The notes beneath the pieces are model-generated. The model was not told the origin of the DNA and made no database searches. It saw nothing but the letters and a program-made list of their open reading frames with translations. This document shows positions 1 through 64,000 of a stretch of 64,000 nucleotides of DNA, piece by piece. The stretch comes from Actinopolymorpha alba DSM 45243. Its GTDB lineage: Bacteria > Actinomycetota > Actinomycetes > Propionibacteriales > Actinopolymorphaceae. Each line of letters starts with the position of its first letter. The first letter of the stretch is position 1. Location of the stretch: the NCBI RefSeq assembly GCF_000373925.1, contig NZ_KB892779.1:26398-90397 (forward strand). The letters run 5' to 3'. Made by a program: the position numbers and the translations under genes.

Positions 1-357
1 CGTGCATCGGACGGCATCGTTGTTCATCCTGAACAGAGTGGGGAGCGATTCTGTCAACGCCTCGACGCCCCGATGGAAGAGACTGCGGACCCGAGCTGCG
101 CCGGAACGTTCCTCAGTGACGAACTCGAGGCAATCGTTCACATAGACATCCCCGCAACTGGACCGCTTCGCCTGCGTCGCACCGGATGGCCCACGGTCGA
201 CATGCGCCCACTCGGCCCTGAACTCTTCCTCGCCTCCGTGCCGCACTCCACGGGATCCGGCGAGACAGACATTGTTGTGCGCTATTCAGCCGACCGTTCG
301 CAACTTCGCATCGGTGACCCGCAAGCCCGCCGAGTCCGCTTCATCCGACTCAACTAA
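1..357 (+). CDS. Serine hydrolase (beta-lactamase class C-like), C-terminal part
   Basis: The frame is open from the first base of the window, so this is the end of a gene that starts outside. The 94 residues after the first in-frame Met (73) contain the pattern GTFLSDELEA, then PLRLRR, then PLGPELF, and end in VRFIRLN. That series of short beta-strand motifs matches the C-terminal accessory domain found after the catalytic domain in many actinobacterial class C beta-lactamase-fold hydrolases and D-aminopeptidases (GxYxSxELxA...LRR). The catalytic SxxK and YxN motifs would lie upstream and cannot be seen, so neither substrate nor activity can be judged. Confidence 0.6.
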   Translation, partial: RASDGIVVHPEQSGERFCQRLDAPMEETADPSCAGTFLSDELEAIVHIDIPATGPLRLRRTGWPTVDMRPLGPELFLASVPHSTGSGETDIVVRYSADRSQLRIGDPQARRVRFIRLN

Positions 358-412
358 AATCTGTCGCTCAAATCTGACAGGGGCGAAGTGTCAAAGACTA
401 CAACGCTGAGCG

Positions 413-775
413 ATGCTCTCCGCGAGCTTGTTCGTCGCCCCGTTGTGGGTCTGGCAGCCCGCGCCAGCACTGCTCGCCCCAGTCGCGCTCGGCGCCGGGA
501 TCGGTGTCGCCGTCACCTCCTCGGTGGTCCCCTGCATCCTCGACCAGCTCGTCATGGACCGGATTGCACGCGCCACCTATGCACTCATGGTCGCCCTGCT
601 CCCCGCCACCGCCACCGTCATCGGCATCACGGTGCTACGCCAACTCCCTACCCCAGCCGAAGTAGCTGACGTAGCCCTCATCGTGATCGCGATCGTCGTA
701 CACCACGAACACCAGCAACGTGGACTCTCAGCTCGGGAATCGCACGGATCGGCGACGGTCGGCAACCCCGCATAA
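413..775 (+). pseudogene. EamA/RhtA-type transporter, C-terminal remnant
   Basis: The 120-residue frame begins right after an in-frame stop (407-409) and has no plausible ribosome site. It contains hydrophobic helices and the pattern SSVVPCILDQLVMDRI, then a helix with LLPATATVIGITVL. These match the last three or four helices of RhtA-like EamA exporters (SSVVPYxLE...LMSLEPAVAAL). A full protein has about ten helices and 290 residues, so more than half is missing. Some conserved positions are altered (VPC for VPY, ATYALM for xTFGxLM), which fits decay. It should not transport. Confidence 0.6.
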
Positions 776-811
776 CCGAGATGACCACCATCTCGGCCCA
801 CCGATGTGCAT

Positions 812-1687
812 CTATGTGCGGGTTACGTTTGTCATGGGCGAGTGCGAGCGGTCCGTGCCTTCCGCCGTCGCGGCTTCTGACGAGCCGAGCTCGGCTGGTC
901 CGGTACCGCCAGCAGTCGACTTCTGCTGGACGGGTCCAACCGCCGCCTTGTCGAGGAACCGCAGCAGTTCCACGGGGAATGGGAGAACCAGTGTCGAGTT
1001 CTTCTCCGCGGCAACTTCGACGATCGTTTGGAGTAGGCGTAGCTGCAGTGCGGCCGGCGTATCCGCCATCTGGTTGGCGGCGGACGCGAGCTTCTTCGAT
1101 GCCTGGAACTCTCCGTCTGCTGTGATGATCCGAGACCGACGTTCACGTTCGGCTTCAGCCTGGCGTGACATCGACCGCTTCATCGTCTCTGGCAGGGCGA
1201 CATCCTTGATCTCGACCCTGTCGATCGAGACGCCCCAGCCGACCGCCGGGCTGTCGATCATGAGCGCGAGCCCTTCGTTGAGCCGCTCTCGGTTGCAGAG
1301 CAGGTCGTCCATTTCGCTCTTGCCGATGATGGAGCGCAGCGACGTCTGTGCGACCTGCGACACCGCGAACTCGTAGTCCTGCACATTGACAGTGGCACAC
1401 ACCGGATCGACGACCCGGAAATACACCACGGCGTCTACGCGCACGGTCACATTGTCGCGGGTTATCCCCTCCTGAGCGGGTACCGGCATCGTGACGACCT
1501 GTACGTTGACCTTCCGCAGGTGGTCCACAACCGGCACGATCATGGTGAAACCGGGCAGCCGGGGCGTTTGTTGGACCCGGCCAAGGCGGAAGACAACTCC
1601 CCGCTCGATCTGCCGTACCACCCGTGCACTCGCCGCGAAGGCGACTCCGGCAAACCCTATGACGCTGAGCACAATGCCGAGAACCAT
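812..1687 (-). CDS. SPFH (stomatin/prohibitin) family membrane protein
   Basis: 291 residues from the ATG at 1687, which has a GGAGGT ribosome site four bases upstream; the longer open frame has no such site. An N-terminal hydrophobic helix (MVLGIVLSVIGFAGVAFAAS) is followed by the stomatin signature: ERGVVFRLGRV, then PGFTMIVPVVD, TRDNVTVRVDAVVYFRV, and RSIIGKSEMDDLL. A charged coiled-coil stretch follows (RQAEAERERRSRIITADGEFQASKKL). Length and order match bacterial slipins, which form oligomeric scaffolds on the inner face of the membrane. They often pair with an NfeD protein, which is not seen here. The C-terminal 50 residues are low-complexity. It seems to be a single-gene unit; function beyond the family is not inferable. 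Confidence 0.88.
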   Translation of the reverse strand: MVLGIVLSVIGFAGVAFAASARVVRQIERGVVFRLGRVQQTPRLPGFTMIVPVVDHLRKVNVQVVTMPVPAQEGITRDNVTVRVDAVVYFRVVDPVCATVNVQDYEFAVSQVAQTSLRSIIGKSEMDDLLCNRERLNEGLALMIDSPAVGWGVSIDRVEIKDVALPETMKRSMSRQAEAERERRSRIITADGEFQASKKLASAANQMADTPAALQLRLLQTIVEVAAEKNSTLVLPFPVELLRFLDKAAVGPVQQKSTAGGTGPAELGSSEAATAEGTDRSHSPMTNVTRT

Positions 1688-1781
1688 GCTGACCTCCAAT
1701 GTCAGCAGCAGCCTCCACCACTGATCGTATGCCTCTCGTGGGCCTCGGCCTCGCGACGAACCCACGTTCGGCCCCGAAGCG

Positions 1782-1931
1782 ATGGAACAGCACCGAATCC
1801 GCCGGTTGCCAGTGATCGAGAACCAGCGCCTCATCAGTACGATCGGCGAAGCAACCGCGGCGAGACGTGCCCGAGCCGTACGGCAGATTGCAGACGATCT
1901 ACTGACTGTTCCGCCATCGACAGCGGGATAA
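1782..1931 (+). pseudogene. CBS-domain protein remnant
   Basis: A 49-codon frame, MEQHRIRRLPVIENQRLIST..., matches the beta-alpha-beta core of a CBS domain (M..HRIRRLPVVD...LVGIIS). A whole CBS pair is about 120 residues, so this is a scrap. It lies divergent from the SPFH gene. CBS, SPFH and hemerythrin genes are often found near each other in stress loci of actinobacteria, so it may be the last trace of such a neighbour (inference). Confidence 0.5.
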
Positions 1932-2500
1932 CACCCGGGCTCGCATCGTGACAGATCTGCAGGCACGAGCTGACGCCGATGGCCTGATCACCTGGGATGT
2001 CTCGGGCGATTCAACCGTGACCCGCGCGAACCAGCACGCCGCTGGTGCACGCAAGAGGACAGAAAGAACCGCCCGGCGGGTGCCCTGCGAGCCAGACGAC
2101 CATGAGCTCGGGCGGTCGCGCGGCAGGCTGACCACCAAGCCGCATCTGACCGTCGAGCAGGACCAGAAACCGCTGTCGCTGGTGGTCCTCGCCAGGCAAA
2201 AAGGCGATTCGCCGCGGTTTCGGCCGGTCCTGGAGGGTATCCGGGCACCCCCGACGGTGGCCGTCCGCGGAGCCGCCCGATCGGGTGCGGGCCGATAACC
2301 CCACGGCCCCTTGACGTCGTCAACCGAGCGTTGCGGAAGGCACTGCGGCTGGATGGGACGGTCAAGCCACGCTTAGCAGATAGGCAGTTTGTTGAGGACC
2401 GCCACGCTGAGCCCATCGGAGCGGGTCGGGTTGGTCTCCCGACGTGTGGGTAGGAGGCAATGATGCGCGAGAGCGTCACGGCCTCTTCGAAGGAGGAACA
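1932..2500. other. Non-coding or decayed stretch
   Basis: No frame here has a ribosome site together with family-like sequence. Several overlapping open frames on both strands exist only because of the high GC content. The last 10 bases carry the ribosome site of the hemerythrin gene. Confidence 0.4.
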
Positions 2501-3088
2501 GTGAATAAGCCGCAGCGCGACATGATTGATGTCCTCGTCGCGGATCACCGCGAGCTCAGGCAACTGTTCACCCAGGTGGAGCGGGACAAGGGGCAACCCG
2601 CGAAACGGCGCCGTCAGCTCGCCGACGTGGTCATCGCCGAACTGGTACGACACGAGGCCGCCGAGGGGCGGTATCTATACCCGACCGCGCGCCGGGTAAT
2701 CCCTAACGGTGACACCCTCGCCGACCAAGAGCTCTCCGAGCACGCCGAAGCCGAGAAGACGATGAAACAGCTCCAAAGGGCTAAACCGTCAACGCCAGAG
2801 TTCGAACGGCTCCTCGACTCCTTGATGCAACGGACCCGCGAGCATCTGCGACAAGAGGAGAGCGAGGTATTTCCGAAACTGCGTGAAGCCTGCTCCAAAG
2901 AGGAGTTGCGTGAACTGGGCCGCAAGGTCGAAGTGGCCAAGGCTGCCGCGCCCACGAGGCCTCATCCACACGCTCCGGACAAACCTCCGCTGAACAAGCT
3001 GCTCGGTCCGGGCACCGGCATTGTCGACAAGGTACGGGACCTCCTCACCCGGCGGCCGACCTCACGGAACGACCTGAAGGGCAAGTGA
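2501..3088 (+). CDS. Hemerythrin-domain (HHE) protein
   Basis: 195 residues from GTG 2501, chosen because AGGAGG lies at 2491-2496; a longer frame from 2444 lacks a site. The first 135 residues are a four-helix HHE cation-binding bundle. Visible candidate ligands are H16 (ADHREL), H51 and E55 (RHEAAEGRYLYP), H81 (EHAEAEK), H115 and E119 (EHLRQEESEVFP). Such proteins bind a di-iron centre and are linked to oxygen, NO or redox sensing or repair. After the bundle comes a Pro/Lys-rich tail of about 50 residues ending in a basic cluster. It appears monocistronic. Substrate and physiological role are not evident. Confidence 0.88.
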   Translation: MNKPQRDMIDVLVADHRELRQLFTQVERDKGQPAKRRRQLADVVIAELVRHEAAEGRYLYPTARRVIPNGDTLADQELSEHAEAEKTMKQLQRAKPSTPEFERLLDSLMQRTREHLRQEESEVFPKLREACSKEELRELGRKVEVAKAAAPTRPHPHAPDKPPLNKLLGPGTGIVDKVRDLLTRRPTSRNDLKGK

Positions 3089-3225
3089 CCCGCAGAACGC
3101 CACTATGGTTGTCCGAGTAGGCGCAGCGGTCATCGAGCGCGCCGGCCAACGACGACTGCGCAGGCTCTTCGACGCTCGGCTCCAACACTTGTGAACGAGC
3201 GAACGGATAGCATGTCGCCCCGGGT
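3089..3225. other. Intergenic, nothing recognised
   Basis: Short gap between the hemerythrin gene and the SDR remnant. I see no gene, tRNA or clear hairpin terminator in it. Confidence 0.4.
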
Positions 3226-3430
3226 TCAGCCCCGTGGAGAGGATGACGGGACGGTGTAAACTCCGTCGACCGCGAAGGCACTGCCCACCGCGGGGCTCGC
3301 ACGTTCGGAGGAGAGGAACAAGATGGCCTCGGCGATCTCCTCGGCTCGCTGTACGGCCAGGAGGATGCGCATCGGCCGTTTGCCGCGTCAGCTCGGGACC
3401 GAGCCGCGCAAATTCCTCAAGCACACCGGT
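3226..3430 (-). pseudogene. Short-chain dehydrogenase (SDR), C-terminal remnant
   Basis: Reading the minus strand, one frame gives RAEEIAEAILFLSSERASP followed by a variant of the usual GSxxxVDGGYT end, here GSAFAVDGVYTVP, then a stop. This is the last 45 or so residues of a classical SDR (AEEIAxxxxFLASxxAsxxTG). A preceding EEFARLGPEL stretch lies in another frame, so the fragment is also frameshifted. Catalytic YxxxK and the Rossmann motif are absent. Confidence 0.6.
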
Positions 3431-3769
3431 CTTGATACCGTCTGGGCAGGCAAACTCCGCGCTCGGTTATCCCCTGGGTCATCTTGCACGCGCGTGTAGG
3501 CCACATCGTACGATTGACAGGAATTACTTCAGACCGTAACGCGGAAGCCGATGTGCCCGGCTGTGGAGTCTGCGGTCGCCACCCCTTTCCCAACGGGATC
3601 GGGGCGGGATCATGGGGTGCTCTGTGGTGCACACCTTCAGCGTAGGCCGCGCTCGCTGACCGGGCGCTGACCTGCGAAAGCGCGCCCGAATAGGTTACGG
3701 CTCGTTGCGGTGCTTACCGCCGTGACGCCTTTCGGCGCCCAGGTAGTTTGCTCGCAAGCCACATCGCGG
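3431..3769. other. Decayed stretch, no gene seen
   Basis: No convincing coding sequence. It contains one copy of the nine-base motif CTGACCTGC at 3667-3675 that recurs beside several other recombination junctions in the window. Confidence 0.35.
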
Positions 3770-4060
3770 AGGTCCCTTCACAGACCTCGAGGCCCTAAGA
3801 GCCGCACACCGGGTCGGTGCGATGGACGTCCTCGACCCCGACGGCGAGGTTGTCGGGCAGGCGCCGACACCGATCGCGGTCGTCTCCGACAACGGGCCGT
3901 GCTTCCGCGGGTCGGTGTTCGCCGACGCGTTCACGGCGAGGACCCGCTGCTGCGGCAGGTGCGGACCCGGGTGAAGACCCCCAGACCAACGGCGTGGTCG
4001 AACGGTTCTTCGGGCAAGTACAGCCAGGATCGGCAACAGGGACCCTGCCGGCGCGCTGAC
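3770..4060 (+). pseudogene. IS3-type transposase (rve integrase core) remnant
   Basis: One frame reads VVSDNGPCFRGSVFADAF and a second, after a frameshift, reads QTNGVVERFFG. These are the SDNG(P) and the NGxxERF(F) motifs of the DDE integrase core of IS3-family transposases (the second catalytic Asp and the region of the catalytic Glu). The N-terminal half and the rest of the C-terminus are missing. Not functional. Confidence 0.7.
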
Positions 4061-4285
4061 AGCCGAAGCGGTGTCCTCAAGGCTCGGAGGAGCTTCGTTG
4101 GCTCCGTCTCTCTGACAGGAAGATCGGGGACTGACCAGGTGCTGCGACTCGACTCCGGCCGAGCGTATTCCGTGCAACCACCCATCTCAAGCCGCAAGTC
4201 ACTGCACACAGCTGGACTCCTAGACGATCACGGCCGGGGCCGAGATGGACGGTCACAACCGGCTCTGACCTGCGAAAGCGCTGGT

Positions 4286-4347
4286 GAGCGGGGGCGAGGG
4301 ATTCGAACCCTTGACCGAGAGGGGTCCCTCGGTAGCGGTTTTCAAGA
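4286..4347 (-). other. tRNA-Ser 3' half (att-like fragment)
   Basis: On the minus strand the sequence runs from an anticodon loop of the form TTGAAAA (TGA anticodon, serine) through a long variable arm with pairing CCGAGGG/CCCTCTCGG, then a T-arm GGGTTCGAATCCC and a C-rich acceptor strand. The 5' half of a tRNA is absent on either side. Fragments cut at the anticodon loop are what tyrosine integrases leave when an element has integrated into a tRNA gene. The nine-base motif CTGACCTGC sits on both sides (4265-4273 and 4366-4374). Confidence 0.65.
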
Positions 4348-4684
4348 TCGGTAAGGACTGTGGGTCTGACCTGCGGTTTCATCCGGGAGCCGGGCGCCGG
4401 CCGAGCGCATTCCCCGCGAGTGCTGGCCTGCCCCAGCTGATGAGAAGCAGGCCTGACTCTCGCCGTGGTCTCTACCCCATTTCCTTCACGCAAGGCTCTG
4501 TAGATTCCCTGTCTCATGGATGCCGGCCCGGGGCCATGAACTGCGGTCCGGCGGGCGAGGAGTGGCGTCCATCAGAGTGGTGTACGGCAGGCGCTCGTTG
4601 ATGGGCGTGTCGTAGACGCGTAAGGGCGGTCATCGCGTGATCCTTCGAACTGAGTTCCCGCTCAAGTCCAAGGAGACCTACGCG
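4348..4684. other. Decayed stretch flanking the tRNA-Ser fragment
   Basis: No supported gene. It holds a GGCCGAGCGCATTCC motif shortly after CTGACCTGC; the same pair of motifs recurs near 13921-13970, which suggests related element ends. Confidence 0.35.
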
Positions 4685-4887
4685 ATGACCGCGAACCCTA
4701 GTATCGACCCTGCCCGGTTCCTCCACGAACAGCGGTTGGACGCGGTTCGGGTAGTGCTGGGGGGTGCGTCGGTGACCGAGGTGGCGGCCCAGGTCAGGGT
4801 CTCTCCCGACAGTCGGTGCACGCATGGGTGGGCCGGTATTTGATCGAGGGGTTCCTTACAAGGCTCGGAGGATCTTCACTCCACTGA
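4685..4887 (+). pseudogene. IS481-type transposase, N-terminal remnant
   Basis: The ATG at 4685 has an AAGGAG site. The product begins MTANPSIDPARFLHEQ and continues with LDAVRVVLGGASVTEVAAQV, a helix-turn-helix of the kind that opens IS481 transposases. After about 40 residues the frame is lost; the continuation (SRQSVHAWVGRYLIEGF) lies in another frame and ends at 4887. The DDE domain (about 250 residues) is gone. Confidence 0.55.
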
Positions 4888-5110
4888 TGGCGGGGGACCG
4901 GTCGGCACGCGCATCGCGCGCCCGAGCTGGCTTGACCCGGGCTGTGCCACGTCAGGCATCCGGTGTCCTGTTGACCTGGCATCGCAGGCCCAAGGGGAGT
5001 CCTCCTGTCACAGGGCCCTCGGCTTCGCGAAGGGTGTTGCGAACCCCAACTGTCAGAACTAAAGTTTGATCAATCGTTTGATAACCCCAATGTCGTGGGG
5101 GATATCCTTG

Positions 5111-6060
5111 AGCGAGCCATCCGACCCGCCCATCGACGCGGTTCCTGTCCTTGACTTCAGCCACATCCTCGAGACCATCCGGCGCACCGAGGTGAATGTC
5201 GAGAACTTCCGACCGGGGGTGATGGCGCGCATCGGGCTCGGCTACGGCTCGGCGCCCAAGACTAACCTCCGTATCGTCTATGTGAGCGCGACGGGCTACG
5301 GCACCGAAGGGCCGTGGCGTGACCGGCCAGGCGAAGACCTGCCGGCGCAGGCCGTCTCGCGTTTGCCTTGGCTCAACGGCTCGCGTGGCGACGGGCCCGT
5401 GCCGGTTGGACTGTCGATCACGGCCACCCCATGAGCTGCCACATCGCCCAGGGCGTGACCGCGCTGCTCGTCAGTCGATTCCGCACAGGCGAGGCCAACC
5501 TTGCGGAGGCAGGCCCGTTGGAGGCGATGCTCGACCTGCAGTTCGGACTGCTGAGCAGGCGGCTGAATGACCCTCGATCAGGGTCGAACGGCACGGGCTC
5601 ACTCAGCGCACGCCATCCCGGCCGCGCCGTATGGCACCCACCCCACATCCGACGGCTACCTCCCCATCGCGATGAACCCGTCGACCGGATTGCCGACCTG
5701 CTGGGGATCTGGGAACTGTCCCGGTTCACAGATCCTGACTCGTTGTGGACGCAGCGGGATGACATCGACCGCATCCTTGCAGGCCATCTCGCCTCGCAGT
5801 CACGCGCTCATTTGCCCCGGACCCTCGACGCGGCAGACATTTGGTCCGCATCGGTCCTGGATCTCGAAGAGCTGCAGAGCCACAAGGGGTTCGCTGCCAT
5901 TGACACGTTACAGACGATCCGTCGCGTCAAGGAACCCCGTGCACGTGAGGTGCGCACCTTGCAGGAGCCGGTGCAGCTGGATGACGCGCTGCTGTGGGCG
6001 ACGGGTGCCGCACCCCGGCTCGGCGAGCTCACACGCTGCTACGCGCCGATTTCGACCGAG
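5111..6060 (+). pseudogene. CaiB/BaiF family III CoA-transferase, frameshifted remnant
   Basis: Three frames together give most of a family III CoA-transferase (formyl-CoA transferase or CaiB type). First frame: VENFRPGVMARIGLGYG, RIVYVSATGYGTEGPW, and WLNGSRGDGPVPVGLSI. Second frame: CHIAQGVTALLVSRFRTG, LEAMLDLQFGLLS, then DPDSLWTQRDDIDRIL and VLDLEELQSHKGFAAID. The N-terminal portion with the catalytic-Asp region is mostly deleted (DFSHIL joins directly to the VENFRPG block). At least two frameshifts and a deletion make it non-functional. It ends just before the ribosome site of the giant gene. Confidence 0.75.
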
Positions 6061-6122
6061 CCCCGACGCTGGAGGACACGGGCGCCACGCTTCGTTCCGA
6101 TCACATCCAGGAGGCGTCCTCA

Positions 6123-9100
6123 ATGAGACTAGGTGAGAAGAAGGCAGTCGTGTCCTTGCTCGTCATCTGTGTGCTGGCCGCCGTGTACGTGCCTGCCAGC
6201 GCATTCGCAGATCGCGCCACGAGCGGGCTCCCGGATAACCTGATCGCGCACTGGACCATGGATGAACTGGACGGCGGCAAGGTCCACGACGTCCAGGCCG
6301 ATGCCTGGGACGCCGTGCATGGGGGCGCCCTTGCCGACGGGAGGTTCGGCAGCGCCATCCAATTCACGCCGTCGTCACAGACCACGATAGACGTCGGCAG
6401 GTCGCTCACCCCGGACAAGGTCGCCGACGAATTGACGGTCGGGATGTGGGTGTATCCCACTGACCTGCAGAACAACGGACACCTACTTTCAACGTCTCCC
6501 AATGATCTGTGGCCCGGTTCTCTGCTGTTCTACGTCACCGGGGACGGAAAGCTGGGCGCCAACATCTTCGAGCAGTACTACACGTTCCCCGAACCAACCT
6601 TGGATTCCGACTCCTACCATGACGGCTATTCGGGGATCATTTCCAATGGAAGCGTCGTCAGCGGCAACACGTGGCAGCATGTCACGCTCACCTATAAATA
6701 CAGCAGTGCCGCCAATACCGGTAGGCTCGCGCTCTACGTCGACGGTAACAAGGTCGCGGGCGGAACCTACACGGTTTCACCGCAACGGCTGGCCTTCCTG
6801 GATTCCCTGGTATTTGGGCTCCGGCGGGACAACAGCGCCCGGTTCGCCGGACGGATGGATGACATCCAGATCTATGACCGGACCCTGTCCGCCGACGAGA
6901 TCGGCACGGTCTACGGATACCAGCCCGATCCCGGCGCGCCCCAACCTCCGCAGGCCCGCAGCCCGCGCATCATCGGCACGGCGGCCGGAGGCGAGACCCT
7001 CACGGGTGAATACAGCTATTACTCGAACGTGAATTCGGCCGAGACCGGCACCGAACTCCAGTGGTACCGGGCAGACACCGGCGACGGCAGCGGACGGTCG
7101 GAGCGTCCCGGAGCCACGGGCAGCACCTACGTCGTCACACCGGAGGATGTCGGCAAGTACCTGCTCTTCGGCGTCACGCCGAAGGATGCCGATGGCCGCG
7201 TCGGCGAACAGGCCATGGCGGCTGTCTACGTACGGGCGCCGGGTGCGGTGTCGGACACGCCGCTGGACGGTGTTGCTGCGCGATGGGCGATGGAGCAGCG
7301 GATCTCCGGCAAGGTCATGGATCTGGTCAGCGGTGAATACGACACCGCGTCGGCGTCGCTCGCCCCGGGAAACGACGGGTACGGAAATGCCCTGAGCCTG
7401 GATGGCTCCGGCTATCTGCAGGCCGAGCGAAAGGCTGTCAACGGCCCGGCCGACAACCAGAAGATCACCGTCGGCATGTGGATCAGACCTGACGCCGCGG
7501 CCGGAAAGGTCATGGAGACGTCGCCGGGATATCCCGAGGACGGGGCATTCGAGCTCGACCTGAATGCCGACGGCAGCCTGAGTGCCAGGCTTCTCTACTG
7601 GTCCGGCTATGCCGGCACCGGCCAGCGCAACGTCGTCTACGACAGCGGTTTCTGCATCGTGTCAACCGCCGCGGGAGCGATCCGCCCCGGCGAGTGGTCG
7701 CACGTCGCGATCACCTACGAGCCGTCCAACCTGGGCGGCGGCTCCGGGAAGTTCACCATCTACGTGGACGGCGGGATCGCCGCCGATGCCACCCAGAGCA
7801 ACTGGACCGGGCCGATCAACATGGGCGGAGTGAAGTTCGGCGGTGGCTTCACCGGCCTGATGGACGAGATCCAGCTCTACGATCGCGTCCTGGCCCAGAA
7901 CGAGATCGGCAACCTGATGCTCGTCGGCGTGGCTCCGGAGATCAAGGCCGAGCCGCCGCAGGCACGGGCCGTCAAGATCACCGGAAACCCCAAGGCCGGC
8001 AACACCGTCACGGGTGCGTACTCCTACTACAGCAACCTGCTGATCGACGAAAGCGGCTCGGAGTACCAGTGGTACTCCGCGCCCTCGGCCGACCCGGCCG
8101 GCAAGGACGCCATCAGCGGGGCGACGGACTCGACATACCTCGTCCGCGACGAGGACGCAGGGAAATACCTCTTCTTCGGCGTCACGCCGAAGGACAAGGA
8201 CGGCCGCACCGGCGATGCCGCGCTTAGCGACAGCGTGCTGGCCAAGGACGCCGCGCTCAAGGAACTCCCGGCAGATCCGGCCGCCAGATGGACCATGGAG
8301 GAACTGGTCAATGGCAACGCCACGAAGGATGTGGTGAGCAACAGCCTCGACAGGGCGTACGGGGCCCTCGCCGAGAGCCGTACCGGGCTGGGCAAGGCCC
8401 TCCGCCTGAACGGCAGCACCAGCAACTACCTCGATGTCACCAGGAGCGCCACCAGCACTCCCACCCCGGAGCAGGCGACGGTCGCCATGTGGCTCAGGCC
8501 GGACGAGCTGCTCAACAGCAGCCTGGTCGACAGCACCGTCAACATGCGCAGTGACGGCAGCGGGTGGCCGGTCGACAACACCATGAAGCTCCAGGCGAAC
8601 ATGGACGGAAGCCTGACCGCGAGCCTGCTCAACTGGAGCGGCGGCCCGCGGAGCCCGGAGGACGACATCACCTTCGACGGCGCCTTCGCCAAGCTGACCA
8701 CCGCTCCGGGCGTGCTGAAGAAGGGCGAATGGAACCATCTGGCCTTCACCTACATCGCGGGCAGCAGCAACAACCCGAAGGCCGGCGAGTTCTCCATCTA
8801 CCTGAACGGATCACTGGTCAAGAGCGCCCGCTTCAACCAGAGCCACCAGGCGACGAACCTCACGCTGCTGCGGTTCGGCAGCGGGTTCGCCGGACGCATG
8901 GACGAAGTGATCGTCTACGAACGCGCCCTGGGCGCCGACGACATCCGCGAGATCTACGACTACGTGCCCAGCGATGTGGTCGCCCTGCCGCGAGCCTCGG
9001 ACGTGGCTCTTACGGTGTCGGCAGACAAGACCACGCTGACGGGCACCTACGCATACTCCGACGAACGCGACGCCGCCGAAGGCGCCTCGCAGTACAAGTG

Positions 9101-12100
9101 GTACCGAGGCACCCATGCCGACGGTTCAGACATGGTCCAGATCCCTGGCCAGGACCAGCTCTCCTACACGATCACCTCCGCGGACCTGGACAACTATGTC
9201 TTCTTCGAGGTGACACCCGTCACGGACGACGGGCGGGCCGGCTTCGGGACGGCGAGCGACGGCCACTACTACGGCGAAGACAGCACCGAGGAACTGATTC
9301 GCTCCAACCTCTTCCTCGAGGAGGCGGGCAAGGGGACCCAACTGCCAGTGTTGTACAACGCCGACGGCGCCGAATGGGCCCTCGACGGCAACTTCGACAA
9401 ATACCAGGGGTTCACAGGCGTACAGCTTCCCGCAAAGCCCGAGCAGAACAAGACGGGCAAGCCCTGGCCGCTCGACCCCGCCGATTTGTCGGGCACCTTC
9501 TATTACGCCTACGACGACAACTACTTCTACATGGGCGCCATCGTCAAGGACGATATCCACAAGGCGACGACGGGTGGCAGCAGTTGGCAGGGTGACAGCC
9601 TCCAGTTCTCCTTCCTCGACCCGGTGCGAGGATTCCGTACGGAATTTGCGGCGTCCTACGCCGACGGCGTATCCGACATCTACCGGCACGCAGATGGGCA
9701 GGCCGTCCTGTTACCGGATTCGATCCAGCGCAAGTTCTCCAGGAACGAGGACACCAAGACAACCTATTACGAATTCAAGATGCCCTGGGGCGCAGTGATG
9801 TTCGGTAAGCCGGCGAGTACGAACATCATTCCGTTCACCGTCCTGATGAACGACAACGACGTCAATACCGAGGTCTCCAATCGCGGTTGGGTGGAATGGA
9901 CCGACGGTATCGGCAGCTCCAAGGACATGACGAAGGCGGCGAAGCTCGAGCTGCTCGAGCAGGGTGAGCAGTGGAGTGCCTGGCTGACCGGGCCGACGGT
10001 CGTGGCCGCAGGGAGCAAAGCCCGGTACACCCTCTACGTGCCGAACTACTCCACAACTCCACTCGAAGCCGAGATCGCCATTCCTCAGGCCGGGTACTCC
10101 GGCACGGTGACGGTGCCACCCGGGCAGGTACTCAAGAAGACGTTCGCCATCACCATCGACAAAGACATGACCATTGACGCCACGGTGACCGCCCGGGGCA
10201 AGACGCGAAGTTCGAGTGTCAGGGTCACAGCCACGATGGACCACCAGGCGGTCCTGGACTGGCTCGATCACCTCCGGGACGTCACCCTGCCGGCGCTTGA
10301 GAGCAAGCTCTCCGAGGCCGAAGCACTCGGACATCATGTTGACTATCAACGTGTGAACGCGCGCGTCATCAAAGAGTTCACCACCTACGGCAAGGACGAC
10401 CTCGGGGCCGGCAAGGACTACCTGCCGCGCGCCCAGTACATGGCGAGGACGATGGAGAACCTTGCTGACGAGGCGATGACCCAACTCCAGGACTTCATCG
10501 ACGGCAAAGCCCAGTCCTTCGAGGTGCCGCGTTATGTCACGGGCCAGACGCAGCCCAATGGGTACTCGATGATGGGTGAGACGACCGATGGCGTTCGCCC
10601 GATCATCTTCCAGGGCTCGGGCATGTTCGACCGCGTCGTCCAGGACGTTCCGAAGTTCCATGACCTCGGGCAGAACATCGTGGACTACAACTTCGGTCCC
10701 ACGGACGTGATCACGCGGCCGACTCCTGAGGATCTGGCGGCTGGCAAGAAGGTCGGCGTGAACCTCACCAGGCTCCGCAACTACATCCAGCCCTTCCTCG
10801 ACAACGCGGCGGCCAACGGCACCGCGGTCAACCTGGCCACCGTCATGCACTACTGGCCGGTCTGGACCTATGAGGACTACCCCGACCTCAAGATCGACAA
10901 CCTGTACGCCAACACGATCGACGTGGAACACCCCATGTTCTGGGAGGTCGAGGAGACCTTCCTCAGGGCGGTGATCCCGCTGATCAAGGACCATCCCGCG
11001 CTGCAGTCTGTCACCCTCACCTCCGAACCCATCTACGTCAACAACTCCAGCAGCGCCTACCACCTTGCCGGCTGGCGCACGTTCCTCAAGGAGAAGTACG
11101 GCGACGTTGCTGCGATGAACAGCCAACTCGCCACTAACTTCGCGAGCTTTGACGATGTGCCGGCATTCAACCTCAAGGAATCATTCGAAGCGACGCCGCT
11201 CCTGTACGAGTACTTGACCTACAAGAACAGCGTGTTCACCGGCGTCCACCAGAAGATGGCCGACATCATCCATGAACTCGCGCCCGACCTGCCGGTCCAC
11301 ATCAAGACGATGGGCTGGAACTTGGTGAACCGGCAGCCGCTGCTGACCTGGGGCATCGATCCCGAGCAGTTCGTGGACCTCACCAATCTGAACGGCACCG
11401 ACAACGGCAACTCCTTCGAATTGGGGGTCGGGGGCTACCTCGAGAGCTTCTACCTGTACGACATGCTCGCCTCCTACCAAAAGCAGCCAGGCTACAACTC
11501 CGAAGACCACGTCATTAACGACGGCAACGAGGACTATGTGCCTGAAGCCGCGATGTCGGTGGAGAACACCCTTTGGGGCGGGGCACTGCACGGGCGAACC
11601 ATGTCCACCCTGTGGGTTTGGGACCGCTCCTACGACAGGGTGAATCAGAACTACCTTCAGGGCAGCCTGCTCAACCGCCCCGACATGGTCGCACGCATCG
11701 GCAAGGTGGCCCTCGACATGAACCGCCTGTCCTACGAGCTCGGCGCATTCCAGCACACGCAGGGCGATGTCGCGATCTTCACAGACTTCGCATCGACGCT
11801 CTACGACACGGGTGGAACCAACCACCACTATTCCGCGATGAGGCGGGCCTACGAAGCGCTGAGTCAGTCAGGGCACCGGGCCAGCCAGATCTCCGAGGAC
11901 GTAATCAACGGGCACAACGACGACTTCAAGCTGAGCGACTACAAGGTGATCGTGCTGCCCGAGGTGACCCACCTCGAAGAAGAGACGCTCCGGAACATCC
12001 TCGCCTGGCAACGCAAGGGCGGCATGGTTGTGCTGATCGGATCAGAAGCCGACGTGCTCCGATTCGATGGCTACAACAAGGCCCTCGACGCCTCCCTAAG

Positions 12101-13298
12101 GGATGCCGTGCTGACCAACCCCAACACGCGCGAGTTGTCCAGGGGCCAGACTGACGCCCAGCTCAGGGCGGTGTTCAAGGAGATCCTCGACGGCCTGCAC
12201 CCGGACCGTGTGATCGTGTACGACAAAAGCACCGGAGAACCGTTGAGCGACGGAGAGTGGCGAACGGCCGTCTACAACGGCAAGTTGCTCCTCAGCGTCA
12301 TGAACTACAGCCAGACGCCGAAGGAACTCGTCATCAAGTCGGGTGCCGCCGAGATTCCCTCGACCGACCTGAAGGACCTGCTGAACGCAAGGCCGGTTCC
12401 CCAGACGGTCTCACTAGGCAGCCTGGAGCACCAGCTGTACGAACTGCCAAGTGCCTTGCCAGCCTCACCGCCGTCTCACCTCACCCTCGACAAGGACGTG
12501 GTGCCGGCGGGTACGCCGCAGAAGGTCACGGTCCGGTCGGAGAGCCACGGGCCGGTCACCTATCGGATAGCGTCCGGCCACCTGCCCCAGGGCGCTTCGC
12601 TCAATCCGTTCACCGGGGATATCGCGCTGCGGAGCGACGTCGCTCCAGGTGCCTACACCTTCAAGGTGGAAGCCAGTAATGGATTGACGGCGACGGCGAC
12701 GTTCACGCTGTACGTAGGAGCGCTCAAGCAACAACTGTCCGGTCTTGCCGATATGACCAAAAGCGTCGGCGACGAACCGTTCGCAGTGAGCTTCACGTCC
12801 AACGCGATCGCTGAGCACCCCGAGTTCAGCTATGAAAGCAGCAACGCGGGGGTTGCAGAAATCTCAGCGGACGGAATCGTTACGCTCCGGTCGGCAGGCG
12901 AGACCACCATCACCGTCCGGGCGGGAGCGACCCAGAGCTATGGCCCTGCACAGGCCACGTTCGTCCTCACAGTGCACAGTTCGGCTCTGCTCAAAACGTT
13001 GACAGTGGGATCAGGCAGCCTCGTGCCCGAGTTCCGGAGCGACATAACGTCCTACAACCTCAGGGTTCCAACCAGAGTAGCCAACGTGGAGGTACGCGCG
13101 GAGACGGTGAATGACGATGATGTGATGGTCCTGAACGGGAGCCCGCTGGCCAACGGTCAGGGGAGAACAATACGGCTCAGGGTGGGCGACAACACCCTCA
13201 CAATCAGAGTCAAGGCGCAGAATGGAACGATCAGACAGTACAGCGTCGTCGTCACACGCCAGACCGGCGTGAGCCCGAAACCGACGCCGAACGGCTAA
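6123..13298 (+). CDS. Giant secreted multidomain protein with LamG, CBM9-like, GH42-like and cadherin-like modules
   Basis: 2391 residues from ATG 6123 (AGGAGG at 6109-6114, eight bases upstream). A signal peptide (basic start, hydrophobic VVSLLVICVLAAVYV, ASAFA cleavage) shows export. Modules by rough residue: LamG/concanavalin-like 36-265, 378-600 and 717-948, each followed by a short Ig-like module (275-373, 612-705, 953-1050) with the repeated pattern EYQWY...YLFFGVTPKD; CBM9/DOMON-like 1056-1280 (LSGTFYYAYDDNYFYMG); an Ig-like and helical linker 1285-1430; a GH42-like barrel about 1480-1860 with TLTSEPIY, where E1635 is a candidate acid/base; a trimerisation-like alpha/beta domain 1882-1982 (DYKVIVLPEVTHLEEETL); then putative Ig, BIG2-like and cadherin-like beta-sandwich modules 2118-2380. 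I infer a glycan-binding hydrolase; the substrate is unknown. There is no wall anchor or SLH domain, and an integrase fragment follows directly. Confidence 0.85.
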   Translation: MRLGEKKAVVSLLVICVLAAVYVPASAFADRATSGLPDNLIAHWTMDELDGGKVHDVQADAWDAVHGGALADGRFGSAIQFTPSSQTTIDVGRSLTPDKVADELTVGMWVYPTDLQNNGHLLSTSPNDLWPGSLLFYVTGDGKLGANIFEQYYTFPEPTLDSDSYHDGYSGIISNGSVVSGNTWQHVTLTYKYSSAANTGRLALYVDGNKVAGGTYTVSPQRLAFLDSLVFGLRRDNSARFAGRMDDIQIYDRTLSADEIGTVYGYQPDPGAPQPPQARSPRIIGTAAGGETLTGEYSYYSNVNSAETGTELQWYRADTGDGSGRSERPGATGSTYVVTPEDVGKYLLFGVTPKDADGRVGEQAMAAVYVRAPGAVSDTPLDGVAARWAMEQRISGKVMDLVSGEYDTASASLAPGNDGYGNALSLDGSGYLQAERKAVNGPADNQKITVGMWIRPDAAAGKVMETSPGYPEDGAFELDLNADGSLSARLLYWSGYAGTGQRNVVYDSGFCIVSTAAGAIRPGEWSHVAITYEPSNLGGGSGKFTIYVDGGIAADATQSNWTGPINMGGVKFGGGFTGLMDEIQLYDRVLAQNEIGNLMLVGVAPEIKAEPPQARAVKITGNPKAGNTVTGAYSYYSNLLIDESGSEYQWYSAPSADPAGKDAISGATDSTYLVRDEDAGKYLFFGVTPKDKDGRTGDAALSDSVLAKDAALKELPADPAARWTMEELVNGNATKDVVSNSLDRAYGALAESRTGLGKALRLNGSTSNYLDVTRSATSTPTPEQATVAMWLRPDELLNSSLVDSTVNMRSDGSGWPVDNTMKLQANMDGSLTASLLNWSGGPRSPEDDITFDGAFAKLTTAPGVLKKGEWNHLAFTYIAGSSNNPKAGEFSIYLNGSLVKSARFNQSHQATNLTLLRFGSGFAGRMDEVIVYERALGADDIREIYDYVPSDVVALPRASDVALTVSADKTTLTGTYAYSDERDAAEGASQYKWYRGTHADGSDMVQIPGQDQLSYTITSADLDNYVFFEVTPVTDDGRAGFGTASDGHYYGEDSTEELIRSNLFLEEAGKGTQLPVLYNADGAEWALDGNFDKYQGFTGVQLPAKPEQNKTGKPWPLDPADLSGTFYYAYDDNYFYMGAIVKDDIHKATTGGSSWQGDSLQFSFLDPVRGFRTEFAASYADGVSDIYRHADGQAVLLPDSIQRKFSRNEDTKTTYYEFKMPWGAVMFGKPASTNIIPFTVLMNDNDVNTEVSNRGWVEWTDGIGSSKDMTKAAKLELLEQGEQWSAWLTGPTVVAAGSKARYTLYVPNYSTTPLEAEIAIPQAGYSGTVTVPPGQVLKKTFAITIDKDMTIDATVTARGKTRSSSVRVTATMDHQAVLDWLDHLRDVTLPALESKLSEAEALGHHVDYQRVNARVIKEFTTYGKDDLGAGKDYLPRAQYMARTMENLADEAMTQLQDFIDGKAQSFEVPRYVTGQTQPNGYSMMGETTDGVRPIIFQGSGMFDRVVQDVPKFHDLGQNIVDYNFGPTDVITRPTPEDLAAGKKVGVNLTRLRNYIQPFLDNAAANGTAVNLATVMHYWPVWTYEDYPDLKIDNLYANTIDVEHPMFWEVEETFLRAVIPLIKDHPALQSVTLTSEPIYVNNSSSAYHLAGWRTFLKEKYGDVAAMNSQLATNFASFDDVPAFNLKESFEATPLLYEYLTYKNSVFTGVHQKMADIIHELAPDLPVHIKTMGWNLVNRQPLLTWGIDPEQFVDLTNLNGTDNGNSFELGVGGYLESFYLYDMLASYQKQPGYNSEDHVINDGNEDYVPEAAMSVENTLWGGALHGRTMSTLWVWDRSYDRVNQNYLQGSLLNRPDMVARIGKVALDMNRLSYELGAFQHTQGDVAIFTDFASTLYDTGGTNHHYSAMRRAYEALSQSGHRASQISEDVINGHNDDFKLSDYKVIVLPEVTHLEEETLRNILAWQRKGGMVVLIGSEADVLRFDGYNKALDASLRDAVLTNPNTRELSRGQTDAQLRAVFKEILDGLHPDRVIVYDKSTGEPLSDGEWRTAVYNGKLLLSVMNYSQTPKELVIKSGAAEIPSTDLKDLLNARPVPQTVSLGSLEHQLYELPSALPASPPSHLTLDKDVVPAGTPQKVTVRSESHGPVTYRIASGHLPQGASLNPFTGDIALRSDVAPGAYTFKVEASNGLTATATFTLYVGALKQQLSGLADMTKSVGDEPFAVSFTSNAIAEHPEFSYESSNAGVAEISADGIVTLRSAGETTITVRAGATQSYGPAQATFVLTVHSSALLKTLTVGSGSLVPEFRSDITSYNLRVPTRVANVEVRAETVNDDDVMVLNGSPLANGQGRTIRLRVGDNTLTIRVKAQNGTIRQYSVVVTRQTGVSPKPTPNG

Positions 13299-13739
13299 CC
13301 TGAGGGCTCGGATCGAGGCCGCGTCAACCGGCGGCTGGAGCTTGGGCCAGTCAAGACGGACGGGTCTGAGAGAGCCGTAGCGCTCCCGGAGGCCTGCTGT
13401 GCCGCACTCAAACGGCATCAGGAACTGCAGGCGAACGAAAGGGAGAGCGCGGGGCAGGCTTGGAGAGATCACGACTTGGTGTTCGCAACGAAGATTGGAA
13501 CACCGATCGATCCGCGGAACATCAACCGACACTTCGAGGAGCTGTGTACGGCGGCCGGCGTTCGACGCATCCGCTTCCACGATCTACGGCACTCGTGCGC
13601 GACGCTCCTCTACGAGCAGGGCGTGCCCATCGACGACATCCAGGATGCGCTCGGGCACAGCTCGCCCACCATCACGAAGCTCATCTACATCGAGGTCACC
13701 GAGCGAGTCCAGCGCGGCGCGGTCGACAGGCTGGACTAA
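13299..13739 (+). pseudogene. Tyrosine recombinase (phage-type integrase), C-terminal remnant
   Basis: The frame is the same as that of the giant gene and opens immediately after its stop. It has no start of its own and reads RLELGPVKTDGSERAVALP, then the catalytic FHDLRHSCATLLYEQGV (HxxR box), LGHSSPTITKLIY and ERVQRGAVDRLD. This is the last 145 residues of an integrase; the core-binding domain and the first catalytic Arg are missing. Its place next to the giant gene suggests that the gene arrived with, or was cut by, an element. Confidence 0.75.
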
Positions 13740-14025
13740 CCTATTCAAGCAGCCCGAGCTGTGACCAGCAGCAGGTTGTCTCGCGAGCCGGCGAGTCGCG
13801 GAGTTGCTTGGCATCGCGGCTGCAGCAGTCGCGCCAGTTCCCGCCCTACATTCCACGGCTGAAGTCCCCCACCCGCTCCTCAACGCGTTGGCATGTCGGC
13901 GTGGACGGCTGGCTCCCGCACTGACCTGCGGTTTCCCGCCGAAGCGGACCACGGGCCGAGCGCATTCCGACAGCGGCATGAGCGAGCGACTCGGCGTCCA
14001 ACCGAGATGGCGATTTCGAACTGGC
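13740..14025. other. Intergenic with element-end motifs
   Basis: No gene seen. CTGACCTGC occurs at 13921-13929 and is followed by GGCCGAGCGCATTCC, the same order as beside the tRNA-Ser fragment near 4366. This may be the decayed far end of the element whose integrase fragment lies just upstream. Confidence 0.35.
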
Positions 14026-14685
14026 CTATAGGCCGGCCGGGTTGCGCGGGAGCCAGTCGGCGAACCGATTCGCGAGAGTGTCCCGCTCTAGTGCTGAGGG
14101 CGGGATAAGGTCGCCGCCGCCGTCGTAGGGGTGATACAGCCAGTCGAGATCCCGGCTCGTGAGGATGACGTCTGAGGTTGCCCAATCTGCGACCAAGCGC
14201 AGCAGCGGATCGAGGTCGCGCGGAGCATTGTGAAGGCCGCTCGCAAACAGATGAAACCAGGACTCTCCGTAGTCGTCGGCCTCGTAGAGAACGGACCTCC
14301 ACAGCGCGCCGTCGGGTGCCGCACGGACCAGATCGCGCGGCCGGCGCCTTGGGTGACGACTTGGCGACCACGAAACCGTGATCGCGATCAGTTCCGCTCC
14401 TGGTGCCGCGAGGACATCCAGCACAGCGTGGTGACGTCGTAGGACTTCCGCGTACTCCGCCTCGTCGTCTGGGTACCGCTTCGACTCAGGCGGGCTGTGG
14501 AACCGGACCCAGCGATCAGCGAGGGCGCCGCGCAACTCGTGGCCAACTGGTCGCGCTGTCGGGAATCGTGACTCCCATGTGGTGGTTAGCCACGCCCACC
14601 TGGGATCAGCTTCGATGCGCGGCGGGAGTCGGTCGAGCAGTGGACGCACGCGTCCGTTCCATGTCTGCCAGAACCACCGTCTCAC
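14026..14685 (-). CDS. DUF3885 family protein
   Basis: 219 residues, apparently full length, from ATG 14685. Landmarks fit DUF3885 proteins of actinobacteria: GHELRG...RWVRFHSPPESKRYPDDE, then EVLRRHHAVLDVL, WRSVLYEADDY, and the C-terminal DLDWLYHPYDGGGDLIPPS and FADWLPRNPAGL. No signal peptide or membrane segment. The family has no known function. It is divergent from the Imm1 gene, and both are the kind of small orphan gene that appears in toxin/immunity neighbourhoods, but no toxin is adjacent. Confidence 0.85.
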   Translation of the reverse strand: MRRWFWQTWNGRVRPLLDRLPPRIEADPRWAWLTTTWESRFPTARPVGHELRGALADRWVRFHSPPESKRYPDDEAEYAEVLRRHHAVLDVLAAPGAELIAITVSWSPSRHPRRRPRDLVRAAPDGALWRSVLYEADDYGESWFHLFASGLHNAPRDLDPLLRLVADWATSDVILTSRDLDWLYHPYDGGGDLIPPSALERDTLANRFADWLPRNPAGL

Positions 14686-14775
14686 CCGGGCAGCCTACGG
14701 CTCGCTCAGTCCTGCCGGTTGCAGACATATCAGTCGTACGAGCGAACCTCCCGGACCTCCGCAGAGGCGAGCACG

Positions 14776-15069
14776 ATGACTACGTGGCTGGAGAGCTCAC
14801 GTGGCGGCACGATCGCGCTTGTGAGCAATGGTTCACGGGCGATGGTGATGCTCCTCGAGCACGACGACGGCGACCCTGGCGAACATGCGATCGATCCTGG
14901 GGGAGTCGGCTCCAGCGGCGGGTTCGTCCTCGAGAACGGTCAGGTCGATGAGTACCCCGACCGTGACACTGTGCCGATGGGCGACGCGCTGAGGATCCTG
15001 GTCTACCTGGTGTCCGAGGGCGTGCCCCGAAAGATGCGTCGTGGCAGGTGGATCGGTGACTGCATCTAA
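14776..15069 (+). CDS. Imm1 family immunity protein
   Basis: 97 residues from ATG 14776; a longer frame from 14719 lacks a ribosome site and family similarity. MTTWLESSRGGTIALVSN, then GEHAIDPGG, GFVLENGQVDEYPD and TVPMGDALRILVYLV match Imm1 proteins, which bind and block secreted polymorphic toxins, including deaminase toxins of the DddA type. No toxin gene lies beside it, so it is an orphan here and may protect against toxins of kin or be a leftover of a lost toxin locus. Confidence 0.85.
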   Translation: MTTWLESSRGGTIALVSNGSRAMVMLLEHDDGDPGEHAIDPGGVGSSGGFVLENGQVDEYPDRDTVPMGDALRILVYLVSEGVPRKMRRGRWIGDCI

Positions 15070-15244
15070 TCCGCCACACCACCACGCTGAAGGGTCCTGG
15101 ACAGGCGCATGAGCGCGCGAGCCACGCAGCGGCTATTCTCAGGAACAAGATTCCCTTCACCGTCTGCGCCACGTCACGGCGTTCATTCTTGAACACATTC
15201 GTAAATTCCCGGGTTGCCCTCCGAGAGGAGCCGGCCCCGGTCGT

Positions 15245-15559
15245 ATGACCAGCCAGCGGCCGCGACGGCCGCGCACGGCGAGTGCAGCCGAATTCCACCT
15301 GCGGATCTGGGCGGAACTTGTCCGCCGAGTTGAAGAAGGCCCTTGGCCCATCGAGCCAGCGTGCCCGTGCTGCAACGGCGAACTTGAGTTGGAGTCACGC
15401 GACCGGCTCGAAGCCATGATCCGGCGGGGAGGCAAGCAGGGACGGCGGATCGCGCGTGCCGTTCGCGACCTCGACGCGCGCTTCGAACGCGCGACCTGGC
15501 CCACCCCGGAGCCACAGAACGGCTTCGGTTGGTGGCACCACCGCTGGTCGCGTCCTTGA
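15245..15559 (+). CDS. Hypothetical small protein with a CxCC motif
   Basis: 104 residues from ATG 15245, with a GAGAGGAG stretch about 15 bases upstream (weakly spaced). The N-terminus is basic; a central IEPACPCCNGELELE could be half of a zinc-binding site; the rest is Arg-rich helix and a Trp/His tail. I do not recognise a family. It stands between the Imm1 gene and another hypothetical on the same strand, with no overlap. Coding status is likely but not certain. Confidence 0.5.
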   Translation: MTSQRPRRPRTASAAEFHLRIWAELVRRVEEGPWPIEPACPCCNGELELESRDRLEAMIRRGGKQGRRIARAVRDLDARFERATWPTPEPQNGFGWWHHRWSRP

Positions 15560-15711
15560 GGAAGGACGGGCGTCGGCCATCGTCCTGTGGCGCGCGAAAT
15601 TCGGCATGGTTGCGCTTCACGCACGGCGGCAATTGAGGATGGCCGGTGGCTCGCTGTGAGGGTCGGCGAAGCTGATCGCCGTGTGCACGGCAGCGAAGTA
15701 GCCTTCTGCCC

Positions 15712-16398
15712 GTGTCCCTGAACGATCTGCATCGTGGATTTCGCGACGATCAGCAGAGGAGCCGTGCCGCCGCGGTTGTGATGGACCGGCTTGCCGATGA
15801 CCGGGAGCCGGAGGAGTGCCGTTGCCTGATGCGATTCTGGTGGCAGCTCACCACCCGACTGTCGCAGATTGGCGAGCATGAACTGGTGGCCGGCGTCGGC
15901 GACACGAAACTGCTGACGGTCCGAGCGCTCATCGATGCTCTCCGCTGCTCGCCGGAGGCTGTCGACCGGTGGATCGAGACGACCACAGAGAGGTTTCCGG
16001 TAGTCCATGACCGTGGTTGGTCACTCGCCCAGACGCCTCCATCGCTGGCGGACCGAGCGCAGGAACATCAGGTTGTCCGGCGACCGCCGGGACCGCGGCC
16101 GCCTGACCCGGTCGCAGTACCACGATTGAATGATGAGGAACTGGCACGTGCCCAGGCAGCGTGTCGAGCCGGGGCCGAGGGCGCAGCCATGAGACTCGGC
16201 GAGGTGCTTGAGGGGCGTGGCGACTTGAAGAACGCCGAGGCCGCCTATCGGCTGGCCGGTAAGCAGGCAATCCGGCGGCTTCCTAAGCCCTCGGGCGGCT
16301 GCTACGAGCCTCGGGCGAACCGGCGTACCGTGTGGCGGCGGAATGGCAGTACGCGGCGGATGCCGGACTCGATGAAACTGGGTGAGGCTGGATCATGA
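15712..16398 (+). CDS. Hypothetical protein, partly TPR-like
   Basis: 228 residues from GTG 15712. The first 100 residues look like a soluble helical domain (MSLNDLHRGFRDDQQRSRAA, RWIETTTERFPVVHD). A Pro/Arg linker follows, then one helix pair with TPR-like spacing (ACRAGAEGAAMRLGEVL...DLKNAEAAYRLAG). The last 40 residues are Arg-rich and lose the helical pattern, so the original C-terminus, perhaps with more TPRs, may have been replaced by a frameshift. No family recognised. Confidence 0.45.
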   Translation: MSLNDLHRGFRDDQQRSRAAAVVMDRLADDREPEECRCLMRFWWQLTTRLSQIGEHELVAGVGDTKLLTVRALIDALRCSPEAVDRWIETTTERFPVVHDRGWSLAQTPPSLADRAQEHQVVRRPPGPRPPDPVAVPRLNDEELARAQAACRAGAEGAAMRLGEVLEGRGDLKNAEAAYRLAGKQAIRRLPKPSGGCYEPRANRRTVWRRNGSTRRMPDSMKLGEAGS

Positions 16399-16572
16399 CG
16401 GCAGATCCTTGGTGTGCGTCCACACCGTCATGCGATGGATGCCGAACCGCCGAGAGATGGACACCACGCTCTCGCCGATCCCTCGTTTCGCCTGCTCCCA
16501 TGCGGAACCGAGCCGCTCGAACTGCTGCCATGTGTTCGGTTTGAGTCCACCTGCGTCCACAATGTCGGGCAT
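16393..16572 (-). CDS. Small helix-turn-helix protein or fragment
   Basis: 59 residues from ATG 16572. The second half, SAWEQAKRGIGESVVSISRR followed by FGIHRMTVWTHTK, has the spacing of a resolvase-type or transposase-type helix-turn-helix. The upstream frame continues without homology. It may be the end of a recombinase or a free DNA-binding protein. Tail overlap with the hypothetical gene on the other strand is a few bases. Confidence 0.35.
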   Translation of the reverse strand: MPDIVDAGGLKPNTWQQFERLGSAWEQAKRGIGESVVSISRRFGIHRMTVWTHTKDLPS

Positions 16573-16746
16573 GGGTGTCGGCGTGGTGGGCGGCAAGTAG
16601 CCGCGTCTGGTTTGCTCGACCGGCTGGCTTCCTCGACGGTCGCTTTGAGTTACGAGCACCTCGAGACCCGTCCGATCGCGACCGGGTCGACCGCAGCGTG
16701 GTAGCAAACGGGCAACCGTCGGCCAGGAAGGCCACATGACGCGTAT

Positions 16747-17916
16747 TCACGTCAGAGTCGACCTTTCACGCGGGCCACGGGACCGGACCCACGCGAGGAA
16801 CTCCTCGGCGAAGTTCGAGGCGATTCGAGCACGCACGGACGCGAAAAGATCGAAGCCGTGCTGGGTGTCGGTGAGCTCGGCGTAAACAACTGGCGACGTC
16901 GACGCCGAGCGCAACGAGGCACTCACCGAGCGTGGTCCTGCCGGTGGGATCGCGGTGTCTTTCGCCCCGTGCATGATCAAGATGGGCGGGGCGTCCGGCC
17001 GGGCCAGGTTGACCGGTGCGCTGGCTGGGTCGGAGCCGCGCGGCCCGAGGTAGCTGTATATCGCGACCACGCCAGCCACAGAGGTGTCCGCTTGCTCGAA
17101 TCCCGGTTGATACTGCGGGTCACCGGCAGTGAGTGCGGCGGAGACCGCCAGATGGCCACCGGCGGAGTTGCCCATCAGGAAGATCTGAGCATCATCAACG
17201 TGGTGTTCGCTGGCGTATGCCCGTACCCACGCAATGACCCGCTTCGTGTCAACCAGCGAGGCGGGGAACCCGCCTTGAGAGCGGAGTCGGTAGTTCGCGC
17301 TGACGCAGAACCAACCGTGGTCAGCCAACTGGTTCAGCAGGGCGACGCTCTCCCGGCTCTTGTTGCCCTGAACGAAGCCCCCCGCGTGCAGATGGATCAT
17401 GACCGGACCGGCGGCTTCCCGGTCCCGGCGACGATAGGTGTCGAGGAAGTGGGCGCGCCCGCCCGGACCATAAGGAACGCTGCGCTCACGCTCGACGGTG
17501 CGCCAATGCCTCTGGAAGGGCAGCAGGATCCCGCGCAGCCAAGGCTCGCTCGGGGTAAGCGCCGCCAGCAACTCGGGTCGGATCGAGGAGCGCCAGGCGG
17601 CTCCCAGACCCGCGGCCAGCGCCGTCTCCATCGCTGGTCGAACGGTCCGTGCGCGAATCTGGAGCCAGACCATTCCCAGCGAGACGAGAATTGCGAGCAC
17701 GAGCGCCGCCGTCGCGGCCCCGCCCTCGAACCCTTCGCCGCTCACACCAATGGCGACGATGGAACCGGCGAACACGGCCAGCAACACCAATGGAATCTCG
17801 TTGCAAGCCACGGTTACCACGTACACGGCGAATCCGAGCGGTCCGCGGCGAGCCGGGAACCATAGCGTTGTCGCTACGAACAGCGCCCAGATCCCCGCAG
17901 TGGTCAGCAGCCCCAT
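16747..17916 (-). CDS. Membrane-anchored alpha/beta hydrolase (HSL/carboxylesterase type)
   Basis: 389 residues from ATG 17916, fixed by the TGATG overlap with the upstream stop. Residues 1-90 hold three hydrophobic helices. The hydrolase domain starts near 145: HAGG at 177-180 (oxyanion hole), GNSAGGH with nucleophile S251, D320 (HGAKDTAIP) and H353 (DTQHGFDLF) complete a triad. This is the hormone-sensitive-lipase-like arrangement for acyl esters; the substrate is unknown. Its translational coupling to a DUF998 membrane protein suggests joint work at the membrane, perhaps in lipid turnover (inference). Confidence 0.85.
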   Translation of the reverse strand: MGLLTTAGIWALFVATTLWFPARRGPLGFAVYVVTVACNEIPLVLLAVFAGSIVAIGVSGEGFEGGAATAALVLAILVSLGMVWLQIRARTVRPAMETALAAGLGAAWRSSIRPELLAALTPSEPWLRGILLPFQRHWRTVERERSVPYGPGGRAHFLDTYRRRDREAAGPVMIHLHAGGFVQGNKSRESVALLNQLADHGWFCVSANYRLRSQGGFPASLVDTKRVIAWVRAYASEHHVDDAQIFLMGNSAGGHLAVSAALTAGDPQYQPGFEQADTSVAGVVAIYSYLGPRGSDPASAPVNLARPDAPPILIMHGAKDTAIPPAGPRSVSASLRSASTSPVVYAELTDTQHGFDLFASVRARIASNFAEEFLAWVRSRGPRERSTLT

Positions 17917-18689
17917 CAGCCCGAGTTCCTTCGCTTGAACCGCATCGTCGTGTGAACGCGGTCGGGCCAACCAGGAAAGTCCGGTGCGCGGCGGGACGTG
18001 ATTGCCGGGGCGGGGTCGTCGGACCACGCGTGGCGGAGAAGCTCAAGACTCAGGGCCGAAGCCCACGTCCACGTAAGCACTCCGCCGAGAAGCAACCACC
18101 TGAAGTCGCCAGTCAATGCGGCCGCTCCGCCAGCGGCGAGATCAGCAACGACACAGGTGAGGCTGTAGGCCGCCCAAGTGTGCTGGCCTCGGTGAAGGAA
18201 CCGTCGCGCGAAGACGAACCCGGCCGTGTCCAGGGCGAGGCCGCCGACCAGGGCCGCCGCATTGTGCAGCTGCCCCTGCCACGACGGCGTCAACGCGCCG
18301 CTGCTCGCCGACGGGAAGCCGGCCACGGGGTCAGTGACAAACGCTGCGGCCGCCACGAGGGCGAGGCCGTACACGGCGAGCAGACGAGGACCCCAGGTCC
18401 GTGCATAGCCGACGCCCAGTGCGCGTCGTGCGCCGACGGCGCCGGCGGTGGCGAGCAACCCGGTGACGATGAAGCTCGTGGTCTGGATCCAGCCGAGGTC
18501 GCCCTGGCTGAGGGCGCTGAGCGGGTGCCGAGCCGGGTCGAAGCCCTCTCGGGTTGCTGCCTGGATGAGGACGGTAGCCACGAACAACGGGCCGGCGACC
18601 GCGCCGCAGCAGAGCAGGAGACGGACGCCTCTGGATCGGTCGAGGACCGTCGCTGCGAAACGTGTGATGGTGCGTGTCGGGGTGGACAT
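17916..18689 (-). CDS. DUF998 family membrane protein
   Basis: 257 residues from ATG 18689, which gives a short basic N-terminus before the first helix; the frame further upstream has no ribosome site. Six or so hydrophobic helices are visible, with the family pattern FDPARHPLSALSQGDLGW and IQTTSFIVTGLL after helix one. DUF998 proteins are integral membrane proteins of unknown function. The stop overlaps the start of the hydrolase gene as TGATG, so the pair forms an operon. Confidence 0.85.
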   Translation of the reverse strand: MSTPTRTITRFAATVLDRSRGVRLLLCCGAVAGPLFVATVLIQAATREGFDPARHPLSALSQGDLGWIQTTSFIVTGLLATAGAVGARRALGVGYARTWGPRLLAVYGLALVAAAAFVTDPVAGFPSASSGALTPSWQGQLHNAAALVGGLALDTAGFVFARRFLHRGQHTWAAYSLTCVVADLAAGGAAALTGDFRWLLLGGVLTWTWASALSLELLRHAWSDDPAPAITSRRAPDFPGWPDRVHTTMRFKRRNSG

Positions 18690-18787
18690 GGTCGCTCTTC
18701 GAGTTGAGTTGTCGGACGGTTTGACCGGGGAGGCGGCCAGTCGTCGGCACCTGACGTGCCGAGGTTGCCGGCGGTCGGCGATGGCGT

Positions 18788-19222
18788 TCATCGGGTGATT
18801 CGGTGCATGTTCGAGGTGTAGCCGCCGCCGGGGAAGGTCCATTGTCCGAGGTTGGTGTCCTGGTCGACGAAGGTGCCCCTGAAGTAGGACGACGATCCGG
18901 GCTCGCCGCCCCAGATGGTCAGGGTGTCGCCGTCCAGTGCGTACACATAATCGAGGGTGTTGCCGCGCGTATCATAGGCGCGCGAGCGGATCTCGGGGGT
19001 CGGCGGCTGCCCGAAGGGCTGAAGGTGACCTATCACCTCGAGCGCCTTGACGTCGCTCCCGAACAGATGCATGTCGACGTGCTGAAGGAGGAAGAAGCCG
19101 CCTTCCATCCACTCGTAGGTAACCGTGCCAGTGCTGTCACCGCTCAGTCGCCAGCTGCCGACCAGTCGATTCAGGGCCTGCATCGCCGGGCTAGGTGGCG
19201 ACTCTGGGGTCGTATCGTTCAT
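18788..19222 (-). CDS. DUF1579-like protein
   Basis: 144 residues from ATG 19222, with AGAGGA seven bases upstream. LNRLVGSWRLSGDSTGTV, then YEWMEGGFFLLQHVD, EVIGHLQPFG, and DTLTIWGGEPGSSSYF describe a small beta-barrel protein common in actinobacteria, close to DUF1579 (a lipocalin-like or SnoaL-neighbour fold). Role unknown. It diverges from the AraC-type gene with 47 bases between starts, so the regulator may control it. Confidence 0.7.
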   Translation of the reverse strand: MNDTTPESPPSPAMQALNRLVGSWRLSGDSTGTVTYEWMEGGFFLLQHVDMHLFGSDVKALEVIGHLQPFGQPPTPEIRSRAYDTRGNTLDYVYALDGDTLTIWGGEPGSSSYFRGTFVDQDTNLGQWTFPGGGYTSNMHRITR

Positions 19223-19269
19223 CGCTGTTCCTCTCGAGTTAGGCTGCGCCATTACGGTAGGAACGAACA

Positions 19270-20151
19270 GTGGCTGAAATATCTCAGAAATCCGCAGGCT
19301 CGCCCGATCGGAACCGAGTGTTGCTGGAGAGCGGGCTGCTGCAGCCGGAGGTGTTCGACCGGTACTTCACGGTTCAGGGCTTCCAGCCGGCCGCCGACTT
19401 GAGAGCCTACGTGTCGCACTACTGGGTGCTCCGCTGGCGGCTTCCCTACAATCTCACGTACACGCCGACCGAGGTGCTCCCAGTTCCGATGGTGCACGCT
19501 TTCTTCACCGCTCGAGGCGCCCACGCGCATGGGATTACCGACGGAGCCCTCAGCTATGAAACCGCTGGCGCTGGTGCCATGGCCGGCATCGCGTTCAATC
19601 CCGGCGGCTTCGCGCCATTCTGGGGTGGACGTATCAGTCAACTGCGCGGCGCGCGAGTCGACCTGACGACTGTGTTCCCCGGCGCCGATCCGGGTTTCTG
19701 CAGAGACCTACTTCATCAACCCGAGGAGCATTTGGTCCATACGCTTGACCGGCTGCTTCACTCGAGGCCGGTCGGGCGTCCAGGTCCACAACTGGAACTG
19801 GTCGCGGATGCCGTCGCAGCGATAACCCGCCGGGACGGCCCCACCACGGTCAGCGGTTTGGCAGCCGAACTGTTCCGTAGCGAGCGGACCCTGCAGGCGG
19901 CGTTCGCCGAGTACGTCGGGGTCGGCCCCAAGTGGCTCTTGAGGCGGCAACGGCTCATGCGGGCACTCGGGAGGACCGCCAGGACGGCTCGGCCCGATTG
20001 GGCCGGTATCGCCGCCGACCTCGGCTACAGCAGCCAGACGCACCTCCTGAACGACTTCAAGAACGTCGTCGGAGTCACGCCTCGCGTCTACATTCGTCAG
20101 CTGCATCGGCTGCGCTCGCAGATCCGCCGCCCCGACGAAACTGGCGTCTGA
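19270..20151 (+). CDS. AraC family transcriptional regulator
   Basis: 293 residues from GTG 19270. The N-terminal half (LRAYVSHYWVLRWRLP, EVLPVPMVHAFFTA, GIAFNPGGFAPFWG) is the DUF6597-type sensor domain seen in many actinobacterial AraC regulators. The C-terminal 105 residues carry the two helix-turn-helix units: TVSGLAAELFRSERTLQAAF and IAADLGYSSQTHLLNDFKNV, followed by GVTPRVYIRQ. It lies divergent to the DUF1579-like gene over a short shared region, a common layout for local control. The effector ligand is unknown. Confidence 0.9.
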   Translation: MAEISQKSAGSPDRNRVLLESGLLQPEVFDRYFTVQGFQPAADLRAYVSHYWVLRWRLPYNLTYTPTEVLPVPMVHAFFTARGAHAHGITDGALSYETAGAGAMAGIAFNPGGFAPFWGGRISQLRGARVDLTTVFPGADPGFCRDLLHQPEEHLVHTLDRLLHSRPVGRPGPQLELVADAVAAITRRDGPTTVSGLAAELFRSERTLQAAFAEYVGVGPKWLLRRQRLMRALGRTARTARPDWAGIAADLGYSSQTHLLNDFKNVVGVTPRVYIRQLHRLRSQIRRPDETGV

Positions 20152-20202
20152 TCGTCGTTCCGGCCCTGGCTGGAGTTCGCGTACTGGGTTCCGGTGTTGA
20201 GG

Positions 20203-20218
20203 CGAAAGTCGACTTTCG
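20203..20218. promoter_or_regulatory. Perfect 16-bp palindrome
   Basis: CGAAAGTC followed directly by its reverse complement GACTTTCG. With no spacer it cannot form a stable terminator hairpin, so a dimeric regulator site is the more likely reading. It lies between the AraC gene end and the arsR operator. Confidence 0.35.
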
Positions 20219-20320
20219 TTAGGACGTTGGTGCAGGCGGTCGAGGGTGAGCAATGTCATCGGCCATCGGCCCGACGGCATGGGCGGCGTCGGGCTCCTCG
20301 ACGGGTTGCCAGCAGGAATA

Positions 20321-20346
20321 GACATGCGTCAATATTGATGCATGTC
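20321..20346. promoter_or_regulatory. ArsR/SmtB-type operator overlapping the arsR start
   Basis: A 26-bp palindrome with one mismatched pair: GACATGCGTCAAT joined to ATTGATGCATGTC. It contains the TCAATATTGA core typical of ArsR/SmtB operators and covers the start codon at 20342. Binding by the regulator would block its own operon. Confidence 0.65.
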
Positions 20347-20706
20347 GAAGTCTGGGCGACTGACGCTCACCCCGGTCGCGGCGGTCGCGTGTTGTTCGCC
20401 TCTCGCTAGGGAGCCCATGAGCCGGGCTGCCGCCGACCAGATCGCACCGTTGCTGAAGGCGCTCGCGGAGCCGGTCCGATTGCGGTTGATGTCGCTGGTT
20501 GCCTGCCACGAGGGCGGTGAGGCGTGCGTGTGCGACCTGAACGACGCGCGTTCGACCTGTCGCAGCCGACGATCAGCCATCACCTCAAGGTTCTCCACGA
20601 GGCGGGATTGGTCGAACGTGAGAAACGAGGTGTCTGGGTGTATTACCGCGCCAGGCAGGACGCCCTCGACGGGCTGGCCACACTGATCGGTAGCACCGCC
20701 TCGTGA
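20342..20706 (+). pseudogene. arsR: ArsR family metalloregulator, frameshifted
   Basis: The first frame (from ATG 20342) reads CCSPLAREPMS, then IAPLLKALAEPVRLRLMSLV and GGEACVCDLNDA; the rest of the winged helix is in the next frame: FDLSQPTISHHLKVLHEAGLV and REKRGVWVYYRARQDALDGL. Cysteines in the N-terminal CC and in the CVC box are typical of arsenic sensors. The reading breaks at about 20544-20550, where the run GACGCGCGTTC holds two bases (CG) more than the expected GACGCGTTC. Removing them restores one continuous protein of about 120 residues. Unless this is a sequencing error, the regulator is dead. Confidence 0.8.
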
Positions 20707-21071
20707 CCGTCCTGACCCGCCGAATTCTGGCCGAGTTCGTCGGTACTGCTTTCCTCGTCGCCGCTGTCGTCGGCTCGGGGATCGCTGCCGTCCGCCTGTC
20801 GCCCCACGATGTCGGGTTGCAACTGTTGGAGAACTCAGGCGTCACCGGTGGCGTGCTGGTTGCCCTGATCTTGGCGCTGCAACCGGTGTCGGCGGCCTTC
20901 AACCCGCTGGTGACGTTGGTTGAACGCGCGTTCGGACACATCACGACCCGGGATGCGGCCAGCCTGATCGTTGCTCAGTTCGTCGGCGGATCCGCCGGAG
21001 CGGTCGTGGCAAACCTGATGTTCGGCCTCCCCGCCGTTTCGGTCTCGACGCACCAGCGCAGCGGTCCCGCG
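20703..21071 (+). pseudogene. Aquaporin (MIP, arsenic-operon type), truncated by an IS
   Basis: GTG 20703 overlaps the arsR stop as GTGA, showing a coupled arsR-aquaporin operon. RILAEFVGTAFLVAAVVGSG, then LALQPVSAAFNPLVTLVERA (first NPx box) and FVGGSAGAVVANLMFGLPAV correspond to the first half of an aquaglyceroporin of the kind that sits in arsenic operons and lets arsenite out. After about residue 122 (VSTHQRSGP) the sequence switches to the IS256-type transposase. The second NPA half is lost, and with it channel function. The open frame runs on to a stop at 21104. Confidence 0.75.
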
Positions 21072-21664
21072 CTAAACGCCGCGGCATGCGCGCCCCGGTA
21101 CTGACCGTCGGCGACGGCGCGCTCGGCTTCTGGGCCGCGGTCCGCGAGGTGTTCCCGCAGGCTCGGGAGAAGCGTTGCTGGTTCCACAAGATCGCGAACG
21201 TGCTCAACTGCCTCCCCAAGTCCGCCCAGCCCGGCGCGAAAGCCGCGCAGGCCGAGATCTGGAACGCCGAGGACAAAGACCATGCGAAGACGGCCGCGAC
21301 AGCGTTCGCCGCCGACTACGGCGTCAAGTGGCCCAAAGCCGCCGCGAAGATCACAGACGACCTCGACGTGCTCCTGGCGTTCTTCGACTACCCCGCCGAA
21401 CACTGGGTCCACCGGCGGACCACCAACCCGATCGAGTCGACCTTCGCGACCGTCCGACTACGGCAACGCGTCACCAAAGGCCCCGGCTCCCGGGCCGCCG
21501 GCATCGCCATGGCCTTCAAGCTCATCGAGTCCGCCCAGCACCGCTGGCGCGCCGTAAACACACCCCATCTCGTCGCCCTCGTCCGCGCCGGCGCCACCTT
21601 CACCAAAGGCAAACTCGTCGAACGCACCGACGAATCAGGAGATGATCACCAAGCCGCCGCGTGA
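21072..21664 (+). mobile_element. IS256-family transposase, C-terminal half
   Basis: From the ATG at 21086: MRAPVLTVGDGALGFWAAVR, then KRCWFHKIANVLNCLPKS, WVHRRTTNPIESTFATVRLR and KGPGSRAAGIAMAFKLIESA. These are the middle and end of a Mutator/IS256 transposase, including the second Asp (VGDG), the CxxH-like WFH and the catalytic Glu (NPIEST). The N-terminal 200 or so residues are missing and the left part is fused to the aquaporin gene. A stretch shortly after the stop (CCACAGGTCTTGACAATT, from about 21670) looks like the right terminal repeat of such elements. Confidence 0.8.
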
Positions 21665-21886
21665 CACACCATCCACAGGTCTTGACAATTCCTCACGGCC
21701 AAACCAGGCCGCGTATACGCCGTACGACGCCGAAACTCCGCCGAGCACTGACCGACGGCGAGCGCCTGACCAGGACAAACGCCGAGACGATAAGCAGAGC
21801 CGACGGTCCGCACACCGTCGCCTCGAGCGCGCCGCTATAACAACGACCCGGACCTGTTTGCGCTGGTCAGGGGCCGTTTGGGCTGG

Positions 21887-21939
21887 TGTGGCAGGTGCAG
21901 GGTTCGAACCTGCGTAGGCTGAGCCGACGGTTTTACAGA
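21887..21939 (-). repeat. Left 53-bp att-like repeat: tRNA-Tyr 3' half
   Basis: Identical to 48465-48517. On the minus strand it runs from CTGTAAAA (GTA anticodon, tyrosine) through the variable arm and the T-arm GCAGGTTCGAACCCTGC to the acceptor end ACCTGCCA. No 5' tRNA half follows. A shared 15-bp string CGCTGGTCAGGGGCC lies 26 bases to the left (21861-21875). Confidence 0.8.
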
Positions 21940-22207
21940 GCGCTCAGCCCGCCCGCTTGGAAGGCGTCCTGACCTGCACATTCACTCGTTGTGAGTCACA
22001 GTATCGGCTGCCTTGGGCCGCACCTGGGCCGTTCGCCCCCTCCTCGAGGGGTACTGGCCCAGGATCGTCACTTCGTCCGTTCACGATGCGACCCCCTCCG
22101 TAGTCCCACTTGGCGGGCCCGGGGAGATCATCCGCAGCCCTCAACGCCCGGCTGCATCGATGGACGCCGACCGGCATGGTTGAGCGGCGCGCAGTTGTGT
22201 CACGCGC
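21940..22207. other. Junction region, no gene
   Basis: Contains CTGACCTGC at 21969-21977. No coding sequence supported. Possibly integrase arm-site DNA. Confidence 0.35.
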
Positions 22208-23620
22208 TCAGTCGCCGAAGTCGAGGGCTTGCTGGTGGGCTTCCTCGACCAGAGGCGCCAATATCTCACGCAGGGCATCTCGTTGATCTTCGCGAAGCTC
22301 CAGAAGCAACGGTATAGCGAATCGACCAAGCTCGCTTAAATCATAGGACGCGTTTGTGTGCCCGCCTGCGGTACAGGTCTCGAAATCACATATCAAGCCG
22401 CGCCCAAGTCGGGCGCTTACCGTCGCCCGAGTCGCAAGAACGTCTGAACGTTGGACTAGTTCGTTCGAGTCAATGCTATCGAGGACGCTTTCATCCGTCG
22501 TCGACTCGTATGTGATCGTTAGGTCAGGTCTTCTTACCTGCATGTTCGTTACGGTCAATCCATCCCGTTGGGCTCTCATTTGAAGCTGGCGAACGGTTGG
22601 CGGAATGAATTCGTCTGCAGCTGGTAGTCGATCACGCGAATTCGAAAAGTAAGCGCTCCAGCCCCAGCCCCGAAGGGTAAGACAGCTCCGATCGATCCTC
22701 CACCTCGGCACCCCCGACGGCTCGCCGAGCTGATCCTGCTCCATAAGTACTCTGACGGCACGACCTGACAGGCGATCAAGGTTACTTCTGACGAGGCGTT
22801 GGAGGTTCTCAGACGGATCATCGAGAACTAGGCCCGAAAGCTGATCGATCGAAATGTTGCGACCAATCCGACGCCAAAAGTTGACGTCGTCACTCTCCAC
22901 CACGTCTAGTAGCAACATGAGGTCCTCGGCCGTTAGTGGACCGCCCAATCCCTGCTCACCTGGGAAGGTCGCAGCGCTACCACCGTGACCCTCCCATACG
23001 GCCTGCAAAACCCGAGTCATACGTCCCGACTGTGTAGACTCCAAGGCCTCGCTGAAGGCCGCCACGGCGTTGGAGGTCGCAGGCACATCGAGGTTCTGTG
23101 CTCGCTCGAAGCCACGGACCGCTACGTCGGACATTGCCTGTGCTGACGACTCGGTAAGCAATCCTCGACCACCGCGAAGAACAGCGTGCGCAAGGATTTC
23201 AACGACTGGCTCGCGGCTACGACTGAGTTCGTCCATGCCATCCAGATCGGTCACTAGCGTGTCGCCTTCTCGGACGGCAGACGCCAGACGGTCGCGCACC
23301 TCGCTGTCCTCCGGATCTGTGGAGGGTTCGAGTGTCATGATGATTGGCCGATTTGGCGTCAACCATCTGAGATCCTCCAGCATCCAGCGCGGATCGGCGT
23401 TCGATCTAATGAAGACGAGACGCTCTCGATGCTCGGCGGGCCACGATAGAACCATGTCTGGGGCAAAGCTGTGGTTGAAATATTCAGTGTGCCGAACATT
23501 CGTCTTTGGATCCGCCAGTAGCAAGTGTTTCGAGACCTGAGACTTAATATGCCGAACAGTCTGGTCTGGATCGGAGTAGTTTAGAGCATCTCGCAAAAGG
23601 CGAACGGCTTGGTCAGACAT
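22208..23620 (-). CDS. Unknown 470-residue protein beside the att repeat
   Basis: 470 residues from ATG 23620, inside an 8-bp overlap with the upstream small gene. No family recognised. The first 150 residues look alpha/beta (MVLSWPAEHRERLVFIRSN, WLTPNRPIIMTLEPS, GDTLVTDLDGMDEL). The motif FAPDMVLSW...ERLVFI has some resemblance to the core strands of PD-(D/E)xK nucleases, but no lysine motif is clear. The middle is helical, and the end has CDFETCTAGGHTNASYDLSE, a possible beta-hairpin domain with two cysteines. No membrane helix. Base use is less GC-biased than its neighbours, which suggests separate transfer. The position between att and integrase is typical of cargo such as defence genes. 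Confidence 0.7.
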   Translation of the reverse strand: MSDQAVRLLRDALNYSDPDQTVRHIKSQVSKHLLLADPKTNVRHTEYFNHSFAPDMVLSWPAEHRERLVFIRSNADPRWMLEDLRWLTPNRPIIMTLEPSTDPEDSEVRDRLASAVREGDTLVTDLDGMDELSRSREPVVEILAHAVLRGGRGLLTESSAQAMSDVAVRGFERAQNLDVPATSNAVAAFSEALESTQSGRMTRVLQAVWEGHGGSAATFPGEQGLGGPLTAEDLMLLLDVVESDDVNFWRRIGRNISIDQLSGLVLDDPSENLQRLVRSNLDRLSGRAVRVLMEQDQLGEPSGVPRWRIDRSCLTLRGWGWSAYFSNSRDRLPAADEFIPPTVRQLQMRAQRDGLTVTNMQVRRPDLTITYESTTDESVLDSIDSNELVQRSDVLATRATVSARLGRGLICDFETCTAGGHTNASYDLSELGRFAIPLLLELREDQRDALREILAPLVEEAHQQALDFGD

Positions 23621-23819
23621 CGTCGGACCCCTTACTCACGTGCATGAATTTCATCAATTCACCCATGTGCTCCTTGGCGATAACCAGGCGCTCTTGTTGT
23701 TCGCACAGGGTAATGAGCCACAGCCTCCGTGACGTTTCTACGAGAATTTCAGGGTCAATTTTTCCGGCGGCTTCCTCACGGGCCTCGCAACCGAACACGA
23801 CGCCTCTATGCTCAAGCAA
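23613..23819 (-). CDS. Unknown small protein coupled to the 470-residue gene
   Basis: At least 68 residues from TTG 23819. The frame stays open for another 26 codons upstream with plausible sequence (ARSWDSHTSTDSIRNALLEH) but no ATG or GTG, so the true start may be lost or a rare one may be used. Helical and charged (PEILVETSRRLWLITLCEQQ, KEHMGELMKFM), without signal or membrane helix. Its end overlaps the start of the next gene (ATGTCTGA), so the two proteins probably act together. Confidence 0.5.
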   Translation of the reverse strand: MLEHRGVVFGCEAREEAAGKIDPEILVETSRRLWLITLCEQQERLVIAKEHMGELMKFMHVSKGSDDV

Positions 23820-24414
23820 GGCATTTCTAATGCTGTCGGTCGACGTATGGCTATCCCACGATCTCGCTTGGAAGGGGGCCCTGCTAGCTGTTGGAGTTCA
23901 CCTGGCATCGACACCAACTCGATATGGTGGGTTGAGTTGGATGGCGCCGGTGAGCCGGAGCTGGCCGACGAGCGTTTCGCGTCTGCCTCGCCAGATCGAC
24001 ACTGGTTGACCCCCCTTGACTCTGGCTCGACGGACCAAGCGCTTATGCTGACGCGCTGGATTGGTCGCTGTCCATTACATGCTAGTAAGGCTCTGCAAGA
24101 CTTGCGACGGTATCGCGGATCTTGACGGATTCGGCTGGGGTTAGGCGGCGGCCTCCCGTCGGGTGATGGCGTCGTGGATGGCGGTCTTGCGGGCACCCTT
24201 GAGTACGGTCAGTCGACGGCGGCGGCGATCTGCTCCGATGGCTTCTCCTTGGCGCGCTTGCGCGACGGTCTCGCCGGGTGCGCGGCGCGCATGCGGACCA
24301 CCATGGCCGGCGTCCGGTCGCCGCGTCGCGTCATCGGCGCCATGGCCCTTCATGAGTTCATGGCGCAGCTTGGATTGCGCCGGGGAAGTCGGAGCCATGA
24401 CGGCGCGCGAAGCC
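23820..24414. other. Decayed stretch with a copied integrase segment
   Basis: No sure gene. 24210-24256 matches 25362-25408 of the integrase at 45 of 47 positions, so a piece of the integrase (RAKEKPSEQIAAAVD) was copied here and ends in a stop. A plus-strand frame 23808-24125 exists but shows no family features. Confidence 0.4.
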
Positions 24415-25826
24415 CTAGGCGGCATCCTTCCCCAGACTCTGCGCCTCACCTAACGCCACCTCGATACGTTGGTTCCACAGGGCCTCCTGGCCATCAAGGC
24501 AGCCTGCGTAGACCCGGAGGAGGACCTCCACGCTGTGGCCGGCCCGGCGGGCCACTTCGGTGGCGGGTACGCCAGCGTTCAGAGCGAGGGATACCCCAGC
24601 ATGACGGAGGTCGTATGGCCGCTTTACAAGCTTAGAGCGCACTTGCGCAGCGGTCAGGGCGCGCTCTCGGGCTTTCTGCCAGATGGGGCCGTAGACGCTT
24701 TCGGCCAGGTAACGCCCCGCCGTGCCACGGAAGAGGCGCCCGTGCCGAACTCCTCCAGGTGCCCTCGGAGCAGCTTGACCAGTTCGGCTGGGATCGGGAC
24801 CTCCCTGACGGCGTGTTTGGCTCGGTGCTTTAGCTCGCGCTTGTCGTGGGATGTGCCGTCGTCGCTCCAGGAGGATCCCACCCGCGGGGCAGATTCGCTC
24901 AGGACGAGAAGACCCCATCCGGACTTCGGCAGCTGGGCGGAGGCTTCGGCGAGAGCGACAGCCTCACCCGGTCGAAGGTAGGCGTAGTACAGACATCCGA
25001 AGAACGCCACCAGCCTCGGGTTCTCCCGCTTGACCGCCTCCAGCAGTGAGCGCACCTGGTCCGGACTCGCGAGGACTCGGCGATCGACGTGTTCGGCGAT
25101 CGACGTGTTCGGCGATCGACGTGTTCGGCGATCTTCGGTGCGGACCAGCTCACCTTGTCGATCGGGTTCGCGGGCAGGATGTCTAGCTCCACTGCGTACT
25201 TCAGAACGCCGTAGAAGACCGCTCGCTTGCGAGCAACCACGGTCGCCGCGGCGGGCTTGCCATCCATCCTGAGCGCGATGGTGTCCAGCGCCCTGCGGAT
25301 CAGCTCCGACCGTCTCTGTGGGTCATCCAGCGCTGCGACCTTCAACGAATGCTGTCGAAGCCAGTCGACGGCGGCGGCGATCTCCTCCGACGGCTTCTCC
25401 TTGGCGCGCCGGTCGGAGTGGAAGAGCCATCCATACAAGGCATCACGCATCGTGCCCGCGCTTGGCATTCCGTGCGTGGTCTCGACGTGAGCGGGAGTGA
25501 CGGTTGCGAGCGCGTCGGCAGTCGCGGTACGTGTCTTTGCGGCGGCGTTCGGCCACTTCAGGTCGACGAACTGGCATGCGAGCTCGACCCAGCGGATCGA
25601 GTTCTGCTCACGTAGCACCGACTCTGGCAGACCAGTCTCCTGGTCAAAGCGCTCACCGCGTCGGACTGCTTGCATCAGTTCAGAACGCTTGCTGTCAGCC
25701 AGGGGCTCGGCTCAGGTAGTACCGGGAGTGCGGCACTCCCCCGACAACCCACCGGACACCGTAAGGCTTCTTCCGATCCTTCCTGGTGCGGATCGCCCAG
25801 ATCTGGATCTCGTGCGAAAGCGCCAC
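24415..25826 (-). pseudogene. int: AICE-type tyrosine integrase, broken by several frameshifts
   Basis: Would start at GTG 25826, just after the Xis stop. N-terminal arm domain IRTRKDRKKPYGVRWVV; then WVELACQFVDLKWPNAAAKT; first catalytic Arg in YAYLRPGEAVAL; KHAVREVPIPAEL; HxxR box KRPYDLRHAGVSLALNAGV; GHSVEVLLRVYAGCLDGQE with the nucleophile Tyr. Three lesions break it: near 25705 (extra base in SRALADSK), at 25081-25128 (a 16-bp unit present three times instead of once, adding 32 bp), and near 24745. Family length is about 400-440 residues, so the gene was complete before these changes. It relates to the integrase at 62345-63708. Confidence 0.85.
25081..25128. repeat. Three tandem copies of a 16-bp unit
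   Basis: CGATCGACGTGTTCGG occurs three times in a row inside the integrase gene. With one copy the protein reads IAEHVDRRVLASPDQVRS without a break; with three it is frameshifted. Confidence 0.9.
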
Positions 25827-26036
25827 TTAGCTCGCCCTCCGATTCTCGACCTGGGCGGACAGCCAACTGCCCAGGGCACTCCGCCGGATGCGGATCTGAC
25901 CGTTGGGGAGCTTGATGCACTCCGGTGCGGACCCGAGTTCCCTCCAGAGGTCGAAGGTGCTGCGAGAGACTCCCAGCTCCTCGAGGACTACGGCGAGCGT
26001 CAGGAGCGGGTCGCGCTTCGCGGAGCTGTTCGGCAT
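25827..26036 (-). CDS. xis: Excisionase-type helix-turn-helix protein
   Basis: 69 residues from ATG 26036 with GGAGGG nine bases upstream. LAVVLEELGVSRSTFDLWRE, then GSAPECIKLPNGQIRIRRSA and LGSWLSAQV are the winged helix of MerR/AlpA-like excisionases that accompany integrases of actinomycete integrative elements. Its stop TAA is followed at once by the integrase GTG, so the two genes formed an operon. It should bend DNA and direct excision, but the integrase next door is broken. Sister of the protein at 62154-62345. Confidence 0.85.
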   Translation of the reverse strand: MPNSSAKRDPLLTLAVVLEELGVSRSTFDLWRELGSAPECIKLPNGQIRIRRSALGSWLSAQVENRRAS

Positions 26037-26128
26037 GTGGCTGGTCCCTCCATCAGTTCGACCCTGTTCGCGGCGTGGCTGTCCTCGGCGCATCGGTGTC
26101 CTCCGACGTTGTGCGGCTTTCGTCGTCG

Positions 26129-26690
26129 TCATGCGGTGGCGCAGGTGGGGTGGGTGTGGGTGCCGTCGTCGTAGCTGAGGGGGGTTCGGCATTGGATGCA
26201 GACGGGTTCGCTGGGGGTAGCCGTCCCGACTCCCCAGCACCGGCGGCGGCGCGACGACGTACCCACCGGACGCGCGGGTGTCGATCTTCCAGCCGAGCCG
26301 GCCGGCGGTGTGGAGATTAATTGCTTCGCGCCAGACTTCTCTATCGCGAAAAGGATAGATGACGGCTCAGCCCCGCGAATCTTGCATTTCTTCAAGGCAT
26401 CTGAAATTCGCTCGGTCACTACGGAATTCCCCGCAACGGCATCGTGTACCGCGTACTCGAACAGCGACTTGCGCAGGTCGGTCGGCGACATGAGGTCGGG
26501 ACTGACCGAGTGGAACAGCCACATCTGGTCCTTCGCCCTGGACGCCGCGACGTTGAACCGACGCTGGAACTCCAGCCTCGTGATCGCCGGCCGCTTCTCC
26601 GCGATCACCAGGGATAAGAAGATCACGTCCCGCTCGTCGCCCTGGAAGTCCGGCGGGGTACCGACCCGCACCGAGGCTCGCCACCGGCCG
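26129..26690 (-). pseudogene. DNA2/NAM7-type superfamily I helicase, C-terminal remnant
   Basis: The frame contains DFQGDERDVIFLSLVIAEKR, then FQRRFNVAASRAKDQMWLFH and LMSPTDLRKSLFEYA. These are motifs V and VI of AAA_12/UvrD-like helicases (FQGDERDVIFLS; RFNVAxSRA+D). Walker A and motifs I-III are missing, and both ends run into unrelated sequence (a Cys-containing tail on one side). Helicases of this group often occur in defence loci. Confidence 0.7.
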
Positions 26691-26752
26691 CTCGTATCGG
26701 TCGCGGTGGAGCGTGGCGGAACCCGCCAGCTAACGTCGCGGCTTACGCTGAC

Positions 26753-26796
26753 CAGCACCCCCGGATCCAGGGCCACCCCCTGATCCGGGGGTGCTG
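26753..26796. terminator. Strong inverted repeat (15-bp arms)
   Basis: CAGCACCCCCGGATC pairs perfectly with GATCCGGGGGTGCTG across a 14-base loop. On the plus strand TGTTTC follows, which is weakly terminator-like; it ends 20 bases before the ATG at 26816. It may end transcription or act as a leader structure. Confidence 0.45.
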
Positions 26797-26999
26797 TGTT
26801 TCGAGAGGACAACCCATGGTCGAGTACAGCGCGCTTGCCCTCAGGGCGGCCGAGCTGCGCGGATTCGCCGCAGAGGCCCACGCGGACCCGCAGAGATATC
26901 GGCGCGAGATGGGGCTAGGCCCGCACCACCCGCTGCCCAACCCGAACCCCACCCCCCCGACCAGTTCCGCCGCCTGGGGAAGGCACCGGAACCATTTGG

Positions 27000-27833
27000 A
27001 TGGTCGAGTGTTCCGAGGAGGGAGGGCCACCGAGTTGGGACGCGCACTGGGAGGGGGACCCGGACGCAATGCTGAATTGTCCCGTCCACCACCAGGCCGG
27101 CGTGTTCGAGTGGGCTCGCCGACAGTCAGCCGCCCGGCACTGGGTCCGCTTCATCGGAGAGAGCGACGCTCCTTTCGAGGTGACGCCCCCGACGAACCGG
27201 AAGCCGGACCCCGGCACCGGGATCATCTACATCGACCTCGACCAGAGCACTCCGATCTGGGTGGGCACGTGGGCCGACCTGGGTGACGGCCTCGACATCT
27301 TCGCTGACGACGACTTGCGGGTGGTCGTCGAGTGGGCGCAGCGACAGCCGGCGGTCGCGAAGCTGTTCAGCCCCCTTGAGCAGTACGGGTTCGTCGACCT
27401 AGACGACTTCCTGGCCGAGCCCGAGAAATACCTCCATTGGGAATATCGACCACGCTGGGAAGGACATCCACAGATGGATTCAGGCGAGGGGGTCGGCTGG
27501 GTCGGGCAGGCCACCGACGAACACATGAGGGCCGCTATGGAGGCTCTGGACCGTGGCGACACGACCGCCGCGACCCTTCACATGATGGCCAGCTTCCAAG
27601 CGACGCTTAGCGCGCTGCACTGGGAAGTCAGGGCGATCAACCTGCGAGAGGGTAGGAACGACTATCCGCCGGAAGCTGAGCCCTACTTCGACAAGGCTAT
27701 GCGATTCGCTGAAGCCGGCGAGTACGAGAAGTCCATCGCCTACGGGATCCTGAACATCGGCGCGCTCATGGACGCCATGTTCCCGAGGATGGACGAGATC
27801 ACTCACCTGCTGCGGAGACCGCGTGACGCCTAG
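27000..27833 (+). CDS. Unknown 277-residue protein
   Basis: 277 residues from ATG 27000. No family recognised. The first half looks beta-rich (MLNCPVHHQAGVFEWARRQS, GIIYIDLDQSTPIWVGTWAD), the second helical (HMRAAMEALDRGDTTAATLH, ALHWEVRAINLREGRNDYPP). Soluble, no signal peptide, acidic. A second frame from ATG 26816 (MVEYSALALRAAELRGFAAE) overlaps its start and also looks coding; it may be the true N-terminus, separated by a frameshift near 27000, or a small separate gene. It stands between helicase debris and small element genes. Confidence 0.6.
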   Translation: MVECSEEGGPPSWDAHWEGDPDAMLNCPVHHQAGVFEWARRQSAARHWVRFIGESDAPFEVTPPTNRKPDPGTGIIYIDLDQSTPIWVGTWADLGDGLDIFADDDLRVVVEWAQRQPAVAKLFSPLEQYGFVDLDDFLAEPEKYLHWEYRPRWEGHPQMDSGEGVGWVGQATDEHMRAAMEALDRGDTTAATLHMMASFQATLSALHWEVRAINLREGRNDYPPEAEPYFDKAMRFAEAGEYEKSIAYGILNIGALMDAMFPRMDEITHLLRRPRDA

Positions 27834-28378
27834 CGCTCGACACCCCGACTGGTACCTGCAAGCTCTGTGAGAGGCAAGCGACCGGAGAAATTGCCATCGG
27901 CGGCTGACCCGCCACTACGAACTGAGGAACGTGCACGTGTCGGCACAGCGCCCTATTGATCAATGCGTACCGACAACCCGGTCGGATGCGCACGCTAGCC
28001 ATGACCGGCGGAGGCTGGTTGTGTGCACGTTCGGCTGCCGTTCGAGCCGATGCTTGCGCGGAGCACCGAGGAGTTCCCCGAGCCGGGATCCCGGCTCGGC
28101 TGGTACCTGTTCGAGCGCCGATGTGGGAGGTCAGCGGCGCTACCGACGCGACGTCGGAGGCTACGAGATCCCCGTCGGCGCGCGACGTCACGACTTGGAC
28201 GACGCCGTCGCTGCGATCATGACTCATGTCGCCGAGACCGGTCGGGGAGGCATCTACGCCGGCGACGGCACCTGGCGGGCACCTCTGGACGACAAGCTCC
28301 TTGCGCCGATGCTCACCGGGCCGGACCGGGTACGCCACGGCGAACGGGTCGACGGGCAGGACAATCCTCGCCGTCACA
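27834..28378. other. Probable decayed coding region
   Basis: Short coding-like pieces lie in different plus-strand frames, for example YEIPVGARRHDLDDAVAAIM and HVAETGRGGIYAGDGTW, without a single frame joining them. I see no family match. Confidence 0.35.
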
Positions 28379-28756
28379 GTGGCTGACACCTTGGCTGACG
28401 TTCAGGACCGCATCTACCGGTCACGCCACTACGCCAGCCCGCGCATGGTCACCCGGGAACGGATCGCCGACGTCCTCTACGCCGGGATCGGCGCGGGCCT
28501 CCTCGAGCGTGTCCCCGCAGCCAGGGTCGACGACCTTGTCGAGACCATCCTCAAAGGCGTTGAAACCAGGCACCTGGATCGCCGGATCCTCGCCGGCAAC
28601 GGTGCGGGCCTGCGCGCCATGATCGGGCTGCCCGCCGGGGAATGGACCGATACAGCCGACGAAGCCGTGAAGCGCGGCCGCGCGATGTGCGCCAACACCC
28701 CAACGTCAAACGCGCTACAGCGGCAGGAGTACGACGACAACCGCTTGGCGCTGTAG
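28379..28756 (+). CDS. Unknown 125-residue protein
   Basis: Reading from GTG 28379: VADTLADVQDRIYRSRHYAS, then MVTRERIADVLYAGIGAGLL and RILAGNGAGLRAMIGLPAGE. Helical, soluble. The frame is open further upstream (to 28226) but that part has no protein-like pattern. No family recognised. It could be the C-terminal part of a larger gene now frameshifted upstream. Confidence 0.45.
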   Translation: MADTLADVQDRIYRSRHYASPRMVTRERIADVLYAGIGAGLLERVPAARVDDLVETILKGVETRHLDRRILAGNGAGLRAMIGLPAGEWTDTADEAVKRGRAMCANTPTSNALQRQEYDDNRLAL

Positions 28757-29298
28757 CCCGGTTCTGCTCCCGCGCCTGCTGCCGCTGCAGCCGAATGGCA
28801 CGCACGGCGACTGCCGCGGTCAGGAGCGAGCCGATGAGCACACCCTGACGGCTCCGACGAACATGCATGTGAGGTCTCCCCTCGATAGCGCCCACACCCC
28901 GCGCCTAGGCCCAGCTCGCGACTCGGCACCGACGGCGCTGCTAACCAGGTCGCGTGTGAAACGCCCGGGAGAGGCACTTGGTTGACACACCGAGTGGAGG
29001 CCCGTGTAACCGAGGATGCTCAGTGAGCGTTTACCCCACGATGACCACCACACGGGGCGACGTGGAGCTCCACCCAGAGCACACCACGACACGCGAACGA
29101 GACCGCCCCACTCAGACGACACCGCGCAAACGCACTCGGATCACTCCGCACAAGGTCGGAGGTCGCCATAATGGCCACGCTCGCCGCCACGGCCTACGCC
29201 GTGGTTGGCCTCACCAAGTTGGCGACCCTTCCAGGCCACAGCGTTCGGCCTCGTCATCTTCGACCAGGCCGTACGCAGCTACCTGAGGAGTTTGCCCT
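28757..29298. other. Intergenic with a broken small membrane ORF
   Basis: From 29171 (GGAGG site) a frame starts MATLAATAYAVVGLTKLATL; the natural continuation, TAFGLVIFDQAVRSYLRSL, is in another frame. This resembles the small Spd-like membrane proteins of conjugative actinomycete elements, frameshifted. The rest shows nothing supported. Confidence 0.4.
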
Positions 29299-29910
29299 GT
29301 GACAGATGTGTCCCGGGATGCCGTGGTCCACTCGAAGAACGGGCGACGGACGAGAGCGAGCCTGCGGCGGCAAGTGGACTGGCTCGCAGGCAAGTTTCGC
29401 AGTCCACGCTCTTCCTCGAATGGTTCACCGCCGGCGACAGACCCATCGGACAGGTACGACCCCGAGACACTTGCGCTGGTCAACGACGAGCTTTCGGCGC
29501 GCCTTGCCCGCCAATCTGACGCAAGTTCTAAGGTCGACAACAAGGCGGCACTCCTCGCGGGCGTTGCGGCCACGGCGGCGCAATACCTCGCCTCGCGACC
29601 CGACCCTTCGCCTGTCCTCGCCCGAATTGCGTTCGGCGCCTATGCCGTTGCCTTTGCTGCCGCTGTAGCTACGTACGCGCTCGCGCGTTTCTCGGATCCT
29701 GTCAACCCCAGCGGCCTCTTGGCGCCCGGTCTCATAGATGCCACGAAGCGCAAGGTGACGGCCAAACTGATCGCCAGTCGTGTGAAAACCTATGAGAAGA
29801 ATGCGCGGAAGAACCGCCGCAAGGTCGCCTTTTGGTGGGTCAGCCTGGCGAGCCTGACGGTGGGTCTCGCCACCTCGGTCGCCGCTATCCTGCACACTGG
29901 GTCGCCATGA
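29299..29910 (+). CDS. Small multi-helix membrane protein, defence-effector-like
   Basis: 203 residues from GTG 29299, with GAGGAG 11 bases upstream. A basic N-terminal 50 residues is followed by a helix ending in SDASSKVDNKAALL, then hydrophobic segments at about 83-99, 108-130 and 177-197 and a basic helix between the last two (KRKVTAKLIASRVKTYEKNA). The pattern LxxQxxxxxxxDNKAALL before the first membrane helix recalls the two-to-three-helix effectors of the SLATT/Pycsar kind in bacterial defence; this is similarity of layout only. Its stop overlaps the next start as ATGA. Confidence 0.65.
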   Translation: MTDVSRDAVVHSKNGRRTRASLRRQVDWLAGKFRSPRSSSNGSPPATDPSDRYDPETLALVNDELSARLARQSDASSKVDNKAALLAGVAATAAQYLASRPDPSPVLARIAFGAYAVAFAAAVATYALARFSDPVNPSGLLAPGLIDATKRKVTAKLIASRVKTYEKNARKNRRKVAFWWVSLASLTVGLATSVAAILHTGSP

Positions 29911-30077
29911 GCCAGGAGACGACACCCGAATCCACAACACCGAATGAGCCCGCACCACCAACTGGTGACGCGTTCATCAACACCTTCCTCGACCCCGCGC
30001 TTATCAGCACAGAGACGAGAAGCGGGCGCCCTACGGTTGAGACCAAGCCAGCACCACGCGATGGCGGCCAGGAGTAG
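29907..30077 (+). CDS. Small acidic partner of the membrane protein
   Basis: 56 residues from ATG 29907, overlapping the upstream stop by four bases (ATGA). Pro/Thr/Glu-rich start (MSQETTPESTTPNEPAPPTG), one possible helix (DAFINTFLDPALIST), charged end. Likely disordered. Tight coupling argues for a real gene that works with the membrane protein, but nothing in the sequence shows how. Confidence 0.5.
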   Translation: MSQETTPESTTPNEPAPPTGDAFINTFLDPALISTETRSGRPTVETKPAPRDGGQE

Positions 30078-30090
30078 CCCGCGACGTTAG

Positions 30091-30122
30091 GCCATGGTCC
30101 CGCCTACACACGGGGCCATGGC
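30091..30122 (+). terminator. Hairpin after the two-gene unit
   Basis: GCCATGGTCCC pairs with GGGGCCATGGC (one G-T pair) across a 10-base loop, 13 bases after the stop at 30077. No T-run follows, as is usual in high-GC actinobacteria. Confidence 0.45.
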
Positions 30123-30161
30123 GAACAACCCCACCATCCTGACCTGATTTAGTCGCGCCTG

Positions 30162-30419
30162 TCATGACTTTCCGGCGGCGCGGCGGGGGCGTCCGGTACT
30201 GCGAGGTCCGGGCCAGTGTGGGGCAAGGGTGTCGAGAACGGCGTTGGGGTCGTGCTGAAGCCAGCGCAGGCAGGCGCGTAGGTAGGTGTTCATGTGCTCG
30301 CCCCGGCTGGAGAGTACGGCTTGGGCGGCCGCGTACTCGTCTGGGTCGGGCCGGAAGGAACGGGCGGCCTGCCCGTGACCGTCACCGGTTCGTTGTTGGC
30401 TGCGCGGTTGTCTGGGCAT
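30162..30419 (-). CDS. Small element protein, possible ribbon-helix-helix
   Basis: 85 residues from ATG 30419. After a basic start (MPRQPRSQQRTGDGHGQAAR) comes SFRPDPDEYAAAQAVLSSRG and EHMNTYLRACLRWLQHDPNA, then VLDTLAPHWP. The short beta strand plus two helices (FRPxxDxYxxAxxxxxxRGxxxNxYLxACLxWL) is the layout of ribbon-helix-helix proteins found in actinomycete integrative elements. It is probably a small DNA-binding regulator of the element. Confidence 0.6.
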   Translation of the reverse strand: MPRQPRSQQRTGDGHGQAARSFRPDPDEYAAAQAVLSSRGEHMNTYLRACLRWLQHDPNAVLDTLAPHWPGPRSTGRPRRAAGKS

Positions 30420-30648
30420 AGATGCAGTCTGCCAAAGTGGCTATCCATTTAGGTGTGACGGCCGCCTGTGGATGACCGGCGATGCAGGTGGAGCTGGTAA
30501 CGGCATAGTGGTGGGCCTGGCACGGCGAGGCCACGCCGGATGCGCCCGTCACGTACCCCACAACGAGGGATCCGGGGAAGCGCCGGCGAAGGTCACCGAG
30601 CCCATGCCATGAGTCGGATCCGCCCGTGCTCGTCGACGAGCAGGACGT

Positions 30649-31113
30649 TCAGCGGGTTCGAAGCGCCTTGGCCTCGGCGAGGTCAAGGATGTCGTTCGGG
30701 TTCGCGGTCTCCAGTGCCTGGCGGATTTGCTCGCGGGTCGCACCGCCGAGCCACTTTTGGAACGCGGCTTTCCGTTCTTTCTCGGCGTGCCGGGCCTGGT
30801 CGGGGTTGTAGTTTAAGACGGCATCCGGGTCCTCGCGAGCCTTGTGAATGGCAACCTCGGCAGCGGTGACAAGCTCGGCGGCCAGGCCGCGGATACCGGC
30901 GTACTGCTCCTGAATCTTGTCCAGGCCGCGGGCCTTGATGTCGTCCCACATCGCGTCGGCAAAGTCGTACAAGACCTGGCGGGCATAGAGCTGCTGAACT
31001 CGCTGTGCCGCGCTGGTGCGTGCGAGCAAAGCGGAGTCGAACGACCCGACCGCATCGGCGAGGTCGATGGCGGCGTCCTGTGCGTCGTGGCTGTGATTGT
31101 CAGCGTCACTCAT
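30649..31113 (-). CDS. Unknown 154-residue helical protein
   Basis: 154 residues from ATG 31113, with GGGGAG seven bases upstream. Almost wholly helical: DAAIDLADAVGSFDSALLAR, RVQQLYARQVLYDFADAMWD, then KARGLDKIQEQYAGIRGLAA. The end (GATREQIRQALETANPNDIL) looks like a small helical domain. No family recognised. It lies in a row with 31164-31625 on the same strand, 50 bases apart, likely one operon of element cargo. Confidence 0.65.
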   Translation of the reverse strand: MSDADNHSHDAQDAAIDLADAVGSFDSALLARTSAAQRVQQLYARQVLYDFADAMWDDIKARGLDKIQEQYAGIRGLAAELVTAAEVAIHKAREDPDAVLNYNPDQARHAEKERKAAFQKWLGGATREQIRQALETANPNDILDLAEAKALRTR

Positions 31114-31163
31114 GGTGCAGCTCCCCTGGTATCGGTCCCGAACCGCAGCGTGGAGGCGGAGAT

Positions 31164-31625
31164 TTAGTCAGCATGCTCCCTGGCCAGGAGCAGCTCGCGC
31201 CTCGTTTGGTCGTCCTTAGCGAGGTACTCCGGGGTGTGCTCGTCGATCGAGGCAACCTCGATTCGCCAGGCGGTGGCTAGGAGGTCTTCGAGCCAGCGGC
31301 GGCCCACCGCACCGTCGGTGGCCTTCTTGTACGGCCCCACGAAGTCGAAGAGGCGCCACAGCTTCTCCTTGGCCTCGCCTTCAACGGCGAGACACATCAA
31401 TGGAAGCGCCCCCAGATAGCTGGCGTGCGTCGCCCATTTGGGGCTGCCGGGCGACGTATTCCGAACCTGCTTCAACTGCTCGGCGAAGACGTCCCTCCAG
31501 TGGTCGATCCCGATGTCGCCTACCGCCTTGCCGATCTGACGCCAGAGAGAGTTCCATGCTTCCTCGTCGGACGGGTCGGGCAGCATTCGGAGCAGGGCCA
31601 GCAGATGCTTGATCTCGTCGTGCAC
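31164..31625 (-). CDS. Unknown 153-residue protein
   Basis: GTG 31625 is preferred: GAGGAAGGGA lies just upstream, whereas the earlier start at 31682 has none. The protein is helical and soluble: VHDEIKHLLALLRMLPDPSD, WRQIGKAVGDIGIDHWRDVF, then ASYLGALPLMCLAVEGEAKE and WRLFDFVGPYKKATDGAVG. No family recognised. Co-directional with the 154-residue gene downstream. Confidence 0.6.
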   Translation of the reverse strand: MHDEIKHLLALLRMLPDPSDEEAWNSLWRQIGKAVGDIGIDHWRDVFAEQLKQVRNTSPGSPKWATHASYLGALPLMCLAVEGEAKEKLWRLFDFVGPYKKATDGAVGRRWLEDLLATAWRIEVASIDEHTPEYLAKDDQTRRELLLAREHAD

Positions 31626-31825
31626 GGTCGGGTCCCTTCCTCTGTGTGAGGGTTCAGGCGGCGACGGGCTTGGCGTACTCACCAGGTACTGGACGGAGCG
31701 GGAGACTGCAAGTAGTTACCGCCGTCGTAGCTTCAGTCGTCGCTGACCGAGCCAGTCTGCGTCACGCGGGCCGTGCTGCCCGCGCCCGTCACGTCGCCAT
31801 CAACCGGGGATACGCGCAACTGCAA

Positions 31826-32065
31826 ATGACGCAGGCCGAGAGCCTGGGCCGGGAGACGGCGTGTGAGGACGGCACGCCCGTCGTCCATGACGATGGACGG
31901 TGCGTGTGGTGCGGACTGTCTTGGAACCAACACGAGAACCCTGCCGAGGTCGAGCCCACCCGTCAGGCCGAGCACCGGCTCACCACCGGCGTCCAGGTCG
32001 AGGCCGAGTTCATCGTGTGGGCCGAGGCGAAGCGCCACCTACCCGGGCCGGAGTTCGACGCCTAG
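31826..32065 (+). CDS. Small CxxC protein
   Basis: 79 residues from ATG 31826. GRETACEDGTPVVHDDGRCV followed by WCGLSWNQHE gives C...CVWCG...H, a possible zinc site. The remainder is a polar helix (VEAEFIVWAEAKRHLPGPEF). The frame is open to 31646 but that part overlaps the promoter region of the divergent gene. Function unknown. Confidence 0.45.
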   Translation: MTQAESLGRETACEDGTPVVHDDGRCVWCGLSWNQHENPAEVEPTRQAEHRLTTGVQVEAEFIVWAEAKRHLPGPEFDA

Positions 32066-32110
32066 TTGGGCTGCCCAGGTGGGCCCCGTCAATGCCGTCC
32101 CGGCGGGCGC

Positions 32111-32422
32111 CTACTGGCTTGACGCGAGGTTGACTATCGGGCCGCCCGTGGCACCTCCTTTTCCCCTTGCAGCGACCGCGCACGGAGGCCATTGGCCGAC
32201 GTCGAGGACACCGCTGACGTAGCACCTTGCGACGAGCTCAGCGCGATTGCGAGCTCCTACACGCCTCATCGCCTCCGCCAGGTAGGCGGCCACGGTATGA
32301 GAGCTGAGTGAAAGCTCACGTCCGATCTGATCGTTCGTCCGCCCAGCGGCCGCAAGTTCAACAACTTTAACTTCGCTCACGGTCAGACATGAGCCAAGCA
32401 TGTTACGGCGATCCCCCGACAC
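32111..32422 (-). CDS. LuxR-type helix-turn-helix protein
   Basis: 103 residues from GTG 32422 (GGAGGGG close upstream); ATG 32401 is the alternative. LTVSEVKVVELAAAGRTNDQ, then IGRELSLSSHTVAAYLAEAM and RRVGARNRAELVARCY is a complete GerE/LuxR DNA-binding domain. There is no receiver or sensor domain, so it is a stand-alone regulator or the end of a lost larger one. The C-terminal 30 residues are unstructured. Confidence 0.75.
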   Translation of the reverse strand: MSGDRRNMLGSCLTVSEVKVVELAAAGRTNDQIGRELSLSSHTVAAYLAEAMRRVGARNRAELVARCYVSGVLDVGQWPPCAVAARGKGGATGGPIVNLASSQ

Positions 32423-32663
32423 CGGTCCCCTCCCCCGCGAATGCCTTCTCCTACCCGTGGGACGGACCGTACTCGCGGACCAGGAGAATTACTAGCAATT
32501 CTGTGGTACCGGACGCAGGTGAATGTCGACCACTCTGTTACCTCCCTGAACAGCTGCTGTGGCACGCACGAGCTGATGGGGCGACTGATCAGATATGTCC
32601 GTTTCTCACTTTTGGAGCCGACCTAGGCACAAATCAATCGATCTCGATCGGGAAAGGGAACAT

Positions 32664-33194
32664 ATGACCTACAGAGGCGTCCTTATGCGAGGGCTAGCGA
32701 TGACCGCGCTTGCTCCGTTGATCGCACTCGGCCTCTCCACCAGTGCGACGGCCGCTGAACCTGAAGAACCAACCCCTGCTTCGACTAAGCAGGCCAAGTA
32801 CGAGCTGGTCCCAGCTTTCACAGACGACATCCCGATCTCTGGAACGATCAAGCCAACCGCCGCCAATCCATGCATTCCATATGCATCAAATCCCGAGCTT
32901 CAATTGAGCAGCATCGTTCACGGATACGGGAGACAGGTCTGCAGTGGAAGCGGGTGGCCACCCCAGCGGATCACAGTGCGCGTTCAGCGTTATCTGGGGC
33001 TGGATCTTTGGCAGAACGTTAACACCCCCTCCGACAGCGGATACACGGGACAGAGCACCATCGAAGAAACGACGGATTATCTCTGCCGTAGCACCGGTGA
33101 TGAGCGGTACCGCATCGTTACCGACGGATACTGGGCCTCTGGCTATTACCATGCGGCCGCGCAATCGCCGTTGGCCATGCGTTGGACCTGCTAG
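32664..33194 (+). CDS. Secreted protein of unknown function
   Basis: 176 residues from ATG 32664, with GGGAAAGGGAA just upstream. The signal peptide is clear: basic start, LAMTALAPLIALGL, then TSATAAEP as cleavage site. The mature part has four cysteines (NPCIPY, RQVCSGS, DYLCRS, end MRWTC), enough for two disulphides, and a Trp/Tyr-rich beta pattern (SSIVHGYGRQ, YWASGYYHAAAQS). No family recognised. It has its own promoter region, since the neighbour upstream runs the other way. Confidence 0.7.
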   Translation: MTYRGVLMRGLAMTALAPLIALGLSTSATAAEPEEPTPASTKQAKYELVPAFTDDIPISGTIKPTAANPCIPYASNPELQLSSIVHGYGRQVCSGSGWPPQRITVRVQRYLGLDLWQNVNTPSDSGYTGQSTIEETTDYLCRSTGDERYRIVTDGYWASGYYHAAAQSPLAMRWTC

Positions 33195-33266
33195 GAATCT
33201 GAAGCCTCCATCCAGTCGGGAGGCCGAGGCGCAACCAACGCGCCAACGTCTCCCGATCGGGGCTGT

Positions 33267-33899
33267 TCAGACGTCCCTCCCGTCCGCAACTCGAGGCCGA
33301 GAGCGATGCCAAGGCCAGCGGATCGAACGAATGGGGGGATCCAGATCTACCGTTTCCAGGCGAGTACCGTCCGCGGCTAGGGCGGTCGCTTCTGGCCTAC
33401 GGCGGGTGGCCAGGACCGCTACCACGTGACCGTGGAACGGCACCTTGACCAGGCGGGTACCGACCTGGAGTGCCTCGACTTCAGCCGCCGCCTGAAGCTC
33501 GGCGTAGTGAACTGGCACATGCCAGTGGAGCCAGCGGGGACGGCTCGTCGGGTGGATATAGGTGTGGCCGCGCAGGTAGTGCCCGTCCTGCTGGGCTGCG
33601 GCGCGCCGATCGGTGAGCGGATAATCGTGGACCTGCCCGCTGCCGCCACCACTGCGATAGAACCATTCATCGCCCAGCCGCTGGAATCGAGAGAGCTTGA
33701 TGGCGGGCTGGCCGCTGGAGGTACCCCACCAAGCTGGTGTCAGGAACAACGTGACCCCGACATCGCCATCGATATCTACACCAAGAGGGATGAACAGGTG
33801 TTGATCGTCGAGCGCCCTCGGCACGTCATCTGGCAGACCATCGCGAAGCAGCCGACGAGATTCGACGATCAACTGCTCCCACCAGCGGTCCCCTTCCAT
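33267..33899 (-). CDS. Unknown 210-residue protein
   Basis: 210 residues from ATG 33899. RWWEQLIVESRRLLRDGLPD, then GVDIDGDVGVTLFLTPAWWG, GHTYIHPTSRPRWLHWHVPV and VPFHGHVVAVLATRRRPEAT. Mixed alpha/beta, rich in Trp and His, no membrane helix. No family recognised. Convergent with the secreted protein gene upstream. Confidence 0.6.
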   Translation of the reverse strand: MEGDRWWEQLIVESRRLLRDGLPDDVPRALDDQHLFIPLGVDIDGDVGVTLFLTPAWWGTSSGQPAIKLSRFQRLGDEWFYRSGGGSGQVHDYPLTDRRAAAQQDGHYLRGHTYIHPTSRPRWLHWHVPVHYAELQAAAEVEALQVGTRLVKVPFHGHVVAVLATRRRPEATALAADGTRLETVDLDPPIRSIRWPWHRSRPRVADGRDV

Positions 33900-34318
33900 G
33901 AGGCCAACGTAGTCGCCGACCAGGAATGGACGTGTGGAGAAACTTCCGTCGTCTGAAGAACGTAGGCGCGAGCATGACCGGCTGACGGGCCTGGACTTCT
34001 CGCCTCCTGAAGGGGTCGACCCACTCGCGCAGCGTCTGTCGGGAGCGGCGAGGCCACCCTCTTCGCACTCAAGATCATTCGCTCATGGTCTCCCCCCCAC
34101 CTCACCCCGCGCGCACCAGCGCCCAAGGGGATCGGCTCACCCCTTAGCGTCGGGTTCCGTTCGTCTGCACCGCGCGGGCCGTGCTGGACCGGATGGTCGC
34201 CGAGGGGCTCGCCGAGCAGACTCGTCCGCCCTCGGATGGGACGGCGACCTAGACCTGGACGTCGTCCTGAACCTTCGGGATGGCGTGCCGGCCGTCGGCG
34301 GTTTCGTACCCTCATAAT
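33900..34318. other. Intergenic with a winged-helix remnant
   Basis: 34148-34252 on the plus strand reads ARAVLDRMVAEGLAEQTRP before a stop, resembling the end of a GntR/replication-type winged helix. It begins right after another stop, so it is a remnant. The rest shows nothing supported. Confidence 0.35.
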
Positions 34319-34332
34319 CCCACTTATGTGGG
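34319..34332. promoter_or_regulatory. Short palindrome before the recombinase gene
   Basis: CCCAC-TTAT-GTGGG ends 12 bases before the ATG at 34345, where a regulator or hairpin could control the recombinase. Confidence 0.35.
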
Positions 34333-34344
34333 TAGCTTTGGCGT

Positions 34345-35382
34345 ATGCCCGCCACGACCCCCGAGACGACCTCTGTTGACGTCGTCGACATGCACCAGGC
34401 GGCGCCGCCGGCGCCGATCACAGCCGAGGCGGACGCGGTCCTCACGGAGCTGACCGGGGCGTGGCTGGCCACCAAACGCTCCGATCACACCCGCGCGGCG
34501 TACTGGCGAGACCTGCGCTCCTGGCTCACCTGGTGCACGATGCACCACGTCGACCGTGACGTCGTCCCGCACCCCGGCCCACAGCTGGACCCGCTCACCG
34601 CACGGGTGCGAGACGCCGAGCTGTGGGGAGCCTGGCTCGTCGACGAGCACCAGGGCGGGCTCAGTGATGCCAGCGCCGCGCGCCGGATGGCGGCGGTTTC
34701 GTCTTGGTATGCGTACCTGGTAAAGCACGAGGCGGTCTCGGCCAACCCGTTCGCGGGTGCGGACCGGCCAAGCGTCGACCGGAACCATTCCGCCACCACC
34801 TGGCTGAGCGAGACCGACGCCCGCCGCCTGGTCGAGGCCGCCGACACCGCGCCAGGCTCGGCGCGACTGCGTAACGCCGCCATGACCCGGCTCATGGTCG
34901 AACTCGGCATCCGCGTCTCCGAAGTCGTCGCGCTGCCGGTCACCGCACTTGGCCACCAAGGCGGACACCGCGTCATCCGGGTACGAGGCAAAGGGCGCAA
35001 GACGATCGACCGGCTGCTCCCGGCGGCGGTGGCGGCTGGACTGGACGCCTACCTCGCCGAACGCGCCGAAACCGAGGGCGAGGACGCCGTCCTCGAGGGA
35101 CCGCTGTTCGTCACCTCGACGCGCCGGCCGGTCGACCGGGTAGACGTCGCACGCCTCGTCCGCCGCCTCGCCCACGCCGCGGGCATCCCCAACGCCGACC
35201 GGGTCTCCCCGCACTCGCTCCGCCACACCTTCGCCACCATCGCCAAACAGCGCGGCGCCACCTCAGACGAGCTGCAAGAAGCCATGGCCCACGCCGACCG
35301 GCGCACCACCGACCGCTACATCCGCGCCGCCATGCGGCTCGAACGCGACCCATCCCAACTCGTCGCCGCCGCCCTCGGATGA
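34345..35382 (+). CDS. Tyrosine recombinase, XerC/D-like
   Basis: 345 residues, complete. N-terminal core-binding domain: TRAAYWRDLRSWLTWCTMHH, and SAARRMAAVSSWYAYLVKHE. Catalytic domain: first Arg in VELGIRVSEVVAL; RVRGKGRKTIDRLLP (beta-hairpin Lys region); HSLRHTFATIAKQRG (HxxR); EAMAHADRRTTDRYIRAAM with the nucleophile Tyr. All key residues are present, so it should be active. It differs from the two AICE-type integrases in the window and has no Xis beside it. It may serve resolution of a circular form or be a second, stacked element's integrase. Confidence 0.9.
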   Translation: MPATTPETTSVDVVDMHQAAPPAPITAEADAVLTELTGAWLATKRSDHTRAAYWRDLRSWLTWCTMHHVDRDVVPHPGPQLDPLTARVRDAELWGAWLVDEHQGGLSDASAARRMAAVSSWYAYLVKHEAVSANPFAGADRPSVDRNHSATTWLSETDARRLVEAADTAPGSARLRNAAMTRLMVELGIRVSEVVALPVTALGHQGGHRVIRVRGKGRKTIDRLLPAAVAAGLDAYLAERAETEGEDAVLEGPLFVTSTRRPVDRVDVARLVRRLAHAAGIPNADRVSPHSLRHTFATIAKQRGATSDELQEAMAHADRRTTDRYIRAAMRLERDPSQLVAAALG

Positions 35383-35508
35383 GATAGGAACGTGGACCCC
35401 AACCTGTGCCAAGACGCTTGCTTCCTCGTACGTCGTGTCTTGAAGACCGCGAACCGGGGTCACGTCCTCGGGGTTGTAGCTATGCCGTGCGGGTGATTGC
35501 CGGTGCGT

Positions 35509-36087
35509 CTACCGCTGAACGAGAACCGAGGCCACGTAGCTAACCGCCACCCAAACCGCGGCCACGGCTCCGATCCATGGAAGGCCTAGCTCGATGCGTC
35601 GCCGTGAGTGGGCGAGTGGTTGGTACTCGTTGCGCCTTCTGATCTCCGCGCGTAGGGAGTCAATCAGCTCCTCCTCGCGTGACCTGCCTCGCCACTCCGC
35701 CATCATGGATGGCGAGTACGCGGACACTTTCACCGACCGATCTGTCGCAGCAATCACCAGGTGGCCGTCGTCCATGCGTGCGGACGCCAACGCCGGCCAC
35801 GGGATCCGGTACGTGAACACCGGATTCCGGATAGTGACGCCGTCGTCGCCCACGCGCACCGACGAATGGCCAGTGACGCGCCAGGCAAACCACAGCGCAG
35901 GTATGACGACGACGGCAAGGCCTAGCCTTTCAAGGAAGGCATCCGCAACAGGCCCTTTGACCATCCACCCAACCGAGAAGGCGATGGCATACGCCCATAG
36001 GATGATCCCGAAGATCATGGTTCCGGTCCGGCGGTAGGTCCGGGTCGCGGCGTCGCTTGGGGTGCGGGTTACCTCCAATTGGACCAT
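35509..36087 (-). CDS. Small PH-like membrane protein, possible RHS immunity partner
   Basis: 192 residues from ATG 36087, which has GGAGG directly before it; ATG 36018 is an alternative. Two hydrophobic helices near the start (FGIILWAYAIAFSVGWMV; LAVVVIPALWFAWRV), a beta-rich bacterial PH-like middle (VRVGDDGVTIRNPVFTYRIP, LVIAATDRSVKVSAYSP), and a last membrane helix (LPWIGAVAAVWVAVSYVASV). The start lies inside the end of the RHS gene (19 bp overlap), so the two are co-transcribed. A small membrane protein overlapping the tip end of an RHS toxin is the usual position of its immunity gene; that role is inferred from position alone. Confidence 0.65.
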   Translation of the reverse strand: MVQLEVTRTPSDAATRTYRRTGTMIFGIILWAYAIAFSVGWMVKGPVADAFLERLGLAVVVIPALWFAWRVTGHSSVRVGDDGVTIRNPVFTYRIPWPALASARMDDGHLVIAATDRSVKVSAYSPSMMAEWRGRSREEELIDSLRAEIRRRNEYQPLAHSRRRIELGLPWIGAVAAVWVAVSYVASVLVQR

Positions 36088-39000
36088 CCTCCGATGGCGT
36101 AGCTGCCGACCGCGTTGTACCCCATGTCCCTGCCTGTCCAGCGCCAGTTGACCTTGCTGTACCTTCTCACGCGGCCAAGTGAGTGTTTCGCTTTGCTGCT
36201 GTGTCGCCCGACCCGGGCCTTCCATTTGATCCGGTGGATCGCGCTGCGCCCCCAGGATCCGCCCATGGTGCGCCCGTAGGCGCCTCCCAGGGCTGTCCAC
36301 GCCAGGTTACCTGCCAGCGTTCGCCAGGCCCGCCGGCTCTTTATCGACTTATCCTCTATCGAGTCGCCGATGAAGTACCCAACGGATAGAATCGCACCGG
36401 CTCCCAGGCAAGCCCCGGCGGACGCCACGACACAGATCCCAAATGCGGCCCCGGCTGCGACCTTGCGCCAGCCGCCTCCTCTGAACTTCCTCCAGGCCCG
36501 CTTCCAGCTGATTTTGCCGTCGAGGTCGTAGCAGTTGATGGGGTCGGCGTTGCAGTATTCGTAGGCGTTGGCTGAGCCGCCGGGTACGGGGTCTGTTTGG
36601 AGGAAGCGTCCGAGTTGGGCGTTGTAGAGGCGGACGCCCATGAGGACCAGGCCGCCGAGGGTTTCGCTGCTGCGTTGTTTGCCGCCGAGCCAGCCGTAGC
36701 GGCCGGGGGTGTTGGTGCCGATGGGGACACCGAATTCGTCGGTCGCGTAGCTGTCGGCCGCGGCGGGTGGGCCTCCGGTGGTGTTGTCGGCGGTGGCTGT
36801 GACGTCGCCGTGCAGATTGACGGTCTGCCAGACGAGTTTCCCAGCCTGATTAACTGTCGCGGCCAGCGTGCCGGCCAGGTCGGTGATGTTACGGGTCCAC
36901 TGAGCGTGGTCGCTGGTCTCACTGATCCAATCCGGGCTATCGGAGGAGGCGTCGTTGTAGTGGTTGGTCTTGGTGACCCCGGTTTTGGAGTTGCTGAACG
37001 CCCCCAGCCGGCCGGCGGCGTCGAGGGTGTAGGTGAGGGTGGCCCCGTCCTGAGCCATGGACCGCACCAGGTCGTTGGTGTAGTAGCCGATCGTGACGTT
37101 CCCGCTGCCCGAGGTGGTGTCCGCCGCGGGCAGGGTGGTAACCCTGCCGTAGGCGTCGTAGACCGTCCCGGTGTGGGTGCCTTCGGGCTTGAGCCGGTCC
37201 GCGGTGTCGTAGGTGTAGCTGGTGGCGGACTCGACCGCGATCGCCTGGCAGGTGCCGTCGGAGGCGGGGCCGTAGACGTTGCGGAGGGTGCGGTTGGAGT
37301 TCGCGTCGAACCGGTAGTTGCGGTGCAGACACCGGCCGGACCCGTTGTCCCTCGTCCAGGTGAGGCGGCCGAGGTTGTCGTAGGTGTAGGTCTGTTCCCG
37401 GTTCACGTTCGCACCTGTGGAGACCTGGGTGCGCCACTGACCGTGCACGTTCGGCCGGATGGTCTCTTCCAGCCAGGTCGCTTCCAGCATCTGCCGGCGG
37501 CTGGTCTGTTCACTGGCGGAGTCGAAGGTGAAGGTTTGGATGAGCCCGTTGGGCCAGGTCTGCTCGAGCAGCCTCCCATCAGGGTCATAGGCGCCGGCGA
37601 ACTTCCCGGTGATACCGGAGACGGTGATGGAGGTGACGAGGTCGCGGTTGTCGCCGTTCTCGTTGTAGGTGTTGGTGACGGTGCCTTTCGCGTCGGTCAC
37701 GGTGGCGACGCGGCCGGAGCTGTCGTAGCTGGTGGTGACGGTGTTCTTGGCGTCCCCGGATGCTTCGGCGGAGTCGGTGTAGCTGGTAACGCGGCCGAAG
37801 TCGTCGTAGCTGCTGGTCTGCTGGGCGGTGCCGCTGACCACCTGAGAAGTCAGGCCGGTGTCGGGGTCGTAGGAGGTGGTGGTGGCCGGCACCGCCGTAC
37901 CCACCCCGCCGGTGAGCTGGCTGGTCTTCACCCGGGTCGAGTAGCCGCCGTTGTCATACGTCGTGGTTGAGGTCCGTGTCCGGGAGGTACCGCCAGCGTC
38001 GATGACGGTTTCTTCGGTGATGGTGGTGCGGTTGAGGTAGTCGTACTCCTTGACCCGTTCGACTACCAGCTGCGGCAACCCAGCCGTGCCGGGGTTGAGG
38101 TTGGCGGGGCGGGTGAGGCAGGTCAGGTTCGCCCACGCCGGCTTGTTCCCACAGGCGGCGTCTTTGGAGTTCGCGCCGGCGGTGTAGTAGACGGTTTCGG
38201 TGGTACCAGGTCCGCCTCCGTTTGGTTCGGAGGGCATCCGCGACTCGATAACCAACCCGCTGTCGGCGTCGTAGCGGGTCGTCGTGACCGATGCGATCCC
38301 GCTCGGGTCGCTGGTTACTTTCATGGGTTTGCTGTACGTCCACCCTGTTGCGTCGGTGGTGGACAGGGCGTACTCGTTCTTGGTGGTGCGTTTGTCCTGC
38401 TCGTCGGTGGCGACCGCGGCGGAGGAGAGGCTGGCGGCGGTGTAGGTGGAGGTGACCAGATGCAGGGTGGGGCCGGCGGGGTGTCCGAGTTCGGTGCCGG
38501 TGTCGTAGTCGTTGTGGGTGTGCGCCCGGGCCATCACGACCCGCCCATCGGGGAGGGTGACCTCGCGGTAGGGGCCGAAGGTGTCGAGGAGGTCCTTGCC
38601 GTCCTTGGTGTAGATGTTGATGGTGGACACCATCAACATCCGCGCACCCGGGTCCGGGGCGGCGATACCCTTCCAGTCCGGGAGCCCTTCGGCCGCGAGT
38701 ACCTCGGCCCGGTTCGCCGCGGACAGTTCACGGACGACGTTGCCCCACTTGTCGTAGTCGACGGTGGTGAGCGCCCACCCACCCGCACCCGGACCCGTGC
38801 CGGCGTAGGAGGCGGTGTTGATGGTGCGCCCGTCGGTGTTCAGATACGTCAAGCTCGCCTTACGCAGATCAGTACGTGACGCTGCCTTGCCGGGCCCGAA
38901 CACGGCGGTCGCGGTGACCGGCACCTCCTTCTGCCCCCACTTGGCGACCTTGCCGGCGGTGGACAGGTCCGGCCGCCACTCCGGGTTCGCCCCGTCGGCT

Positions 39001-42000
39001 GCGCGGGGCACGTCGTACTCCACGGTGGTGGTTTCGGTGCCGCCACCGTTGCCGGCGTTGTGGGTGCGTTTGACGCTGGTGACCCGCCCGTACACGTCGT
39101 ACGCGACGACCCAGGCGGCCAGCCCAGCCGGCTTCTCGGTAGTCACCCGTCCTTGGGAGTCGTAGGTGTACGTGGTGGGCAGCACCGGACTCGCCGCATC
39201 GCACTTGACGGGCTGCGTGCCACCACCAGCACCCGATACGGTGCGCGGGTCCCACGTCTTCAGCAACTGACCGGTCCCGCCCACCCCGTCACCGGCGGAC
39301 CCCTCGTCGTAGGCGTAGCAGGCGACATCGACCTTCAACTCCGTGCCGGTGGCCGTGGTGGTGCGGAACGTCACCGCCGTGACGTGGCCGGCCGGGTTGT
39401 AGGTGAACGTCAACGCCTTACATCCCGCCACCCAGGTAGTGCAGCTGGCCACTCCGGGCGGCAACGGGGCGAGCATCTGGGAGATCCGGCCGTCGGCGTT
39501 GTAGGTGTAGGTGGTGTTCTGGTTCGAACCCGGCTGCACAACCTTGCCAACCTGGTAGGTGTGCGGGGCGGTCTCCGACGCTCCGCTGGTGTAGGTGGTG
39601 GCGGGCGTGAACACGGTGGCGTTGGCGTCCAGGTCGGCGACCTTGAACTCCGCCGGACCCCCGGCACCGCCGCCGGTCGGCGTCAACGTCAGTCCGCTGG
39701 GTGCGTCCTCCCCGGTCGGGGTGTAGGTGCCGTCGGTCTTCTTCGCGAATGTGGTCGCCACACCCTCGGAATCGGTGACCACCACCGACGCGCCTTGGTC
39801 GGTCAGGCCGGTCCAGTCCGCGCCCGCCTCATCGACCGGGAGGGAGCCGGTCCAGCCGGGCCCGAACATGCCTTCCTCGACCAGGCTGTTGTTGTCGTAG
39901 TAGACGGGCTTGTTCGACGCCGTGGACGGCCGGCCGTTGTAGAGGCGGATGAACGCCTCCGTCGTCCCCGCCGGCAACGTCGCCCGCAGCCGCAGCTCCT
40001 GCCAGGTGTCGGTCGCGTTCGGGGTGTTGGAACGCACCTCCACATACGAACCGGTGCCGACCCGGTAGTACAGGATCGCCCGCAACGCCCGCGGATAGCT
40101 CGCCGTCTCAATCCCGGTCACCGCCGGCACATAAATCTGCGTGGTGAAGTTGTAGGTCCGGCCCGGTTTCATCCCCAACCGCAGCGCGCCGGTGTTCCCA
40201 CCGATCGCCGCGTGGGTGTCCATGTCGGTGTCCGACGTACCCGACGGGGTGATCTTCAACGAGTTCGACCCGCTGTAGGCGGGCCAGGTCGCCGCCACCG
40301 TGGCGGCTCGGGTGACGAACCCGGTGGTGCCTTCTTCGACCTGCGCCTGGTTGGCGTCCAGCATTTGCGGCGCCCCGGCCGGGGTCTGTGCTGGTTTCAG
40401 CGTGTTGAACGTGCGCGCCACGGTCAGGTCGGAGCCATAGGAAGCCACTGACGCGTCGGTTTCGGAGATCGACATGTTCCCCGACAACAACGACACCGAC
40501 CCCGGCCCCATATCCTCTGTGGAGCCTGCCACGTCGGCCTTGTCCATCGTCGCGGTCACCGTGTCCGTCGTACACACATCGGCGCTGCCGGACTTGGAGA
40601 AACAAGCCCGCACCTGGGCGGTGCCCTCCACCCCGTAGATGGTGCGCGGCATGTTCCACTCCAACTCCGGAACATCCGCGGACGCGCCCGCACCGGTGGT
40701 CACCGCCACCGGCCACGACGGCGCCGGCTGCCCACCCTTGGTGACATGGTCGGCGGGGATGTCCCGCCACGCCGCCGACTCGCCCTGCCGGTACTGCCAC
40801 TTCACGCCGGTGAACCCGTTGCCCGCCTGCGCCGCCAGCCGCATAAACCGCTGTGTCCGGCCCGCGGCTTCGGGGCTGGTCACCCCCGGTGTCGTCCCGA
40901 ACTGGTAGGAGGCGACCGGGGACAGGTTGTTCGCGAAGTCCACCGCCCGCACATACAGCGTGTGCCAACCACCCCCAGGCGTCACCGTCACCGTTTTCGC
41001 CGCGCCGTTGGTAGTCGCGACCGACTCGGCTTCGGCGAAGCTCTCATCATCGGTCGCATACACGAACCTGGTCACCGCGGTCGAGGTCGACGAAAAGGTG
41101 AACGACGCGTTCGCGGTCGCCGTCCACGCATTCTTCGGGTGGGTGGAACTCGACACCGCCGGCGCGGGTGGGGCCTTCGGCGGCATCGCCTGGTAATAAC
41201 CCTGCACATCAATCAACAACCCCGACGCGGCCGAGGAATAGACGTTGATCCGCCCGCCGCTCCCCACCGCGAGGATCGCGGTGCCGGTCACGTTGTTGTC
41301 CGCCAGGTTGTAGGAGACCGCCTGTGCTGCCGGCTGCGGTTCACCGGCCGCCCAGGCGGTCATGATCCCGCGCGCCTTCGGTTGCACCGCTGTGATCGAC
41401 ACCGCCACCGACGTCACACCCGAGGCGGGCACCACCACATTCCCGGAGCTGTCCTTCGCACCGGCGACCTGGATCGCGCGGACCTCTCTGGCCGCCAGGT
41501 CCTTGGTGGAGGTGTAGATCCGGCGCGGGCTGATCGGCACATACAGATCCCGGCCATCCTGGGTGTTGTCCAGGTAGTAGCCCTCCACATCAATGAAGAT
41601 TCGCATCTGCCCGGAGTTGGCCCAGACGCTGATCTTTCCGCTGGTGCCGACCTTTACCTGCGCCAACGCTGAGGCAATCTGACCCGTTGAGGCCTGCAAT
41701 GTCGACACCCCCGGCCGGGTAGTGCCTGCGGGGAACGCCTGCAGTGAGGTGTTCGTGGTCGGGTCAACCACGGTGAGGTTCACCGCCACCGCCGACACCC
41801 CAGACGAAGGGACCCCACCCAGTCCCGTCACCTGGATGTCGCGGGTTTCCCCGCCGACCAGTGGGGTCTGCCCGGAATTGTTGGTGTCGTAGATCCGGCG
41901 CGGCGAGACAGCGACAAACGTGCCACCCGCGGTGGTCACCGTGTTATCGGTGAAATAGCCCTGAACATCCAACACGACGTTCAGCTGGCCCCAACGGTTA

Positions 42001-42521
42001 TAGACATCGATCTGCCCACCGGCGCCGACCTTCGCGATCACCGTGTTCGCTTCCATATGCCCCGCGGTAATCGACAACTGCGACACCGTCGGCCGCGCCT
42101 CACCCGAAGGCCACACCGCCAGCCACGAATTGTCACTGGCATCGGTTGCCGTGACCGACAACACCACCGCCGACACACCCGAAGTCGGCACCCCACCCAC
42201 ACCCAGGACGGTGAACGACCGCGATTCGGCCTCACCGAGGGGCGCCTTCGTGCCGCCCTGGCCGCTGCGGGTATCAACAATCCGCGCCGGCTGCAACGGC
42301 ACATACTCACCACCCGCCGGCGGCGTCGACGCGGCCGCAGCCCGTTTCGGCTTCCCCGGATCGGGTGGGGCCGCCGACGCCACCGCCGCGCCCTCCGGCG
42401 GGATCGCCAACGCCCACGCCACCAACAACGCCGCCGCCATCACCAGGACGCGACGTGCCAACGGGAACCGGAGCCTAGATGTGAACCAGACGTTGCGAGC
42501 AGACCGAGCCGACACAGCCAT
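36069..42521 (-). CDS. RHS/YD-repeat polymorphic toxin-like protein
   Basis: 2150 residues from ATG 42521 (G-rich site upstream; GTG 42533 is also possible). A signal sequence (RRVLVMAAALLVAWALAIP) is followed by three repeats of about 125 residues with PARIVDTRSGQG...GVGGVPTSGVSAVVLSVT...LDVQGYF, a wall or surface type repeat. Then come Ig-like and carbohydrate-module-like parts, a long array of YD repeats (YDxxGRVT...), and the conserved RHS core end RYGWLGGKQRSSETLGGLVL, RLYNAQLGRFLQTDPVPGGS, AYEYCNADPINCYDLDGK. The last 148 residues form a variable tip: two hydrophobic glycine-rich helices (AGAAFGICVVASAGACLGAG), then a very basic Trp/Arg/Lys-rich end. The tip matches no toxin I know. Confidence 0.88.
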   Translation of the reverse strand: MAVSARSARNVWFTSRLRFPLARRVLVMAAALLVAWALAIPPEGAAVASAAPPDPGKPKRAAAASTPPAGGEYVPLQPARIVDTRSGQGGTKAPLGEAESRSFTVLGVGGVPTSGVSAVVLSVTATDASDNSWLAVWPSGEARPTVSQLSITAGHMEANTVIAKVGAGGQIDVYNRWGQLNVVLDVQGYFTDNTVTTAGGTFVAVSPRRIYDTNNSGQTPLVGGETRDIQVTGLGGVPSSGVSAVAVNLTVVDPTTNTSLQAFPAGTTRPGVSTLQASTGQIASALAQVKVGTSGKISVWANSGQMRIFIDVEGYYLDNTQDGRDLYVPISPRRIYTSTKDLAAREVRAIQVAGAKDSSGNVVVPASGVTSVAVSITAVQPKARGIMTAWAAGEPQPAAQAVSYNLADNNVTGTAILAVGSGGRINVYSSAASGLLIDVQGYYQAMPPKAPPAPAVSSSTHPKNAWTATANASFTFSSTSTAVTRFVYATDDESFAEAESVATTNGAAKTVTVTPGGGWHTLYVRAVDFANNLSPVASYQFGTTPGVTSPEAAGRTQRFMRLAAQAGNGFTGVKWQYRQGESAAWRDIPADHVTKGGQPAPSWPVAVTTGAGASADVPELEWNMPRTIYGVEGTAQVRACFSKSGSADVCTTDTVTATMDKADVAGSTEDMGPGSVSLLSGNMSISETDASVASYGSDLTVARTFNTLKPAQTPAGAPQMLDANQAQVEEGTTGFVTRAATVAATWPAYSGSNSLKITPSGTSDTDMDTHAAIGGNTGALRLGMKPGRTYNFTTQIYVPAVTGIETASYPRALRAILYYRVGTGSYVEVRSNTPNATDTWQELRLRATLPAGTTEAFIRLYNGRPSTASNKPVYYDNNSLVEEGMFGPGWTGSLPVDEAGADWTGLTDQGASVVVTDSEGVATTFAKKTDGTYTPTGEDAPSGLTLTPTGGGAGGPAEFKVADLDANATVFTPATTYTSGASETAPHTYQVGKVVQPGSNQNTTYTYNADGRISQMLAPLPPGVASCTTWVAGCKALTFTYNPAGHVTAVTFRTTTATGTELKVDVACYAYDEGSAGDGVGGTGQLLKTWDPRTVSGAGGGTQPVKCDAASPVLPTTYTYDSQGRVTTEKPAGLAAWVVAYDVYGRVTSVKRTHNAGNGGGTETTTVEYDVPRAADGANPEWRPDLSTAGKVAKWGQKEVPVTATAVFGPGKAASRTDLRKASLTYLNTDGRTINTASYAGTGPGAGGWALTTVDYDKWGNVVRELSAANRAEVLAAEGLPDWKGIAAPDPGARMLMVSTINIYTKDGKDLLDTFGPYREVTLPDGRVVMARAHTHNDYDTGTELGHPAGPTLHLVTSTYTAASLSSAAVATDEQDKRTTKNEYALSTTDATGWTYSKPMKVTSDPSGIASVTTTRYDADSGLVIESRMPSEPNGGGPGTTETVYYTAGANSKDAACGNKPAWANLTCLTRPANLNPGTAGLPQLVVERVKEYDYLNRTTITEETVIDAGGTSRTRTSTTTYDNGGYSTRVKTSQLTGGVGTAVPATTTSYDPDTGLTSQVVSGTAQQTSSYDDFGRVTSYTDSAEASGDAKNTVTTSYDSSGRVATVTDAKGTVTNTYNENGDNRDLVTSITVSGITGKFAGAYDPDGRLLEQTWPNGLIQTFTFDSASEQTSRRQMLEATWLEETIRPNVHGQWRTQVSTGANVNREQTYTYDNLGRLTWTRDNGSGRCLHRNYRFDANSNRTLRNVYGPASDGTCQAIAVESATSYTYDTADRLKPEGTHTGTVYDAYGRVTTLPAADTTSGSGNVTIGYYTNDLVRSMAQDGATLTYTLDAAGRLGAFSNSKTGVTKTNHYNDASSDSPDWISETSDHAQWTRNITDLAGTLAATVNQAGKLVWQTVNLHGDVTATADNTTGGPPAAADSYATDEFGVPIGTNTPGRYGWLGGKQRSSETLGGLVLMGVRLYNAQLGRFLQTDPVPGGSANAYEYCNADPINCYDLDGKISWKRAWRKFRGGGWRKVAAGAAFGICVVASAGACLGAGAILSVGYFIGDSIEDKSIKSRRAWRTLAGNLAWTALGGAYGRTMGGSWGRSAIHRIKWKARVGRHSSKAKHSLGRVRRYSKVNWRWTGRDMGYNAVGSYAIGGWSNWR

Positions 42522-43019
42522 CACGCCCCCCACCTGGAAGCCGACAGGTCCAAAAAGATCTACACGCCCCGGGCTCCCGCATCACGGAAATGACCAAAAA
42601 TGATCAACCACGAAAACTTCAAGAACGACGAAAACCTTCGCAACCCGCAGCTCAAACCGGAGGCTTCGTCAGGTAGTGCTTTTGTTTGAATTGCGCAGAT
42701 CATGTGAGATCGAAAGCAGGACAAGAGACCACGAATCCCGCCGGGGCTCTGGTCGCGGGTGGCCGCCAGTCGGCCTGATGGCCGTGCCCATCAGGTTGCC
42801 CGGACGTCCGCAAACGGCCGCTGCGGCGCCATCGCCGACCAAGGCCTAGGCCGCCGACGCTGATACCCATCGCTCCCAACGGGCTTTCGAGATCACCCTT
42901 CGACGAATACCGGCCGCGCTTGGGTCCGGCCGCCGGGCAGGGCATGCGATGCCGGCTATGCCCGACCCACAGCCTGGCAACTGGTCGCCGTTTCTCGGTT
43001 CGCTGGCATCCTGACCAGC
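42522..43019. other. Intergenic, nothing supported
   Basis: The first 150 bases are A-rich compared with the surroundings and probably hold the promoter of the RHS gene. The rest shows only random open frames. Confidence 0.35.
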
Positions 43020-43628
43020 CCGAACCCGGTGGAGGCATCCCTGAAGCGCATGGACGCCGTCTGCGGAGGACCGTGGTGGCGTGATGTCTGGTGCAACAAG
43101 CTGCCCGACAAGGGGCTGCGGAGGAGGCTGTGGTCGCCGGGTACGCCGAGAAGCTCCGTGAACGCGCGGGCGGTGCCAGGACTTGGGTCATCGATGTTCG
43201 GCCGCGCGCAGACCTGAAGCCGCTGTACTACCTGGTATTCGCCACCCGGCACATCGATGGCATGGTGGCTTTCGGCGAATCAGCATCTCTCGGCCTCGAG
43301 CGGTGGCGGAAGTACCATGCCGGGCTAGCTGCGGAGGGCACACTGTTCGGCGACAATGACGCCTGGGAGGAAGCTTGGAAGGCAGAAGAGGCGGTGTTCA
43401 AGGCCCAGTGGGTCAACACCATCGCTGAGCGATTGACCAACGAGCTCGCGAAGGGCCCAGCGGTTTCGCATCATTGACAGGCCCGACGAGATCCTCGGTG
43501 ATTTGCTCGACGTGGTGCGCGGCCTACATCTGCGCGCCGCGATCCGCAAGGTGCGGAACGCAGGCATGACCTCAACCGACCCCAAGGGCGTGGACGACCT
43601 GTGGCACCTCACACTCAAGCCCGCGTAG
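43020..43628 (+). pseudogene. Three-Cys-motif partner protein (TcmP), frameshifted C-terminal part
   Basis: Three frames join to give NPVEASLKRMDAVCGGPWWR, then EKLRERAGGARTWVIDVRPR, LKPLYYLVFATRHIDGMVAF, and after a one-base slip near 43460 FRIIDRPDEILGDLLDVVRG and DDLWHLTLKPA. This is the second half of TcmP, the partner of three-Cys-motif (Gp37/Gp68, DUF5131) proteins. A frameshift near 43090 and the missing N-terminal half show decay. Confidence 0.7.
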
Positions 43629-43818
43629 GCGCAGGCATCTCGTCGTAGAGGCGTCCGTCCAGCTCGCGACCCTTACTCTTCGGCGTACGCCCGCCCCACT
43701 GCTTGAAGAAAAACGCCACACTCTGCTCGCGGCATGCATCACGCAGTTCGCGCACCCAGTCGGGGTCGAGGGGCCGATGGTTTGGTCCGCTCTCACCACC
43801 CGCGATGAGCCAGTGCAT
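43615..43818 (-). pseudogene. Three-Cys-motif protein (phage Gp37/Gp68, DUF5131), C-terminal fragment
   Basis: 67 residues: MHWLIAGGESGPNHRPLDPD, WVRELRDACREQSVAFFFKQ, WGGRTPKSKGRELDGRLYDE. This is the last quarter of a DUF5131 protein; the family has about 250 residues with three cysteines in the missing N-terminal part. It converges on the TcmP remnant with a 14-base overlap. The two families are known partners. Confidence 0.8.
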
Positions 43819-44091
43819 GCCCGTTAGGTTGATCAGGACGGTGGATCGTCGGCTGCGTCGAGCGGTGGGAGCAGAGCGACAACGGAGAGTGGTGCTTGTG
43901 CGTGCCCGCGGACCGCGGCTCAGGTGTCGGAATGCTCCAGCCGATGTGGGTGCACGCCGAGCAGGTGCAGCCCTACGGGCGCCAACGTACAGCCGACGCC
44001 AAGGGCGTCGGTACAGAGAGAGTTAAGAGCGCAGACGGGTAGCTCGTGATCACGGTACCCGTCCCTCGGCATAGAGGTCGGCGGGCTTCCT
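43819..44091. other. Intergenic, nothing supported
   Basis: No coding sequence or RNA gene recognised. Confidence 0.35.
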
Positions 44092-44282
44092 TCAAGACAT
44101 CTGCCCGAGTAGGTGCCACACGAATACGCCGAAGGCGATCCCGGCCACGCCCATGACGCGCGGGACGATGTAGGAAGCGTCGTCGGCTCGTTCGCTTTAG
44201 GGTCGCGATACTGCCAGCTCGACAACAGCTGCCACTGCGAGCGCGGCACGATCATCGACCAGGCCGCCATCCCGATGAACAT
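44092..44282 (-). pseudogene. DUF6199-like small membrane protein, frameshifted
   Basis: MFIGMAAWSMIVPRSQWQLL, then SSWQYRDPKANEP in one frame, and in the next DASYIVPRVMGVAGIAFGVF followed by VWHLLGQMS and a stop. Together this is a two-helix protein of the DUF6199 type (WKYKxPxANEPSDxxYxxxR). A slip near the EPSD position breaks it. Confidence 0.55.
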
Positions 44283-44728
44283 AGGTCAGGCCACATCCAG
44301 GGGAGAAACGAAACCGCCCCCAGCAAGTTCCTGTTCCGTATGTCGTCCGTAGGCCGGTTGTACCCTCCGCGTGCCCCAAGACAGGCGCAGCGGTGCTCGG
44401 CTAGGTGCAGAGCTGTGATCTTGCCCGGGCCGACGCCAGGGCGCCGAGATCGTAGAGCTGACGCAAGGGCGATCGTTCGCCAACCGGTGCGTTAGGTCGT
44501 GACAGAAACAATCGTTCGCGTGTGTGGCCCCTCAGCGGCGACAGATCGGTCGGGAGTGGGAGCGTCGGATGACGTCGGTCTGAGTTCGGAACAGTTCGGC
44601 CACGGCCACGGCCACGGCCCCGTGGTCCGGGTCGGTCGGCGAAGTTCCTCAGTCCGCGGTTGGGTCAGGCGGTCCAGGCCGCGCACCAAGCTTCGGGCGC
44701 GATCGCCTTTGTACGGTGGTCGCTATGC
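44283..44728. other. Intergenic, nothing supported
   Basis: Only random open frames on both strands. A run of repeated GGCCAC units lies near 44598-44618. Confidence 0.35.
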
Positions 44729-46024
44729 CTACAGCCCGCTTGGCAGCTCATAGGGCCTCCCGGATCGGGGCTCGGTGGCCAGTTCGCAGGTGCCTGTGGG
44801 GGTGCAGCGGATGATCGCTGCTTTCTGTCTGTCGGAGTCGTAGGCGCTGAGGAGGAAGTGCTCGTCGTCTTCCCATGCGATTGTCGCGTCGGTGTATTGG
44901 ATGGTGAGCACGGGTCGGCCGGTCCGGGCGTCGGTGATGGTTTCGTGTGGGACGGTCTGGCCTTCGTTGGAGATCGTCACTTGGGCGTAGCGGCCGCTGG
45001 GTGAGAACCCGCTGATGTTGATGATGCTGCCGAGGGTGGTCGGGCAGACTCGCCACAGTTCGCGGTTGCCGTCGTCGGTGTCGATGGTCGCCGCGCAGTA
45101 GAGATCTTCATCTTTGCGTTCCTGTGCGACCTTGGGCAGAACGCCAGCAAGTCCCGAACCGTCCGTGGCATCTGTTCCATAGAAGTCCTTCCACAGGGTG
45201 AGCTGTCCGGTCCGGGGGTCCCATACCTGTGCCTTGTCGGATTCAGAGACGGCCCCGTAGCCGCCCGGGGTGAGCACGACTTGTTCGTCTAGGAAGCCGA
45301 CCGGGACGGCCTGTCCCAGATCGACCGAATGCAGGACCTTGCCGGTGCGGGCCTCAGTGACGTTGATGGTGCCTTCCTCGGTCGCCCAGGCGATCTGCTG
45401 CCGGTCTCGAGATACCACCGGAATGCTTCGAGATGGTGTGGACAGCTTCTCCGTGCCGTCCAGCCCGATGAGCCGTAGGTGCGGCTGGTCGTCCTCGTAG
45501 CGGCTGATGAGGTAACCGCCGGCCACGGCCTCGAATGCTGTGTAGAGGGGGGTGACCTCGGCGGGCGTGGTGGTCGTTCCGTTGTGAATCTTGCCGTCCG
45601 CGTACCAAGGCACCTTCGGTTGCTCGCCACGCGGCAACCCGTCGAAGCTGATGGTGATGGCCTTGCGGGCGTACTGCTCCACGACATGCCCTGGAGTGGG
45701 TGCCGGTGAAGCGCCCACAGTCGGCCCGGCGCTGGTCGACGGCGTGGCTGTCCGCGTTGGTGCTGGTGTCGGTGTCGCCGTGGCCGGGTCCACCCGGGTG
45801 TGGTCGCCGCGGGGGCCTACCAGGTTCAGGCCGATCGGTAGGACGACGGCGATGGCGGCCACACCGGCGACGACAGCGGTCGCGCGTCGGCGCGAGCGCA
45901 TACGGCGAGCACGCCTCAGAGCGTCCGAAGCTGGGTCGTGGTGAGTCCTGGCGTAGGTTGCGAGGCGGGCGAGGCCGGCGCGGAGGTCGTCCGTGAGGTC
46001 CTGGTCGTGCTGGTGGTCGTTCAT
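44729..46024 (-). CDS. Membrane-anchored beta-propeller protein, partner of the sigma factor
   Basis: 431 residues from ATG 46024, fixed by the ATGA overlap with the sigma gene. A cytoplasmic segment (LTDDLRAGLARLATYARTHH) leads into one membrane helix (ATAVVAGVAAIAVVLPIGLN), a Thr/Pro/Ala-rich linker, and an outer domain of repeated four-stranded blades: GYLISRYEDDQPHLRLIGLD, SRDRQQIAWATEEGTINVTE, KVLHSVDLGQAVPVGFLDEQ, SGRYAQVTISNEGQ. The architecture is that of membrane regulators paired with SigE-family factors; the short cytoplasmic part may hold the sigma factor. No zinc anti-sigma motif is present. Confidence 0.8.
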   Translation of the reverse strand: MNDHQHDQDLTDDLRAGLARLATYARTHHDPASDALRRARRMRSRRRATAVVAGVAAIAVVLPIGLNLVGPRGDHTRVDPATATPTPAPTRTATPSTSAGPTVGASPAPTPGHVVEQYARKAITISFDGLPRGEQPKVPWYADGKIHNGTTTTPAEVTPLYTAFEAVAGGYLISRYEDDQPHLRLIGLDGTEKLSTPSRSIPVVSRDRQQIAWATEEGTINVTEARTGKVLHSVDLGQAVPVGFLDEQVVLTPGGYGAVSESDKAQVWDPRTGQLTLWKDFYGTDATDGSGLAGVLPKVAQERKDEDLYCAATIDTDDGNRELWRVCPTTLGSIINISGFSPSGRYAQVTISNEGQTVPHETITDARTGRPVLTIQYTDATIAWEDDEHFLLSAYDSDRQKAAIIRCTPTGTCELATEPRSGRPYELPSGL

Positions 46025-46572
46025 CGGGCGTTCCTCCTGACGGACTCGGGGTCGGGTACGGCGGCCCGTTCGGCGTGTGGGGTGATTCCGGAACGCAGGG
46101 CGGCGAGGGCACGGTGGGTCCGGCTCTTGACGGTGCCGATCGAACAGCCCAGGATCTCGGCGGTCTCGGCCTCGCTGAGGTCCTCGAAGTAGCGGAGCAC
46201 GATCGCGGCGCGCTGATGTGCCGGTAGGGAGCGCAGAAGCCGCCACAGGTCACCGTCCCGGTCGGCCAAACTGTCGGGGTCACCGCGTGGATCGGTCGCC
46301 GGGCGATCCGGTAACTCAGCTGTCAGCGTCTCGCGCCGCCGCCACGCCCGACGCCACCAGGCGGTGTGCTCGTTGACCATGGCACGCCGTACGTAGGTGT
46401 CCAGAGCTTCGTGGTTGTGGATGCGTCTCCACACCAGATAGGTCCGGGCCAGGGCGGTCTGCACCAGATCCTCGGCCGCGTGATGGTCGCCAGTCAGAAG
46501 AAACGCCGTCCGGGTCAGCGCGCCGTGCCGCGCAGCAACGTAGGAGCTGAACTCCTCCGCAGTGTCTGCCAC
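46021..46572 (-). CDS. SigE-family RNA polymerase sigma factor
   Basis: 183 residues from GTG 46572 (GGGGG near upstream). Region 2: EFSSYVAARHGALTRTAFLL, then HHAAEDLVQTALARTYLVWR and TYVRRAMVNEHTAWWRR. Region 4: LRSLPAHQRAAIVLRYFEDL followed by SEAETAEILGCSIGTVKSRT and HRALAALRSG. This is the compact two-domain SigE-type factor common in actinomycetes. Its stop overlaps the start of the propeller protein (ATGA), a typical sigma/anti-sigma operon. Targets are unknown. Confidence 0.93.
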   Translation of the reverse strand: MADTAEEFSSYVAARHGALTRTAFLLTGDHHAAEDLVQTALARTYLVWRRIHNHEALDTYVRRAMVNEHTAWWRRAWRRRETLTAELPDRPATDPRGDPDSLADRDGDLWRLLRSLPAHQRAAIVLRYFEDLSEAETAEILGCSIGTVKSRTHRALAALRSGITPHAERAAVPDPESVRRNAR

Positions 46573-46710
46573 CGATACCCCCTGCCATGTGATCGCATCC
46601 TCTAGATGCGATCAGGGCCGTGAAAGGTTCCACAGGTCCAGGAGATTTTGGATCACGCCGTCTAGCGCTCATCCGAGCCTGGAGGCCCTCAGCTACCGGA
46701 GCCTCGAGGT

Positions 46711-46780
46711 TCAAGGGCGGTGAGGACTTTCTGTACGTCTTCAAGGGCGGTGAGGACTTTCTGTACGTCTTCAAGGGCGG
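46711..46780. repeat. 30-bp tandem repeat, two copies and a third start
   Basis: Two identical units TCAAGGGCGGTGAGGACTTT plus CTGTACGTCT (46711-46740, 46741-46770), then ten bases of a third copy. Confidence 0.9.
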
Positions 46781-46796
46781 CCCCGAACGGGCCGCC
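46776..46796. terminator. GC-rich hairpin
   Basis: GGCGGCCC and GGGCCGCC pair perfectly around a CGAAC loop at the end of the tandem repeat. It could be a terminator, but no gene ends next to it. Confidence 0.35.
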
Positions 46797-47069
46797 GCGC
46801 CCGCCTTCACGGCTCCGGCCTTCCCTCTCGCCTGGAGGGCTCCGGTCGGCCGTCGCGGCTGGGCGCGAAAGTAGGGCCGCCAGAAGACTGACGACCCTTA
46901 CAGCGTCGGCACCGTTGCCCGGTGTGCGGTCAGGTGGCTAGGGCGGGCCCGCGGCTTTAGCCACCTCGCTTGGTCCGGGTCCCGAAGAGCGGGGGCCCAC
47001 GGCGGGTGATTGCGGGCAGGCAGCAAGCTGCCCGCCGAGCCGGACAAGGCTACGGGCCCCCACTCTCCC

Positions 47070-47114
47070 GGACCAAGCCAGGCCACCGGCCAAACCCGCG
47101 ACCCCTCCGAGCTG
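47070..47114. repeat. 45-bp leader repeat, copy 1
   Basis: Matches 47691-47735 at 44 of 45 positions. It lies 55 bases before the start of the first paralog, and the second copy lies 46 bases before the start of the second. Confidence 0.85.
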
Positions 47115-47168
47115 ACCTTTCCGCCTCCGAATCGTCCCGCCGCAGCCGGCGCCTGGCATGATCACGCC

Positions 47169-47684
47169 ATGAACCGTGGTCGCCAACGCGTACGTCACTC
47201 CACCTGGATAGTCCTTGCCGTGGCGATCGCCGTTATCGGCTTGGGTGGGCCGCTCTTTTGGCTCGCTGGCGACCTGGTGAGTGTCGAACCGGACCCCGCC
47301 AGTCGCGAGTACGTCGAGGAGCAGCTCGCCATGGCCAGCGGTGTGGCGATTGCCGTGCCGGTCGACTTGCCGCCCGGCTACGAGCCGCCCGGCTTCTGGG
47401 GGTACTCCAGCGGCCCCGATGGCGTAGCTCGCAGCCGGCAGGCGACCTTCTTCCCCACCGAGGACTACGGCATGAACGACCGGATCCAAGGCGTCCAGAT
47501 GTGCATGGAGTGGCCGAACGACGACCAGGACAACTGCGGCCATGAGCGCGGTAACACCGTTGAACGCCAGGTCGACGACGTTCGGGTAGTCATCTGGCTC
47601 TCCGACCGAAACCCGGCCAACCGAGCTGCCTGGCAAAGTGTTCCGTTCACCACCGACCTCAACAGGGTTCACTGGCTGCACTAA
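47169..47684 (+). CDS. Membrane-anchored paralog 1, unknown function
   Basis: 171 residues from ATG 47169, preceded by GATCACGCC as in its copy. Short basic start (MNRGRQRVRHSTW), one membrane helix (IVLAVAIAVIGLGGPLFWLA), then an outer domain with ASREYVEEQLAMASGVAIAV, PVDLPPGYEPPGFWGYSS, VQMCMEWPNDDQDNCGHERG and RVVIWLSDRNPANRAAW. Two cysteines may pair. No family recognised. It is the first of two tandem copies; leaders and N-termini are nearly identical and the outer domains have diverged. Confidence 0.7.
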   Translation: MNRGRQRVRHSTWIVLAVAIAVIGLGGPLFWLAGDLVSVEPDPASREYVEEQLAMASGVAIAVPVDLPPGYEPPGFWGYSSGPDGVARSRQATFFPTEDYGMNDRIQGVQMCMEWPNDDQDNCGHERGNTVERQVDDVRVVIWLSDRNPANRAAWQSVPFTTDLNRVHWLH

Positions 47685-47690
47685 GCCGTC

Positions 47691-47735
47691 GGACCAAGCC
47701 AGGCCACCGGCCAAACCCGCGAACCCTCCGAGCTG
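47691..47735. repeat. 45-bp leader repeat, copy 2
   Basis: Second copy, between the two paralogs. A weaker third copy follows the second gene near 48302-48345 (CCGACCAAACCCGCG), without a gene behind it. Confidence 0.85.
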
Positions 47736-47780
47736 CCGATTCCGCGCCCGAGTCCTCCCGTGACCTGCCATGATCACGCC

Positions 47781-48290
47781 ATGAACCACGGCCGCCAACG
47801 CATACCTCACGCCACCTGGATAGTCCTTGCCGTGGCGATCGCCGTTTCCGGCTGGGCGCTCCTTTGGCTCGCCGCCGGCGACCTGGTGGTCGAACCGGAC
47901 CCCGCCAGTCGCGAATACGTCGAGGAGCAGCTCGGCTCGGCGCACAACTTGCCCCTGCCCCTCCCCGTACGGCTGCCCGCCGGCTACGAACCTCCAGACG
48001 ACTACTCGACCTCGATCAACGAGGACGGCATCCCGTACGCATGGGGCGCACGGTTCCACCCCATCGGAGAGCAGGCCCCGAAGGGCGCGCCGGTGGTCGT
48101 GATGTGCGCGCAAAGCGTCGACGCTCCCGACAAACCATGTGCTCCACCCCCGACACTGCCGCACGTGGAACGAACCATGGGCCCGACCCAACTCGTGATG
48201 TGGGCCGAGTACCCACCAACGGCCAGTCTCGACCAATGGAACTCCCTCGAGCTCACCACCGACCTCGACAAGGTGACCTGGCTCAACTAA
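47781..48290 (+). CDS. Membrane-anchored paralog 2, unknown function
   Basis: 169 residues from ATG 47781. MNHGRQRIPHATW, a membrane helix (IVLAVAIAVSGWALLWLAA), then DPASREYVEEQLGSAHNLPL and PVRLPAGYEPPDDYSTS, GAPVVVMCAQSVDAPDKPCA, QLVMWAEYPPTASLDQWNSL and TTDLDKVTWLN. The end matches paralog 1 (TTDLNRVHWLH). Clear result of a tandem duplication of about 612 bp, followed by divergence of the middle part. Confidence 0.7.
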   Translation: MNHGRQRIPHATWIVLAVAIAVSGWALLWLAAGDLVVEPDPASREYVEEQLGSAHNLPLPLPVRLPAGYEPPDDYSTSINEDGIPYAWGARFHPIGEQAPKGAPVVVMCAQSVDAPDKPCAPPPTLPHVERTMGPTQLVMWAEYPPTASLDQWNSLELTTDLDKVTWLN

Positions 48291-48464
48291 CCCGCCTGAT
48301 GACGCCAGACCACCGACCAAACCCGCGTGCCCTCGGCGCCCATGTGCCCCACGATGCGCCCACAAATCGTGATCAACAGCGGTCAGGAGTGGTATGCGGT
48401 GGGACTCAGTGAGACAGGCCCCTGAACCGGCATCTCCGCTGGTCAGGGGCCTATTTGTGCTGGT

Positions 48465-48517
48465 TGTGGCAGGTGCAGGGTTCGAACCTGCGTAGGCTGA
48501 GCCGACGGTTTTACAGA
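48465..48517 (-). repeat. Right 53-bp att-like repeat: tRNA-Tyr 3' half
   Basis: Identical copy of 21887-21939 in the same orientation. The shared 15-bp string CGCTGGTCAGGGGCC lies 28 bases to the left (48437-48451), and CTGACCTGC follows at 48535-48543. The 5' half of the tRNA is absent here too, so the intact tRNA-Tyr gene must be elsewhere. Confidence 0.8.
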
Positions 48518-48681
48518 AAGGCGGCAAGTGCCGTCTGACCTGCGCCCTCGCTGAACACCACCGATCTTCGCCGCATATACGCCGCGCCCATCCTGGAACT
48601 GGCCATAGCACGCCGGGCACCGCTGGACCCGTGCCTTTGAGATGTAGCGCGTGCACTGAACCGCTGCAGCCCGCCGTGTCG

Positions 48682-48940
48682 CTATCGGAACAGGCAGAGT
48701 TCGGGCCGGCCGGTGAGGGTGCGGGCGGTGTCGATTGCGGTCCGGGCAACGCCGATGGCATCTTCTGCCTCGTCGAGAGTGATCGGGTCGTAGGTGGCGG
48801 GGTCGGGATACTCGGCCTGGTTGCGCCGCCGGCGGAGCCGGTCGAGGGACTTCAGACCTGGTAGGCCGGGGAACTGCGCCTGGATCGCCTCGACCGCGGC
48901 GATGTGCCCGACGCGGGTGGTAGGTCGTAGCCCTTGTGGG
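48682..48940 (-). pseudogene. HEPN-like domain, C-terminal fragment
   Basis: RVGHIAAVEAIQAQFPGLPG, LKSLDRLRRRRNQAEYPDPA and TLDEAEDAIGVARTAIDTAR match the second half of HEPN proteins of the SAV_6107 type; RRRRNQAEYP stands where the HEPN R-x4-6-H or RN motif is expected, here without His. The first helices are missing. HEPN proteins are often RNases of defence or toxin systems. Confidence 0.5.
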
Positions 48941-49017
48941 GATGCAAGTTCTTCTGTGTAAGGGCGCGGGTGGGCTGACCGGAGGCGGACAGGGTTCAGT
49001 CTTGCCAGGAAGGACAC

Positions 49018-49388
49018 TGCGCGTGAGCAGGTCTGGGAAGTCTTCGTCGGTTCAGGGTTTGGTCAGCGAGGCGCTGGCTGAGGGGCAGGGGCGGCCCGCG
49101 GAGCTGGTGCCAGGGCCGGTGGAGTTGCCGGAGCGGGGCCGGACGTGTACACCCTCCTGACCAACGGCCGCTTCGAACTGGGCCCACGAGCCGAGCCCCG
49201 AACCGACGTACTGCACATATCCTTGATTATTTGCAGCAAGGACACAGGCGGAGTTTCGCCCTGCAGAGTGTGTTGGGTGCACGCCCAACCGTTCCTTTGC
49301 GTGGCCGAGCTCCCGGTCCCGTGATCATGGCGATCGGCTATGTCGTGGTCCACGACAAGATCCTCGCCGAGAGATACGTGTGTTCTGG
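49018..49388. other. Intergenic downstream of the helicase gene
   Basis: No supported gene and no clear hairpin terminator. Confidence 0.35.
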
Positions 49389-51071
49389 TCAGCGTTCTGC
49401 GATCTCGTCCCACCGAGCTGAGGCGAGCCATTTGTCGATCTCACCTGCCTCAAGCGGGTTCGCATCGAGAAGGTAGGGCCAGTACTCGGAGATGGTTCGG
49501 GGCTTCGGCGAACCACCGAGCGTCGGCACCACTCGCGTGTAAGTGACAAGCGCTCCGTGCCGGGCACGAGAGAGCATCACTGACAGGGCTCTAGCCTCCT
49601 CGTCCTTGGCTGTTGGCGTAGTCGCCCGAAAATCCGGGATGCAGCCCTGTTCGAGTCCGACGACGATGACCCAGTCGAACTGCTGGCCCTTTCCGACGTG
49701 GCCACTGAGGAGGTGGATTCCAGGCGCATTCAGCAGGGTGGTCTGGTCGCCGACCCGGATTTTGGCGCGTACTTCGTCGAAGGTGTCTCCGTTGGCGAAG
49801 CGGTCGAGGACCCAATTGATTGCGTCAGCAAGAGCGCTCCGTGAGTCGAAGTCCTCTACTCTCTCGAGTTCTGCGAGCTGGCGTAGGTAGCCGAGCGTGT
49901 CGTCCGTGGACGCAAGTTCGGAGGGGTCGATGCGGGCGAGCATCGTTCGGACTCGTCGAGCGGTTTCTGGGTCGAGGACTCCATCTTCCCACCGGTGTAC
50001 GGGGTGGTCACTCGCTTCGACGACGGTGGCGATGAACCGGAGACGACTCTTGATCCGTACGATGACGCCGATTCGTTGACCGGGCGCCCTGGTGAGGACG
50101 TGGGCTGCGAATGCGAGCACATCCGCGGCTTCTTGCTTGACGTCAGTGAACCGAAGGATGCCGGCGAGTCCGCCTTGCGGCCAACTGCTGGGATCGGCGC
50201 AGGTGAGGTCGGTTCCGCCCGTGAGCTCGTTGAGGGAGTTCACCATCGCGAGGACAGCTGGCGATGACCGATGGGAATCGCTGAACTCGATGACGCTGGC
50301 GCATTCGGCACGGATTGCTGCGTCGATGTCCGACGGGGCAGCACCAGCGAATCCGTAGATGCCTTGGGCCAGGTCACCAGCGTAGGTGGTTCGACCGTAT
50401 GCGATGCGGTTGATCACACGCAGTTGCTGCGGAGTGAGGTCTTGATACTCGTCGACGATGACGGCGCCGAAGTGGTGTGCGTACAGGTCAGCGACGGCGT
50501 CGTTGGCCAGGATGAGTTCGGCGTACCGGAGCAGGTCGTCGTAAGTGGCGCGATTCTGCTTCGCGCGCAGGGCCTCGATGTCGATGGCGTGGTCGTTTCC
50601 ACATTCTCCGAGTGCTTCAGAGACTTCTTCGTCGGTGTGCGCTTCAAGCTTGGCGACCTGAAGCGCCTTCTCGACGTCCTTGATGTCGTCCCAGTCGAGC
50701 TTCCTGCTGTGGCACTGCTCGCGGACCCAGTCGTTCTCGCAGATGGTGATGTTGGGATTGATCCCTGCGACTGCGCCGTGGGCGCGGATGATTCGGGCGG
50801 CGAGGCCGTGGAAGTTGGTGACAGTGACGCGGTCGCGTTGTACGGAGAGCGGCACATAGCGCCGGAGCCGGGCGCGGATGTTGTCCTTGGCTCGGTGCGT
50901 GAAAGTGACGGCGAGGATGCGCTGGGGTGGAGGAGCGGAGCCTCGATCAATGAACCCCGCTACGCGAAGCGCGAGCGCTTCCGTCTTACCGCAGCCAGCG
51001 GGCGCGACCACAAGGAGCGAGAGGTTGTCGTGGTCACGTACCTCGGCTTGGGCCTTGGTGGGCGTGATCAC
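49389..51071 (-). CDS. gajB: UvrD-like helicase, GajB-type
   Basis: 560 residues from ATG 51071, overlapping the OLD gene stop by four bases (ATGA). Walker A APAGCGKT 23-30; motif Ia RILAVTFTHRAKDNIRARL; DEYQD Walker B 207-211 in FGAVIVDEYQDLTPQQLRVI; motif III TYAGDLAQGIYGFAGA; EFSDSHRSSPAVL; LLSGHVGKGQQFDWVIVVGL (motif V-like); SVMLSRARHGALVTYTR (motif VI). This is a complete superfamily I helicase. In Gabija the GajB helicase works with the GajA nuclease against phage; length (560) is somewhat above the usual GajB (about 500). Confidence 0.85.
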   Translation of the reverse strand: MITPTKAQAEVRDHDNLSLLVVAPAGCGKTEALALRVAGFIDRGSAPPPQRILAVTFTHRAKDNIRARLRRYVPLSVQRDRVTVTNFHGLAARIIRAHGAVAGINPNITICENDWVREQCHSRKLDWDDIKDVEKALQVAKLEAHTDEEVSEALGECGNDHAIDIEALRAKQNRATYDDLLRYAELILANDAVADLYAHHFGAVIVDEYQDLTPQQLRVINRIAYGRTTYAGDLAQGIYGFAGAAPSDIDAAIRAECASVIEFSDSHRSSPAVLAMVNSLNELTGGTDLTCADPSSWPQGGLAGILRFTDVKQEAADVLAFAAHVLTRAPGQRIGVIVRIKSRLRFIATVVEASDHPVHRWEDGVLDPETARRVRTMLARIDPSELASTDDTLGYLRQLAELERVEDFDSRSALADAINWVLDRFANGDTFDEVRAKIRVGDQTTLLNAPGIHLLSGHVGKGQQFDWVIVVGLEQGCIPDFRATTPTAKDEEARALSVMLSRARHGALVTYTRVVPTLGGSPKPRTISEYWPYLLDANPLEAGEIDKWLASARWDEIAER

Positions 51072-52687
51072 GGGTTCTCGATCTCGTCCAGGAGGTCGTT
51101 GACACTGACGATCCCGGCGGCGGTGTCCTTGTCGAGCACTTCGGCGATCGCCATCGCGGCCAGCACCTTATTGTTCCTGTGCCGGCAGAACTCGGCGACA
51201 TCGACGGCAGTGCGGGTGCCATCGGCGCCGGACTTGTTGCAGTTGTCGAGCGTGTTCTTCGAGAACAGCCCGGAGTTCTCGAGTGCGTCCCAGGCCTTCG
51301 CGGCGCCGAGCGCGTCGACGTACTCGCCTTCGAGGTCCGGGGCGGAGATAAAGCAGGGGTAGTCCTCGAGGTCTTCCAGGTCGTCGGGGGCGACCCCGAG
51401 CTTCTTCGCAGTCTTGTCGCGTGCGTCCTCGTCGATGAGGAGTGCGAGCGGGATGTCGAATCCAGTGGGTCCGAACAGCGTGACGATCGCGGGCATGTCG
51501 CCGGCGCCGTCGGTCTCGATGAGCGAGACGCCGAGCCGGTCGAGGTTGCGGCTGGTGAGGTCGGCGACCTTCTCGACGATGATCCGGTCCGAGACCCCTT
51601 CGACGGCGACGACTTGGTTGGCGGTGAGTGGCTCCAACTTATCCCGCACCCACCAGCGCACAACGAGCTTCTCGTCCGCGGTCAGGAACCCGGCGTTCGG
51701 TTGGACGAGCCCCCCGCCCGGTCGCACCGAGACAATGCACTCGGGCGAGAAGGCACTAACGATGTCGGGTGAGTGAGTGGCGAGGAACTTCTGGTTCGGG
51801 CCGGCCTGCAGCAGTCGCGCGAGGCTGCGCTGGCTGGTTGGGTGGAGGTGGATCTCGGGTTCGTCGACGGCGACCATGTTCCGGCCAGCGCTGACGAGGT
51901 CATACATGGCGAGCGCGTACAGGGCTCGGATGCCGTCGGACTGTTCGGAAATGTGCTTGGTCTTGCCGTCCTTGACCACGTTCAGACGGACGTCGGCAAG
52001 GACGTCGCCGTCGGCAAGAGCGCCCGTTGCGAAGGTGAGCTCGTCGTTATTGACCTCGACCGGAAGCGCCTTCGACAGCTGCCTAGCCAAGTCCTCGCGG
52101 AGCTTCCCAAGCGTCTTCGACAGTTGCAGCCGTTCCTCAATCTTGTCGATCAGCTTCTTGAAGTCGTCCTTCTCAGTGCCCAGGTCGACGAGCTTGAGGA
52201 TCTCGTCGAGAGGCGTGCGCCGGCCCGCACGCAAATCGCGAGCCATCGCGGTGGCCCCCAATAGGTTCCAGCCGAGCGCTTCGACCTGCTTGACCGAGAG
52301 CTGGCGCCCGGTGCCGGCCGTTGCTGCTCGCCGGTCGACCGAGAGGGTGCGGTTGGTGTCAAACGTGGCCTCGAGTGAGATGGTGAGGGTCAGCTCGTTG
52401 GTTTCCGGGTCGACCGTGAGCTCGTCGGGGAACAGCACCTTGTCGCTCGCGACAAACCCCTTCAGGTCCCCCTCGATGGCGAGGGGAACGGTGGGGTCAG
52501 CCAGGTCCTCATAGGCGATCCGGTTGTACAGTTGGGCGGTACTTGCACCGAGGAGCAGGTCGATGCACCGCAGAAGCAAGGACTTACCGACGTCGTTCGG
52601 ACCGACCAGAACGAGGTGCTCGCGCACCTCGAGCTCCTTGTCTGAAAGACGGCTGTGGTTGCGGATCGCGAGCCGGGTGAGTCGCAT
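51068..52687 (-). CDS. gajA: OLD-family ATPase/TOPRIM nuclease, GajA-type
   Basis: 539 residues from ATG 52687. ATPase part: LTRLAIRNHSRLSDKELEVR, Walker A GPNDVGKS 29-36, a long helical insert 155-205, EQSDGIRALYALAMYDL, Walker B MVAVDEPEIHLHP 271-283, FLATHSPDIVSAF. TOPRIM part: VVAVEGVSDRIIVEKV with E363, and LALLIDEDARD with D419 and D421, the metal-binding residues of OLD nucleases. The coupling to a UvrD helicase downstream gives the Gabija arrangement. GajA acts as a site-specific DNA nickase held back by nucleotides and released when phage growth drains them (known for the family). Confidence 0.87.
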   Translation of the reverse strand: MRLTRLAIRNHSRLSDKELEVREHLVLVGPNDVGKSLLLRCIDLLLGASTAQLYNRIAYEDLADPTVPLAIEGDLKGFVASDKVLFPDELTVDPETNELTLTISLEATFDTNRTLSVDRRAATAGTGRQLSVKQVEALGWNLLGATAMARDLRAGRRTPLDEILKLVDLGTEKDDFKKLIDKIEERLQLSKTLGKLREDLARQLSKALPVEVNNDELTFATGALADGDVLADVRLNVVKDGKTKHISEQSDGIRALYALAMYDLVSAGRNMVAVDEPEIHLHPTSQRSLARLLQAGPNQKFLATHSPDIVSAFSPECIVSVRPGGGLVQPNAGFLTADEKLVVRWWVRDKLEPLTANQVVAVEGVSDRIIVEKVADLTSRNLDRLGVSLIETDGAGDMPAIVTLFGPTGFDIPLALLIDEDARDKTAKKLGVAPDDLEDLEDYPCFISAPDLEGEYVDALGAAKAWDALENSGLFSKNTLDNCNKSGADGTRTAVDVAEFCRHRNNKVLAAMAIAEVLDKDTAAGIVSVNDLLDEIENP

Positions 52688-52972
52688 CGGTCGTCCTCGG
52701 GCTGGGGAACCCCGAAGACTCAGATGTTTCGAGGTGCACCAATGTTAGCGGGGCTCCGTCAAGATCATGATGATGTCTCCTTCGATCCGACCAGGGTTCC
52801 GCGCGATTCGGTTCAGCGGCATCCGACACATGTGCCCTTTGGCTCATCCGCTTCCGCTCTCGCGTAGAAGAAGCTTGCAGCCACGGGTGCTGCCCGGCAC
52901 GGCGCCGGTGTGGTCACGGTCGATGCCGAACGTTCCGCGAGGTGCTCCCCCAAGGACCAACGACGTCTGACG
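52688..52972. promoter_or_regulatory. Gap between the nuclease gene and gajA
   Basis: 285 bases without a gene; probably contains a separate promoter for the gajA-gajB pair, although no convincing -35/-10 pair can be named. It separates the three-gene unit upstream from the Gabija-type pair. Confidence 0.35.
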
Positions 52973-54673
52973 TCAGGGCTCCAACGGCTTGGATCTGCGA
53001 TATGCGATCGAGCGGTCCCTTGTCTGGAACAGGTGGTACGTAGTCCCACTGAACTCATGGGGACCCCCGTAGTTGGGATCTCTGAGGATGATCTCGACAC
53101 GGCCAAGGTCAACGCGCTGCGGTCCAACCTCAACAACCAGAGGGGCCGACAGGCTGAACGTGCCCTCAGGAAGCGGGACGCCCGCCTCGAACTCGACGAG
53201 CAAGCCGTGCCCTTCTGGGTAGGACGTGGCCAACTCCTCGCCGCTGAGCACCCTGGCCGCGTCCGCCCAGCCGCGCCGCTGGGCGGACGTCACTGCCCCG
53301 AGGTCCGGAGTCCTGATCACTGTGGCTGTGTGCGCCTGCAAGCTGCACAGGATCTCGATGAGGTGCGCTGTGGATGCGAGAGCCTCCCCCACAGCTCCAT
53401 CCCAAACGAAACCGATATTCGGATCCGTGATTCCCATCTCCGCTGGGACGTGGCGGGAACTGACGCGGAGAACATTCGGGGCCTGGCATTGGCCCAGGAA
53501 ATGGAGACCCGTCTTCACTGCCCCAACGGGCTTTCCTGTGAAGTCGCCGAAGGCGATCGTGCGCCGACCACTGTTCTCGACCAGGTTGTGCCGATCCTCG
53601 ATGGTGAACACACCGTTCGTCTCCGCGAGGACGGCCCTGACCCCGCCGGTCCCCTGGCTACGTTCGACCCGGTCGACGTTGACCGTGGCAAGCACGAGCC
53701 CTGCCGGATCAAGTACCTCGAGGCGAAGCTCCGGGTCTTCGCCGAGGTCAGCCGAGTGTGGCCAAGTCGAGAGAGTGGCCTCTTCGAGCTTGCCTCCAAG
53801 GCCGCCCGGGGCATCGAACGTGGCGGTATAGGCCCGTTCCGGGCTGCGGAACGGCGCCCCGTAGGTTAGGGAGTCCAGGAACTCCTTCTCTGCTGTACTA
53901 CCTCGCTCCAACTTCAGGTGCCCGTGCACAGCGATGGGCCGCTCTTCTGTCGAGGCGGCGCAGCGCGCAATGATGTCGACAACACTCCACCGTCCAGTGG
54001 ACCGGTTGCCGGCGAGCATGGACATGACCAGGCCTTGCCGGCTGGAGTACGCCGGCGGCGTTCCTTCACCGAACCGGTGTTCGTAGCGGTAGTGCGGGTC
54101 GTCATCCAGCGTGAGCAGCGCCTTGTCGACCCGCTTGACCACCTCTAAGGCGTCGAGTCCGCCCTCGGTCCGGTCGGCTCCAAAATACGCCGCAAGTCGC
54201 TCGTACGCTTCCTTGATCCGGCCCCGGTTCCCGTTCAAGTAGTAATCGACAACGTCTCCGTACTTGGCCGCGAGTTGTTCGACGTACTCCAGGCCACGCC
54301 AAATTGCCGTGACACCTTTGCCCGTAGCCACGTCGTAGAGCCAGTTTTCAGCCTCGGGAGACGGGTTCATGGGCGTGACAAGGTGCCACTCCCGAACGTC
54401 AAGCCGCGCCCACCGCGGGTCTTCCATGAGTCGGGAAAGAGAATCCTCGATCTCAGCCTTCTGCCTGGCGCTGAGACGGTCGTCCGTGTAGCGCTTCACC
54501 TGGTAGACGACATCCGTCCCGTCCGGACCTCCCCGCGGATCGAGGATGTCTACTCCCCCATCGCCCTTCGACGGCGTGATCCGGTGAGAGTTCGGGTGCT
54601 CCCGGTTGATGAACATCGCGACAACGGCCTCGACGGGGCCTCCGGCGAGACGAGTCCATTCGATGAGCGTCAT
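52973..54673 (-). CDS. Protein with N-terminal Mrr-like restriction nuclease domain
   Basis: 566 residues from ATG 54673. The start MTLIEWTRLAGGPVEAVVAM, then PSKGDGGVDILDPRGG and TDVVYQVKRYTDD gives E15, D42 and Q58-x-K60, the (E)-D-QxK motif of Mrr-type PD-(D/E)xK nucleases. Residues 75-160 continue the domain (WHLVTPMNPSPEAENWLYDV). The other 400 residues have no known family: a helical part (VDYYLNGNRGRIKEAYERLA) and then a beta-rich region with repeated strands (LRLEVLDPAGLVLATVNVDR), which may recognise a target. It stands 58 bases after the XRE/ImmA gene in the same direction and looks like the effector of that unit. Confidence 0.8.
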   Translation of the reverse strand: MTLIEWTRLAGGPVEAVVAMFINREHPNSHRITPSKGDGGVDILDPRGGPDGTDVVYQVKRYTDDRLSARQKAEIEDSLSRLMEDPRWARLDVREWHLVTPMNPSPEAENWLYDVATGKGVTAIWRGLEYVEQLAAKYGDVVDYYLNGNRGRIKEAYERLAAYFGADRTEGGLDALEVVKRVDKALLTLDDDPHYRYEHRFGEGTPPAYSSRQGLVMSMLAGNRSTGRWSVVDIIARCAASTEERPIAVHGHLKLERGSTAEKEFLDSLTYGAPFRSPERAYTATFDAPGGLGGKLEEATLSTWPHSADLGEDPELRLEVLDPAGLVLATVNVDRVERSQGTGGVRAVLAETNGVFTIEDRHNLVENSGRRTIAFGDFTGKPVGAVKTGLHFLGQCQAPNVLRVSSRHVPAEMGITDPNIGFVWDGAVGEALASTAHLIEILCSLQAHTATVIRTPDLGAVTSAQRRGWADAARVLSGEELATSYPEGHGLLVEFEAGVPLPEGTFSLSAPLVVEVGPQRVDLGRVEIILRDPNYGGPHEFSGTTYHLFQTRDRSIAYRRSKPLEP

Positions 54674-54731
54674 GTCTACCCCTGATGCTCGGCGAAGGCC
54701 GCAGCATGAGCGGGAACTCGGTCCGGGTGTG

Positions 54732-55838
54732 TCATCGCACCACTGTCAGCTTCGGCCGAACGTCGTCAAGGCCGAGGAGCTCCCTGATACGCCGCGGCGG
54801 CAGGTGGAGCTCGCTGGCAATGTCCACGAGGGTGATACCTGCCTCCACATCGCACAGCTCCACAGCCTGCCGCAGCAACGTCGGCATCTCCCCCGGATAT
54901 GCCGTGAGCGGCTCAAGGCTCCTCACGCCCTTCAGCATCGCAAGTCGCTGATAGGCGCGTCGCAGCGTGGTCTCGGGCGTCTGCCGGACCTCACGCATCC
55001 GAAGAAGCAGCGACTCAATCGATACTCCCCACGTTCGGCTGAGGCGGTCCAATTCGGTGAGATCGACACGGCGGGGCAGGATCGCAGCCAAATCGCTGGC
55101 GGGTGTGAGAAGCGCGGCGGCGAACTGGTCGGCCTCGAGCTCCTGCACCGCATCCCCCGGCTTCGGCTCCTGATGTAGCAGCAAGTGCCCGAGCTCGTGC
55201 GCGACTGTGAACCTGTGCCGGTACACCTCCATCGACCTACGCGGGGTCGACATCACGATGGGCCGGCCGTCGATGTCGCTGGAGAAGGCATCTACCCGCT
55301 CCATCCCGCCCTGCTTGGACACGAGTACGACGACGCCGTAGCTTTCCATGGTCGCGACCAGGTGCGGCAGCGGACCATCAGGAATATGCCAGTGATTCCG
55401 GAGTTGCTGGGCTGCCTGCGCCGGCGAAGCCCCCAGCTCAATCACTGGCAGGTCGACCGTCGGGAACTCCACGTACCGTTCGAATACGTGTGTGAGCTCG
55501 CGGATCTGCTCCGCGGTAGACAAGGCTCGATCTCTATCCCCTGCCCGCAACGAGCGCAGGCTTCGGAAATGCACGTTGCCGGTGTCCACACGGAAGAACG
55601 GTCGGCCTGTAACGAAGAACGTCACATCCACGCCCAGTGCGTTGGCCAGTGCTGTCAAGTGCTCGGGCCTCGGCTTGGCAACCCCGGATTCGTACTGCCC
55701 TATCGCTGCGGCGGACACCCCCACCCTCTGAGCCAGTTCGTTCTTCTTCAGCTGCGCCAACGTGCGGGCCTGCCTTAGGCGGTCGCGGTCAAACGCATCG
55801 CTGACCGCCTGGAGAGAAACTTCCTTGCGCATACTCAT
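54732..55838 (-). CDS. XRE helix-turn-helix and ImmA/IrrE-type metallopeptidase fusion
   Basis: 368 residues from ATG 55838, which overlaps the preceding stop (ATGA). Residues 20-75 are an XRE helix-turn-helix: LRQARTLAQLKKNELAQRVG, SAAAIGQYESGVAKPRPEHL. The ImmA/IrrE (M78) peptidase has FTVAHELGHLLLHQE with HELGH at 214-218 and a downstream ELEADQFAAALL, the third zinc ligand. After residue 260 comes a helical tail (LPRRVDLTELDRLSRTWGVS). Such proteins cleave a repressor or sense a signal and switch on nearby genes. Here it is placed between an unknown protein and a nuclease, which suggests the role of control switch for the unit. Confidence 0.9.
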   Translation of the reverse strand: MSMRKEVSLQAVSDAFDRDRLRQARTLAQLKKNELAQRVGVSAAAIGQYESGVAKPRPEHLTALANALGVDVTFFVTGRPFFRVDTGNVHFRSLRSLRAGDRDRALSTAEQIRELTHVFERYVEFPTVDLPVIELGASPAQAAQQLRNHWHIPDGPLPHLVATMESYGVVVLVSKQGGMERVDAFSSDIDGRPIVMSTPRRSMEVYRHRFTVAHELGHLLLHQEPKPGDAVQELEADQFAAALLTPASDLAAILPRRVDLTELDRLSRTWGVSIESLLLRMREVRQTPETTLRRAYQRLAMLKGVRSLEPLTAYPGEMPTLLRQAVELCDVEAGITLVDIASELHLPPRRIRELLGLDDVRPKLTVVR

Positions 55839-56548
55839 TTGTCACTGGTGCCTGTATCACGCTTCTTGACGATGGGCTGTGGGGCCGGGCCTGATGCAAA
55901 GGTGCGCTCGTCCGAGCCGGACTTGGTCTTGGCCGACGTATCGGCCGGCGTCTTTACGGCGAGATCGTCTCCGAGGAACATCACCTCGGGGTCGATGAAC
56001 CGCACCGTGCTGTCGCTCTGAGGCTCAATCACGCCCCACGTGATCCTCCACAGCCGACTCGCATCCGACTCCACGGCCACCATGACGACGCGGAGATGGT
56101 GATCGGCAGCGAACTCGACCACCTCGTTCAGCTCCACCTGGGGCTCGTCGTCGCTCTCGGCCGGGTCGATGTCGTCCAGGTCCAGCATCGCTTGCGGGTC
56201 GGGCTTCAAGGTGAACAGGTCGGCGCGGGATGGGCTCGTGATGAACGGAGTGACTGCTGGGTCTCCCCCGTGTGGTGGCCGCCAGGGGAAGATCACACTG
56301 TCCTGCAGTACCGGCAGGTGATAAGCAGCACGCCCAGGCTGCACCGTTACGGCGTTCATCCAGTTCCTCTGGAGGGTGTTGGTGCAGACTGTGGGCAGAG
56401 CCCGCCAAAGCTGTCCGTAGACGCTCTGGCCGTCCTGTCCGGACACCCGCTGAGCCTCGACATGCTTCATATGTGCCGTGACGATAGCGTCGACCAGCTG
56501 GGACTTGACCAGCTCAGTGTCATCACCGAACAGCCCGTTCGATTGCAT
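55835..56548 (-). CDS. Unknown 237-residue protein opening the nuclease operon
   Basis: 237 residues from ATG 56548. First 60 residues helical (VKSQLVDAIVTAHMKHVEAQ, QLWRALPTVCTNTLQRNWMN); then a beta-rich middle (PVLQDSVIFPWRPPHGGDPA); an acidic stretch (MLDLDDIDPAESDDEPQVEL); strands LRVVMVAVESDASRLWRITW; and a polar, probably disordered tail. No family recognised. The four-base overlap with the XRE/ImmA gene shows joint translation. It may be the peptidase's substrate or the sensor of the system (inference from position). Confidence 0.75.
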   Translation of the reverse strand: MQSNGLFGDDTELVKSQLVDAIVTAHMKHVEAQRVSGQDGQSVYGQLWRALPTVCTNTLQRNWMNAVTVQPGRAAYHLPVLQDSVIFPWRPPHGGDPAVTPFITSPSRADLFTLKPDPQAMLDLDDIDPAESDDEPQVELNEVVEFAADHHLRVVMVAVESDASRLWRITWGVIEPQSDSTVRFIDPEVMFLGDDLAVKTPADTSAKTKSGSDERTFASGPAPQPIVKKRDTGTSDK

Positions 56549-56758
56549 GTGCCCGTGCCTCTCGATTCAGGGAGTCCCTTTAGAACTCACCCGAGAGAAT
56601 ACACCCCGCTTTAGTTCTTCGCGACAAACCGCCACCGCGTGTCGTCAGGCCGAGCCCCCGCAGCCCCAGGCGGCTCCGAAGGTCTAAACCGGCACCACAA
56701 GTAGGCCCACCCAACACCGCCCCGAGGTTGACGTTATCGGTGGAGGGCGACCACCGTC

Positions 56759-57115
56759 ACGCCGGCCGACGACGAGGAGCAGGCCGACGTTCCCGAAGAC
56801 GAAGCTACCCCGGCCCCCGGACGTCCCGCCGGCACCCACACAGGACTCAGTCGAATTCGACGACACCGAAACCGACACCGAGGCGCTGCCGGCCGATGAC
56901 TCGGAGACGGTCGACGACGAAGACCCATGGGCCGAGATCGACGAAGACGAGACCGGCGCCGGCGCCGACCCAGACGCCCCACCGCTCGACGACAGTAGGG
57001 CCCACTCCCACCCCTCAAGAATGAGGAGATGGATGACGAGATGGAGAAGAAGGTCATCCTTGATCCGGCAGACGTAGAAGCCGCCTTAGTCGCTCTCTCC
57101 GACGCTGAGCTTTGA
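56759..57115 (+). pseudogene. Acidic C-terminal region of a lost gene, frameshifted
   Basis: Three plus-strand frames in turn give PADDEEQADVPEDEATPAPG, then FDDTETDTEALPADDSETVD, then NEEMDDEMEKKVILDPADVE and a stop. Such a strong acidic pattern across frameshifts is not expected by chance. It looks like the linker and tail of a larger protein whose main part is missing. The family is unknown. The end overlaps the convergent gene 57054-57575. Confidence 0.4.
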
Positions 57116-57575
57116 ACCGCGCGATACGAGACTCGCCAATACGAGCCAGGGCGCCGTCTTGGAGGCGTTGCCACCGCTGCCCGGCGGCATCCATGAACTC
57201 GACTACCAAGAACCCATCCGCGTGCGCGGTGAAGTAGTCGAGCACGATCCGCTCTTCACGATTAGGCGGCACGATCCCGATCTCCAATGATCGGAACTCC
57301 TTCAACATAGGAAACACCCTGGCGTCATAGATCAAGGCGTTCGAGGAGTTCCGCAGAACAAGGACCACCCGGGACCTGGGCAGCTCGTCTTCATCCTCCT
57401 CGTCATCTACCCACCAAGTCACGGCCGCGGCCTGCGCTTGCCTGTCGGCTTCGGCAATACGGCGACGTTCCGCCACAGCCCGAACCTCAGCCCGAACTCC
57501 GAAGAATAACGCGGCTATCACGCCGACGGCGGTCGAAACAGCTGATGTCCCGTCGATGATTTCGCTCAGGTCCAC
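57054..57575 (-). CDS. Single-helix membrane protein of unknown function
   Basis: 173 residues. An N-terminal membrane helix (GTSAVSTAVGVIAALFFGV) is followed by an Arg/Ala-rich helix (EVRAVAERRRIAEADRQAQA) and a small beta domain with RSRVVLVLRNSSNALIYDAR, EIGIVPPNREERIVLDYF and GFLVVEFMDAAGQRWQRLQD, then a basic tail. This layout is common in actinobacterial hypotheticals: the outer part looks like an Ig-like fold that senses or binds. It may be part of the adjacent defence region, but no coupling is visible. Confidence 0.65.
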   Translation of the reverse strand: MDLSEIIDGTSAVSTAVGVIAALFFGVRAEVRAVAERRRIAEADRQAQAAAVTWWVDDEEDEDELPRSRVVLVLRNSSNALIYDARVFPMLKEFRSLEIGIVPPNREERIVLDYFTAHADGFLVVEFMDAAGQRWQRLQDGALARIGESRIARFKAQRRRERLRRLLRLPDQG

Positions 57576-57779
57576 GCGCCAAGGATCGCAGCCACAGCGC
57601 AGGACGCGACCTCAACCACACCGGTGCTGTTCCATCCCCCGCGAAGTCGGATCGTCCCCGTGCTGACCGGGCGAGCGGCTGCCAAGTCAACCCCGCAGGG
57701 TTACGGCGTGTGGGACACGGCCGTCAACGGCTGGCACAGCAGGCAGGACCTCGCCGAACCCTAGGCGGCCGAGCGCGCC

Positions 57780-58160
57780 ATGAACGTCCGCTACGCGGCG
57801 CAGGAGCCCCGCACCGACACCTCTTCCCGCAAGGTCGTGCCTGCGAAGCCGGTGCTGGTGCTCATGGACGGCCGCTGGTGGCCCGGCCGCCTGGACTGGT
57901 GGGTCATGGAGACCGACGGGTGGTACGGCCATGCCGACCACGAGGTTCTGCCGGGTCTTTCGACATGCCCGAGCGGACCTGGCGGCGCTGGCAATCCAGG
58001 ACGCGCGCTGGCCGGCCGTCGAAGGGGGCCGCGGCCAGCGCGGTCGGCAGCGGCCGAGCTCGCGGTCAAGCACGCGCTGGCGCATCCGGCGCGGGGTCAT
58101 CGCAAGGTGTGCGCGATGGTGCGGCATGACGGCCATGTCGTGTCTGAGGCCACGTTGTCG
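57780..58160 (+). pseudogene. Fused remnant: small unknown protein and IS3-type transposase
   Basis: The first 60 codons, MNVRYAAQEPRTDTSSRKVV and LVLMDGRWWPGRLDWWVMET, look like a real small protein of unknown family. It breaks off near 57950. In other frames FDMPERTWRRWQSRTRAGRP and LAHPARGHRKVCAMVRHDGH match the helix-turn-helix and HTH_21 linker of an rve-type (IS3-like) transposase. The insertion also marks the break in the exporter gene. Confidence 0.5.
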
Positions 58161-59175
58161 TGGCCAGCCACGCCAGACCCGTTCGCGTTGCTGTGTAGCC
58201 GAGTTTCTGCTGCATCAGCAGCGATCCGAGGAAGATGAACGAGAAGAGCGCGCCGAATGCGAGCAGTGCGGTGAGGTTCGCCGCGACGAGCGTGCGGTTC
58301 CGCAGCGCCCTGGCTGGCACGAGCGGGGCTGGTGAACGCTTCTCCGACCACACGAACGCGGCCATCAGCACGCCGGCCGCGATGAACCACGCCAGTGTGC
58401 CGGCGGAGGTCCATCCGTGGGTGGAGGCATGGTGGAGTGCGTAGACGAATGTCAGCAGTCCGCCGGTCACCGTGCTGGCCGCTGCGACGTCGAGCCGCCC
58501 GGAACGGCCACGGGGCTCATCGGCCGCAAGGCAGGTGGTGGCGAGTGCGATGAGCGCGAGGCCGGCGGGAACGTTAATGAAGAACGCCCACCGCCAGCCC
58601 GGACCATCGGCAACGAGACCGCCCGCGACAACTCCCATCGTTCCGCCTGCTCCGGCGACGGCTCCGAAGATGCCGAGAGCCCGATTGCGTTCCCGCCCTT
58701 CACGGAAGGTGACAGCCAGCAGCGACAAGGCTGCCGGTGCGATGAGTGCTCCGCCCAACCCCTGGAGCCCACGGGCCGCGATCAGCACGCCGCTGTGCTG
58801 CGCCACGCCCGCCACCAGCGACGCGGCGGTGAACAAGCCAAGGCCGGCGAGCAGGACGCGGCGTCGTCCTCGCAGGTCGGTCATCCGGCCACCGACGAGG
58901 AGGAATCCGCCGAGCAGGAGACCGTAGGCGACGACAACCCACTGCAAACCGCCTTGGCTGATTCTGAGGTCTCGCTGGATCGAGGGCAGGGCCACGTTCA
59001 CGATGGCGATGTCGAGGCCCACCATCGCCATGGCGGCGCACGTCAGTACCAGCACGAGCCCTTGGCGAGGGCCCGGCTTCTGCTGGCGGGTGGAGGTCAG
59101 CGGACTAGCGGCGGTTTCCACGGGGCTTTGCGTGTCAGATATGGGTTCGGTGTCCTTCAGCTCGCGGCGGTTCAC
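58066..59175 (-). pseudogene. MFS drug exporter (DHA2, EmrB/QacA type), 3' truncated
   Basis: From GTG 59175, which overlaps the upstream stop as GTGA. QGLVLVLTCAAMAMVGLDIA, NVALPSIQRDLRISQGGLQW (motif D region), GGRMTDLRGRRRVLLAGLGL (motif A), ARGLQGLGGALIAPAALSLL and GAVAGAGGTMGVVAGGLVAD (motif C) are typical of 14-helix DHA2 exporters. Homology ends near 58175 after YTATRTGLAWLATTT, and the frame then reads through transposase debris to 58066. About a third of the protein, helices 10-14, is missing, so transport is unlikely. Confidence 0.8.
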
Positions 59176-59666
59176 CGGCGGTAGCTCGCAATGGGCAGGC
59201 CGGCGCCGGTGGTGAGCAGCTGCGGCAGGCTCTTGGTGATGAAGAAGGTCCAGCCGCGCAAGCACGCTTCGAAGCAGGCGGATTCCGCCGCGGTGAGGCC
59301 CTCGTGCGTGAAATGCAGCGTCGTGCCCTGCGCGTCGGTGGTGATGTCGAAGATGACGTTGGTGTCGGTCCACTCGTCACGGTCGTCGAGGCCGGTGTTG
59401 TCGGAGTCCACGACGTGCCAGACCACCCGTCGGCCGGGCACGAACTCGGTGATCTGGAACCGGGCGAAACGGATGCCCTTCTTGGCTCGGACGGTCTCAC
59501 CGGCGTATTCGCTGTCGTCGGTGAAGATGAACTCGTCGTGCAGGGCGGCAGAGTGGCCGATGAGGTTCTCGCTCCACCAGCCGCGGACGTTGGTGATGGC
59601 CTCGAAGACCTGCTCCGGCGTCCGGTCGACGGTCATGGCGGCGGTCAGGTACTCGGTGTCCGACAT
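59172..59666 (-). CDS. SRPBCC (AHSA1-type) domain protein
   Basis: 164 residues from ATG 59666, with an AGAGAGAGG site. TVDRTPEQVFEAITNVRGWW, then GIRFARFQITEFVPGRRVVW, DTNVIFDITTDAQGTTLHFT and CFEACLRGWTFFITKSLPQL are the helix-grip fold of the AHSA1/START-like family. These bind small hydrophobic ligands. It stands between the sigma factor and the exporter, as in many ECF42-type operons. Confidence 0.88.
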   Translation of the reverse strand: MSDTEYLTAAMTVDRTPEQVFEAITNVRGWWSENLIGHSAALHDEFIFTDDSEYAGETVRAKKGIRFARFQITEFVPGRRVVWHVVDSDNTGLDDRDEWTDTNVIFDITTDAQGTTLHFTHEGLTAAESACFEACLRGWTFFITKSLPQLLTTGAGLPIASYRR

Positions 59667-59778
59667 CGTCCTTGCCTCTCTCTTGGGTGGTTTCGCCCCA
59701 CCGACGAAGGAGGCCGCCCGGGATCGACATCGACCGGGAAGAAACTTCGAAATTCGGCCGCGATGGCCTTGGTGCTGG

Positions 59779-60996
59779 TCAGAGCTCGGAAAGACGACCC
59801 ATCAGATAGCGACGTTCGGCCTCGGTCGGCGCCAGTTTCAGCGCCTCCTCGTAGGACGTCGCGGCCTCGGCGAGGCGGCCGTCCCGGCGGAGAAGATCGG
59901 CCCGTGTCGCGGGCAGCAGGTAGTAGCCATCGAGCTCGCCGGACTCGGTGAGCTCGTCGACGAGGGCGAGTCCGGCGGGGATGCCGTCAGCCATCGCGAT
60001 CGCCACGGCGCGGTTGAGGTCCACCACGGGAGATGGCGCCAACCGCGTGAGCTCCGCATAGAGGGCGGCGATCTGTGGCCAGTCGGTAGCCGCGGCGTCG
60101 GGCGCCGCAGCGTGACAGGCGGCAATCGCGGCCTGCACCTGATACGGCCCCGAGCGCCGCATGGCCAACGCTTCGTCGAGCGTCGCAAGGCCTTCGGCGA
60201 TCAGCGCGCGATTCCACCGGGATCGGTCCTGGTTCTCCAACGTGACCAGCACGCCGTCATCGGTGCGATGCGCGCGGCGGGCCTCGAGCAGCAACATCAA
60301 CGCCAACAGGCCGCGCGGCTCAGGCTCGGTCGGAATCAGCCGGACCAGCGTCCGGGCGAGGTGAATCCCTTCAGCGGCCAGTGCCCTGCGCCCGTCCTGT
60401 TCGTCGTAGCCCTCGTTGAATATCAGGTACAGCACCGCGAGGACAGCGGTCAGCCGCTGCGGAAGCAGCTCCGCCGGTGGAACCCGATACGGTATCCCGG
60501 CCTGGACGATCTTGCGCTTGGCGCGAACCAGGCGTTGCGCCATCGTCGGCTCGGCGGTCAGGAACGCCTTGGCGATCTCACCCGTGCTCAGCCCCGCCAG
60601 CGTGCGTAGCGTCAGGGCGACCCGGGCAGGGAACGGCAACGCGGGATGGCAGCACGTGAAGATCAGTCGCAACCGCTCGTCAGGAATCTCCTCCGCCGAC
60701 GGCTCAATCGGATCCCGCTCCAGCACAGCAAGCTGCCGCACCTTCGCCGCCCCCGTTGCGTCCCGCCGCAGCCGATCGGTCGCCCGGTGACGTGCCGTCG
60801 TCGTCAGCCACGCACCCGGACGAGCCGGAATTCCATCGCGCGGCCACGTCGCCAATGCCGCGGCGAACGCGTCCTGCGCGCAGTCCTCCGCCAGGTCCCA
60901 GTCCCCGGTCAGCCCGATCAGCGTGGCGACCACTTGGCCCCACTCGCTCCGATACGCCGCATCGACCGCGGCACGAACCGCCTCCGGCGCGGTCAT
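59779..60996 (-). CDS. ECF sigma factor of the ECF42 type with TPR-like extension
   Basis: 405 residues from ATG 60996, overlapping the DGPF gene stop (ATGA). Sigma2: [60 protein letters not shown]. Sigma4: [40 protein letters not shown]. The C-terminal 210 residues ([40 protein letters not shown]) are the DUF6596/TPR-like extension that ECF42 factors need for activity. No anti-sigma factor is expected; the DGPF partner is the usual mate. Confidence 0.92.
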
Positions 60997-61331
60997 TCCC
61001 ACACGGGGCGGACCTCGACACAACCCCAGCCCGCGTAGGGATGCCGCGCCGCGATCGCGATCGCCTCGTCCAGATCGGCACACTCGATGATGTCAATACC
61101 GCCGATGAAGTCCTTCGTCTCCGCGAACGGGCCATCGGACACCAGCGTCTCTCCATCACGGACACGGACCGTCGTCGCATCCGCCACCGGACGCAGCCGC
61201 GCACCACCGACGAAACTGGCTCCCCGCCGATCTACCTCTGCCCCATACGCCTGAAACGCCGGGTCCGCCGCAATTTCCTCCATGGACGGCGACACCTTCT
61301 CATCGTCACAGATCAGCAACACATACTTCAT
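60993..61331 (-). CDS. YCII/DGPF-domain protein
   Basis: 112 residues from ATG 61331; the frame upstream lacks similarity. [20 protein letters not shown], then [40 protein letters not shown] and [16 protein letters not shown]. The DGPF motif identifies the family that is encoded with ECF42 sigma factors and is under their control in actinobacteria. First gene of the operon DGPF - sigma - SRPBCC - MFS. Confidence 0.93.
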
Positions 61332-61387
61332 GGCCCCACTATGCCCGACCGAACGCCACACCTCTGCCAACGACCGGCCGCCGCCCT

Positions 61388-62138
61388 ACCGAGATCACGG
61401 TTGATCGTATGGACCCGCGCCGGGCTGATCCGAGTACTCGCGGAGACCACGCTCCGTGACCGCTTCACGGACCTTGAGCCAGATCCGAATTACGCGATCG
61501 CCGACAGGTGCAGGCGTGGCTACCCGCAAGTACCTGACGACGTTGCCGATGCCTACGGCATCCACCTTGCCGCCCTCACCCGATCACTCGTCGGCTGGAC
61601 CGACCCGGCAGTCCTCACCCTCACCCCCGGCGCCGCCGAGCTGGTGCTCGCGCTCGAAACCGAGACCGAACCCAAACTCGCCCCCGGCGCCGAATGGGGC
61701 CACGTCCGCGACTGGTACGGCAAATGGGTCGGCGCGACCGCACGTATCGCCGGCCTCCTCCACCTCGCCCACCACGTCGACCGTGGCTGGACCCAACCCA
61801 TCACCGAAACCACCTGGCAAGCCGCCGAAACCATCGGCCGCTACTACGCCGCCCACGCCCTCGCAGCCTTCGACCACATGGGCGCCGACCCCACCACCGA
61901 CAACGCCCGCACCCTCCTCACCTGGATCGAAGCCACCCACCCCACAGCCTTCACCGTCCGCGACGCCTACCGCGCCAACCGCACCACCTTCAAAACAGTT
62001 CCCGAACTCGAACCCGCCCTCGAACTACTCGAAAGCCACGGCCACATCCGACCAGCACCCCCACCAGACGAAAAGAAACGAGGACGCCAACCAAGCCCCA
62101 CCTACTACACCCATCCCACCCACCGCAGCAGCCTCTAA
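61388..62138 (+). pseudogene. DUF3987-type replication protein of an integrative element, C-terminal remnant
   Basis: The frame reads ALTRSLVGWTDPAVLTLTPG, HVRDWYGKWVGATARIAGLL, HLAHHVDRGWTQPITETTW, then IGRYYAAHALAAFDHMGADP and ELEPALELLESHGHIRPAPP. These are the last 230 residues of DUF3987 (primase/helicase-like) proteins coded just before xis and int in actinomycete elements. The ATPase part with Walker A is missing and the 5' side joins the promoter region of the DGPF gene. Confidence 0.75.
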
Positions 62139-62153
62139 CGGAGGAATCCCGGA

Positions 62154-62345
62154 ATGACCCGCCGCGAACGCCTCACGCTCACCCTCAGCGAGGTCTGTAC
62201 CGAACTCGGCATCTCCCGATCGACGTTCTACGACTGGCGCGCCAAAGGCAGGGCCCCACGCTGTATCAAGCTGCCCAACGGTGAGATTCGGGTCCGCTAT
62301 GCCGATCTGGATCGTTGGCTCGACTCCCGTGAGGAGGCCGCCTGA
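62154..62345 (+). CDS. xis: Excisionase-type helix-turn-helix protein
   Basis: 63 residues from ATG 62154, with GGAGG upstream. LTLTLSEVCTELGISRSTFY, then DWRAKGRAPRCIKLPNGEIR and VRYADLDRWLDSREEAA match the winged-helix excisionase partner of AICE integrases. Its stop and the integrase start overlap as TGATG. Related to the protein at 25827-26036 (shared CIKLPNG-IR core). Confidence 0.9.
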   Translation: MTRRERLTLTLSEVCTELGISRSTFYDWRAKGRAPRCIKLPNGEIRVRYADLDRWLDSREEAA

Positions 62346-63708
62346 TGAACACCACTTACAACGTCCGTGTCTGGAAGCTTCAGACCCTCAAAGGCCAGAC
62401 GAGAACGACGTATGGGGTGCGGTGGGTCGTCGCACGGCGACCCTTCCGCGAGACGTTTAAGAGCCGTCCTCTCGCTGACAGCTTCCGCTCCGAACTCCTG
62501 ACCGCGATTCGCAAGAAGCGTTCGACACTGACACTGGCCGCCCTGTATCGGGCCGGCGTAGCCGGAAGGATATGACCTGGTACGACTTCGCCTGCAAATA
62601 TGTCGACCTCAAATGGCGCGACGCCGCGGCGACATACCGACGAAGCATCGCCGAGGCACTTACTACGGCCACCGTTGCCATGCTCCCGCCCGACATCGGC
62701 AAACCGTTCACGGACAAGGCCATCCGGCTGGCCCTACGCAGCTGGGCTTTCAACTGCGGACGCAGGAACGTAGCACCTCCACCTCGCACCGGTCAGGTAC
62801 TGGACTGGATCGCGCGGAACACCCTGCCTGTCGCCGATCTTGAAGACCTGACGACGATTCGCTGTGTACTCGATGCGCTTGCCAGCCGGCTGGATGGCAC
62901 CGCAGCTGCCGCCACCGTGTTCAACCGGAAGCGCATGGTCCTCTCCAACGCGCTCGACTACGCGGTCGAACTGGAACTCCTCAACGAGAACCTTGTCGGG
63001 AAGGTCAAGCGGAACGCACCGAAGGCACGCACCACCGTGGACCGCCGCTCTGTCGTGAACCCCAGCCAAGCCCGGGAACTCCTCACAGCCGTCACGAAGA
63101 TCCAACGCAGTGGGCCACGGCTGACCGCATTCTTCGCCGTCATGTACTTCGCTGCCCTACGACCTGAGGAGGCCGTCAACCTGCGCAAGACCAACCTCTC
63201 CCTGCCTCGTGCCGGATGGGGCGAGCTACATCTGGCGGAGGCGACCCCGGACGCGGGGAAGCAGTGGACTGACAGCGGGAAGGCACGCGACGAACGGCAG
63301 CTCAAGCACCGAGCGAAGGGCGACACCCGCACCGTGCCCTGCCCGCCGGAACTGACGGCGCTGCTGCATAACCATCTGGAGAACCACGGCACCGATCCGC
63401 AGGGCCGGCTGTTCTGGGGTGAGCGTGGCGGCGAGCTTGACTCGAGCACATACGGCCGGGTGTGGGCGAAGGCCCGCCAACTGGCCTTCGGCGCCGATCT
63501 TGCATCGTCCTCGGCTCTTGCCAGGCGGCCGTACGACCTCCGCCATGCTGCCGTGTCGACGTGGCTGAACGGCGGTGTACCTGCGACCCAGGTGGCCGAG
63601 TGGGCCGGTCACAGCGTCGCCGTCTTACTCCGGGTCTACGCCAAATGCCTTGACGGCCAAGACGACACAGCCCGTCGCCGGGTCGAGGCTGCGCTCCGAC
63701 AGGGATAA
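62345..63708 (+). CDS. int: AICE-type tyrosine integrase with a frameshift near its N-terminus
   Basis: The first 58 codons from ATG 62345 give the arm-binding part: NVRVWKLQTLKGQTRTTYGV, RWVVARRPFRETFKSRPLAD, SFRSELLTAIRKK. Here the expected continuation EAFDTDTGRPVSGRRSRKDM lies one frame over, and it leads into the main frame (378 residues from the internal ATG 62572): TWYDFACKYVDLKW, catalytic Arg in AALRPEEAVNLRK, RRPYDLRHAAVSTWLNGGV, and GHSVAVLLRVYAKCLDGQD with Tyr. All catalytic residues are present. Either the gene is inactivated by a one-base change near 62517, or the main part is made from the internal start, or it is a sequencing slip. Confidence 0.85.
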
Positions 63709-64000
63709 CCCCTCGGTGACATTGGCCCGCGGTCCGAGCACCCGCCGGGTTCCTGCCAAAGCCGTTCGCCACCCGCCGAATGATCTCTCCACCGAGCGGA
63801 AGGTATGGGTGGCCTAGAGCGACCTCGGCGTACCCGGTCTGATGGCGCGCGGATGGTACGACGGCAGCTTGGGAAGGCCCGCGTACTCACAGGCTTTCGG
63901 ACCGGATGACCACCCTGCGACGCCCCTGCCAATAGTCCACGGCGACGCCTGCGTGTCGGGCAGAGCCGAGGCTCCAACGAGACGGGACAGGCGTGGCGCA
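63709..64000. other. Region after the second integrase
   Basis: No gene and no tRNA-like sequence found. The att site of this element should lie close behind the integrase, perhaps beyond the window. Confidence 0.35.

Follow-up and report, generated by a model that had tools for sequence, protein, structure and literature searches.

Most described RHS tips are enzymes that are paired with soluble inhibitors; few are membrane-acting, and these are mostly from Gram-negative bacteria. In Gram-positive bacteria, WapA is an RHS protein that is displayed at the cell surface and delivered by contact. Among the systems that come closest to the locus described here, Tse5 of Pseudomonas aeruginosa is a pore-forming Rhs toxin that acts as a T6SS effector (PMC10684867, PMC9637101). 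CDI ionophores are countered by hydrophobic, highly polymorphic immunity proteins that share ~30% identity within groups (PMC11630599). EsxX, TspA and TelE are Gram-positive glycine-zipper LXG toxins with membrane-depolarising tips (PMC12744356), and Tox-WTIP is a family of polymorphic-toxin tips restricted to proteobacteria (Zhang et al. 2012, PMC3482391). PH-domain proteins are known from bacteriocins. SunI, after which the Pfam model bPH_8 is named, is the immunity protein for sublancin (PMC6391423), and leaderless-bacteriocin clusters, those of Actinomycetota included, often contain PH-domain genes, for which a role in immunity and transport has been discussed (PMC11580447).

Here we identify what appears to be an undescribed family of RHS-CT/immunity pairs in Actinomycetes, with a membrane-located candidate immunity protein and new to the profile libraries that we searched. 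Its RHS tips recur across actinobacteria, accompanied by a membrane protein of the bacterial PH-domain (bPH) class. The open-access full-text literature that we searched gave no earlier account of bPH proteins acting as immunity proteins of RHS or polymorphic toxins. The locus lies in a stretch of 64,000 nucleotides from Actinopolymorpha alba DSM 45243 (hereafter, the window), which sits in an 8.0 Mb actinobacterial assembly.

An earlier note on this DNA had described an RHS protein in which the conserved end, DPINCYDLDG, is followed by a 148-residue tip with two hydrophobic Gly/Ala-rich helices and a strongly basic tail, and a next gene that starts inside the RHS gene and encodes a PH-like membrane protein. 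Our analysis bears out this description in all but one respect. The RHS gene (36069..42533; this and all following coordinates are on the minus strand) encodes 2154 amino acids from a GTG start at 42533; the edge given in the note, 42521, is an in-frame ATG four codons after it. The protein contains RHS/YD repeats and an RHS-associated core (TIGR03696 Rhs_assc_core, E = 4e-12; TIGR01643; PF05593). Judging from the translation, its N-terminus (42369..42521) is likely a Sec signal peptide, with a basic region, RRVLVMAAALLVAWALAI and an Ala-rich cleavage region. The core end (36516..36683; TIGR03696, residues 1951-2006) runs up to DPINCYDLDG at residues 1997-2006, and exactly 148 residues remain C-terminal to it.

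These 148 residues form the polymorphic tip (36072..36515), which has 29 K/R against 4 D/E. Tip residues ~17-50 are strongly hydrophobic and would form a hairpin (36354..36467) flanked by two cysteines; they contain the one segment of this kind, with a best 19-residue Kyte-Doolittle mean of 2.07. Residues ~61-90 contribute to a putative Gly-rich second helix (36210..36335, in part from a low-confidence model) that carries G77xxxG81xxxG85xxxG89. The first of the two proposed hydrophobic helices is thus a strong one, whereas the second is Gly/Ala-rich as described but weakly hydrophobic (best Kyte-Doolittle mean 0.36). The last 58 residues (36072..36245) are a basic, Trp-containing tail with a net charge of +13. 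Glycine zippers such as G77xxxG81xxxG85xxxG89 are no more frequent in the tip than in shuffled sequences or than its composition predicts, and the amphipathic moment of the tail does not exceed that of shuffles.

The partner gene (35509..36087), with the left edge where the earlier note had placed it, encodes a candidate immunity protein of 192 amino acids. It starts inside the 3' end of the RHS gene, at an ATG at 36087 or an alternative TTG at 36078, and the overlap with the RHS stop codon is ~19 bases. The protein matches PF10756 (bPH_6) at E = 8e-8 with 32.6 bits, where the Pfam cut-off is 22 bits. By hydropathy, it has two N-terminal transmembrane (TM) segments (TM1, 35962..36021, model helix 23-42; TM2, 35872..35949, model helix 47-72), then a PH-like beta region (35722..35862; PF10756, residues 76-116; six strands in the low-confidence model), and one C-terminal TM segment (TM3, 35515..35580, model helix 170-191). 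The PH domain would be cytoplasmic by the positive-inside rule. Note that the AlphaFold models of tip and partner were built from two-sequence alignments and that, with mean pLDDT values of 48 and 51, they cannot be relied on for a fold; the tip helices H4-31, H33-52 and H61-102 and the partner layout TM-TM-six strands-helix-TM are suggestive only. Pfam matches to Prion_octapep (tip) and to E1-E2_ATPase and ATP-synt_I (partner) fell below the curated cut-offs and were set aside. The same genome also retains part of another partner-gene copy (C75), an orphan that is 88% identical in DNA over 201 bases.

The tip and a bPH gene occur together in other genomes. A search of 392 genomes of the order with the window tip and a 10-residue core anchor matched four other loci, the best of them in Kribbella albertanoniae (G069 contig C444, NZ_SMKA01000004.1), the closest relative. 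Compared over its full extent, the Kribbella tip is 33% identical to the window tip, and the best local match reaches 40%. A bPH membrane gene begins four bases past the stop codon of the Kribbella RHS gene, and its product is 27% identical to the window partner. When 395 genomes of the class were searched with a profile made from these two tips only, 13 more loci came up. Excluding the locus of the window itself, a bPH membrane gene lies directly downstream of 12 of the 13 profile-found tips (G559, G575, G713, G739, G706, G597, G534, two in G691, G637, G427 and G474); the remaining one, in G515, is decayed, and no partner could be detected for it. Frameshifts or stops interrupt the tips of G713, G706 and G427. 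As a base rate, we used 110 RHS core ends from a TIGR03696 search made without the tip, and a bPH partner follows 2 of these unselected C-termini, L071 (by profile, E = 9e-11) and L152 (by inspection). The difference between 12/13 and 2/110 is highly significant (Fisher p = 8e-14); the partner profile was itself derived from the RHS-linked bPH partners, 9 of 13 of which are matched independently by Pfam bPH_6. The tip profile matches just two of the unselected tips: L071, which carries the sole profile-detected bPH partner, and L169, where an 84-aa membrane protein takes the place of bPH. Among 72,556 plasmids searched with the window tip, one matched, in an RHS gene of Streptomyces sp. NBC_01527 that is followed by WP_331762551.1, annotated 'PH domain-containing protein'. 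The tip was not found in the seven other genomes of the family. Against genome contigs, tblastn with the tip gave no match and the two-sequence profile found Kribbella only; phage records gave no match.

The partners are diverse members of the bPH class. The independent bPH_6 model recognizes 9 of 13 at E<0.1, and others weakly match bPH_10 and bPH_8, with a single weak match to the SunI-like bPH_8 (E 0.008); the window partner has no match to bPH_8. Partners of relatives have two to three or more TM segments, and those compared are 12-24% identical to the window partner. Of the 392 genomes of the order, 39 have bPH_6 proteins, almost all of them encoded away from RHS genes. The earlier note had named wide occurrence of the small gene without RHS genes as a finding that would refute its reading. 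Such occurrence is real at the level of the bPH_6 superfamily only; in a tree, the RHS-linked bPH proteins cluster, with 5 label changes where shuffles gave about 11 (0/500 as low). They do not form one clade and so do not point to a single origin; recruitment of bPH proteins to RHS loci may have occurred more than once.

Tip and partner behave as a cassette. Two RHS genes from another genus of the family, L194 and L219, have core DNA with 72-73% identity to the window core (72.7% for the match that breaks off at the tip boundary). The L194 match stops at query base 888, close to the core end at 885, and beyond it both tip and partner are different. Because a core that is 72.7% identical but bears another tip has a different partner, the bPH gene goes with the tip, not with the RHS core. 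The core has a GC3 of 0.87-0.89, but the tip stands at 0.77 and the partner at 0.76; a drop common to both fits a unit that was acquired together. In genome G691, two tip/bPH units stand in tandem (L058 and L062), 2.3 kb apart and each with its own core, and core remnants lie beyond the partner in L050 and L057. The polymorphic boundary, tip-specific partner, codon use and tandem cassettes are marks of RHS-CT/immunity cassettes. The parallel divergence of tips and partners is not independent evidence, since both groups follow host taxonomy. The recurrence in other genomes, the plasmid locus and the tandem cassettes strongly support the suggestion, made in the earlier note, that tip and membrane gene are a toxin/immunity pair.

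Across eleven aligned tips, G26, C28, G34 and C36 are invariant (G-x-C-x5-G-x-C, within the hairpin), and A33, G40 and G77 are nearly so; no acidic residue or histidine is conserved. None of the 11 family tips matched Pfam, NCBIfam or PADLOC, including any characterised pore-forming tip, and the window tip searched alone matched no known non-membrane toxin there. The lack of a conserved acid or histidine, together with the lack of a profile match, makes a conserved enzyme less likely and favours a structural element that inserts in the membrane. A membrane-acting toxin is a likely reading of the tip.

We consider that the locus probably encodes a contact-type interbacterial toxin, whose tip would insert in a membrane and depolarise it, with the bPH protein as cognate immunity. 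From what is known of the family, the RHS protein would be exported via Sec and displayed at the cell surface in the manner of WapA, and would deliver its C-terminal 148-residue toxin cassette to a neighbouring cell by contact. The Cys-flanked hairpin and the Gly-rich helix may then insert into the cytoplasmic membrane of the target, while the basic, Trp-containing tail may grip the anionic membrane or cross it, and the target membrane would be depolarised. In the producer, the bPH protein would sit in the membrane with its PH domain in the cytoplasm and block insertion or oligomerisation of the tip.

The hairpin may instead be a mere entry module. Hydrophobic, Cys-containing segments are found as well in front of tips that look enzymatic and have soluble partners (L017 and L149), and a glycine zipper translocates the DNase Tde1 (PMC10240207). 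On this account, the hairpin is a shared pre-toxin module and the basic tail is the toxic part, acting in the cytoplasm or at the inner leaflet, where it would bind nucleic acids or attack a protein of the inner membrane, while the bPH protein, with the cytoplasmic PH domain that the positive-inside rule predicts, catches the emerging tail. Sister tips speak to both sides. Several more distant ones (L016/L205, L194, L208, L221 and L169) have the same hairpin with a different basic tail, and their apparent partners are membrane proteins of 82-96 aa; the partners of L187 and L189 have 3 to 4 TM segments. The hairpin is held in common, and partner class tracks the tail, as an entry module would have it: window-type tips go with bPH, and L016, L194, L208 and L221 with small multi-TM proteins. 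However, the partners of the closest tips are membrane proteins, if of differing classes (bPH or small multi-TM). Immunity proteins to cytoplasmic enzymes are usually soluble. The tail also has no conserved catalytic residue and no Pfam, NCBIfam or PADLOC match, and it is only ~30 residues long in L059. We regard this account as rather unlikely. A general rule that a hydrophobic tip predicts a membrane partner was rejected over the unselected RHS genes (p = 0.5).

A role for the bPH protein in export or anchoring of the RHS protein, in place of immunity, would have a precedent in DdE and DdF, the PH-domain proteins required for export of enterocin DD14 (PMC8657885, PMC13262744), and bPH_6 proteins are indeed widespread away from RHS loci. 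Such a helper is very unlikely here, because the RHS protein starts with a predicted Sec-type signal peptide of its own, a bPH gene neighbours just 2/110 unselected RHS genes, and the gene goes with the tip, a 72.7% identical core with another tip having a different partner. Although a hydrophobic hairpin with basic flanks would suit a non-toxic membrane anchor or stalk of a surface RHS protein, stabilised by the bPH protein, this is highly improbable given the sharp polymorphic boundary, a partner specific to the tip, the foreign codon use that the two have in common, and the tandem cassettes.

Returning to a membrane-depolarising tip with bPH immunity, we tentatively propose a broader possibility. 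The RHS proteins of actinobacteria may bear a superfamily of Cys-flanked-hairpin membrane toxins that is so far undescribed, with bPH as a general immunity fold against membrane-acting proteins, common to RHS toxins and to bacteriocins such as those of SunI and the leaderless-bacteriocin clusters. If so, some of the many actinobacterial bPH_6 genes that stand as orphans might protect on their own against attacks of this kind. Already the pairing described here suggests a function that can be tested for some or more of the members of bPH_6, a very large and mostly uncharacterised family, and it links polymorphic-toxin immunity with bacteriocin immunity.

The closest known systems each share part of this arrangement. 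Like Tse5, the locus combines an RHS protein, a C-terminal tip of ~16 kDa that would be membrane-active and non-enzymatic, and a neighbouring candidate immunity gene. Tse5 is a Gram-negative T6SS effector, whereas here an actinomycete RHS protein has a predicted signal peptide and a bPH-type partner; we set Tse5 apart by its description, and profile-library scans of the window tip gave no toxin family. CDI ionophores likewise have variable, membrane-acting C-terminal tips and polymorphic, hydrophobic immunity proteins; the partners here are 12-24% identical to that of the window. They differ in their CdiA scaffold, five-helix ionophore domain, Gram-negative hosts and a CdiI without a PH domain. 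Tox-WTIP is also a small, hydrophobic, non-catalytic polymorphic-toxin tip with two predicted membrane helices, found in some cases with RHS repeats; its signatures (Wx[ST]IP and RxxR) are not evident by eye in our tip alignment, and Pfam gave no match. EsxX, TspA and TelE resemble our proposed toxin in that they are Gram-positive, their C-terminal tips are depolarising, and immunity is in some cases membrane-located (TsaI). However, they are built on a T7SS LXG scaffold with a DUF5085 pair or TsaI for immunity, and zippers in our tips do not exceed composition. SunI and the leaderless-bacteriocin clusters (DdE/DdF and aureocin A53-like) match the partner side, with PH-domain membrane proteins beside membrane-acting cationic peptides. 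Nine of the 13 partners here match bPH_6, not bPH_2 or bPH_8, and where those systems face small diffusible peptides, the bPH proteins described here would face the tip of a surface-displayed RHS protein.

Five sister tips at loci in other genomes (L194, L205, L208, L221 and L169) have the same hydrophobic, Cys-flanked hairpin as the window tip and differ from it in the basic tail. Their partners are membrane proteins of 82 to 96 amino acids, and we regard this tip type and its partners as a candidate second toxin/immunity family. RHS genes whose core ends in '..DPVxxxDLDG' often terminate instead in very basic tips of 73 to 136 amino acids (L195-L202 and L220; L143, L144, L156 and L157), rich in K, R and W, with a charge of +20 to +28 where computed and no obvious hydrophobic segment. 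One group of basic tips, 'KWPCWSKKC..AAAKK', recurs almost unaltered in the Kribbella clade.

Convergent with the bPH_6 partner gene, and 127 bases from its stop codon, lies a tyrosine recombinase gene (window 34345-35382, + strand; Phage_integrase, E = 6e-27), a possible sign of the route by which the RHS/immunity region was mobilised. At L061 (contig C14 of G474), the tip is immediately preceded by a gene for what looks like a DDE-type transposase, which has apparently severed it from the RHS core; the bPH partner gene there is intact. Elsewhere in the A. alba genome, the partner gene has a second copy that survives as an orphan C-terminal fragment (positions 1185-1723 of locus L014, contig C75; 88% DNA identity to the window gene over 201 bases). 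The fragment is fused, in the opposite orientation, to a paralogous bPH_6 gene and seems to have taken the place of that gene's N-terminal part; the junction is a recombination scar.

The window also encodes a very large exported protein of ~2400 amino acids (5994-13298, +), with LamG, CBM9 and Ig/cadherin-like domains and a GH42-like beta-galactosidase stretch. PADLOC profiles further identify a complete Gabija-type defence pair (49389-52687, -), in which the genes for GajB, a UvrD helicase (49389-51071, -; E = 1e-213), and GajA, an OLD-family ATPase (51068-52687, -; E = 2e-219), overlap by four bases. Adjoining this pair is a gene matching the PADLOC profile RmrA (54732-55838, -; E = 4e-84), whose product combines an HTH with an IrrE-like peptidase and is flanked by two unannotated proteins (52973-54673 and 55835-56548). 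The Gabija pair and the RmrA-matching neighbourhood form a small defence island ~7-14 kb from the RHS gene.
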